A stretch of DNA of 34,195 nucleotides from Eubacteriales Family XIII. Incertae Sedis bacterium (GTDB lineage Bacteria; Bacillota; Clostridia; Peptostreptococcales; Anaerovoracaceae): the NCBI GenBank assembly GCA_031266795.1, contig JAISAI010000015.1, positions 1 through 34,195 of the forward strand, given 5' to 3'. The position numbers and the translations under genes are program-made. Below the pieces are notes generated by a model. It was not told the DNA's origin. It was given only the letters and a program-made list of their open reading frames with translations, and did no database searches. Shown one piece after another: positions 1-34,195 of the stretch (position 1 is the stretch's first letter; every line of letters begins with the position of its first letter).

Positions 1-1197
1 GTGGCCGTGGTTGCGTTTTTTTTGTGCGCGTTTCCGACGATGGTATTCGCCGCAGAGGCGGCGCACGATACGTGGAACGACGTCGTGGACGATATGGAGG
101 CGGAGCTCGACGCCGCCTACGATCTTTACGCGGCGGGCGACGTGCAGGGCGGTAAGGATCAGGTCGACGTCGCCTACTACGGATATTACGAGAAGCTCGG
201 CTTTGAAAAGACGGTGATGGCTTATATCTCGGGCGACCGCGCGGCTAAGGTCGAGTACCAGTTTAGCTTTGCGAAAAAGGCCATGACGGCCGGCGAACCG
301 GAGAGCGCGGTCAGGGAGTCGCTCGACGAACTCGTCAGCCTGCTCAGGGAAGACGCCGGCGAGCTCGACGGGGAGACGGAGAGCCCTACGGGGGTCTTTC
401 TCGGTTCGCTCGTGATCATCACGCGCGAGGGCTTTGAGGCCATCATTATAGTGGGGGCGATCATCGCGTATTTGGTCAAGAGCGGCAATGCGGACAAGAC
501 CCGCTCCATTTATATAGGCTCGCTCATAGCCTTGGCGGCAAGCGTCGCCTTGGCCTACATACTGAATACCTTGACCGGGCTCAGCGGCGCCAATCAGGAG
601 ATCATAGAGGGCGTGACGATGCTCATCGCCGTCGGCGTACTGTTTTGGGTCAGCAACTGGATGGTGTCCAAAGCTGACGCGGCCGTCTGGAAAGGGTATA
701 TAGAGGGCGCTGTGCAGAGCTCCATCACGCGGGGCAGCGTGTTCTCGCTCGCGTTCGCCGCGTTCCTCGCCGTATTCAGGGAGGGCGCGGAGACCATCCT
801 GTTCTATCAGGCGCTGCTCGCGGGCACGGAGACAAATGTCAACATGATCTGGATCGGATTTGGCGTAGGCTGCGCTATCCTTGTCGTTATCTACCTTCTT
901 ATACGCTTCATGAGCATACGCATACCGCTCAAGCCCTTCTTCCTCGGCACGAGCATACTGCTCTTCATCATGTCCATATCGTTCATCGGCGCCGGGGTCA
1001 AGGAACTGCAGGAGGGTAACGTCGTCGGCGTGACGCCCGTCGGCGGCATAGGCTCGGTCGACATACTCGGCATATATCCCACATTGGAAACGCTCATCCC
1101 GCAGGGAATCCTGCTCGCGATAACCGTCGTATTGATAGTCACGCAGCTCAGCAAGCAGAAAAAAGCGCGCGGGGAATCGGAGGCGGGAGCAGCGTAA
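1..1197 (+). CDS. FTR1-family high-affinity iron permease, probably cut at the 5' end by the window
   Basis: Membrane permease expected to move iron across the cytoplasmic membrane as the channel partner of a P19-type protein. The reading frame opens at the first base (GTG), so the true start may lie upstream. Residues 1-18 look like a signal peptide or its end. Residues about 20-130 form an acidic extracytoplasmic domain, and about seven membrane segments follow from residue 131. The two hallmark iron-binding motifs are present inside membrane segments: REGFE (142-146) and REGAE (260-264). The long N-terminal external domain is as in FetM/Cj1658-type proteins rather than the short EfeU form. 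The downstream gene order (P19, DUF2318, two permeases, ATPase) matches the Campylobacter p19 locus. Iron control by Fur or DtxR is expected, but the promoter is outside the window. Confidence 0.92.
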   Translation: MAVVAFFLCAFPTMVFAAEAAHDTWNDVVDDMEAELDAAYDLYAAGDVQGGKDQVDVAYYGYYEKLGFEKTVMAYISGDRAAKVEYQFSFAKKAMTAGEPESAVRESLDELVSLLREDAGELDGETESPTGVFLGSLVIITREGFEAIIIVGAIIAYLVKSGNADKTRSIYIGSLIALAASVALAYILNTLTGLSGANQEIIEGVTMLIAVGVLFWVSNWMVSKADAAVWKGYIEGAVQSSITRGSVFSLAFAAFLAVFREGAETILFYQALLAGTETNVNMIWIGFGVGCAILVVIYLLIRFMSIRIPLKPFFLGTSILLFIMSISFIGAGVKELQEGNVVGVTPVGGIGSVDILGIYPTLETLIPQGILLAITVVLIVTQLSKQKKARGESEAGAA

Positions 1198-1328
1198 GGC
1201 TTACATTGTCCGTACCCGACACAGTCGGTAAAGGAACCAGCATTCCCTAAGAATGTCGCGCGGCAATCCGGCCCGCGACTGAGGAAATACTGGACGTATA
1301 TAAAACAGTAATAGGAGGAAAACAGACA

Positions 1329-1994
1329 ATGAAATCGAAGAAAGCGCTTATTTTGATACTGGCCTTGGCAATGGTCGCGTTGCTCGCGTTCGCGGCGTGT
1401 TCGCCTAGCGGCGACTCGGGCGGAGACGCGGCGACAGAGGAATCCAGCGACGCCGCGGCGGAAGATACCGGCGACGCGGCGGCGGAAGAGTCGGGTGACG
1501 ACGGCGCCGCAGCCCCCGGCGAGGTCGCGGGTTTTGAGGAGTTCCCCATCGGCGACGACATCGAGCTCGGGCCGCTCAATGTGGCGGGCGTGTATTTCCA
1601 ACCGGTGGATATGGAGCCGGCCGGGAACAGCCTTCCCGCGGCCGAATCCGATATGCACATGGAAGCCGACATCTCCGCGCTTGAGAACGATCTCGGCTAC
1701 GGCGTAGGGAACTTCGTGCCCAACCTGCCGGTTCGCTACGAGGTGCTGAACGAGGACGGAAGCATGGCGGCCGAGGGCGCGTTCATGCCCATGAGCGCGA
1801 GCGACGGCCCGCACTACGGCGCGAACGTCAAGATCGGCGAGGCCGGCACATACAAAGTCCGCTTCATCATAGACAGCCCGGAAGAGCAGGGCTACCTACT
1901 GCACACGGACGCAACGACAGGAGTGACCGGAAAGTTCTGGACGGAGCCCTTGGTAGCGGAGTGGGATTTCGACTGGGTCCCAAGGACGTGGTAA
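1329..1994 (+). CDS. P19/Tp34-type iron-transport lipoprotein
   Basis: Predicted extracytoplasmic metal-binding lipoprotein of 221 aa (Iron_transport / P19 family). It would bind iron, possibly with a copper cofactor as in the Campylobacter and E. coli homologues, and hand it to the FTR1 permease upstream. A lipoprotein signal ends at FAAC with Cys24 as the lipidated residue. An Asp/Glu/Ala-rich linker (about residues 27-65) tethers the domain, and the P19 fold occupies roughly residues 70-221. Its conserved metal-site stretches are visible as DMHMEADI (Met/His ligands) and DGPHYGANV (His ligand). The AGGAGG box at 1313-1318 fixes the ATG start. The lipid anchor and long linker differ from the soluble periplasmic P19 of Gram-negative bacteria and fit a monoderm or a membrane-tethered variant. 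Confidence 0.9.
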   Translation: MKSKKALILILALAMVALLAFAACSPSGDSGGDAATEESSDAAAEDTGDAAAEESGDDGAAAPGEVAGFEEFPIGDDIELGPLNVAGVYFQPVDMEPAGNSLPAAESDMHMEADISALENDLGYGVGNFVPNLPVRYEVLNEDGSMAAEGAFMPMSASDGPHYGANVKIGEAGTYKVRFIIDSPEEQGYLLHTDATTGVTGKFWTEPLVAEWDFDWVPRTW

Positions 1995-2110
1995 TCCATC
2001 GCGAGTAATGTAAACGTATAAACGTGTGATGTAATAAAACAGTAGCAGTTGCAGTAGCGCATGGCGTGGGGCTCACGCTGTGCGCATTGCGACGAGGAGA
2101 AGAACATAGC

Positions 2111-3409
2111 TTGCTAAAGTATTTAATTCAGGTAGTAGAACAGTCGCTCGGCGTCGCTATCATCTTGGCGGCGCTGTCTGCGTTGCTTGTGATAGTGGGA
2201 AACAAAAGCCGCCGCCCGTTCATAGGATGCGCGGTAGGCGCGGCGGCCGCGTTCGTCTTAGCGATGCTGCGGCACGAAACGAACTGGATCAACCGCGAAT
2301 ACTTCAACATCGCGTCGTTCATAGCGGCCATCGCCGCGGAGATCATTATTTTCATACTTCTCAGCGGACGCGTAGACAAAGCCGACAGAATCGACAAAAC
2401 TGCCGAGGTTGACAAAGCCGGCGAAACAGACAAACGAAAGCCCGCCGTGCAAGCGAAGCGCTTAGGCGCGGTATTCGCCATACTGAGCGGCGTACTGCTA
2501 TTTTACTGCCTGCCCGAAATATTCCTGTACCCGACGGAGTTCGTGTTGGCAGGGGAGAGCGCGTTCAGCACGGACTTCCTGTACAAACTCATCGGCTTCC
2601 TCGCGGGCGCGCTGATCGTGTTCATCTCCGCGCTCGCACTCTATCGCGTAGGCTCGCGCCTGCCGTACCGAGTCATGCGGGCTGTCGTCATAGCCGCGCT
2701 CGCCGTAAACATGGTGAGCCAGATCGCCGGCATCGTGCAGCCGCTGCTCGCGAGGCGCATCATACCGATGGAGAAGTGGATATTTGAAACCGTCGTGTTC
2801 GTGTCAAACCACGCTACGCTCTTCCTCTACGCGATCATGGCGGTCGCCGCCGTCACGCCCGTATTGGCGTGGCGCGAGAGCCTGCGCACGGGCGGCCCGT
2901 TCGCCAATCCCGCGCAGCGCCGGAAAGCGGACGCGTCGGCGCGGGCCCGGAGGCGCTGGTGCGCGCTCGTGGCCGTAGGATACGTCCTCGCGGTAGTCAG
3001 CCTGACGGCCGTCAGGGCCTATGACGAGCAGGAGGTCGTGCTGTCGCCCGCCGAGCCGATGGAGATCGCGGGAAGCGAGATCATCATCCCCTTGGACGAC
3101 GTGAACGACGGCCATCTGCACCGCTTCGCCTACGATACTCAGAGCGGAGTCGAGACCCGCTTCATCGTCATCAAGAAAAGCGAGACGACGTACGGCGTCG
3201 GATTGGATGCCTGCGACATATGCGGCGCGACCGGGTATTACGAAAGGAAAGGGGACGTGATATGCAAACTGTGCGACGTCGTCATGAACACGTCCACGAT
3301 AGGGTTTAGCGGCGGCTGCAACCCGGTTCCGCTCGAGTACGCCGTGCGCGAGGGGAACATGGTCGTGAATATCGCCGATCTCGAAAAAGAGGAGAGCCGC
3401 TTTGAGTGA
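2111..3409 (+). CDS. DUF2318 membrane protein with C-terminal Fe-S/metal-binding domain
   Basis: Polytopic membrane protein with about eight hydrophobic segments and a C-terminal DUF2318 domain, equivalent to Cj1660/FetA-position genes next to p19. The domain holds a CX2C-X13-CX2C array (Cys368, 371, 385, 388 in this numbering) and a further Cys near 403 in an SGGC stretch, consistent with binding iron or an Fe-S cluster. Its role is unproven; electron or metal transfer in iron uptake is inferred from context. A Lys/Asp-rich cytoplasmic stretch with repeated VDKA-like units lies near residues 95-120. I chose the TTG start at 2111 because a GAGGAG box lies at 2094-2099. An in-frame GTG at 2066 would add 15 polar residues and has no clear ribosome binding site. 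Confidence 0.85.
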   Translation: MLKYLIQVVEQSLGVAIILAALSALLVIVGNKSRRPFIGCAVGAAAAFVLAMLRHETNWINREYFNIASFIAAIAAEIIIFILLSGRVDKADRIDKTAEVDKAGETDKRKPAVQAKRLGAVFAILSGVLLFYCLPEIFLYPTEFVLAGESAFSTDFLYKLIGFLAGALIVFISALALYRVGSRLPYRVMRAVVIAALAVNMVSQIAGIVQPLLARRIIPMEKWIFETVVFVSNHATLFLYAIMAVAAVTPVLAWRESLRTGGPFANPAQRRKADASARARRRWCALVAVGYVLAVVSLTAVRAYDEQEVVLSPAEPMEIAGSEIIIPLDDVNDGHLHRFAYDTQSGVETRFIVIKKSETTYGVGLDACDICGATGYYERKGDVICKLCDVVMNTSTIGFSGGCNPVPLEYAVREGNMVVNIADLEKEESRFE

Positions 3410-3475
3410 TGTGGGCAAGCCCGGTATGTGTATGCGAGCGGGGATGATGCGAGCCCGGCCTGAGGTGAAAGACTG

Positions 3476-4801
3476 ATGTTTCTTCGGATGCTGAGAGGCG
3501 CCCTGTTCCGCCAAAAGGGCAAGATGCTCATGATCGCGATCACGATCGCGCTCGGCGCGTCGCTTGCGACGGCCATGCTGAACGTCATGCTCGACGTCGG
3601 GGACAAGGTCAACCGGGAGCTGAAAGCGTACGGCGCGAACATCAATGTGCTGCCGAAAGGCGCTTCCCTGCTCGGCGATCTCTACGGCGTGCAGGACGGC
3701 ACGGGCGTTTCCGACAGGTATCTGAACGAGGACGAGCTCCCGCTCATCAAGACGATATTCTGGGCATTCAACATAGTCGACTTCGCTCCGTATTTCGAGA
3801 CGGACGCGCGGCTGACGGATGTGGCGGGCGCGGCGGACTCGGGTGGCGACGGGCCCTCTTCGCGGGGCGACGAAATCGCGTTGATCGGGACATGGTTTGA
3901 CCATCATCTCGATCTGCCCACGGGGGAGTCCTTAGACACCGGCATCAGGAACATGAAAAGCTGGTGGGACGTTTCGGGCGAGTGGGCCAGCGACGACGAC
4001 GCGGACGGCGCGATGGTAGGCGCGCAGGTCGCCGAGCGCCTCGGCGTTTCGATAGGGGATACTATCACCGTAGAGGAGGATGGCAGGGCAAAGAGCCTGA
4101 CCGTGAGGGGCGTTTTTGACGCGGGCGGGAACGAGGACGACCGCATATACGTGCCTTTAGCCGTGGCGCAGGAATTGGCCGGCAAGCCCGGCGCGGTCAG
4201 CAGCGTCGAGGTCAGCGCGCTCACGACGCCGGACAACGAGCTGTCGCGCAAGGCCGCGCAAGACCCGAACAGCCTGTCCATCAAGGAGTGGGAGACGTGG
4301 TACTGCACCGCCTACGTCAGCGCGATATGTTATCAGATAGAAGAGGTCGTCTCGGACTCGGTAGCCAAACCGATCAGACAGGTTGCGGAGTCGGAGGGCG
4401 CCATTCTTGAAAAAACTCAATTCCTCATGTTACTCATCACCATATTGAGCTTGGTCGGCTCCGCGCTCGGTATCTCGAATCTCGTCACGGTCAGCGTCAT
4501 GGAGCGCAGCCGGGAGATAGGGCTGCTGAAAGCTGTGGGTGCGCACAACTCCTCCGTGATGGGGCTCGTGCTGACGGAGGTGCTCATCACGGCCGCGGCG
4601 GGCGGCGCCGTGGGATATTTCGCGGGGCTCGGCTTCGCGCAGGTCATAGGGCACTCCGTATTCGGCTCGGGCATAGACATCCGGCCGGTCGTCATCCCGC
4701 TCGTGGCGATCCTCGTATTCATCGTCACGCTGGCCGGGAGCGTACCCTCCATCCGCATGCTCCTCTCGCTGCGGCCGGCGGAAGTGCTGCACGGAAGATA
4801 G
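3476..4801 (+). CDS. ABC transporter permease, FtsX/MacB type (first of two)
   Basis: 441-aa permease with the MacB/FtsX plan: one membrane segment near residues 17-40, a large extracytoplasmic domain (about 45-305), then three membrane segments (about 312-335, 360-390, 405-430). The coupling-helix signature MERSREIGLLKAVGA (about 342-356) that contacts the ATPase is clear. It sits in the position of Cj1661 in the p19 iron locus. It is followed after 11 bases by a second permease and then by the ATPase, so the three probably form one transporter. MacB-type complexes are mechanotransmitters that act on extracytoplasmic substrates rather than classic channels. What this one moves or drives is unknown; help with iron release or delivery is inferred from the conserved gene neighbourhood. 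Confidence 0.9.
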   Translation: MFLRMLRGALFRQKGKMLMIAITIALGASLATAMLNVMLDVGDKVNRELKAYGANINVLPKGASLLGDLYGVQDGTGVSDRYLNEDELPLIKTIFWAFNIVDFAPYFETDARLTDVAGAADSGGDGPSSRGDEIALIGTWFDHHLDLPTGESLDTGIRNMKSWWDVSGEWASDDDADGAMVGAQVAERLGVSIGDTITVEEDGRAKSLTVRGVFDAGGNEDDRIYVPLAVAQELAGKPGAVSSVEVSALTTPDNELSRKAAQDPNSLSIKEWETWYCTAYVSAICYQIEEVVSDSVAKPIRQVAESEGAILEKTQFLMLLITILSLVGSALGISNLVTVSVMERSREIGLLKAVGAHNSSVMGLVLTEVLITAAAGGAVGYFAGLGFAQVIGHSVFGSGIDIRPVVIPLVAILVFIVTLAGSVPSIRMLLSLRPAEVLHGR

Positions 4802-4812
4802 GGGAGGGCGCG

Positions 4813-5949
4813 GTGAAAAGACAAACGATGTATATGAGGATGATCACGGGCTCGCTGCTGCGCCGCAGATCGAGGATGTTCATAGCCCTGCTCGCGGTCG
4901 CCATCGGCGCGACGATACTGTCGGGGCTCGTCACCGTGTATTACGACATCCCGAGGCAGATGGGGCAGGAGTTCCGCTCGTACGGCGCGAACCTCATACT
5001 CGTGCCGTCGGGGGAAGAGGGCGCGTTTGACGCCGCCGCTATAGAGGGCGCCATGCGGTCAGTTCCGGCGGACGACATAGTCGGCGTCGCGCCGTATAGA
5101 TACGAAACGGGCAAGATCAATGAACAGCCTTTCCTGCTCGCAGGCGCTGATCTCGCGGAAGTCAGGAAGACGAGCCCGTACTGGTTCGTCTCCGGCGAGT
5201 GGCCGGACGCAGACGGCTCGGCGCTCATAGGGCAGGAGGTCGCGGATATGATAAGGCTCGTACCCGGCGACCGCTTCACGCTGACCGGTACGGATACGGC
5301 CGGCGAAAACTTTTCGGGCGACTTCACGGTGTCTGGCGTAGTGCAGACGGGCGGCGACGAGGAGGGTTTCGTATTCCTGTCGTCCGCCGACTTGGACGGC
5401 CTCATGGGGGATGGCGGGAGGATAGACGTCGTGGAGTGCAGCATATCCGCGTCCTCGGATGAGCTGACGGACATCGCGGCGCGTATCGGCGAGGACGCCC
5501 CCGGCGTGTCGCCGCGCTTAGTCAAGCGCGTCACCGAATCCGAGGGCGCGGTACTGACAAAGCTCAAGGCGCTCGTGTGGCTCGTCACGGCCGTCGTGCT
5601 GCTGCTCACGATGATCACGGTCGCGACTACGATGATGGCGGTCGTCGCGGAGCGCCGCAGGGAGATCGGGCTGAGGAAGGCGCTCGGCGCGTCCGACCGG
5701 AGCATCGCGCGCGAATTTCTCGGGGAGGGAGCGCTGCTCGGCGGCTGTGGCGGCCTGCTCGGTTCGGGACTCGGCTTCGCTTTCGCGCAGCTCGTCAGCA
5801 TGCAGGTGTTCGGCCGGCCGATCTCGTTTCAGCCCGTGCTCATACCCGCGACCATGCTCGCGTCCGTCGCCATCACGGCGGTCGCGTGCCTGCTGCCCGT
5901 GCGAAGCGCGACGACGGTGGATCCCGCCATCGTGCTGCGCGGCGAGTGA
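4813..5949 (+). CDS. ABC transporter permease, FtsX/MacB type (second of two)
   Basis: 378-aa paralogue of the preceding permease, with the same topology: N-terminal membrane segment (about 18-40), external domain, and three C-terminal membrane segments. The signature VAERRREIGLRKALGAS (about 278-294) marks the ATPase contact. Both permeases share the motif RSYGAN/KAYGAN just after the first membrane segment. The initiator is GTG at 4813, preceded by GGGGAGGG (4800-4807), 11 bases after the previous stop. It corresponds to Cj1662 in Campylobacter. Its last two codons and stop form the start of a 40-bp tandem duplication (5941-6020), so the sequence after the stop repeats the gene end. Confidence 0.9.
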   Translation: MKRQTMYMRMITGSLLRRRSRMFIALLAVAIGATILSGLVTVYYDIPRQMGQEFRSYGANLILVPSGEEGAFDAAAIEGAMRSVPADDIVGVAPYRYETGKINEQPFLLAGADLAEVRKTSPYWFVSGEWPDADGSALIGQEVADMIRLVPGDRFTLTGTDTAGENFSGDFTVSGVVQTGGDEEGFVFLSSADLDGLMGDGGRIDVVECSISASSDELTDIAARIGEDAPGVSPRLVKRVTESEGAVLTKLKALVWLVTAVVLLLTMITVATTMMAVVAERRREIGLRKALGASDRSIAREFLGEGALLGGCGGLLGSGLGFAFAQLVSMQVFGRPISFQPVLIPATMLASVAITAVACLLPVRSATTVDPAIVLRGE

Positions 5950-6020
5950 ACGCGGGCGTGGACGGCCTGTGGGTCTTTGGGGCGAGTGAACGCGGGTGTG
6001 ACCGGCCTGTGGGTCTTTGG
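5941..6020 (+). repeat. Tandem duplication of a 40-bp unit spanning a gene end
   Basis: Two directly abutting 40-bp units, 5941-5980 and 5981-6020, match at 37 of 40 positions; the differences cluster at unit positions 17, 21 and 22. The first unit starts with the last two codons and the TGA of the permease gene, so the second copy carries a duplicate, untranslated gene end. The unit is GC-rich and ends in GTGGGTCTTTGG. No further copy is visible downstream. It looks like a slippage or unequal-crossover duplication rather than a functional array. Confidence 0.9.
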
Positions 6021-6121
6021 GACGGGGCGAAAAAAGGACTTGCGTCTGGATGGGCGATAGAGGATAAAAGACGCTGCGCGCGGATTATTACATAATAAAA
6101 ATCGACGAGAGGACGGACGGC

Positions 6122-6820
6122 ATGAACATACTGGAACTGAACGATATTACGAAGGACTACGGGAGCGTGAAGGCGCTTAAGAATGTCGACATGACGCTTT
6201 CGAACGGCGAGTGGCTGGCCATCATGGGGCCGTCGGGCTCGGGCAAGACCACGATGATGAACATCGTCGGCTGCATGGACAAGCCCACGAGCGGCACGGT
6301 CATGCTCGACGGGACGAACATCTCGGAGGTGAGCGCGAAGAATCTGACGAACATCCGCCGCGACAAGATCGGCCTGATCTTCCAGCAGTTCCATCTGATC
6401 GGGTACCTCACGGCACTCGAGAACATCATGGTCGCGCAGTATTATCACAGTATGCCGGACGAGGGCGAGGCGCTGAAGGCGTTGGAGAGGGTCGGCCTGC
6501 GCGAGCGCGCGAAGCATCTGCCGAGCCAGCTTTCGGGCGGCGAGCAGCAGCGAGTGTGCATCGCGCGGGCGCTCATCAACTACCCGATGCTCATCCTCGC
6601 GGACGAGCCGACGGGCAACCTCGACGAGACGAACGAGCAGATCGTCATGGATATTTTCAGGCAGCTGCACCGCGACGGCAGCTCGATCATAGTAGTCACG
6701 CACGACCCGGAGATAGCGGAGGAGGCCGAGCGCACCGTGGTGCTGGAGCACGGCAAGGTGACGAGGAATACGAAGAACGCGGTCGCGGGGAGTCGCGGCG
6801 GCGACGAAAAAAATGTATAA
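6122..6820 (+). CDS. ABC transporter ATPase, LolD/MacB type
   Basis: 232-aa nucleotide-binding subunit that would power the two permeases just upstream. All ATPase motifs are intact: Walker [10 protein letters not shown] (36-44), Q-loop in [16 protein letters not shown], signature LSGGEQQR (about 137), Walker [13 protein letters not shown] (about 157-168) and the switch His in VVTHDPE. The [12 protein letters not shown] stretch and the GNLDE D-loop are typical of the LolD/MacB/FtsE subgroup. The AGGACGG stretch before the ATG at 6122 is a weak ribosome binding site. The gene is separated from the permeases by 172 bases containing the tandem repeat and an AT-rich TTATTA-CA-TAATAA inverted repeat (6085-6098). 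A private promoter is therefore possible, though co-transcription is more likely. Equivalent of Cj1663. Confidence 0.95.
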
Positions 6821-6847
6821 TAGTCAGCGGCAAAGGAGTGTCATCAG

Positions 6848-7312
6848 ATGAGTAAAAAAGTTTCGTATGTAAGTGTGGTGTTGGCGGTCGTGTGCCTGCT
6901 GTCCGTTTTTGTGACGGGCTGCGGTGGAGGCGGCTCAGGTTCAGGCGGCGCGGTAGCGGACGTCAGTGCGGGCGACTATCCCGACGGCGTCTACACCGGC
7001 AAAAGCAGCGAGGACGAGAATGGCGCGTACGGCGAGGTCACGATCACGATAGAGGACGGCAAGGTCACAGACTGCGCCTACGTCACATGGCAAAAGGACG
7101 GCTCGATCAAGGACGAGGACTACGGCAAGGTCAACGGGGAAATATCCAACCAAGATTACTACGACAAAGCCCAGCTTGCGGTGGAAGCGATGAGCCAGTA
7201 CGCAAGCCAATTCGCGGAGACAGGAGATCTCGCGAAAGTGGACGCCGTGTCAGGCGCGACAAATTCCTACAACCAGTTCAGCGAGGCCGTGGCTGACGCG
7301 TTGAAAGGGTAG
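6848..7312 (+). CDS. FMN-binding-domain lipoprotein, predicted to be covalently flavinylated
   Basis: 154-aa exported lipoprotein: signal peptide with lipobox ending at Cys25, a Gly/Ser linker, then one FMN_bind domain (about 43-153). The motif DAVSGAT (132-138) fits the Dxx(S/T)GAT consensus that ApbE transferases modify, so Thr138 should carry covalent FMN. The protein would be a one- or two-electron carrier outside the membrane. It closes the iron-uptake operon, 27 bases after the ATPase, with an AGGAG box ahead of the ATG. In Campylobacter and E. coli the equivalent places hold thioredoxin-like proteins, so a role in extracytoplasmic redox, for example ferric reduction before FTR1 import, is a reasonable inference. 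No ApbE gene or electron-feeding membrane flavoprotein is visible in the window. Confidence 0.9.
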   Translation: MSKKVSYVSVVLAVVCLLSVFVTGCGGGGSGSGGAVADVSAGDYPDGVYTGKSSEDENGAYGEVTITIEDGKVTDCAYVTWQKDGSIKDEDYGKVNGEISNQDYYDKAQLAVEAMSQYASQFAETGDLAKVDAVSGATNSYNQFSEAVADALKG

Positions 7313-7321
7313 GCGTAGGCG

Positions 7322-7462
7322 ATGGTAGCCGATAATTCCGAAATCATCATATATCAGTCAACTGACGGTAAAATGAACGACGAGTTCTTGAAAAATATCG
7401 GCGGCGGTTTGTACTGGAAGGAACCGCGCGCAGACTGTCAAGCAAAAATGATTCACCGTTAG
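7322..7462 (+). pseudogene. Decayed fragment resembling RhuM-family (virulence-protein) genes
   Basis: A 46-codon frame starting with ATG reads MVADNSEIIIYQSTDGKM and then NDEFLKNIGGGLYWKE. The first part looks like the conserved N-terminus of RhuM-family proteins (EIIIYQ..DGK). The second looks like an internal RhuM segment (a GGGxYWKE-type motif), as if the middle was deleted. After YWKE the similarity stops and the frame ends at TAG. RhuM-type genes are found in pathogenicity islands and near restriction systems and are often broken. I identify this from memory of the family pattern, without alignment. It lies between the end of the iron operon and the convergent DUF1703 gene and supports this patch being a site of gene gain and loss. 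Confidence 0.45.
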
Positions 7463-7475
7463 ATGAGCGGTCGTA

Positions 7476-9134
7476 TCATTGTGGAATGTGCCTTACCGCC
7501 TTGATCCGTGTACGGCCCGCGCCGCAGACGGACACCGCGACTTTGTAGACCTCCCGTCGGCTGCCCGCGTAGCGATCCGCATAGCTGCGGCGTTCGATTT
7601 GCTCGAACGCGTCCGATATGCCTGCGTCAAGAAGGCTCTCCACCCTCACGTCTGCATCCTCGCCGGTTTCATCCGCCGCCGGATCTTCCCCGTCTACCGC
7701 CTTTGCATACTTGAATTCGATCACATAGGACTTGCCGTTCATTCGGTCGAGTACGCCGTCGATGCGCCCTTCCGCTACGGAAATCTCGCCCAGTACGCGG
7801 AAACCGAGAAATTGCATGACGGCGAGAAATATCGATTGATAAAATGATTCCCGCGGAATATGCAGTTGGTACGGGATGGAGGCAAAAAGCCCGTTCAGCG
7901 GCGCTTCGAGCCGCTCTGGCTCCCCGGCGTCAAGAGCGTCGGACATCTCATTCACAAAGGGGATGGAGAACGGATCGGGAACGTCTGCGACGGCGCTCAA
8001 AAACATCTGCCCGAACGACAGCGCGACCTCCGTGTTTGGGAACGCCAGCCTGTATTTCGGCGGCGCGCTGTCAATCGCCTGCGTCACCGTCAGAAAGCCG
8101 GTCTGAAAAAGAAGGGAAACGAGCGGCGCGTGCTCGATGTCGTGCGAGTCGAGCATAGTCTCCGTGATCGTCTTGTCCTGAATGTCCATATACTCCTGTG
8201 GGCGCTCCTTGAACACCTCCATAAGGAAGATCGGTGTGCCGGTCGAGTACCAGTAGGCCTTGTATTTGTTGTTCCGGAAAAAGCTCAAAAGAGAGAATGG
8301 GTTGAACACGCGCGTTTCGCCGTCCCATGTGTAGCCGTCATACCAGTCAAAGATATCATCGCGGATCTCGGCGAGGCCCTTGTCCCCGTCACGCCGGCCA
8401 TACTTCCTGCTCACCTCCCGGTAAGCCTCCAGATGTTCCCGGAACAATGCGTCAAACTCCCGCTCCGTAAAGCCGCAGATCCCCGCATAGGCGTCATCCA
8501 GAGTCAGATCCGTCAGGTTGTTGAGCATTGAGAATGGCGACAGTTTCGTGAATTTGGACACGCCTGTCAGAAAGACGAATTGCAGGTTTGCATCCTGCCC
8601 TTTCAGTATGCCGTAGATATTGCCGAGCCGTTTGCGGTTTTTCTCCGCCCGTGCGGGGTCGGTGATGAAATCTATGACGGGCTTGTCGTACTCGTCGATC
8701 AATACACAGACGCGCTCCCCATACTTTTCACGCAGACGCCCAATCAGGACGATAAAAAAGTCCACAGGACTCTCCTGCGTGACGTCGACGCCTTCTTTCT
8801 CGGCAATCTGTCTCATTTGTAGCAGGATGCTGTCGTCCAGCGTTTTGGCGCTCTCCAGATTCGCCTGCGTCATGTCCAATCTGATCACCGGGTATCGCTT
8901 GAAGTCGTAGTCGGAACGGTCGATCCACAGCCCCTTGAACAAACCGCGCTCACCGGCAAGAAGCTCCGCCATAGTATCGACAAGCAATGACTTGCCGAAG
9001 CGCCGCGGGCGCGAGAAAAAATAATAATGTCCATCCTGAATAAGGTTGTAGATATACTCCGTCTTGTCCGCATAGACGTAACCCTCTTCTATTAGTTGGC
9101 GAAATGTCTGTATACCGACCGGAAGTTTTTTCAT
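7476..9134 (-). CDS. AAA-ATPase-like / PD-(D/E)XK nuclease-like protein (DUF1703 type)
   Basis: 552-aa protein of a large family common in gut and rumen anaerobes, often in many copies per genome. The N-terminal AAA-ATPase-like domain shows the P-loop RPRRFGKS (42-49) and a Walker B region VLIDEYDKP (145-152 region). The C-terminal region carries the nuclease-fold signature Asp459 ... Glu473-x-Lys475 (IEFKYA). The family's physiological role is not established; mobile-element or defence links have been suggested. The start at 9134 is chosen because MKKLPVGIQTF is the usual family N-terminus and an AGGAG box lies a few bases upstream. The frame stays open 67 codons further, without family similarity. 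It is the only real minus-strand gene here and is convergent with the iron operon. Confidence 0.88.
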   Translation of the reverse strand: MKKLPVGIQTFRQLIEEGYVYADKTEYIYNLIQDGHYYFFSRPRRFGKSLLVDTMAELLAGERGLFKGLWIDRSDYDFKRYPVIRLDMTQANLESAKTLDDSILLQMRQIAEKEGVDVTQESPVDFFIVLIGRLREKYGERVCVLIDEYDKPVIDFITDPARAEKNRKRLGNIYGILKGQDANLQFVFLTGVSKFTKLSPFSMLNNLTDLTLDDAYAGICGFTEREFDALFREHLEAYREVSRKYGRRDGDKGLAEIRDDIFDWYDGYTWDGETRVFNPFSLLSFFRNNKYKAYWYSTGTPIFLMEVFKERPQEYMDIQDKTITETMLDSHDIEHAPLVSLLFQTGFLTVTQAIDSAPPKYRLAFPNTEVALSFGQMFLSAVADVPDPFSIPFVNEMSDALDAGEPERLEAPLNGLFASIPYQLHIPRESFYQSIFLAVMQFLGFRVLGEISVAEGRIDGVLDRMNGKSYVIEFKYAKAVDGEDPAADETGEDADVRVESLLDAGISDAFEQIERRSYADRYAGSRREVYKVAVSVCGAGRTRIKAVRHIPQ

Positions 9135-9174
9135 GATCTTTCTCCTGCAACAAGCCTGTATTGCTTTTAACCAC

Positions 9175-9204
9175 AGTATAACACCAGTGCCGTCGCCGTA
9201 GCAA
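9175..9204 (-). promoter_or_regulatory. Putative sigma-70 type promoter for the DUF1703 gene
   Basis: Reading the minus strand, a TTGCTA (-35, 9199-9204) and a TATACT (-10, 9175-9180) are separated by 18 bases. They lie about 40 bases upstream of the chosen start at 9134. The -35 overlaps a small hairpin (CGCCGT-AGCA-ACGGCG). This is pattern matching only. Confidence 0.4.
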
Positions 9205-9302
9205 CGGCGTGGCTTTAGATATGTGATTCGACTCCCACCGCACGATTTTAAATCAAACGCGCCAAATTGCATGATTCGATTATTTGTGTTATCGTGTCCT
9301 GT

Positions 9303-10601
9303 ATGAAAAATGATGCCGACCAAATCATGAAGCAATTGAAGCCTATACTCGACGCATTGCCTACGCCGGTCCTCGTCATGGACGACGAGTATAATCTTTT
9401 GGTCAAGACCGAATCAGCGTGCCCGGCGTTGAAAGGCAATCTGAGGCCGTTCATCAATAAGCCGTCCGGCGCGGATGGTGAAAGCTCTGGCGGCGGCGAT
9501 GTGGTCGTCGCGATAGGCGACAGGAACATATCCGGGACCTTGTCGACGGTAGGTACTATGAAGGTGCTGATTCTCTCCGACACCTTTTGCCATGGGAAGG
9601 GCGGCCCCAGCCCCGGCAAGCGTGGTAAGACTGACTTTGGCGCGGGCGATACCGACATTATCTATACGAGTGACGCCATGAAGTTGACCGTCGATTTGGC
9701 CAACAGGTCGTCCGGCATAGACGCGACGATTCTTCTGAGCGGTGAGACCGGGGTCGGAAAGACATTCCTTGCACAATATATACACAACAAGTCGCACCGG
9801 AACAAAGCGCCTTTCGTGCCGATCAACTGTGGGGCAATTCCTATAGCCCTTTTGGAGTCCGAGCTCTTTGGGTATGAGAAGGGCGCTTTTACCGGCGCCG
9901 ACCGCGCGGGTAAGGCCGGCCTTTTCGAGATCGCGATAGGGGGAACTGTCTTTTTGGACGAGATAGGGGAAATATCGAAGGACATACAGGTCAAGATTTT
10001 GCACGCCATTGAAGAGAAGAGGATCATCCGCGTCGGCGGGCTTGAACCAATCAATCTTGATATACGCCTCATTGCCGCTACAAACAAGGATCTGTCCAAG
10101 ATGGTGAAGGACGGGGACTTCCGTGAGGATCTCTATTACCGGCTCAACGTGATCTCGTTTACGATCCCTCCCCTACGCGACAGGAAGGACGATATAGTGG
10201 AGTTGGCGCAGTATTATCTCAAGGCAAATAACAGAAAATACAACCTGAACAAGGAATTGGACGCCGCGGTATTGGATATTTTGATTAAGTACGACTGGCC
10301 CGGCAATGTCCGCGAACTCCAGAACTCCGTAGAGCGCATGGTCGTAATGTCGGAAGGGGACGTCATTGCGGAGCGTGACGTTCCGGCCAACATCATCTCT
10401 TTCGTGAAAAGCGAGATATTCAACAACCCCGAACAGGAAAGGGGGAGCCTCAAGAACGAGAAGAACATGTTGGAGCGTGAACTGATCCAGCAGGCGCTGT
10501 CGGAATGCAAGAGTATCAGGAAGGCTGCTTCTAAGCTCGGCGTAAGCCATGTGACTCTATTGAGAAAAATGGAAAGACTGAACTTACGCTCCCGTAATTA
10601 A
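9303..10601 (+). CDS. Sigma-54-dependent enhancer-binding regulator, TyrR-like
   Basis: 432-aa transcription activator. Residues about 1-100 contain a PAS-like start (ILDALPTPVLVMDDEYNLL), a probable sensor. The central AAA+ domain has Walker A GETGVGKT (147-154), the sigma-54 contact loop GAFTGAD (194-200), Walker B with Asp-Glu at 219-220 (GGTVFLDEIGE) and the R-finger region FREDLYYRLNV. The C-terminus has a Fis/TyrR-type helix-turn-helix (AASKLGVSHVTLLRKMERL). The intact GAFTGA loop means it should activate sigma-54 promoters, unlike TyrR itself. Three such promoters with a shared 18-bp palindrome lie downstream, making it the likely master regulator of this island; an acyl-CoA or organic-acid signal is inferred. 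The start is uncertain: ATG at 9303 gives the usual N-terminus, ATG at 9267 adds 12 hydrophobic residues, and neither has a good ribosome binding site. Confidence 0.93.
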   Translation: MKNDADQIMKQLKPILDALPTPVLVMDDEYNLLVKTESACPALKGNLRPFINKPSGADGESSGGGDVVVAIGDRNISGTLSTVGTMKVLILSDTFCHGKGGPSPGKRGKTDFGAGDTDIIYTSDAMKLTVDLANRSSGIDATILLSGETGVGKTFLAQYIHNKSHRNKAPFVPINCGAIPIALLESELFGYEKGAFTGADRAGKAGLFEIAIGGTVFLDEIGEISKDIQVKILHAIEEKRIIRVGGLEPINLDIRLIAATNKDLSKMVKDGDFREDLYYRLNVISFTIPPLRDRKDDIVELAQYYLKANNRKYNLNKELDAAVLDILIKYDWPGNVRELQNSVERMVVMSEGDVIAERDVPANIISFVKSEIFNNPEQERGSLKNEKNMLERELIQQALSECKSIRKAASKLGVSHVTLLRKMERLNLRSRN

Positions 10602-10628
10602 AGGAGATGCAGGAGGTAGAAAACGAGG

Positions 10629-12167
10629 ATGGTCAATAATTTTTCCGATATTCTCGAGTATTCGGCGAATCGATTCCCCGATAATATCGCGATTACGGAC
10701 GGAGAGAGGGCTCTTTCCTATGAAGAATTGAATCTTAGCGTGTATTCGATCGCCCGCGGCTTTTTGGACATGGGCCTGAAATCGGGTGACAGGGTCGTGA
10801 GCCTGATGCCGAATTGCATTGAAAACGTCATCGTGCATTTTGCGACGGCAAAGATATGGTGTACGTCGATTCCGCTCGGAACAGACATCAACCTTTATGA
10901 GCTCAACTTTGTTCTCGGGCAGACGAAACCGAAACTGCTGTTGGTCGACGAATCCTTTGCGCCCATGATAGATAAGCTCGAGCCGGAGGCCTTGAAGAAA
11001 ACAAAGCTCATATGGGTCGGGAAGCGGGATGGGCACGAGTTAAAATTCAACGACCTCATTGAAAAATATTCCCGTTTGGATATCACTTATCCGGAAGGAA
11101 GGAAGAACAAACTGTGCAGCATCATTTACACGAGCGGAACGAGCGGGACGCGGAAAGGCGTCATGCGCACCCACGAAAACAATCTCTGGACGGTGATCAG
11201 CATCACGATACACAGGCAGTACAAACCGAATGAGCTTGAGCTCTTTGTACTGCCTATGTCCTCGGTCGCCTTCTATACCGTATTCTGCCCGAATCTGCTG
11301 TGCGGTTCGACCGTGCTGATCCAGAATGGGTTCGACAAAGACAGGATCATGTCAGAGATCGAACATCATTCAATCAACCGGATATATCTGCTCCCTTTCA
11401 TGTGGAACGCCGTTATCTCCGACGGCAATTTTTCAGAGCACGATTTCACGAGCCTCAAGCAGATCATGGTGGGCGCCACGCCATTGTCGGTCGAGACCAA
11501 ACGAGGCATTCTCCAGGCTTTCCCCGGCGCCGAACTCTATGAGTCATGGGGGATGTCCGAAGGGGGGCAGTTGGCTCTGGAGCCGTCGGACAACATCAGA
11601 AAAATGGGATCCATCGGCAAGCCGCTCAGCTTTAACGAGATGAAGATCGTGGATGAGCACGGCTACAAGGTCCCGCCGGGCATGGTCGGCGAGATCATTA
11701 TCCGCGGCAAGTCGGTGACAAAAGGCTACTACCAAAATCCCGAGGAGACAAAAAAGGCTTTTCCAAACGGCGAGGAATGGTTCTACACGGGCGACTTGGC
11801 GCGTTACGACGACGAGGGGTATTTCTACCTGTCCGGAAGGAAATCGGAGATCATACACTCGGGCGAGGACAATATCCACCCGCAGGAAATCGAAGAAGCG
11901 CTTCTCTTGCACCCGGAGATCACGGAAGCGGCGGTCTTTGGATACCCTGACGAGGAATGCGGCGAAGTCGTCGCGGCGGCTATCATTGCCCAGCCCGGAT
12001 CTGACCTCGCCCACAAGGATATAGACAAGCTGTTGGAAAAATATATAGCGGATTACAAAAAGCCGAAATACGTCCTGTTCGTGGACTCCATCCCGAAATC
12101 CTCGCTTGGCAAGATCAACAAACGCTTGTTGATCCACAGCACACGCCAGTTGATCGAAAAGGAATAG
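10629..12167 (+). CDS. Acyl-CoA ligase (AMP-forming), CaiC/fatty-acyl-CoA synthetase-like
   Basis: 512-aa member of the ANL superfamily. It would activate a carboxylic acid with ATP and CoA to the acyl-CoA, via an acyl-adenylate. Motifs in order: phosphate loop IIYTSGTSGTRKGV (about 164-177), SWGMSEG (about 304-310), the ATP-binding YTGDLARYDDEGYFYLSGR (about 384-402) and the C-terminal catalytic Lys495 in SSLGKINKR. It begins 27 bases after the regulator, with AGGAGG at 10610-10615, so the two are probably co-transcribed. Its substrate cannot be read from sequence: carnitine-type, medium-chain or aryl-alkanoic acids are all possible. Its place directly behind the regulator suggests it makes the first committed intermediate, perhaps the inducer. 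Confidence 0.9.
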   Translation: MVNNFSDILEYSANRFPDNIAITDGERALSYEELNLSVYSIARGFLDMGLKSGDRVVSLMPNCIENVIVHFATAKIWCTSIPLGTDINLYELNFVLGQTKPKLLLVDESFAPMIDKLEPEALKKTKLIWVGKRDGHELKFNDLIEKYSRLDITYPEGRKNKLCSIIYTSGTSGTRKGVMRTHENNLWTVISITIHRQYKPNELELFVLPMSSVAFYTVFCPNLLCGSTVLIQNGFDKDRIMSEIEHHSINRIYLLPFMWNAVISDGNFSEHDFTSLKQIMVGATPLSVETKRGILQAFPGAELYESWGMSEGGQLALEPSDNIRKMGSIGKPLSFNEMKIVDEHGYKVPPGMVGEIIIRGKSVTKGYYQNPEETKKAFPNGEEWFYTGDLARYDDEGYFYLSGRKSEIIHSGEDNIHPQEIEEALLLHPEITEAAVFGYPDEECGEVVAAAIIAQPGSDLAHKDIDKLLEKYIADYKKPKYVLFVDSIPKSSLGKINKRLLIHSTRQLIEKE

Positions 12168-12263
12168 TCTCTCTTTACCGGGCTTGCTCTCCTCTGTCAC
12201 CTACCCCTGCTTTGCGCTGCGCCTTAGAGCAAAAACAATGCCAAAGCCATATCGCCGTATCCG

Positions 12264-12284
12264 CGCCCGCGGATCGCGCGGGCG
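12264..12284 (+). terminator. GC-rich hairpin downstream of the ligase gene
   Basis: Perfect 8-bp stem CGCCCGCG / CGCGGGCG around the loop GATCG, about 100 bases after the ligase stop. There is no T-tract after it, so it is at best a weak or factor-assisted terminator separating the regulator-ligase unit from unit A. Confidence 0.35.
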
Positions 12285-12315
12285 GCCTCCCCTTGGTACG
12301 AACGGCGCGTGATAG

Positions 12316-12333
12316 TGGTAGATTTTCGTACCA
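12316..12333 (+). promoter_or_regulatory. Putative activator-binding palindrome (enhancer) for unit A
   Basis: TGGTAGATTTTCGTACCA: outer arms TGGTA and TACCA separated by 8 bases. It lies 72 bases upstream of the sigma-54 -24/-12 element. An additional TTGGTACGAA (12293-12302) is the exact reverse complement of the right-hand TTCGTACCAA (12325-12334), giving a second, wider inverted pair. The same arm-spacing pattern recurs at 20515-20532 and 28285-28302, always ahead of a sigma-54 promoter. The 18-bp size matches known TyrR-family boxes. Confidence 0.75.
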
Positions 12334-12405
12334 ATAAGCCGTTCTTCCCCCCACCGAAATCCGCATCTACGATGAAAATCAGAGAATCCTACGCGTATAT
12401 GCGCA

Positions 12406-12422
12406 TTGGCATAGTATTTGCT
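12406..12422 (+). promoter_or_regulatory. Sigma-54 (-24/-12) promoter of the etfBA unit
   Basis: TTGGCATAGTATTTGCT has the GG and GC dinucleotides 12 bases apart and matches the YTGGCACR-N4-TTGCW consensus except for T in place of C at position 7. Transcription would start near 12433, about 50 bases before the etfB ATG. It should be silent without an enhancer-binding protein. Confidence 0.82.
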
Positions 12423-12484
12423 GACTATGTTCAGGTAAGTAAAATCATTTGACATTGCAATGTGTAGAAACAGGAGGTTGCTTC

Positions 12485-13258
12485 ATGAATATTGTCGTGA
12501 GTATGAAACAGACTTTTGACACCGAGGCGACGATCACGCTCAGCAACGGGAAGATCAACAGCGCGGGCGTGGAACTCGTCGTCAATCCGTATGACGAATT
12601 CGCGCTGGAAGAAGCGCTGAAGCTGAAGGAAGCTGCCGGGGAAGGAGAGGTCGTGCTTGTCAGCGTCGGCGGGGAGGGTGTGGCTAAGGCGCTTCGCACG
12701 GGCTTGGCGACGGGCGCAGACCGCGCCGTGCTCATAGACGATCCGGCCCTCGCCGACGCCGATGAGTGGGCTGTCGCCGTCGCGCTTGCGAAGGCCATCG
12801 AGCAAATCGAGTATGACGTCATACTCGCGGGCCGTATGGCGATCGACGACGGCTCGTCGCAGGTGGCGGTTCGTCTGGCTGATGCGCTCGGCCTGCCCTC
12901 CGTCACGAGCGTCCTGAAGCTCGACGTGGACGGAAAGAAGGCGACGGCGACGAAAGAGATCGACGGCGGCACGGAGGATATCGAAGTCGCGCTGCCCGCC
13001 GTATTCACGGCGCAGAAGGGGCTCAACGAGCCGCGCCTGCCATCCATGGCCGGCATCATGAAATCGAAGAAAAAAGAGATCAAATCGGTCACGCTGGCGG
13101 AGCTCGGTTTCAGCGCGGACGATCTTTTGCCTAAGACGAATATTCAGGAGTTCAGTTTGCCGAGCCCGCGCGCCGGCGGGCATATCGTTGACGGAGAGCC
13201 TGCGGACGCCGCGAAGGAGCTCGCGCGCCTGCTGCGGGAAGAAGCGAAAGTGATCTGA
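12485..13258 (+). CDS. etfB: Electron transfer flavoprotein, beta subunit
   Basis: 257-aa EtfB, which with EtfA accepts electrons from acyl-CoA dehydrogenases. The family layout is clear: N-terminal MNIVVSMKQT, the NPYDEFALEEALKLKE stretch, and the nucleotide-binding segment GRMAIDDGSSQVA (116-128), followed by LPSVTSVLKLD and PAVFTAQKGLNEPRLPSM. The ATG at 12485 is fixed by AGGAGG at 12472-12477; a longer frame from 12449 overlaps the promoter leader and is rejected. It is the first gene of unit A, behind the sigma-54 promoter. Whether the pair is a simple carrier or an electron-bifurcating ETF cannot be decided by eye. Two acyl-CoA dehydrogenases in the island are likely partners. Confidence 0.95.
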   Translation: MNIVVSMKQTFDTEATITLSNGKINSAGVELVVNPYDEFALEEALKLKEAAGEGEVVLVSVGGEGVAKALRTGLATGADRAVLIDDPALADADEWAVAVALAKAIEQIEYDVILAGRMAIDDGSSQVAVRLADALGLPSVTSVLKLDVDGKKATATKEIDGGTEDIEVALPAVFTAQKGLNEPRLPSMAGIMKSKKKEIKSVTLAELGFSADDLLPKTNIQEFSLPSPRAGGHIVDGEPADAAKELARLLREEAKVI

Positions 13259-13278
13259 GCGAGAAGGAGGGTAAGAAT

Positions 13279-14265
13279 ATGGCGAACGGAATATGGGTCG
13301 TCGTCGAGCAGACGGATGGAAAGATCAGAAAGGTATCTCTGGAGTTGTTGAGCCAAGGGAGGATATTAGCCGACGGTCTCGGCGATCCGCTCGTAGCTGT
13401 CGTCCTTGGGAAAGGCATTGCGGGTATGGAAGCGGGCGTCGCGCCTTACGGCGCCGATAAGGTGGTACTGATAGACGACGAGGAATTGGAAACATACACG
13501 ACGGGAGCTTACACATCAGCCTTGTACAAGCTGATCGAGAGAGAGAAGCCGAATGTCGTGCTGATCGGCAATACCGCGATCGGCAAGGATCTGGCGCCGC
13601 GTCTCGCACAGCGGCTCGGCGTCGGCATGGCGTCAGACTGCGTGGGCGTGGCGCCGGACGACGCGAATCTACTCTCGTTTCGCAGGCCGATATACGGAGG
13701 CAAGGCGTTCACGCAGGTGCTGCTGACGGAGAGGCCGATCGTGGCTACGATACGCCCGAATACATTTCCTGTGGCGGAGCCGGACGCCTCAAGACAGGCT
13801 GAAGTGGTGAACGAAGCCGCAGGGATAGATCCCGCTGACCTTTGGGCGATCGTGAAAGACGTCGCTTTTGCCGTATCGGAAAGACCCGAGCTGATCGAGG
13901 CGGAGATCATCATATCGGGCGGGCGCGGTATGAAAGGCCCGGAAAACTATACGATCATCGAGGAATGCGCGGACGTCGTCGGCGCGGCTGTCGGCGCGTC
14001 GCGCGCGGCTGTCGACGCGGGCTGGAGGGAAGAGAAGTTCCAAGTAGGCCAGACAGGCAAGACCGTATCCCCGACGCTGTACATCGCGTGCGGCATTTCA
14101 GGCGCGATCCAGCATCTGGCCGGTATGAGCTCGTCAAAGGTGATCGTTGCGATCAATACCGATCCGGAAGCAAACATCTTCACCATAGCCGACTACGGCA
14201 TAGTCGGCGACCTGTTCGAGATCGTACCGCTGCTGACCGAGGAATTTAAAAAATTAGTCGCCTGA
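13279..14265 (+). CDS. etfA: Electron transfer flavoprotein, alpha subunit
   Basis: 328-aa EtfA with the conserved C-terminal FAD domain: GGRGMKGPENY (about 214-224), QTGKTVSPTLYIACGISGA (about 259-277) and INTDPEANIFTIADYGIVGD (about 293-312), where the flavin and its phosphates bind. There is no N-terminal ferredoxin domain, unlike some clostridial EtfA proteins. It begins 20 bases after etfB with a GGAGGG box, so the two are translated from one message. The complex would collect electrons from the dehydrogenases encoded at 17876 and 30046. The electron exit (an ETF:quinone oxidoreductase or bifurcation to ferredoxin) is not encoded nearby, except possibly through the ferredoxin-nitroreductase at 20831. 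Confidence 0.96.
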   Translation: MANGIWVVVEQTDGKIRKVSLELLSQGRILADGLGDPLVAVVLGKGIAGMEAGVAPYGADKVVLIDDEELETYTTGAYTSALYKLIEREKPNVVLIGNTAIGKDLAPRLAQRLGVGMASDCVGVAPDDANLLSFRRPIYGGKAFTQVLLTERPIVATIRPNTFPVAEPDASRQAEVVNEAAGIDPADLWAIVKDVAFAVSERPELIEAEIIISGGRGMKGPENYTIIEECADVVGAAVGASRAAVDAGWREEKFQVGQTGKTVSPTLYIACGISGAIQHLAGMSSSKVIVAINTDPEANIFTIADYGIVGDLFEIVPLLTEEFKKLVA

Positions 14266-14300
14266 CTGCGATAAGGCGTAAGGGAGGATAGAGAAGAATT

Positions 14301-16691
14301 ATGGACAAATACATCAAAAAAGCCGTTGTATTAGGGACGGGAGCCATGGCTTCGGGCATAGCGGCCCATCTGGCCAACGCGGGCGTCCCCACTCTGCTCC
14401 TCGGGCGCGTCCCTTCAGCACTCAACGAAGAGGAAAAGAAAAAGGGTCTCGGCCTTGAAGACAAACCCGTTCGCGACAGGCAGGCCGCGAAAAGCCTCGA
14501 ACGAATCGTCAAGGGGAGGCCGCCCGCTCTGTATGACCCGAGCGGCGCCGGGTTGATCTCCATCGGAAACTATGACGACGATCTTCCGAGGATCGCGGAC
14601 GCGGACTGGATCATTGAAAGCGTCGTTGAAAATCTTGCGGTCAAGAAAGCCCTGCTTGACAGGGTGGCCAGATACCGCAGGCCGGGCGCCATATTGAGTA
14701 CGAATACGTCGGGGATTTCCGTCAATGTCATTTGTGAAGACCTTCCTGAAGAGACGAGGAAGCACTTCCTCGGCACGCATTTCTTCAATCCTGCGCGCTA
14801 CATGAAATTACTCGAAATCATCCCGGCCAAGGACACCTTGCCCGAGGTCGCTGATTTCATGGCGGCGTATTGCGAGCGCGTGCTCGGCAAAGGCATAGTC
14901 CGCGCCAAGGATACGCCGGGTTTCGTATCAAACCGCATCGGTATCACGGGCGGCAACCCGACGATCCTGTCCATGATCGGGCTCGGTATGACGATCGAGG
15001 AAGTCGACGTCGTGACCGGCGTCCAGATGGGCCGCTCGCCGTTGGCCACATTCCTGCTTCAGGATATGGTCGGCCTCGACGTCTGCATGCTGTCGCTGAA
15101 CAATGTCCTGAGCGCGAGCGAGGACGCGGAGGAGAGGGCGTTCTTTGAGACCCCGAAATTTGTTTCCGATTTGGTTGACAAGGGCGACCTCGGCGACAAG
15201 ACCGGCAAGGGTTGGTACGAAAAATCCAAGAACCCCAAGGAGAATAAATACCTCGATTACCATACGGGCGAATACGTTCCGCTTCAATACCCGGTCTTCG
15301 CGTCCGTGGAAGAGGCTAAAAAGGCGAAAGGCGTCGAAGAGAAATTCAATATCATGGTCTACGCTGACGACAAGGCGGGGCATCTCGCGTGGGATATGAC
15401 GCGGAAGATACTGAACTACGCCGGCCAATGCCTGCCCGAGATCGCCGACGACATCGTTTCGGTCGACAACGCGATGAAGTGGGGCTACAACTGGGCGCTC
15501 GGCCCGTTTGAGAACTGGGATGCGATCGGCGTCGAGAAATCCGTGGAGAGGATGAAAGCGGAAGGGATAAAGGTCGCCGCTGTGGCGCTTGACCTCCTCG
15601 CGAGCGGCAAGAGCAGCTTCTACTCCGTGATTGACGGCAAGAAGCACTATTTCGATTACAAGACGAAAGAATATGTTCCGGTAAAAGTGTCAGACGGCCT
15701 GATAGACCTCGCCGCGCTGAAAGCGGACGGCAAGATGATCGAGGGGAACGCGAGCGCGAGCCTCATAGGCATAGGGGACGACGTGGCGTGTTTGGAGCTG
15801 CATCCGCCGGGCGGCAAGACGAACACGGAAATCATCGAGATGATAGAGCTGTCCGTCAAAAAAGTGGAGGGCAGCTACGCCGGATTGGTCGTCGTAAACC
15901 GAGGTCTGAACTCCATAGATACGGACTACAAGCATCTGTGGGAGCTCGCGAAGAAGGACAGAAACGCGGCGGACGAATACCTGAAACGCTTCCAGGACGC
16001 GGTCATGTCCCTAAAGCATTGCGCCAAACCGGTGGTGGCCGCAATCAGCGGCAAGACGCGCGGCAATGGGCTTGAGATTGCCCTGCACGCGCACAAGATC
16101 AGGGCTGCGGCGGAGAGCGCCATCGGTTTTGTGGACTTCTCCTACGGGCTCGTTCCGGCCGGAGGCGGGCTAAAGGAGCTCAATGTGCGGAGCGTCGAAG
16201 GGGTCTTTGACGACAAGACGTGGCTGCACCCGATGCAGGGCAAGCTGTTCGGCCTCATCACGGGCGCCAGACCGACGGGCAGCGCGCCCGCCGCGGTCAC
16301 GGCCGCCATTCTCAGGGATGGCGACGGTATCACGATGAACACGGATTTCCTGCTGTCCGACGCGAAGCGGGATGTGCTTGAGATGGATGCGCGTCTCTTC
16401 ATCACTCCTCGGGAAAAACCGGTCAGGGTGCTTGGCGAAGAGGGGATTGCCGGACTGACCATGATGGCCTACATGATGAAGGAGGGACGCTTCATCAGCG
16501 AATATGATTTTGCGCTTGCGAAGAAAACCGCCTCTGTCCTGAGCGGAGGCAAGATCATCCCGAACACGAAGGTGAGTGAGCAACAGCTTTTGGATATCGA
16601 AAGGGAAATATTCCTGAGCCTGATCGCCGAGCCCAAGACGCAGGAGCGCCTCGATAGCGTTATCGCTACAGGCCGGCCAGTGAAGAATTAA
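14301..16691 (+). CDS. 3-hydroxyacyl-CoA dehydrogenase / enoyl-CoA hydratase fusion (FadN-like)
   Basis: 796-aa bifunctional beta-oxidation enzyme with the dehydrogenase first, as in Bacillus FadN and opposite to proteobacterial FadB. The NAD-binding GTGAMASG is at 12-19, the catalytic His160 is in GTHFFNPARYMKL, and KDTPGFVSNRIG follows. The second dehydrogenase C-terminal domain covers about 345-420. The crotonase domain spans about 490-700: the first acid Glu592 lies in RGNGLEIAL, and the second acid position is Asp612 (GFVDFSYGLVPAGGG), where FadN-like proteins usually have Glu. The hydratase half may therefore be altered in activity, and a separate hydratase is encoded at 19747. GGGAGG at 14281-14286 sets the start. 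It should convert enoyl-CoA to 3-ketoacyl-CoA for the thiolase just downstream. Confidence 0.93.
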   Translation: MDKYIKKAVVLGTGAMASGIAAHLANAGVPTLLLGRVPSALNEEEKKKGLGLEDKPVRDRQAAKSLERIVKGRPPALYDPSGAGLISIGNYDDDLPRIADADWIIESVVENLAVKKALLDRVARYRRPGAILSTNTSGISVNVICEDLPEETRKHFLGTHFFNPARYMKLLEIIPAKDTLPEVADFMAAYCERVLGKGIVRAKDTPGFVSNRIGITGGNPTILSMIGLGMTIEEVDVVTGVQMGRSPLATFLLQDMVGLDVCMLSLNNVLSASEDAEERAFFETPKFVSDLVDKGDLGDKTGKGWYEKSKNPKENKYLDYHTGEYVPLQYPVFASVEEAKKAKGVEEKFNIMVYADDKAGHLAWDMTRKILNYAGQCLPEIADDIVSVDNAMKWGYNWALGPFENWDAIGVEKSVERMKAEGIKVAAVALDLLASGKSSFYSVIDGKKHYFDYKTKEYVPVKVSDGLIDLAALKADGKMIEGNASASLIGIGDDVACLELHPPGGKTNTEIIEMIELSVKKVEGSYAGLVVVNRGLNSIDTDYKHLWELAKKDRNAADEYLKRFQDAVMSLKHCAKPVVAAISGKTRGNGLEIALHAHKIRAAAESAIGFVDFSYGLVPAGGGLKELNVRSVEGVFDDKTWLHPMQGKLFGLITGARPTGSAPAAVTAAILRDGDGITMNTDFLLSDAKRDVLEMDARLFITPREKPVRVLGEEGIAGLTMMAYMMKEGRFISEYDFALAKKTASVLSGGKIIPNTKVSEQQLLDIEREIFLSLIAEPKTQERLDSVIATGRPVKN

Positions 16692-16701
16692 GGAGGACAG
16701 C

Positions 16702-17844
16702 ATGAAGGAAGTAGTAATAGTTGAAGGCTTGCGCAGCGCGATAGGCAAGGCCCCGAGGGGGACGCTCAAGGATACGAGGAGCGACGACATCCTCGCCGAG
16801 GTCATGGGCAAGATACTCAGCCGCGTTCCGGGGCTCGACCCGAACGATATTGACGACATCACGATGGGATGCGCCTGGCCGGAGGAGGAGCAGGGCGCGA
16901 ATGTCGCGAGGAACGCGCAGTTCAGAGCGGGGATCCCGTATACGGCTTCCGCCCAGACCGTCAACAGATTCTGTTCTTCGGGGCTTCAAGCGATCGCGAT
17001 CGCGGCGCAGAACATCATGGTCGGCTGGTCCGACGTCGCTTTGGCCGGAGGGCTTGAAAGCAACTCCATGGTGAATGCGGGCGGCTACAAAAACTGCCCC
17101 AACCCGTGGCTTGCCGAGCACTACCCGGAAGCATTCACGAGCATGGCGATCACGGCGGAGAACGTGGCTGACAAATACAAGGTTTCCCGTGAGGATCAGG
17201 ACGCGTTTGCATATGCCAGCCATCAGAAGGCGATAAAGGCCATCAATGAAGGCACATTCAAGGGCGAGATCGTGCCCATCAAAGTTGGAAACAAACTATT
17301 CGATACCGACGAAGGGCCCAGGCCGGATACGAGCCCGGAAGGGCTGGCGAAGCTCCGCCCGCTGTTCAAGGCGGACGGTACGGTGACGGCGGGCAATTGC
17401 TCGCAGACGAGCGACGGCGCGGCTGCCGTGCTCATCATGAGCGCTGACAAGGCGAAAGAGATCGGCGCCAGGCCCAGACTGGCTCTACGGTCGTACGCCG
17501 TAGCTGGCGTCCCGCCGGAGATCATGGGGATCGGCCCGATAGAGGCTATTCCCAAGGCCTTGAAGATCGCCGGCCTCACGCTTGACCAGATCGAATTGAT
17601 CGAACTGAACGAGGCGTTTGCCTCTCAGTCGTTGGCGGTCATACGCGAGCTGGGGATCGACGCTGAACGCGTGAACGTGAACGGCGGAGCGATAGCCCTC
17701 GGGCATCCGCTCGGCTGTACCGGCGCGAAGCTGACCGTGCAGATCATGAATGAAATGGAGAGGCGCGGCGCCCGCTACGGCATGGTGACGATGTGTATAG
17801 GCGGCGGCATGGGCGCCGCGGGGATATTTGAGCGTCTGAACTGA
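16702..17844 (+). CDS. Thiolase (acetyl-CoA C-acyltransferase)
   Basis: 380-aa classical degradative thiolase that cleaves 3-ketoacyl-CoA with CoA to acetyl-CoA and a shortened acyl-CoA. The catalytic triad is complete: nucleophile Cys91 in [11 protein letters not shown], His335 in [16 protein letters not shown] and Cys365 in CIGGGMG. It starts 10 bases after the fusion gene, with AAGGAGG at 16691-16697. The gene order (fusion, thiolase, acyl-CoA dehydrogenase) is that of the Bacillus fadNAE operon, so a true beta-oxidation function is well supported. Chain-length preference is not visible. Confidence 0.95.
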
Positions 17845-17875
17845 TGCGGCGTCGGCTTGAAGAGGAGGAACGGCT

Positions 17876-19708
17876 ATGTCAGGAACCACCTACGTATATA
17901 ATCTGCGGGATCTCAAGTTCATTCTAAAGGAATGGCTGGATATGGGGAAGCTGCTGTCGCTTCCCCCTTACGCGGAATACTATGACGCGGACGACATTGA
18001 TTTTATCGTGGATAATACCTTCAAGGTGTGCCGTGACAAAGTCGCGGTCGTCAACGACGACGCGGACAAGATAGGCGTCAAATTTGAGGACGGTAAGGTC
18101 GTATCCCCGGAATCGTTCCGTGACGCGTTCAAGGCGGTCAACGAAGCCGGGCTCGGCGCGGGGAACGCCGATCGCGAGGTGGAGGCGCATCTGCCGTATA
18201 CGATCGTGCAGTCCAACTATGAGATGCTCTGCGCGGCCTCGCTCGCCTTTACCGGGTACTGGGGATTGACGACAGGCGCGATCTCCGTCATTCAGAATTA
18301 CGCAAGCGAAGAGCTGAAAGAGAAGTTTCTGCCGAATATGTGCGCCGGGGAATGGGGAGGCACGATGAATCTCACCGAGTCGGGCGCGGGCTCCGACGTA
18401 GGGGCCAACGTCACGAAGGCCTTCCCGACCGATGAGCCGGGTATCTACAAGATCAAGGGCAACAAGATATTCATCACGGGCGGGGACCATGACCTGTGCA
18501 GCAATTTTATTCATCTCGTGCTGGCCAGGATCGAGGGCGCGCTGCCGGGGACGGCCGGGCTATCGCTGTTCATCGTGCCGAAGATATGGGTAGACGACGA
18601 CGGCGGCCTCGGTGAGCCGAACGATGTCGTCACGACCGGGATCGAGGAGAAGATGGGCCTGCACGGACAGCCGACCTGTAGCCTGTCCTACGGCGAGAAC
18701 GACGGCTGCCGCGGCTATCTGATCGGCGCCCCTCCTGATGAGAACGGGAAAGCAAGCGGCATCCGCCAGATGTTCCTCATGATGAACGAGGAGCGCCTCA
18801 TGATCGGCATCCAGGGGCTGGCTGTCACGGGCGCGGCCTATCTCCATTCGCTGGCTTACGCAAAGGAGAGGGTGCAAGGCCGGAAGTTCACGGATCCCAA
18901 GGGGGAGCGTGTCCGCATCATCGAGCACGAGGACATCCGCCGTATGCTGATGATGCAGAAGTCTTGCTCTGAGGCGATTCGCGCGTTGGTTCTGAAAAGC
19001 TGCTACTATTACGATCTGTCACACGACAGTGAGGATCCGGAAGAGAAGGCTTTTGCCGAGGGGATGTTCCAGATCAGCAATCCTCTGTGCAAAGCTTATT
19101 CCACCGATATGGCGTGGCTTTTGATCTCCGACGCCATCCAGGTGTTCGGCGGCTACGGCTTCACGGCTGAGTATCCGGTGGAGCAGCTGGCGCGCGACTG
19201 CAAGGTTCTCTCGATCTGGGAAGGGACGAACTACATCCAGGCCCAAGACCTCGTAGGGCGCAAATTCACGATGCAAAAAGGCAAGGTACTCACGGACTGG
19301 ATGGAAGACATCGGCGGGTTTATCAAATCCCATAAGGACAAGGAAGGCTATGGCCGGGAATTTGAGGTTCTGTCCGGGGCGTTTGGAGATATGAACTACA
19401 TATTGGAGGAGGTCAGCGCGTACGGCGAGGGCGACAGGAAAGAGATGACGCCGCTCTTTGCCACCCGTATCCTCCATGCGGCGGCCATGCTCTACTGCGG
19501 CAGGTTGATTATCGATCAAGCGCTGTTGGCGGGTGAGAAGCTGATCGAGCTGGGCGAGGATCATTTCGACGCGGCTTACTACAAGGGCAAGATCGCGAGC
19601 GCGCGCTTCTACATCCTGAACATCGTGCCACAGGTAGGCGCGATCAGGCGAGTCATAGGGCTTGGCGACGCGTCGGCGATCGACATTGCGGAAGAGTCGT
19701 TTGCCTGA
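17876..19708 (+). CDS. Long-form acyl-CoA dehydrogenase (about 600 aa; DmdC/FadE-like)
   Basis: 610-aa flavoprotein of the extended acyl-CoA dehydrogenase class, with an extra N-terminal helix segment (about 1-60) and an extra C-terminal domain (about 470-610) beyond the usual 380-aa core. The FAD/substrate loop MNLTESGAGSDVGAN is near residue 165. The catalytic base is Glu449 in SIWEGTNYIQAQDL, preceded by GGYGFTAEYPVEQLARD. It oxidises an acyl-CoA to the 2-enoyl-CoA, passing electrons to ETF. This subgroup includes enzymes for methylmercaptopropionyl-CoA and for long-chain or branched substrates, so the fold does not set the substrate. AGGAGG at 17862-17867 sets the ATG. Confidence 0.93.
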   Translation: MSGTTYVYNLRDLKFILKEWLDMGKLLSLPPYAEYYDADDIDFIVDNTFKVCRDKVAVVNDDADKIGVKFEDGKVVSPESFRDAFKAVNEAGLGAGNADREVEAHLPYTIVQSNYEMLCAASLAFTGYWGLTTGAISVIQNYASEELKEKFLPNMCAGEWGGTMNLTESGAGSDVGANVTKAFPTDEPGIYKIKGNKIFITGGDHDLCSNFIHLVLARIEGALPGTAGLSLFIVPKIWVDDDGGLGEPNDVVTTGIEEKMGLHGQPTCSLSYGENDGCRGYLIGAPPDENGKASGIRQMFLMMNEERLMIGIQGLAVTGAAYLHSLAYAKERVQGRKFTDPKGERVRIIEHEDIRRMLMMQKSCSEAIRALVLKSCYYYDLSHDSEDPEEKAFAEGMFQISNPLCKAYSTDMAWLLISDAIQVFGGYGFTAEYPVEQLARDCKVLSIWEGTNYIQAQDLVGRKFTMQKGKVLTDWMEDIGGFIKSHKDKEGYGREFEVLSGAFGDMNYILEEVSAYGEGDRKEMTPLFATRILHAAAMLYCGRLIIDQALLAGEKLIELGEDHFDAAYYKGKIASARFYILNIVPQVGAIRRVIGLGDASAIDIAEESFA

Positions 19709-19746
19709 AACCGGCGGCTGCGCAGCGGGACAAGGAGGAAAGCGGA

Positions 19747-20502
19747 ATGGATAGAGTGGTTTTGGATATATCGGACGGGGTGGCGAAGATCACGCTGAAC
19801 ACCCCCGATACCTATAACGCGCTGACGAAGGAGATGATCGAGGATCTGTCCGGCGCCTTTAGCAGCATAGAGGAAGACCCGAGCGCGGTCGTGACCGTCG
19901 TCACGGGCGCGGGCAAGGCCTTCGCGGCCGGCGCCGACATAAGCACGTTCCTGACGTCGGATCAGGAGAGTTCACGGGCTATGTCAAAGCTCGGCCAGAA
20001 GGTCTACGAGCGGATTGCAGGCAGCAAGACGGCCGTCATCGCCGCGGTCAACGGCGCTGCGTTTGGCGGCGGGCTCGAGCTGGCGGCTTGCTCTGACATC
20101 AGGCTCGCATCGGAAAAAGCCAAGTTTGGCGCGCAGGAGGCGGCTTGGGGCCTGTTGCCCGGATGGGGCGGCACGCAGCGCCTGCCTTGGCTTGTCGGCA
20201 GGAGCAACGCGATGAAGATACTGCTCACCGGCGACATCTTCGATGCGGACGACGCGTACCGCATGGGCTTGGTCAGCGACGTCTACCCGCCTGACGAATT
20301 CATGGATAAGGTGGAAGGCCTCGCGAAGAAAATCGCACGGAACGGCCCCGACAATATTTACTACATCAAGCGCTGCGTGTCGGAAGGCGCGAGCTATACG
20401 ACGAGCGCCGGCCTCGCGCTGGAGAACGAGTCCTTGGGGCTCTGCTTCCTGAAAGGGATCCCCAAACAAAGAGCGGAAACATTCCTCAATAAGAAAAAAT
20501 AA
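19747..20502 (+). CDS. Enoyl-CoA hydratase (crotonase family)
   Basis: 251-aa crotonase. The oxyanion-hole residues lie in AFAAGADIS (58-66) and AAFGGGLELA. Both catalytic acids are present: Glu111 (GGGLELA) and Glu131 (FGAQEAAWGLLPGWGGTQRL). It should add water to a 2-enoyl-CoA such as crotonyl-CoA and could supply full hydratase activity if the fused crotonase domain at 14301 is weak. It is the last gene of unit A, with AAGGAGG ahead of the ATG. The stop codon lies inside the loop of a 9-bp inverted repeat (20480-20516). Confidence 0.94.
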   Translation: MDRVVLDISDGVAKITLNTPDTYNALTKEMIEDLSGAFSSIEEDPSAVVTVVTGAGKAFAAGADISTFLTSDQESSRAMSKLGQKVYERIAGSKTAVIAAVNGAAFGGGLELAACSDIRLASEKAKFGAQEAAWGLLPGWGGTQRLPWLVGRSNAMKILLTGDIFDADDAYRMGLVSDVYPPDEFMDKVEGLAKKIARNGPDNIYYIKRCVSEGASYTTSAGLALENESLGLCFLKGIPKQRAETFLNKKK

Positions 20503-20516
20503 TGCGCTGAGGAATG
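20480..20516 (+). repeat. 9-bp inverted repeat around the end of the hydratase gene
   Basis: CATTCCTCA (20480-20488) and TGAGGAATG (20508-20516) are perfect reverse complements separated by 19 A-rich bases that include the stop codon at 20500-20502. Its right arm touches the palindrome at 20515. It could be a 3' mRNA hairpin or terminator of unit A without a T-tract, or part of the activator-binding site. Confidence 0.45.
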
Positions 20517-20532
20517 GTAGGTTTTGATACCA
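20515..20532 (+). promoter_or_regulatory. Putative activator-binding palindrome (enhancer) for unit B
   Basis: TGGTAGGTTTTGATACCA, with the same TGGTA/TACCA arms and 8-base spacer as the site at 12316-12333; 14 of 18 positions are identical between the two. It lies 160 bases upstream of the -24/-12 element, a normal distance for sigma-54 enhancers that act by looping. Confidence 0.75.
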
Positions 20533-20692
20533 CCGATTGGTTCAGAAGGCGACCAGTCCGCCACGCGCGACGTCGCCGCAGCCATACGCTACGTATGCGC
20601 GTATGCGGCGTATGATGCAAATAAAGCCGGGAATCAGGCGTTTTTGCGCAATTATCGGCGATGGGCGGATCATGTGGGCAAGGTTTTTTCAA

Positions 20693-20709
20693 GTGGCAAG
20701 GAAATTGCT
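20693..20709 (+). promoter_or_regulatory. Sigma-54 (-24/-12) promoter of unit B
   Basis: GTGGCAAGGAAATTGCT: GG at 20695-20696 and GC at 20707-20708 are exactly 12 bases apart. The -12 box TTGCT is perfect and the -24 box is TGGCA. Transcription would start near 20720, leaving a leader of about 110 bases with a short translated frame. Confidence 0.82.
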
Positions 20710-20804
20710 AATTATCATGTAACACCGCAGGAGGCGCCCGTTTTAGCGCCGGTCATGTGGTTTGGACAGGGTGGGCTCTATGGAATGGGTGGAGGAGTTG
20801 CCGG

Positions 20805-20831
20805 ATGATAAATAAGTATTGGGCTTCCTGA
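20805..20831 (+). CDS. Possible 8-codon leader peptide coupled to the next gene
   Basis: ATG at 20805 follows a strong GGAGGAG (20791-20797) and encodes MINKYWAS before TGA at 20829-20831. The stop overlaps the ATG of the ferredoxin-nitroreductase gene (TGATG), while that gene has no good ribosome binding site of its own. Translation of the leader would therefore feed ribosomes to the main gene. A chance arrangement, or a frameshift in what was once a longer N-terminus, are the alternatives. Confidence 0.4.
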   Translation: MINKYWAS

Positions 20832-21679
20832 TGTCAATTATACGCGTCGACAGGGAGAAGTGCGTTTCATGTTCCGCTTGCACGAAGGTATGCCCCATGG
20901 GCGTCCTTTCCATGGATTTGCGGCTCGGTTCGGGATGTACCCCTATCGACGTGTCCGTTCCCTACGACGCGCATCCCGAGAAGTGCATACGCTGCGGGCA
21001 TTGCGTCGCGGTATGCCCGAAGGAAGCGCTTGACCACAGCAGTGCTCCGCTGTCGGCTCAAGTCCCGCTTCCCGAGGGCTCTACGCTCGACACGGAAACC
21101 GCCGCGCTGTTTCTTCGCAGCCGCCGCTCTGTCCGCAACTACAAGAACGATCCCGTCCCCCGGAATATACTGCTCAGACTGCTTGACATCGCGCGCTTTG
21201 CCCCCTCGGGTACGAATACCCGGGGCTTGAGCTATCTCGTGGTCAGCGATAAAGAGAGATTGGGCCGGGCTACAGGGGCGGTCGTAGATTGGCTGGAGGA
21301 GAAGCTCACGAGGCCCGGTTCGAAGATGCCGGCGGGCTTTTGGGCGCCGGTCGAGGAATACCGCAAAGGCAGGGACACGCTTCTCCGCGGCGCGCCCCAT
21401 CTCATTCTGGCGCTGACGCCGCCGGGGATTCTCGCGGTCAGCACGGACAGCGCGAAGCTCGCTTTGGAGTACGTGGAGCTTCTTGCGCCCACCATGGGCC
21501 TTGGCGCCTGCTGGATGGGTATCGTGCAGCTGTGCGCGGGAAGGAAATACCCGCCTCTGATGGAGGCGCTCGGCATCCCCGAAGACAAAGAAGTGGTCGG
21601 CGCCATCACTGCCGGTTACCCCGTATACCGGTACCGGCGCCTCGTAGACCGCGAGCCGCTTGAGGTCCGGTGGGTATAG
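20831..21679 (+). CDS. Ferredoxin-nitroreductase fusion flavoprotein
   Basis: 282-aa protein with an N-terminal two-cluster ferredoxin (Cys11/14/17/21 and Cys52/55/58/62, both in CX2CX2CX3C order with Pro after the last Cys) and a C-terminal FMN-binding nitroreductase domain (about 90-282) starting with SRRSVRNYK and IARFAPSGTNTRG. Such fusions are common in anaerobes and are thought to pass electrons from ferredoxin to an organic substrate through FMN; the substrate is unknown. As first gene of unit B it may dispose of or supply electrons in the acid-degradation pathway. ATG at 20831 is preferred because it is coupled to the leader frame. A TTG at 20819 would add four residues and lacks a ribosome binding site. 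Confidence 0.88.
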   Translation: MSIIRVDREKCVSCSACTKVCPMGVLSMDLRLGSGCTPIDVSVPYDAHPEKCIRCGHCVAVCPKEALDHSSAPLSAQVPLPEGSTLDTETAALFLRSRRSVRNYKNDPVPRNILLRLLDIARFAPSGTNTRGLSYLVVSDKERLGRATGAVVDWLEEKLTRPGSKMPAGFWAPVEEYRKGRDTLLRGAPHLILALTPPGILAVSTDSAKLALEYVELLAPTMGLGACWMGIVQLCAGRKYPPLMEALGIPEDKEVVGAITAGYPVYRYRRLVDREPLEVRWV

Positions 21680-21729
21680 CCCGTTCGTTATCACTGCGTT
21701 TCATAGCGATGATTAGGAGGAGAACATCA

Positions 21730-22998
21730 ATGGCAAAATCGTATTTTGGGCCGAGGATCCCGTCGTCCGGCCGCCCGGTGGACTATACGGGCAACCTGCT
21801 TGACGTCGACCGCATGCGGCAGGACAGGATGGCCAAAACAAGGCAGTATCTGAAGAAGCACGGCATAGCCGCGGCGCTGCTATTCCGCCCGGAAAACATC
21901 CGCTACGCCGGAAGCACCTACATGATGAATTTCATAGACAGGATCCACTACACGCTGGCATTTGCGGAGCACGCGCCCATACGTTACTGTACGGACGGGC
22001 CGGAAGCCAACAAGGTGCTGACGCCGTGGATTCCCGACGAGAACATCAGGCAGAGCATCCACTGGGCGCAGCAGGCCTGTGGCCCGGGCGCGACCGCACG
22101 CGACAGCAAGCTGTTCGCGCAGGCGATCAAGCAGGATCTCGTGGAACGCGGTTTAGGCAAGGAGCCGCTCGGCATCGACGAGATCGACGAGCCCGGACGC
22201 CAGGCGCTCATTGACGAGGGCATTACGCTTGTAAATGTCCAGCCCGTCATGCTCGAAGCCAGAGCCGTAAAGACAAAGGACGAGATCGCCTGCGTCCATA
22301 TGGTGTCTTCCCTCTGTGACTCGGCTCACTGGGATATGTATAAAGCCCTGCAGCCCGGCATGAAGGACAGCGACATCCGCGCGATAGGATACGAATCGCT
22401 GATCCGCAACGGCGCCGAGGAGATCGCCGACGTGCTCGTCACATCCGGAGGCTTCATAGGCGGCCTTTCGATGGATCGCGACCGCCTCATCCAGCCGGGC
22501 GACATGGTCACGATCGACATCGTGCGCGCCACCTATCTCGGATACTGCTCCTGCTACTACCGCAACTTCCTCGTAGGGCTGAAGCCCACGCAGGCCCAGC
22601 TCGACATCCAGAAGAAGAGCTACGAGCGCGTTTATAGCATCATAGACGGCATCAAGCCCGGGGTTTCCACGGGCGATCTCGCGGAGAAATGGGCCAAGGC
22701 CGAGGAGAAGGGCCTCAGCACGGACCGCACGCTCTGGTGCGACGACCTCATGCACGGCATGGGGCTGTGGCTGTATGAGTACCCCGTCTGCAACAGGATA
22801 TGGTCGATCGAGCATCCGCAGATACTCGAGGAAGGCATGGTGATGGCGGTCGAGGCGATGGAGTTTGACCCGAACATCGGCAGGACAAAGATAGAGGAGA
22901 TGATCGTCGTGACGAAGGACGGCTGCGAAGTATTCAGCCGCATCCCCGTGAAAGAGGTCATGGTTGCCAATCCGTTCACGCTGTACTCAGCGTTCTGA
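21730..22998 (+). CDS. M24-fold (creatinase/Xaa-Pro peptidase-like) protein with altered metal site
   Basis: 422-aa protein with the creatinase N-terminal domain (about 30-175) and the pita-bread M24 domain (about 185-422). Of the usual dimetal ligands, Asp263 (TIDIV), His342 (MHGMG), Glu375 (AVEAME) and Glu389 (IEEMIVV) are in place. The second Asp is replaced by Cys275 (GYCSCYYRNF). The 12-residue spacing from Asp263 to this position is as I recall for the lyase DddP, rather than the 11 of aminopeptidases. It may be a lyase or hydrolase acting on a small organic molecule, not a peptidase. AGGAGG at 21716-21721 sets the ATG; a frame open from 21670 overlaps the previous gene. It sits 50 bases after the ferredoxin-nitroreductase gene, likely in the same operon. 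Confidence 0.85.
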   Translation: MAKSYFGPRIPSSGRPVDYTGNLLDVDRMRQDRMAKTRQYLKKHGIAAALLFRPENIRYAGSTYMMNFIDRIHYTLAFAEHAPIRYCTDGPEANKVLTPWIPDENIRQSIHWAQQACGPGATARDSKLFAQAIKQDLVERGLGKEPLGIDEIDEPGRQALIDEGITLVNVQPVMLEARAVKTKDEIACVHMVSSLCDSAHWDMYKALQPGMKDSDIRAIGYESLIRNGAEEIADVLVTSGGFIGGLSMDRDRLIQPGDMVTIDIVRATYLGYCSCYYRNFLVGLKPTQAQLDIQKKSYERVYSIIDGIKPGVSTGDLAEKWAKAEEKGLSTDRTLWCDDLMHGMGLWLYEYPVCNRIWSIEHPQILEEGMVMAVEAMEFDPNIGRTKIEEMIVVTKDGCEVFSRIPVKEVMVANPFTLYSAF

Positions 22999-23079
22999 CG
23001 GTGCGCTGCAATTATCAGTTAGAGAAGTTTTAATGAGAGGTAATAAGTTGAATTTTAGAGTTTTGAAAGGAGAAAAACA

Positions 23080-24510
23080 ATGCCCAGACTGAAAGTACCC
23101 GAAAAGTGGGATCATGAATGTGACATCCTCGTCATAGGCGGCGGCACCGCGGGGATGCCGGCCGCATTAGCCGCGGCCAAAGCCGGCAATAAGGTGACCA
23201 TCCTCGAGATGATGCAGATATGCGGCGGCAGCGGCAACATCATTGCGGCCGGCGCGTCGTTCGCGGGCACCGAGCTGCAGAAGGAGCTCGGCATACCGGA
23301 CAGCCCGGAGCAATACTACCAAGACGGCATAGGCCCGAACGGCGGCGGCGACCCGGACATCTGGCGCGTCATCGCGGACAACCAACTCGACACGTGGGAA
23401 TGGTTCAAATCCATGGACATCTATCCGGATAACGACCCCGAGTCCGGCCCGATCATCAACAATCCGGGGCACACATACAAGCGTCTGCACCGCTACGCCA
23501 ACGGCCGCAAGGTCGAGCAGCGCATCGAGGAAGAAGTCCGCAAGGCCGGTGTCGAGATACTCTTCGAGCACCGCGCGCTGCGTCTGTACTCCGACCCGGT
23601 GACCGACCGCGTCTTTGGCGCGCAGGTCAAGACAAAGGAGACCGTGAAGAACTTCAAAGCGAGAAAGGCCATCATCCTGACGAGCGGCTCCTTCTCGCGC
23701 AATCCGGATATGGTGTACGAGTACGGCTCGAAGTTCGTGGACGATTCCGTGCTCCCCATCGCGGCGCCCGGACACCTCGGCGACGGCCTGAGGATGGCGA
23801 TGGAGCTCGGCGCAAAGACGAACCATATCGGCGACGCCGCCGTAGGCTCGCTCATATACGACGTGCACTCGAAGAACGACAGGGTGATATTCTTCGTCCA
23901 TTGGGGCGGCGGGATCATCGTCAACTGGAACGGCAAGCGCTTCACGGACGAGAGCTGCCGCGACGGGTTTTACGGCCAGGTCGCCGCTGAGTTCCTCGAC
24001 CAGCCGCGCAAGACGGCGTGGATCATCTACGACGATGAGATGCGCAAGGCGGTACCGCCGCACGACACGAAAGGGCTCAAGGAGTTCAAGGCGGATACGC
24101 TTGAGGAACTGTGCGAGATCACGGGGATCACGAGCGTGGACAACCTTCGCAGCGACATAGAGAAGTACAACGACGATGTCGAGAGCGAAGGCTACGACAC
24201 GGTCTGGGGCCGCAAGCACTTCTGCTGGAACGTCGGCACGCTCGTCCCCATCAAGATGGCGGGCCCGTTCTACGCCATCAACGGCGGTTGCACGACGAGC
24301 TCGTTCAAAGGCGGCATGAAGGTCGACTCGCGCGGCCGGATGCTCAACCAGTTCGACGAGCCTATCCCCGGGCTGTACGCGGCGGGGGAGATCATCGGCG
24401 GGCTGTTCTCACGCGGCATGTACCTCGGCGGCACGAACTGGCAGGGCTTCATGACGCTCGGCCGCGTGACCGGCATGTGGGCCAGCCAGGAACAGGCCTG
24501 GGATAAATAA
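23080..24510 (+). CDS. FAD-dependent oxidoreductase, fumarate-reductase/ketosteroid-dehydrogenase-like
   Basis: 476-aa flavoprotein of the FAD_binding_2 class. The dinucleotide fold VIGGGTAGMPAALAAAKAG begins near residue 17, and the C-terminal FAD contact GLYAAGEIIGG is near 430, followed by LGGTNWQGFMTLGRVTGMWA. It has no signal peptide, Tat motif, haem CXXCH or FMN_bind domain, so it should be a soluble cytoplasmic enzyme, unlike respiratory flavocytochromes. Enzymes of this class reduce enoates (fumarate, urocanate, acrylate-like acids) or introduce double bonds next to ketones. Here, between an M24-fold protein and two MFS carriers, it probably acts on the imported acid or a free-acid intermediate. 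The AAAGGAG box fits the ATG at 23080. Confidence 0.88.
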   Translation: MPRLKVPEKWDHECDILVIGGGTAGMPAALAAAKAGNKVTILEMMQICGGSGNIIAAGASFAGTELQKELGIPDSPEQYYQDGIGPNGGGDPDIWRVIADNQLDTWEWFKSMDIYPDNDPESGPIINNPGHTYKRLHRYANGRKVEQRIEEEVRKAGVEILFEHRALRLYSDPVTDRVFGAQVKTKETVKNFKARKAIILTSGSFSRNPDMVYEYGSKFVDDSVLPIAAPGHLGDGLRMAMELGAKTNHIGDAAVGSLIYDVHSKNDRVIFFVHWGGGIIVNWNGKRFTDESCRDGFYGQVAAEFLDQPRKTAWIIYDDEMRKAVPPHDTKGLKEFKADTLEELCEITGITSVDNLRSDIEKYNDDVESEGYDTVWGRKHFCWNVGTLVPIKMAGPFYAINGGCTTSSFKGGMKVDSRGRMLNQFDEPIPGLYAAGEIIGGLFSRGMYLGGTNWQGFMTLGRVTGMWASQEQAWDK

Positions 24511-24573
24511 TGGCAATACTTTGTTGGTAATCAGTTAGTTGCAGGGATTCATTTAGAAGTATGGAGGTGTAAT

Positions 24574-25869
24574 ATGGCGGAATTAAAGCAGAGCCGGAAT
24601 CCTTGGAGTTTCGGTAGGAAAGGTTGGGGTGTCGCCTTTGCCGGCATCGCGTGTTGGTATTTCTGGCAGGGGCCGCTCTACGCCGGCTCAAATTTCTGGT
24701 TCACCGGCCTGAACGAAATGTTCGGCTGGGAGGTCACCTCAATGGCCGCGGCGCTCACCATAGGCGGTGTCGCTTCGGTATTTACGACCGCGCTGTTCGG
24801 TGGGCTCGTGAAAAAATTCGGTGCGGTCAAAATTATTTTTATCGGTTTCATACTGGCGGCGCTCGTTGACCTCATCTTTGCGTTCGCGCAGACGCTGTGG
24901 GCCTATCAGGTCTCCGCGGCTATCTATTTCGCGATATGTATGAGCTACTCAGCCATCGGCGTCGGCCAGCTCGGCGCGGACTGGTTCCCGCGCAAGAGAG
25001 GCGTGTATATGGGCATCGCCACGGTCGGCATGACGGCCACGACGGCCACGACGCCGTTGCTGCTCTCGATTTTCGTGCCGCAGTTTGGCATCATGGCGAC
25101 TCTGTTGTTCCACAGCGCGTTGCAGATCGTAATAGGTTTCATCATCTTCGCGCTCGTCAAGAACAACCCCGAGGACGCGGGCGCTTATCCCGACAACGAT
25201 AAGTCCGTCTCGAAGGAAGCGCTCATGAAGGAGTTTCAGGAGATGGAGGAGTATCGGAAGAACAGCCCGTGGACGACGAGCGCCTTGCTGAGGGAACCCG
25301 CGACGTGGAAGATCGGCATCGGCTGGGGCCTCTCTATGATGGTCATCGTCGGCACCGTGCAGCAACTCGTCAATATTCTCATCTCCTTCGGACACGATCT
25401 GACCTTTGGCGTGACGCTCATGGCTGTCACCTGGCCGGTAGGCGTATTCGGACACGCTCTCACCGGCGCCATCGACTACAAGATAGGGCCGAGGTGGACA
25501 TCCGCCTTGGCGCTCATCATCGCGATCATAGGCTCGGCGCTTCTGAACGTGGTAGGCACGAGCCCCGTAGGCGCGGGCGCCGCGGGCGGCCTGTTCCTCG
25601 TTGGCGCGACGATGATCACCGTCGAGTGCCCGAGCATGACGACGGCCGCGTTTGGCAGGCGCGACTTCATGAACGCGTGGCCTGTCGTGTCGACGATATA
25701 CCAGCTCCTCACGAACGTCGGCGTCCTCGTCATCGCAGTCATCGCGGCGGCGGTCGGCTACAGCATGGATCTATGGATCATGTGCGGGTTGATGGCCATC
25801 GTTATCATCATCATGCTGTCCGCGCCGAAAGAGCAGGTCACGGCGCCCCAGTTGAAGGCTCAGCCCTGA
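24574..25869 (+). CDS. MFS transporter, organic-acid type (first of two)
   Basis: 431-aa major facilitator with about 12 membrane segments and a charged central loop (about 191-245, KNNPEDAGAYPDNDK...). The motif DWFPRKRGVYMGIATVG after the fourth segment resembles OFA/monocarboxylate-type carriers. It is expected in the cytoplasmic membrane, importing or exchanging an organic acid for the pathway. GGAGGTG precedes the ATG at 24574, and the gap to the flavoprotein gene is 63 bases with no promoter I can defend. A second MFS of different sequence lies at 27033; the two may be an importer and an exporter, or carriers of related substrates. Confidence 0.9.
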   Translation: MAELKQSRNPWSFGRKGWGVAFAGIACWYFWQGPLYAGSNFWFTGLNEMFGWEVTSMAAALTIGGVASVFTTALFGGLVKKFGAVKIIFIGFILAALVDLIFAFAQTLWAYQVSAAIYFAICMSYSAIGVGQLGADWFPRKRGVYMGIATVGMTATTATTPLLLSIFVPQFGIMATLLFHSALQIVIGFIIFALVKNNPEDAGAYPDNDKSVSKEALMKEFQEMEEYRKNSPWTTSALLREPATWKIGIGWGLSMMVIVGTVQQLVNILISFGHDLTFGVTLMAVTWPVGVFGHALTGAIDYKIGPRWTSALALIIAIIGSALLNVVGTSPVGAGAAGGLFLVGATMITVECPSMTTAAFGRRDFMNAWPVVSTIYQLLTNVGVLVIAVIAAAVGYSMDLWIMCGLMAIVIIIMLSAPKEQVTAPQLKAQP

Positions 25870-25910
25870 TCCTGCCGGCATAGTCCATCGTTTAATAATT
25901 ATGATTGTGT

Positions 25911-25936
25911 GCGTTCTCCTCCTCGGGGGAGGACGC
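25911..25936 (+). other. Small hairpin ahead of the alcohol dehydrogenase gene
   Basis: GCGT-TCT-CCTCC pairs with GGAGG-ACGC around the loop TCGGG, leaving a 3-base bulge. It lies 23 bases before the ATG at 25960, just upstream of the AGGAGG box at 25946-25951. It could tune message stability or translation between the two operon halves; no T-tract follows. Confidence 0.3.
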
Positions 25937-25959
25937 ATGTGGGAGAGGAGGACAAGGAC

Positions 25960-26997
25960 ATGAAAGGTTTGGTATGTACGGAGATCGGGAAGGTTCAGCT
26001 TCAGGACGTCCCAAAGCCCGAGATCAAAAATGACGACGAAGCGCTGATCAAGGTGACGAAGTGCACGATATGCGGCAGCGACATCCACCTGATGCACGGA
26101 GGCATCCCATCCACGCCGCCCTATGTGCTCGGTCATGAGTACGTGGGCGTCGTCGAGGAGGTCGGCAAAGGTGTCAAGAAATTCAAGCCGGGCGACCGCG
26201 TCGCGGGCCCGCCTGCCATATTCTGCGGACGCTGCGACAACTGTCAGGCCGGCGCCATCGCGCAGTGCGAACACGGCGGCATCTATGGCTCCGGCCCTAC
26301 GGCCGGCGGCCTGTCCGGCGCTCAGAGCGAGTACATGGTGCTGCCGTATGCGGACAGCAACCAGCTGCACGTGCCCGACAATATGAGCGATGAAGTCGCG
26401 CTGCTCATCTGCGACAATGTCGGCACCGGCTATTTCTCGGTAGCGAACGGCGATCCATCGCCCGGCGACGACATCGTGATCTGGGGCGCGGGCCCTGTCG
26501 GGCTGTGCGCGGTGCAATGCGCGAAAAACCTGTTCGGGCCGTCGAAGGTCATCGTCGTCGACTATATAGACTCGCGCCTCGGGAAGGCGAAGGAGATGGG
26601 CGCGGACTACGTCATAAACGCGAGCGACGACGTCGTTGCGAAGGTGATGGATCTGACGGACGGCAGAGGCGCCAATGTCTGCTCCGAGTGCGCGGGCGAC
26701 CAAAAGTCATTCGCGGAAGCAGTACTGTGCGCCGCCGTGAAAGGTACTGTGTCCGTCGTCGGCATAGGCGAGCGGATGGACATCCCGCTTCCCGACGCCT
26801 TCGTGAAAAACGTGAACGTCAAGATGGGTCTGGGCCTCATCCCCAATTTGAAACGCTTGATGGATCTCGTGGGCAAGGGCGTCATAGACCCCTCGCCGGT
26901 CATCACGCACCGGATCTCGCTCGATGAGATCGAAGCTTACTACCCGAAATTCGAGGCCAGAGAGGACGGCATCATAAAGATAGCAGTCACGCCGTAA
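25960..26997 (+). CDS. Zinc-dependent alcohol dehydrogenase (MDR family)
   Basis: 345-aa medium-chain dehydrogenase. The catalytic zinc ligands are Cys38 (TICGSD) and His59/Glu60 (GHEYVG). A structural zinc site of four Cys (89, 92, 95, 103) is complete. The nucleotide fold GAGPVG is at 176-181, with Asp after the second strand (IVVDYID), which favours NAD over NADP. The closest general type is a secondary-alcohol/threonine-dehydrogenase-like enzyme. In this cluster it may interconvert a hydroxy acid and a keto acid, for example a 4-hydroxy/4-oxo pair feeding the CoA-transferase and dehydratase of unit C; this is inference. AGGAGG at 25946-25951 selects the ATG at 25960 over an in-frame ATG at 25909. 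Confidence 0.92.
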   Translation: MKGLVCTEIGKVQLQDVPKPEIKNDDEALIKVTKCTICGSDIHLMHGGIPSTPPYVLGHEYVGVVEEVGKGVKKFKPGDRVAGPPAIFCGRCDNCQAGAIAQCEHGGIYGSGPTAGGLSGAQSEYMVLPYADSNQLHVPDNMSDEVALLICDNVGTGYFSVANGDPSPGDDIVIWGAGPVGLCAVQCAKNLFGPSKVIVVDYIDSRLGKAKEMGADYVINASDDVVAKVMDLTDGRGANVCSECAGDQKSFAEAVLCAAVKGTVSVVGIGERMDIPLPDAFVKNVNVKMGLGLIPNLKRLMDLVGKGVIDPSPVITHRISLDEIEAYYPKFEAREDGIIKIAVTP

Positions 26998-27032
26998 GGC
27001 GGACGCGGGAGCGATTTGGAGGAAAACCGGGT

Positions 27033-28274
27033 ATGAAGATCCACAAAGCTTGGCTCATGATGGGCGCCTGCTGCGTTTTGATGATGTCCTTGGCGCTGAA
27101 CACCACGTGCCTGTCGCTGTTCACGAAGCCTGTGACGGAGGCGCTTGGTTTTCCCCGCTCTGCTTTCACCGCCTATATCAGCGTAGCCGGCGTCATGACG
27201 GCGGTCGGCGTGACGGTGTGGGGCAGGGTGCTGCCGAGGCTCGGCATGAAAAGGATGATCGTCATCAGCGGCGTGATGATCGGCCTCTGTTTCATACTCG
27301 CGGGCAGGGCCGACAGCTTGTGGCAGTTCTACGTGGTCGGCGTCGTCTTCGGCTTCTTTTCGCCTGCCGTCACCGTGCTGCCGCAGGCGGTGACTATCAA
27401 CAACTGGTTCGTCGAGAAGAAGGGCCTTGCCATGGGTATCACCATGGCGTTTTCCGGCGTGGGCGCGGCTGTTTTCAGCCCCTTGCTGTCCCTTGTTATC
27501 AATTCGCGCGGATGGGAGTGGGGGTACGTCACGATCGGGATCGCCACAATCCTTCTGTCCGTGCCCGTGGCCCTGTTCGTGCTGAAGTCCAATCCCGCTG
27601 AGTTGGGGACGACGCCATACGGCGCGCGTACTGCCGAAGGCCCTCTGGGCGATGCGGGAATTGACCGGTCGGGCGTCCCGTTCGGCGTGGCTGTGAGGTC
27701 GTTCCCGTTTTACGGCGCGCTCATATCCGTGGCGCTCGCGAGCATCGCGGTCGTCAGCCTGTCGCAGCATATCCCGGCGCATTTGGTCAGCAGGGGCTTG
27801 CCCGAGGTGCAGGGCGGCGTAGCCATGTCCATCCTCGCCGTCGGGATGATCTTCGCGAAGGTCGGCCTTGGTTGGCTCAACGACCACGTCGGGACGATGG
27901 CGGGTATGCTCGTCTGCTACGCGCTCGGGTTCGCTGGGCTGTTGCTCATGATACTCGTGAAGGGCGGCGCCATGCCCGTTCCCGCCTTGATCGTGCTCGC
28001 CTGCGGCATCCCCGTCACGACCGTCTGGCCGCCGCTCCTGACCGCAAAGCTGTTCGGGCAGAAGAATTTCCCGAAGATATTTACGTTCATCCAGTCCGTC
28101 GCCATCCTCGGCTACGGCCTCGGGACGCCGCTGTACGGCATGTCGTTCGACAGGACGGGATCCTACGACGCCATGCTGGTCGTCAGCCTTGTCATGATGC
28201 CTGTCGCCGCCGTCCTTCTCGTGCTGAGCATCAGACGCAGCGCCGGGCTCGCGCGGGCGACGGAGACAGAGTGA
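27033..28274 (+). CDS. MFS transporter, organic-acid type (second of two)
   Basis: 413-aa major facilitator with about 12 membrane segments, a short central loop (about 187-220) and the motif NWFVEKKGLAMGITMAFSGVG after the fourth segment, again of the monocarboxylate/OFA-like type. A GGAGG box at 27018-27022 sets the ATG, 35 bases after the alcohol dehydrogenase gene. It ends unit B; the sigma-54 control region of unit C starts within 11 bases of its stop. Substrate unknown. Confidence 0.9.
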   Translation: MKIHKAWLMMGACCVLMMSLALNTTCLSLFTKPVTEALGFPRSAFTAYISVAGVMTAVGVTVWGRVLPRLGMKRMIVISGVMIGLCFILAGRADSLWQFYVVGVVFGFFSPAVTVLPQAVTINNWFVEKKGLAMGITMAFSGVGAAVFSPLLSLVINSRGWEWGYVTIGIATILLSVPVALFVLKSNPAELGTTPYGARTAEGPLGDAGIDRSGVPFGVAVRSFPFYGALISVALASIAVVSLSQHIPAHLVSRGLPEVQGGVAMSILAVGMIFAKVGLGWLNDHVGTMAGMLVCYALGFAGLLLMILVKGGAMPVPALIVLACGIPVTTVWPPLLTAKLFGQKNFPKIFTFIQSVAILGYGLGTPLYGMSFDRTGSYDAMLVVSLVMMPVAAVLLVLSIRRSAGLARATETE

Positions 28275-28284
28275 CGGTGCGCAA

Positions 28285-28302
28285 TGGTACGCTACCGTAC
28301 CG
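28285..28302 (+). promoter_or_regulatory. Putative activator-binding palindrome (enhancer) for unit C
   Basis: TGGTACGCTACCGTACCG: arms TGGTA and TACC(G) with the same 8-base spacer as the sites ahead of units A and B. Its core GGTACG-CTAC-CGTACC is a perfect inverted repeat. It lies 73 bases upstream of the -24/-12 element, almost the same spacing as at unit A (72). The stop of the MFS gene is 10 bases upstream. Confidence 0.75.
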
Positions 28303-28375
28303 AAATATATTCGATAAAGCTACCGATTTCAAGACGCTATGCCGGCGGAATGCCCGAAATCCAACGCACAGGGGA

Positions 28376-28392
28376 TTGGCACAGAAATTGCG
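28376..28392 (+). promoter_or_regulatory. Sigma-54 (-24/-12) promoter of unit C
   Basis: TTGGCACAGAAATTGCG: the -24 box TTGGCACA is a full consensus match, and the -12 box TTGC is exact with G instead of A/T at the last position. GG and GC are 12 bases apart. Transcription would start near 28404, about 60 bases before the gene at 28466. This is the best match of the three promoters. Confidence 0.85.
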
Positions 28393-28465
28393 GTATTGAA
28401 AACATGAAAGAGTCAATTACTATACGATCTATGGTTACTGGATTTTAATAGGAGGTATCGATGAA

Positions 28466-28882
28466 ATGAGCAATGAGATCAAAGTATTAAAGGAGGGCCT
28501 TTTTAAGGAAGAAGACGGCAAGGCGGTGCTGCTGCTCGGGCATTGCCTCGTCTGTGGCACGGCCTTTTTTCCCGAAAGGCCCTTTTGTTCACGCTGCGGT
28601 TCGGATCAGATAGAGCAGGTGAGCGTCAGCGACGGGAAGCTGTATAGTTGGACGACCGTCATCCACCCCTCGCAGGAGAATAAAATGGCGCTTCCCTACG
28701 GGATGGCGAAAGTCGACTTCCCTGACCATAAGATCCGCATCACGGGCGTGAGCACGGAAACGGACAGCGAGAAACTTACGCGAGGCCAGGATATGAGGGT
28801 GGTCGTCGCCAAGGCCTATGAAGACGAAGACGGCAAAGACGTGGTGACGTATATGTTTCAGCCGGTAGAGGAGGGTAAGTAA
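28466..28882 (+). CDS. DUF35 Zn-ribbon / OB-fold acyl-CoA-associated protein
   Basis: 138-aa protein with a rubredoxin-like zinc ribbon (Cys27, Cys30, Cys41, Cys44) followed by an OB-fold (about 50-135). DUF35 proteins are small partners of thiolase-fold enzymes, needed for activity in several systems: the steroid side-chain aldolase Ltp2, the BbsAB pair of anaerobic toluene degradation, and archaeal HMG-CoA formation. The stop TAA is directly followed by the ATG of the thiolase-like gene at 28883, with no gap, so a stable complex is very likely. AGGAGG at 28451-28456 precedes the start; an ATG at 28461 in another frame stops at once. First gene of unit C. Confidence 0.9.
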   Translation: MSNEIKVLKEGLFKEEDGKAVLLLGHCLVCGTAFFPERPFCSRCGSDQIEQVSVSDGKLYSWTTVIHPSQENKMALPYGMAKVDFPDHKIRITGVSTETDSEKLTRGQDMRVVVAKAYEDEDGKDVVTYMFQPVEEGK

Positions 28883-30022
28883 ATGCGTGAAGTTGTTATC
28901 GCAGGTGTAGGGATACACCCTTTCGGAAGGTTTCCGGACAAGGACTATCGTGACCTCGGGCGCGAGGCCACATTGATGGCGCTGAAGGACGCGAATATAC
29001 CGTGGAATGATATTCAGGTCGCCTATGTCGGCAATGTCATGGCGGAGATGACGAAGGGCCATCAGGTTTTGCAGTATTTCGGGCAGACGGGCATACCTAT
29101 CATCAATGTCGAGAACGCTTGCACGAGCGGCTCCGTCGGCATGTGGGCGGCTATGAATTCCATACAGAACGGTCAGTACGATCTCGCTCTCGTGCTCGGG
29201 GTCGAGAAGGCGCCGAAAGGCATGATCGCCAACTGCGGCTATGACCGCTGGCAGATGTACACGGGAACGGGCGCCAATCCCGCCCACTTCGCCATGCAGA
29301 CGAAGGAGACGATGTGGGAGCACGGGCTCGACAAGAGCCATCTCGCGTATATTTCCATACTGAACCACCGCAACGGGGTGAAAAACCCCTACGCCATGTA
29401 CCAAAAGGAATGCACGGCTGAAGAGGTACTGAATTCGCCGATGGTATGCGACCCTCTCACCTTGCTCATGCTCTGCGCGCCGAACGAGGGCGCCGCGGCC
29501 GCGGTCATCGGGACGAAGGAAGCGGTGGCGAAGTACACGAGCAAGTATGTGACGATAGCGGCGTTGGCCTTTCTCACAAAGACCCCCGCCGACTCCATCT
29601 TCCCCGACTTCTCCGTACCCATAGGCACGGATCTCGTGAACATCACGACGCGCGTCTCGGCCTTGGCCTACGAAACGGCCGGCATAGGCCCTGACGACCT
29701 CTCGCTCATCGAGATGCAGGATACGGACAGCGGCTCACAGATACGCGACATGGTGCAGGCCGGGCTCATCAAGCCCGGAGACGTGGCGCGCGCTCTCGCC
29801 GACGGCGATATAGCGCCCACGGGGCGCATCCCCGTCAACGTCAGCGGCGGATTGCTCTCAAAGGGCGAGCCTTTGGGCGCGTCCAGCATGGGGCAGGTTG
29901 TCGAGCTCACGTGGCAATTGCGCGGGGACGCCGGCCCGCGCCAGGTCCCCGGCGCCAAGGCAGGCGCGGGGCATACCCTCGGCGCCGCCGGCAACAGCTG
30001 TTTTATTATTTTAAAGAATTGA
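28883..30022 (+). CDS. Thiolase-fold enzyme (SCP-x/Ltp2-like) paired with the DUF35 protein
   Basis: 379-aa thiolase-like protein of the SCP-x thiolase class. The nucleophile is kept (Cys80 in ENACTSGSVG). The normally invariant His of the GHP motif is Glu329 (SKGEPLGASSMGQ). The C-terminal motif reads AGAGHTLGAAGNS without the second Cys. Such changes argue against ordinary thiolysis of a linear 3-ketoacyl-CoA. DUF35-paired relatives include retro-aldolases and thiolases for bulky or branched acyl-CoAs, so cleavage of an unusual carbon-carbon bond is a fair inference. Translation is coupled to the preceding gene. Confidence 0.87.
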   Translation: MREVVIAGVGIHPFGRFPDKDYRDLGREATLMALKDANIPWNDIQVAYVGNVMAEMTKGHQVLQYFGQTGIPIINVENACTSGSVGMWAAMNSIQNGQYDLALVLGVEKAPKGMIANCGYDRWQMYTGTGANPAHFAMQTKETMWEHGLDKSHLAYISILNHRNGVKNPYAMYQKECTAEEVLNSPMVCDPLTLLMLCAPNEGAAAAVIGTKEAVAKYTSKYVTIAALAFLTKTPADSIFPDFSVPIGTDLVNITTRVSALAYETAGIGPDDLSLIEMQDTDSGSQIRDMVQAGLIKPGDVARALADGDIAPTGRIPVNVSGGLLSKGEPLGASSMGQVVELTWQLRGDAGPRQVPGAKAGAGHTLGAAGNSCFIILKN

Positions 30023-30045
30023 ATTGAGGATAGGAGACAAAGAAA

Positions 30046-31218
30046 ATGGCAGACAGAGATGAAATCATACTCGGTTTTACCGAGGAACAGGTAATGATGC
30101 GGGATATGTTCCGCAAGTTGGCGAAGGACTCGATCGAGCCCCTCGCCGCGGAGATCGACAGAAGCGGCGAGTATCCCGACGCGCTCATTGAAGAGTTCAA
30201 GGAGCTTGGCGTCATGGGGCACGGCTTTCCCGAGGAGTACGGCGGGGGCGGCGGCTCGACGTTCGAGTCGTGTATCATGGTCGAAGAGATCGCGAAGGTA
30301 TGCCACAACTCGGCGATGATGATCGGCCGCCAAGAACTGGCCGGATTCCCGATCATGGTGGCGGGTACGGATGAACAGAAGAAAAAATGGCTGCCGAAGC
30401 TCGCGGGCGTAGAGATCGCTTCGGCGTTCGCGCTGACCGAGCCGGACGCGGGTTCCGACGCGGCCGGAGTGAAGACGAAGGCGGTGAAGCAGGGCACAGA
30501 CTACGTACTGAACGGGTCCAAAAGGTTCATATCGCATTCCGACGTAGCGGACATCATTCTCGTGTTTGCCCGCACCGCGGAGTCCGGCTTTGAGGCCCTG
30601 AGCTGCTTCATAGTCGAGAAGGGTACGCCCGGCTTGACCATTGGAAAGTCGGAAAAAAAGCTCGGCCAGAGAGCCGTGCATTCCTGTGAAATATTCTTTG
30701 ACGACGTCCACGTGCCGGAGGAGAACCTGCTCGGCGGCAAGGAGGGCATCGGCTTCCTGACGGCGATGAAGATCCTCGAGATGACGCGCCCGGTCGTCGG
30801 CGCCGCCGGCGTCGGCCTCGCTGAGGGCGCGCTCGGCTATGCCCTTGATTACGCCAAAGAGCGTATCCAATTCGGCAAGCCCATAGTGGCCTTTCAGGTG
30901 ACGCAATTCAAGATCGCACAGCTTGCGATGGAGATCGAGCAGGCGCGCTGCATGGTCTACGCGGCGGCCAGATGCTGCCAAGCCGGGCTTCCCGAAGCGA
31001 ACAAGCTCGGCGCTATGGCTAAGGTCGCGGGTACGGACATCGCGATGAAAGCATCGCTTGAGGCGATTCAGATCATGGGCGGCTCCGGCTATATGGAGGA
31101 CTATCCCGTGGAAAGGTTCTTCCGCGACGCCAAGCTGCTGCAGATTGTTGAAGGCACAAACGAAATCAATCGTCAGGTCATCGGAAGGGCCGTGATCGGC
31201 AAGCTGCCGAAGAAATAG
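30046..31218 (+). CDS. Acyl-CoA dehydrogenase (short/medium-chain type)
   Basis: 390-aa standard-length acyl-CoA dehydrogenase. ALTEPDAGSDAAGVKTKA (near 130) forms the flavin/substrate loop. IQIMGGSGYMEDYPVERFFRDAK leads into the catalytic Glu369 (IVEGTNEINRQ), the position used by short-chain and glutaryl-type enzymes. It should form a 2,3-double bond in an acyl-CoA, or in reverse reduce crotonyl-CoA, with ETF as partner. It differs from the 610-aa enzyme of unit A, so the island handles at least two acyl-CoA substrates. It starts 23 bases after the thiolase-like gene with a weak AGGAGA box. Confidence 0.95.
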   Translation: MADRDEIILGFTEEQVMMRDMFRKLAKDSIEPLAAEIDRSGEYPDALIEEFKELGVMGHGFPEEYGGGGGSTFESCIMVEEIAKVCHNSAMMIGRQELAGFPIMVAGTDEQKKKWLPKLAGVEIASAFALTEPDAGSDAAGVKTKAVKQGTDYVLNGSKRFISHSDVADIILVFARTAESGFEALSCFIVEKGTPGLTIGKSEKKLGQRAVHSCEIFFDDVHVPEENLLGGKEGIGFLTAMKILEMTRPVVGAAGVGLAEGALGYALDYAKERIQFGKPIVAFQVTQFKIAQLAMEIEQARCMVYAAARCCQAGLPEANKLGAMAKVAGTDIAMKASLEAIQIMGGSGYMEDYPVERFFRDAKLLQIVEGTNEINRQVIGRAVIGKLPKK

Positions 31219-31229
31219 GGAATCGCACT

Positions 31230-32573
31230 ATGATCGTCAAATATAAAAACGAAAAATTCAAGGACGAATACAAGCGGAAGTTGCTATCGCTTGAGGACGC
31301 CGCAAAATTGGTCAATTCAGGCGATCTGCTGATAGGCTCGATGTGTGAGACCGAGGCCACCACGCTGACCGACGAGGTCGGGAAGCGCTCGCTGGCCGGC
31401 GAGATCACGGGCGTCGAATACAACTGCATGGGCCCGCACCGCACGGTGGACTGGATCACGGCGGAGAACAAGAAAAATATGTGGCTCAACGTGAGCTTCG
31501 TTATCAACGCGGAGGCTCGCAAGGCCGTGAACGATGGCGTCGGCGAGTATACGCCCATGCATGCCTTCGACAAACCGGACATCATCATCAATTACAAGAT
31601 CAAAGGCAGGAAACCCGGTACGACGAAGGTACTGCTCGGCGTGTCGCCTATGGACGAGTGGGGGTATTTCTCCACGGGCTCGGCGCCCGGCTACACGCTC
31701 GAACCCGCGCGGGAGGAGAATACGACGGTCGTCGCGCAGGTCAACGAGCATTTGCCCTATGTGTACGGCGACAATTTCATCCACATTTCCGAGATAGACC
31801 ACGTCGTGGAGGACAGTTTTGAGCTGCTCGAGCCGGGGCTCGCCCCCACGACGGATCTCGATATCGCGATCGCCGAGCAGGTCTCGGGATTGGTCGAAGA
31901 CGGCGCGACCATCCAGCTTGGGCTGGGCAGCATGCCAAATGTCCTTGGGCAGATGCTGGCCGACAAGACGGATCTCGGAGCTCATTCCGAGCAGGTGGGC
32001 GACGCGTTCATGGCGCTGTGGGAGGCCGGGGCGCTCACCGGCAACTGTAAGACGGTGAAGCCACGCAAGATCACCGGCTGCTTCTCATTCGGCTCGCGGA
32101 AGATGTACGACTGGATCGACCACAACCCCGCAGTCGAGATGTACTCTCAGAAATGGACGAACGACCCCTTCGTCATCGCGCAGAACTACAAGTTCACGGG
32201 GATCAACCAAGCGCTCGAGATCGACTTCACGGGCCAGATTTCCGCGGAAAGCATGGGCTTCAAGCAGTACAGCGGCACAGGCGGGCAGCCTGCTTTCGTC
32301 GAGGGCGCGAGGAGGTCGCCGGGCGGCAAGTCCATCATCTGCCTGCGCTCGACGGCGAAAGGCGGCACGGTTTCCAATATCGTGCCTTTCCTGAGGCCGG
32401 GCACGGCGGTGACGACGTCGCGCAACGATACGCAGTACGTCGTCACGGAGCACGGTACGGCGCAGCTTGAGGGCAAGACGATCCCGGAACGGGCGAAGGC
32501 GCTCATAGACATCGCGCACCCGGATTTCCGCGAGGAGCTGCGCAGGGAAGCCGAAAAGATAAAGTATCTATAA
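31230..32573 (+). CDS. CoA-transferase, 4-hydroxybutyrate CoA-transferase / acetyl-CoA hydrolase family
   Basis: 447-aa family I CoA-transferase. The catalytic glutamate is Glu254 in LGAHSEQVGDAF, which forms the glutamyl-CoA thioester. The glycine-rich LGLGSMPNVLGQML precedes it, and the C-terminal VVTEHGTAQLEGKTIPERAKALI motif is typical. It would transfer CoA from acetyl-CoA (or another thioester) to an acid. The gene directly after encodes 4-hydroxybutyryl-CoA dehydratase, the pairing found in 4-hydroxybutyrate/aminobutyrate fermentation, so a 4-hydroxy acid is the likely acceptor. The gap to the dehydrogenase is 11 bases with no strong ribosome binding site, so translational coupling is likely. 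Confidence 0.92.
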   Translation: MIVKYKNEKFKDEYKRKLLSLEDAAKLVNSGDLLIGSMCETEATTLTDEVGKRSLAGEITGVEYNCMGPHRTVDWITAENKKNMWLNVSFVINAEARKAVNDGVGEYTPMHAFDKPDIIINYKIKGRKPGTTKVLLGVSPMDEWGYFSTGSAPGYTLEPAREENTTVVAQVNEHLPYVYGDNFIHISEIDHVVEDSFELLEPGLAPTTDLDIAIAEQVSGLVEDGATIQLGLGSMPNVLGQMLADKTDLGAHSEQVGDAFMALWEAGALTGNCKTVKPRKITGCFSFGSRKMYDWIDHNPAVEMYSQKWTNDPFVIAQNYKFTGINQALEIDFTGQISAESMGFKQYSGTGGQPAFVEGARRSPGGKSIICLRSTAKGGTVSNIVPFLRPGTAVTTSRNDTQYVVTEHGTAQLEGKTIPERAKALIDIAHPDFREELRREAEKIKYL

Positions 32574-32648
32574 AGAACAGAACTTCATTCGATAGCGTTC
32601 GCCCAACGGTGAGGAGGCGGGCGCTTACCTTATAAGGAGGAATACCAG

Positions 32649-34195
32649 ATGGCAATAGGATCAGCGGAGGCTTTCCGTGAAAGGCTGAACAATATGAAGC
32701 CCAACGTGTACATCGACGGCAAGGCCGTCGATCGTACGGGGAGTTGGAACGACGCCGGTTACGGCTGTATGAAGATCACCTATGATATGTGCAACGAAGC
32801 CGAGTTTGAGGACGTCTGCACGGCGACGTCGCATCTGACGGGTGAAAAGGTCAGCCGCTTCAACCATATCCATCAAAGCAAGGAAGACCTTCTGAAAAAA
32901 CAGCTGATGACGAGGCTGCTCTGCCACCGCGTCGGAGGCTGTACGCAACGCTGCATGGGCGTCGACGCGCTGAACGCCTTGGCCGTCGTGACGCACGACT
33001 GCGACGAGGCGTGCGGCACGGAGTATGAGGCGCGCTTCGAGAAATACCTGTTGTATTGCCAAGCCAACGACTTGGTTCACAACTGCGCGCAGACCGACGT
33101 GAAGGGCTCGCGCAATCCCAAGTACAAGAGGGCGCACCAACAGCCCGACCCGGATCAATTCCTGCACATCGTCGAGACGGGCGTGGACGGCGTCGGGCTT
33201 GACGGCAAGCCGACAAAGGGCATCATCGTCCGCGGCGCGAAGGTCTGCAACTCCTGTGCGCCGTACGTGGACGAGATCATCGCGACGCCGACGAAATTCA
33301 TGGGCAAGGGGGATGAGGCATACGCCGTTTCATTCGCGCTTCCGGCCGACTGGGACGGCGTCATGCTCATGGCCCTGCCGGGCCTTCACCATAAGAGATC
33401 GCGTCTGGAGGCGCCGTACGCCAATGCGGGCGACGTCGAATCCATGACGATATTCAATGATGTCTTCGTACCGGACGAGCGGGTCTTCCTGAACGGCCTC
33501 GACACGCCCGACGTCGTGCAGTACGCGGGCTACCTCGCCCTCATGTTCGCGCATTTCCATCGCCATTCCTACTGCGGATGCAAGGCCGCCATCTCCGAGA
33601 TCATCGCGGCGCAGGCCGCCCTGATCGCGGATGTCAACGACATCGCGAAGGAACACCATGTCAGGGAGAAGCTGAGCGACCTCGTCGGAACGGCGGAGCT
33701 CGTATTCGCCGCGGGCCAGGCCGCCGCGCACCGCGCGGTGCAGTTCCCGAACGGTTCCTATGTCCCGGACGAGATACTGACGAACGCGGGGCGCAAGCTC
33801 GCGGGGACGAAGATATACCACGAGTATGAGATACTGGCCGACCTCACCGGGGGCATCTGCGCCTCACTTCCGACGGAGGAATGTTTCTTCGCTCCGGAAA
33901 CCGCGGAATTGGTCAACAAATACATCATGCGCAACCCGGACTACACGGCCGAGGAGACTCATAGGGTGCTGCGCATGATGGAGAACAGGCTATGCGATCC
34001 CTTCGAGGCGGCGCAGGCGGTCGCGGGAGTGCACGGCGGCGGATCCCCTCTGATGGAAACCATCACGATGATGAGCCGCTACGACCTCGATCCTTTGAAG
34101 CAGATAGCGAAGTACCTCGCCGGCTTCCCCGGAGTGGAGTGCCCGAGGTTTGAGCGCGAAACGGTGACGCCGCGCAAGATGCTGGAGCGCTTCCA
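32649..34195 (+). CDS. abfD: 4-hydroxybutyryl-CoA dehydratase / vinylacetyl-CoA isomerase, 3' end outside window
   Basis: The frame is open for 515 codons to the window end, so only the C-terminus is missing. It belongs to the HpaB-like flavoprotein family and carries the [4Fe-4S] ligand pattern of 4-hydroxybutyryl-CoA dehydratase: Cys98 and Cys102 (GGCTQRCMG, CX3C), then His304 and Cys311 (FHRHSYCGCK, HX6C). Tyr308 and Lys312 match other active-site residues. The enzyme dehydrates 4-hydroxybutyryl-CoA to crotonyl-CoA by a ketyl-radical route and is oxygen sensitive. AAGGAGG at 32635-32641 selects the ATG at 32649. Crotonyl-CoA would enter the hydratase, dehydrogenase and thiolase steps of unit A. 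Relatives acting on other 4-hydroxyacyl-CoAs are possible. Confidence 0.92.
   Translation, partial: MAIGSAEAFRERLNNMKPNVYIDGKAVDRTGSWNDAGYGCMKITYDMCNEAEFEDVCTATSHLTGEKVSRFNHIHQSKEDLLKKQLMTRLLCHRVGGCTQRCMGVDALNALAVVTHDCDEACGTEYEARFEKYLLYCQANDLVHNCAQTDVKGSRNPKYKRAHQQPDPDQFLHIVETGVDGVGLDGKPTKGIIVRGAKVCNSCAPYVDEIIATPTKFMGKGDEAYAVSFALPADWDGVMLMALPGLHHKRSRLEAPYANAGDVESMTIFNDVFVPDERVFLNGLDTPDVVQYAGYLALMFAHFHRHSYCGCKAAISEIIAAQAALIADVNDIAKEHHVREKLSDLVGTAELVFAAGQAAAHRAVQFPNGSYVPDEILTNAGRKLAGTKIYHEYEILADLTGGICASLPTEECFFAPETAELVNKYIMRNPDYTAEETHRVLRMMENRLCDPFEAAQAVAGVHGGGSPLMETITMMSRYDLDPLKQIAKYLAGFPGVECPRFERETVTPRKMLERF

Follow-up and report, generated by a model that had tools for sequence, protein, structure and literature searches.

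What kind of acid degradation would call for a protein resembling 4-hydroxybutyryl-CoA dehydratase (4HBD), a DUF35 protein and an atypical thiolase-fold enzyme (referred to here as ThlX) to be produced together? The question arises from contig JAISAI010000015.1 of the uncultured, anaerobic Eubacteriales Family XIII. Incertae Sedis bacterium (GCA_031266795.1, an incomplete MAG, 74%, in 142 contigs), of which a stretch of 34,195 nt, here called the window, was analyzed. The first-pass annotation had described five genes at the end of the window as a single operon, and ORF positions, strand, spacing and Pfam assignments agree with that description. Five ORFs lie on the + strand at 28466-34193 with intervening gaps of 0, 23, 11 and 75 nt, and are predicted to form one operon (unit C) encoding the DUF35 protein (zf-ChsH2/OB_ChsH2_C), ThlX (Thiolase_N/Thiolase_C_1), an acyl-CoA dehydrogenase, a CoA-transferase (AcetylCoA_hydro(+C)) and the 4HBD-like protein (HpaB_N/HpaB). 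Unit C contains no dedicated MaoC hydratase.

The same annotation placed unit C under common control with beta-oxidation genes, a flavoprotein and carriers, and the non-coding sequence upholds this claim. At the head of the cluster lies a gene for a sigma-54 enhancer-binding activator (9267..10601, + strand; likely true start 9303) with AAA+ and HTH regions and a GAFTGA motif in its translation, which scores 343 bits against PrdR and 310 bits against NifA among the NCBIfam sigma-54 activators. Motif scans of the + strand of the window detect three palindromes of the form GGTA-N8-TACC and three -24/-12 elements of the form TGGCA-N6-TTGC, so arranged that each of three gaps harbors one of either kind. 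The first gap (12168-12448) contains the putative operator GGTAGATTTTCGTACC (12317..12332) and the sigma-54 element TGGCATAGTATTTGCT (12407..12422, +); the second (20503-20818) contains GGTAGGTTTTGATACC (20516..20531) and TGGCAAGGAAATTGCT (20694..20709, +); and the third (28275-28465) contains GGTACGCTACCGTACC (28286..28301) and TGGCACAGAAATTGCG (28377..28392, +), the latter 74 nt upstream of the DUF35 gene. An additional leftward element, TGGCATTGTTTTTGCT (12228..12243, - strand), is oriented antisense to the 3' end of the ligase gene described below. Over both strands of the 34 kb, TGGCA-N6-TTGC is observed four times versus 0.14 expected, and the palindrome three times versus 0.08 expected, the latter an after-the-fact estimate because the palindrome was first noticed by eye in the gaps. 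All sites of both kinds are confined to these three gaps. In the assembled genome the operator/promoter pair occurs only in this cluster, besides matches inside unrelated ORFs, and the same genome encodes sigma-54 (rpoN), such that -24/-12 promoters, a GAFTGA activator and rpoN are all present. An Rfam search finds no RNA element, and folding of the gap sequences reveals nothing unusual.

An independent test of the palindrome is provided by Peptococcaceae BRH_c4a, using a slightly looser motif. The related locus there encodes, in conserved order, orthologs of the activator (46% identity), ligase (49%), DUF35 protein (41%), ThlX (66%) and acyl-CoA dehydrogenase (53%), without the beta-oxidation genes. 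GGTW-N8-WACC occurs three times in its 21 kb, every time within two regulatory gaps, and one of these operators faces a LivKHMGF-type transporter operon. A search of BRH_c4a for the operator together with a sigma-54 site returns 10 matches, two of which fall in the regulatory gaps of this locus on contig C63; the other eight may be chance.

Each of the three units in the window carries its own promoter/operator pair. Upstream of the first gap, an AMP-forming acyl-CoA ligase (10629..12167, +), assigned by family match, follows the activator directly, as does its BRH_c4a ortholog. Unit 1 (12449..20502, +) encodes EtfB, EtfA, a FadB-like HCDH-ECH fusion, a thiolase, an acyl-CoA dehydrogenase of 610 aa and an ECH. 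Unit 2 (20819..28274, +) encodes a ferredoxin-nitroreductase, an M24 hydrolase, an FAD flavoprotein resembling fumarate and urocanate reductases, an MFS carrier, a zinc ADH and a second MFS carrier. The genes said to share regulation with unit C are present.

Closer examination of the DUF35-ThlX pair reveals an enzyme even more atypical than the unusual thiolase-fold protein of the first-pass annotation. The DUF35 protein (28466..28882, +) combines a C4 zinc ribbon, whose C27, C30, C41 and C44 are invariant, with an OB fold, and is the predicted partner of ThlX (28883..30022, +). The AlphaFold model of ThlX (pLDDT 90.5) superimposes on SCP2-thiolase and BbsB with a TM score of about 0.9, and the nucleophilic Cys (NACxSG) is retained; QDTD replaces the thiolase HDxF motif, GEP replaces GHP, and both catalytic His residues are absent. 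Fifteen sequences from Bacillota, Actinomycetota, Acidobacteriota and Myxococcota form a monophyletic clade (99/99) in which the Cys, QDTD and GEP are invariant, an invariance that is partly ascertained because the scan patterns included two of these motifs. The same motifs are found in a ThlX from another sample recovered by HMM (L083), and L020-L029, from the same scan as the clade, lack them. A DUF35 gene adjoins ThlX in the window and in at least 11 other QDTD/GEP loci.

Among DUF35-linked paralogues, Ltp2 and Sal act as steroid aldolases (PMC12329534). ThlX resembles the Ltp2-ChsH2 (6ok1) and Sal-Shy (9myr) complexes in its thiolase fold, its DUF35 partner and its loss of thiolase residues, but shares only about 20% identity with them and has QDTD in place of their aldolase motif, YDHF or YDCY (YD[HC][FY]), and so lacks the catalytic Tyr. 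Shy, moreover, has a C3H1 DUF35 domain, in contrast to the C4 zinc ribbon of the window protein. The benzoylsuccinyl-CoA thiolase BbsAB (7pxp) and the archaeal thiolase/HMG-CoA synthase complex (6esq) are among the closest folds and DUF35 sequences; the alignment shows, however, that BbsB retains HDxF and GHP where ThlX has QDTD and GEP. Because ThlX possesses neither the aldolase motif nor the thiolase His residues, a retro-aldol reaction would be an analogy only.

The 4HBD-like protein (32649..34195, +) is a putative FAD/[4Fe-4S] protein that runs off the contig, lacking about 12 aa as judged against a relative (L063). Its closest solved relative is the 4-hydroxybutyryl-CoA dehydratase AbfD of C. 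aminobutyricum (1u8v), to which it is 34% identical. It shares with AbfD the HpaB fold, the [4Fe-4S] ligands C99, C103, H292 and C299, and residues Q101, E257, Y296 and K300, but carries Ala in place of E455, Gln in place of M149 and Ser in place of T190. Position 455 is Ala, Ser or Gly in all 14 members of its clade and Glu in 19 of 19 canonical copies, and a 100/100 branch separates the two groups. In work attributed to Zhang et al. in 2015, E455 reportedly deprotonates Y296, and the E455Q variant is said to be inactive. Since E455 is missing and the clade is separate, the label 4-hydroxyacyl-CoA dehydratase appears too specific for this protein, and the comparison does not support the ordinary dehydratase of the first-pass annotation. 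Of 398 Bacillota genomes sampled, about 30 encode a close relative, and in many Bacillota members of the clade neighbor HCDH, ECH, thiolase and ligase genes. The nearest copy (79%) is in genome G664, which also shares the 610-aa dehydrogenase (66%), EtfA (62%) and EtfB (53%), and there the relatives of all these genes cluster together. A search of 11 other genomes carrying a QDTD/GEP ThlX revealed no 4HBD-like enzyme, so that the link between the two proteins is seen in the window only.

The unit C dehydrogenase (30046..31218, +) is of the short/branched-chain type and scores 395 bits against acryloyl-CoA reductase and 359 bits against cyclohexane-1-carbonyl-CoA dehydrogenase, both below cut-off. 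The CoA-transferase (31230..32573, +) is predicted from Pfam and its closest structures to be a family I enzyme of the 4-hydroxybutyrate/butyrate type, matching this family over its full length, with the 4-hydroxybutyrate CoA-transferases 3eh7, 9vag and 3gk7 as nearest solved relatives. Its HSEQ aligns with HTEM of 3eh7 and retains the active-site Glu of the H(S/T)E motif. Against butyryl-CoA:acetate CoA-transferase, in contrast, it reaches 293 bits, under the 675-bit cut-off.

Could unit C be a second copy of an ordinary 4-hydroxybutyrate (GABA/succinate) fermentation operon? The adjacency of a CoA-transferase to a 4HBD-family gene, together with the Fe-S ligands and the conserved Q101, E257, Y296 and K300, would fit. 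Yet the low identity to 1u8v, the replacement of E455 and M149 and the 100/100 separation speak against it, DUF35-ThlX and the dehydrogenase play no part in such fermentation, and the genome already encodes a canonical set on contigs C137 and C95, away from unit C, namely an AbfD that shares 82% identity with its C. aminobutyricum counterpart, an iron-ADH and a CoA-transferase (C95) to which the window copy is just 37% identical; we consider this explanation improbable. Somewhat unlikely, too, is a regulon for unsaturated or odd-chain beta-oxidation, with the 4HBD-like protein as a delta3-delta2 enoyl-CoA (vinylacetyl-CoA-type) isomerase and ThlX as a thiolase for unusual chain lengths. 4HBD also has isomerase activity, members of the 4HBD-like clade sit amid beta-oxidation genes, and unit 1 supplies a complete Etf/FadB/thiolase/dehydrogenase set; that set, however, already includes a normal thiolase, ThlX lacks both catalytic His residues, and BRH_c4a maintains the core without beta-oxidation genes.

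The DUF35-ThlX pair might instead form C-C bonds in biosynthesis like PhlABC or HMG-CoA synthase complexes, with which it has its DUF35 architecture in common, and the retained nucleophilic Cys would fit, but neighbors in the inspected loci are mostly catabolic (acyl-CoA dehydrogenases, hydratases, CoA activation) and the regulation looks substrate-inducible, which makes this highly improbable. We assign very little probability to chance neighbors or a mis-assembled contig end: the MAG is incomplete and the full gene combination of the window is seen in no other genome searched, but GC3 is even, unit C has the same promoter/operator as the other two units, and the 4HBD, dehydrogenase and Etf relatives are grouped in G664. 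A DNA search of the genus for the full unit C operon returned only short pieces (64-83%) of common families, and a plasmid search with the 4HBD-like and ThlX proteins gave no match above 60% identity. Literature on anaerobic levulinate and 4-hydroxyvalerate routes and on 4HBD homologues yielded no pathway that fits. The gamma-butyrobetaine-to-TMA route was considered and set aside; its flavoenzyme BbuA would eliminate at C4 of an acyl-CoA and is likened there to 4HBD, but is only about 10% identical to it (PMC8364193).

The regulatory layout, the protein families, the residue changes and the conserved core (activator, ligase, DUF35-ThlX-dehydrogenase) are apparent in the sequence; from them we infer a substrate and the two key reactions. 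The proposed uncharacterized catabolic route thus gains support as an inducible regulon. We give about even weight to a sigma-54 regulon of three units that, by way of an atypical C-C cleavage, degrades an acid for which plain beta-oxidation does not suffice; a gamma-substituted or branched substrate is a reasonable guess. In this pathway, the organic acid would cause the activator to act at the GGTA-N8-TACC operators and switch on all three units. The acid would enter through an MFS carrier, be turned into its CoA ester by either the ligase or the CoA-transferase, and be converted by the unit C dehydrogenase to an enoyl-CoA. After hydration, DUF35-ThlX would cut a C-C bond other than by normal thiolysis, most likely by splitting a beta-substituted acyl-CoA in a retro-aldol or retro-Claisen reaction, and the zinc ADH may take the carbonyl product. 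With the help of flavin and Fe-S cluster, the 4HBD-like protein would either eliminate a group or move a double bond at the gamma position, allowing the rest of the chain into the beta-oxidation of unit 1. More tentatively, at chances we place below even, DUF35-ThlX may represent a new catalytic type of thiolase-fold C-C lyase, and the E455-less clade may catalyze a gamma-elimination or isomerization that differs from 4-hydroxybutyryl-CoA dehydration; the window would then bring both together in a single undescribed pathway for degrading an acid anaerobically, under an operator specific to it.

A vague pathway guess is hereby replaced with testable statements about a defined operator/promoter set, a five-gene conserved core and two enzyme clades. 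Automatic annotation would call members of these clades thiolase and 4-hydroxybutyryl-CoA dehydratase despite missing residues that these activities need. Given that relatives without E455 occur in the Bacillota genomes counted above, 4-hydroxybutyrate pathway predictions resting on them may be wrong.

The window is the complete contig C116 of a metagenome-assembled genome (MAG; 1.81 Mb, 142 contigs, 74% complete), and every gene between 9267 and the contig end lies on the forward strand. Searches of Pfam, NCBIfam and the PDB bore out the five proteins named for unit C (28466-34195, +) in the first-pass annotation, whose genes form a row with intergenic spacings of 0-75 nt: a DUF35 protein with zf-ChsH2 and OB_ChsH2_C domains, the SCP2-type thiolase-fold protein ThlX (28883-30022, +), an acyl-CoA dehydrogenase, a 4HB/butyrate-type CoA-transferase, and a 4-hydroxybutyryl-CoA dehydratase family (4HBD-like) protein (32649-34195, +). 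This last gene runs open at the contig end, and its product is short by about 12 residues, since its 79% relative L063 from genome G664 has 527 aa. At the opposite end, positions 1-7312 look, by their translations alone, like an iron-uptake cluster: they encode a periplasmic metal protein, an FTR1-type iron permease, a membrane protein, an ABC ATPase, two FtsX-type permeases and a small lipoprotein with an FMN-bind-like stretch in its C-terminal part. An AAA-ATPase/PD-(D/E)XK-like protein (7476-9335, −), likewise known from translation only, separates that cluster from the regulon.

Common control of unit C with the preceding genes, proposed earlier, was upheld. Past the ligase, the gene row has three gaps of over 190 nt, before EtfB (12168-12448), the ferredoxin-nitroreductase (20503-20818) and DUF35 (28275-28465), and the best three forward-strand sites of a sigma-54 scan (12407, 20694 and 28377) fall one per gap. 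The element TGGCA-N6-TTGC occurs four times on both strands of the 34 kb, versus 0.14 expected. Its fourth copy (12228-12243, −; gap 1) faces left, into the acyl-CoA ligase gene at its 3' end, and is spaced from the palindrome just as the forward element of gap 1 is; it may be a bidirectional promoter, an antisense promoter or what is left of a divergent operon. The palindrome GGTA-N8-TACC, first spotted by eye, likewise occurs once per gap (three versus 0.08 expected in 34 kb), preceding the -24 element by 90, 178 and 91 nt in gaps 1, 2 and 3. Elsewhere in the assembled genome the combined pattern has just two matches, both inside ORFs (fructose-bisphosphatase-like and XdhC-like, as named from their translations). 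The gene at 9267 encodes a sigma-54 activator with GAFTGA, and the MAG contains a sigma-54 gene.

Peptococcaceae bacterium BRH_c4a (locus L007) served as an independent test of the palindrome. It keeps the window order of activator, ligase, DUF35, ThlX and dehydrogenase at 41-66% identity, and by this comparison these genes are the conserved core of the regulon. A slightly looser motif, GGTW-N8-WACC, occurs there three times within 21 kb, twice upstream of the activator and once upstream of DUF35, the last followed 78 nt on by a sigma-54 element. At 6088-6168 of L007, one of the two operators upstream of the activator, together with a sigma-54-like site, also faces a divergent LivKHMGF-type (branched-chain-amino-acid-type) ABC transporter, which suggests that this transporter may import the substrate. 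The operator/promoter pairs in the window and their recurrence in BRH_c4a therefore make unit C a real regulon member.

Whereas thiolases use two catalytic histidines, ThlX has both substituted; nor does it contain the YD[HC][FY] motif of Ltp2 and Sal aldolases (PMC12329534). Fifteen ThlX sequences from Bacillota, Actinomycetota, Acidobacteriota and Myxococcota share the Cys in N/ExxC, APNEG, QDTD and GEP[LV]GAS, and form a single clade (support 99/99). Other relatives have DG for EG, HDxx or YDxx for QDTD, and GH for GE, and a subset of them (L024-L029) also lacks the Cys. The structure model, which is confident (pLDDT 90.5), has its best matches in SCP2-thiolase, BbsB and the archaeal thiolase/HMG-CoA synthase; the aldolases Ltp2 and Sal rank lower. 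Nearly every QDTD/GEP ThlX gene adjoins a DUF35 gene, and the C4 zinc ribbon is kept in all ten aligned partners. From their gene content, the neighbourhoods inspected seem to be catabolic and point to no shared substrate: acyl-CoA dehydrogenases, a CaiB-type CoA-transferase, MaoC hydratase and SDR in L009 and L011; large and small subunits of a B12-dependent acyl-CoA mutase in the actinomycetotal L013 and L015; and two CoA-transferase-like proteins similar to the IpdAB ring hydrolases in L091 (genome G599). L013 additionally encodes a MeaB-like protein, and L091 a second CoA-transferase pair, MaoC, SDRs, a TRAP binding protein and a sigma-54 activator.

The label 4-hydroxyacyl-CoA dehydratase proved too specific on closer comparison. 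Aligned with the C. aminobutyricum AbfD structure (1u8v, whose numbering is used here), the 4HBD-like protein retains C99, Q101, C103, E257, H292, Y296, C299 and K300 but has Ala for E455, Gln for M149 and Ser for T190. Fourteen relatives from other Bacillota (50-79% identity) all have the Gln, and replace E455 by Ala, Ser or Gly; the canonical residues are kept in 19 copies from the order to which the window belongs (34-38% identity to the window protein), and the tree divides the E455-less from the canonical set with 100/100 support. Zhang and co-workers reportedly found in 2015 that E455Q left the C. aminobutyricum enzyme without measurable hydratase activity. The same MAG also carries a canonical AbfD, 82% identical to that enzyme, at the end of contig C137; its 3' part, with E455, lies on C95 and is followed there by a CoA-transferase and an iron ADH. 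This canonical gene is split across the two contigs (L108 and L109), whose ends share its sequence. The loss of E455, the separate clade and the canonical AbfD elsewhere thus indicate that the window gene is not the genome's 4HB enzyme, and its product, judged by its residues, is not a normal member of the family.

Both ThlX and the 4HBD-like protein are divergent members of known superfamilies, and among the genomes sampled only the window genome holds a QDTD/GEP ThlX together with a 4HBD-like gene. A search of 11 genomes with such a ThlX gave no copy of the latter, with a query that did match in the samples yielding the 19 canonical copies and the Bacillota relatives; conversely, the nine genomes positive for ThlX in a phylum sample of the same size did not include G664. 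G664, the source of the nearest 4HBD-like copy, shares with the window the 610-aa dehydrogenase ACAD610 (66%), EtfA (62%) and EtfB (53%). In other Bacillota, genes of the E455-less 4HBD-like clade neighbour ligase, HCDH, ECH, thiolase, MaoC, CaiB or ACAD genes. In genome G626 (L064, L111), a 66% 4HBD-like gene is clustered with BKACE, a carnitine-dehydrogenase-like HCDH and an M24 protein (27% identical to that of the window), and further along with a glycyl radical enzyme and its activase.

Operon layout, operator, promoters, conserved core and residue losses are read directly from the sequence. Going by the protein families, the substrate would be activated by a ligase or CoA-transferase and the acyl-CoA dehydrogenated at the alpha-beta position, with electrons passed on by Etf. 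By analogy, DUF35-ThlX may cleave a C-C bond non-thiolytically, for which the zinc ADH of unit 2 (20819-28274, +) would suit a carbonyl product, and the 4HBD-like protein may catalyze a gamma-elimination or double-bond shift. We give an even chance to the overall reading, in which an inducible regulon would join atypical cleavage by DUF35-ThlX to this predicted step of the 4HBD-like protein.
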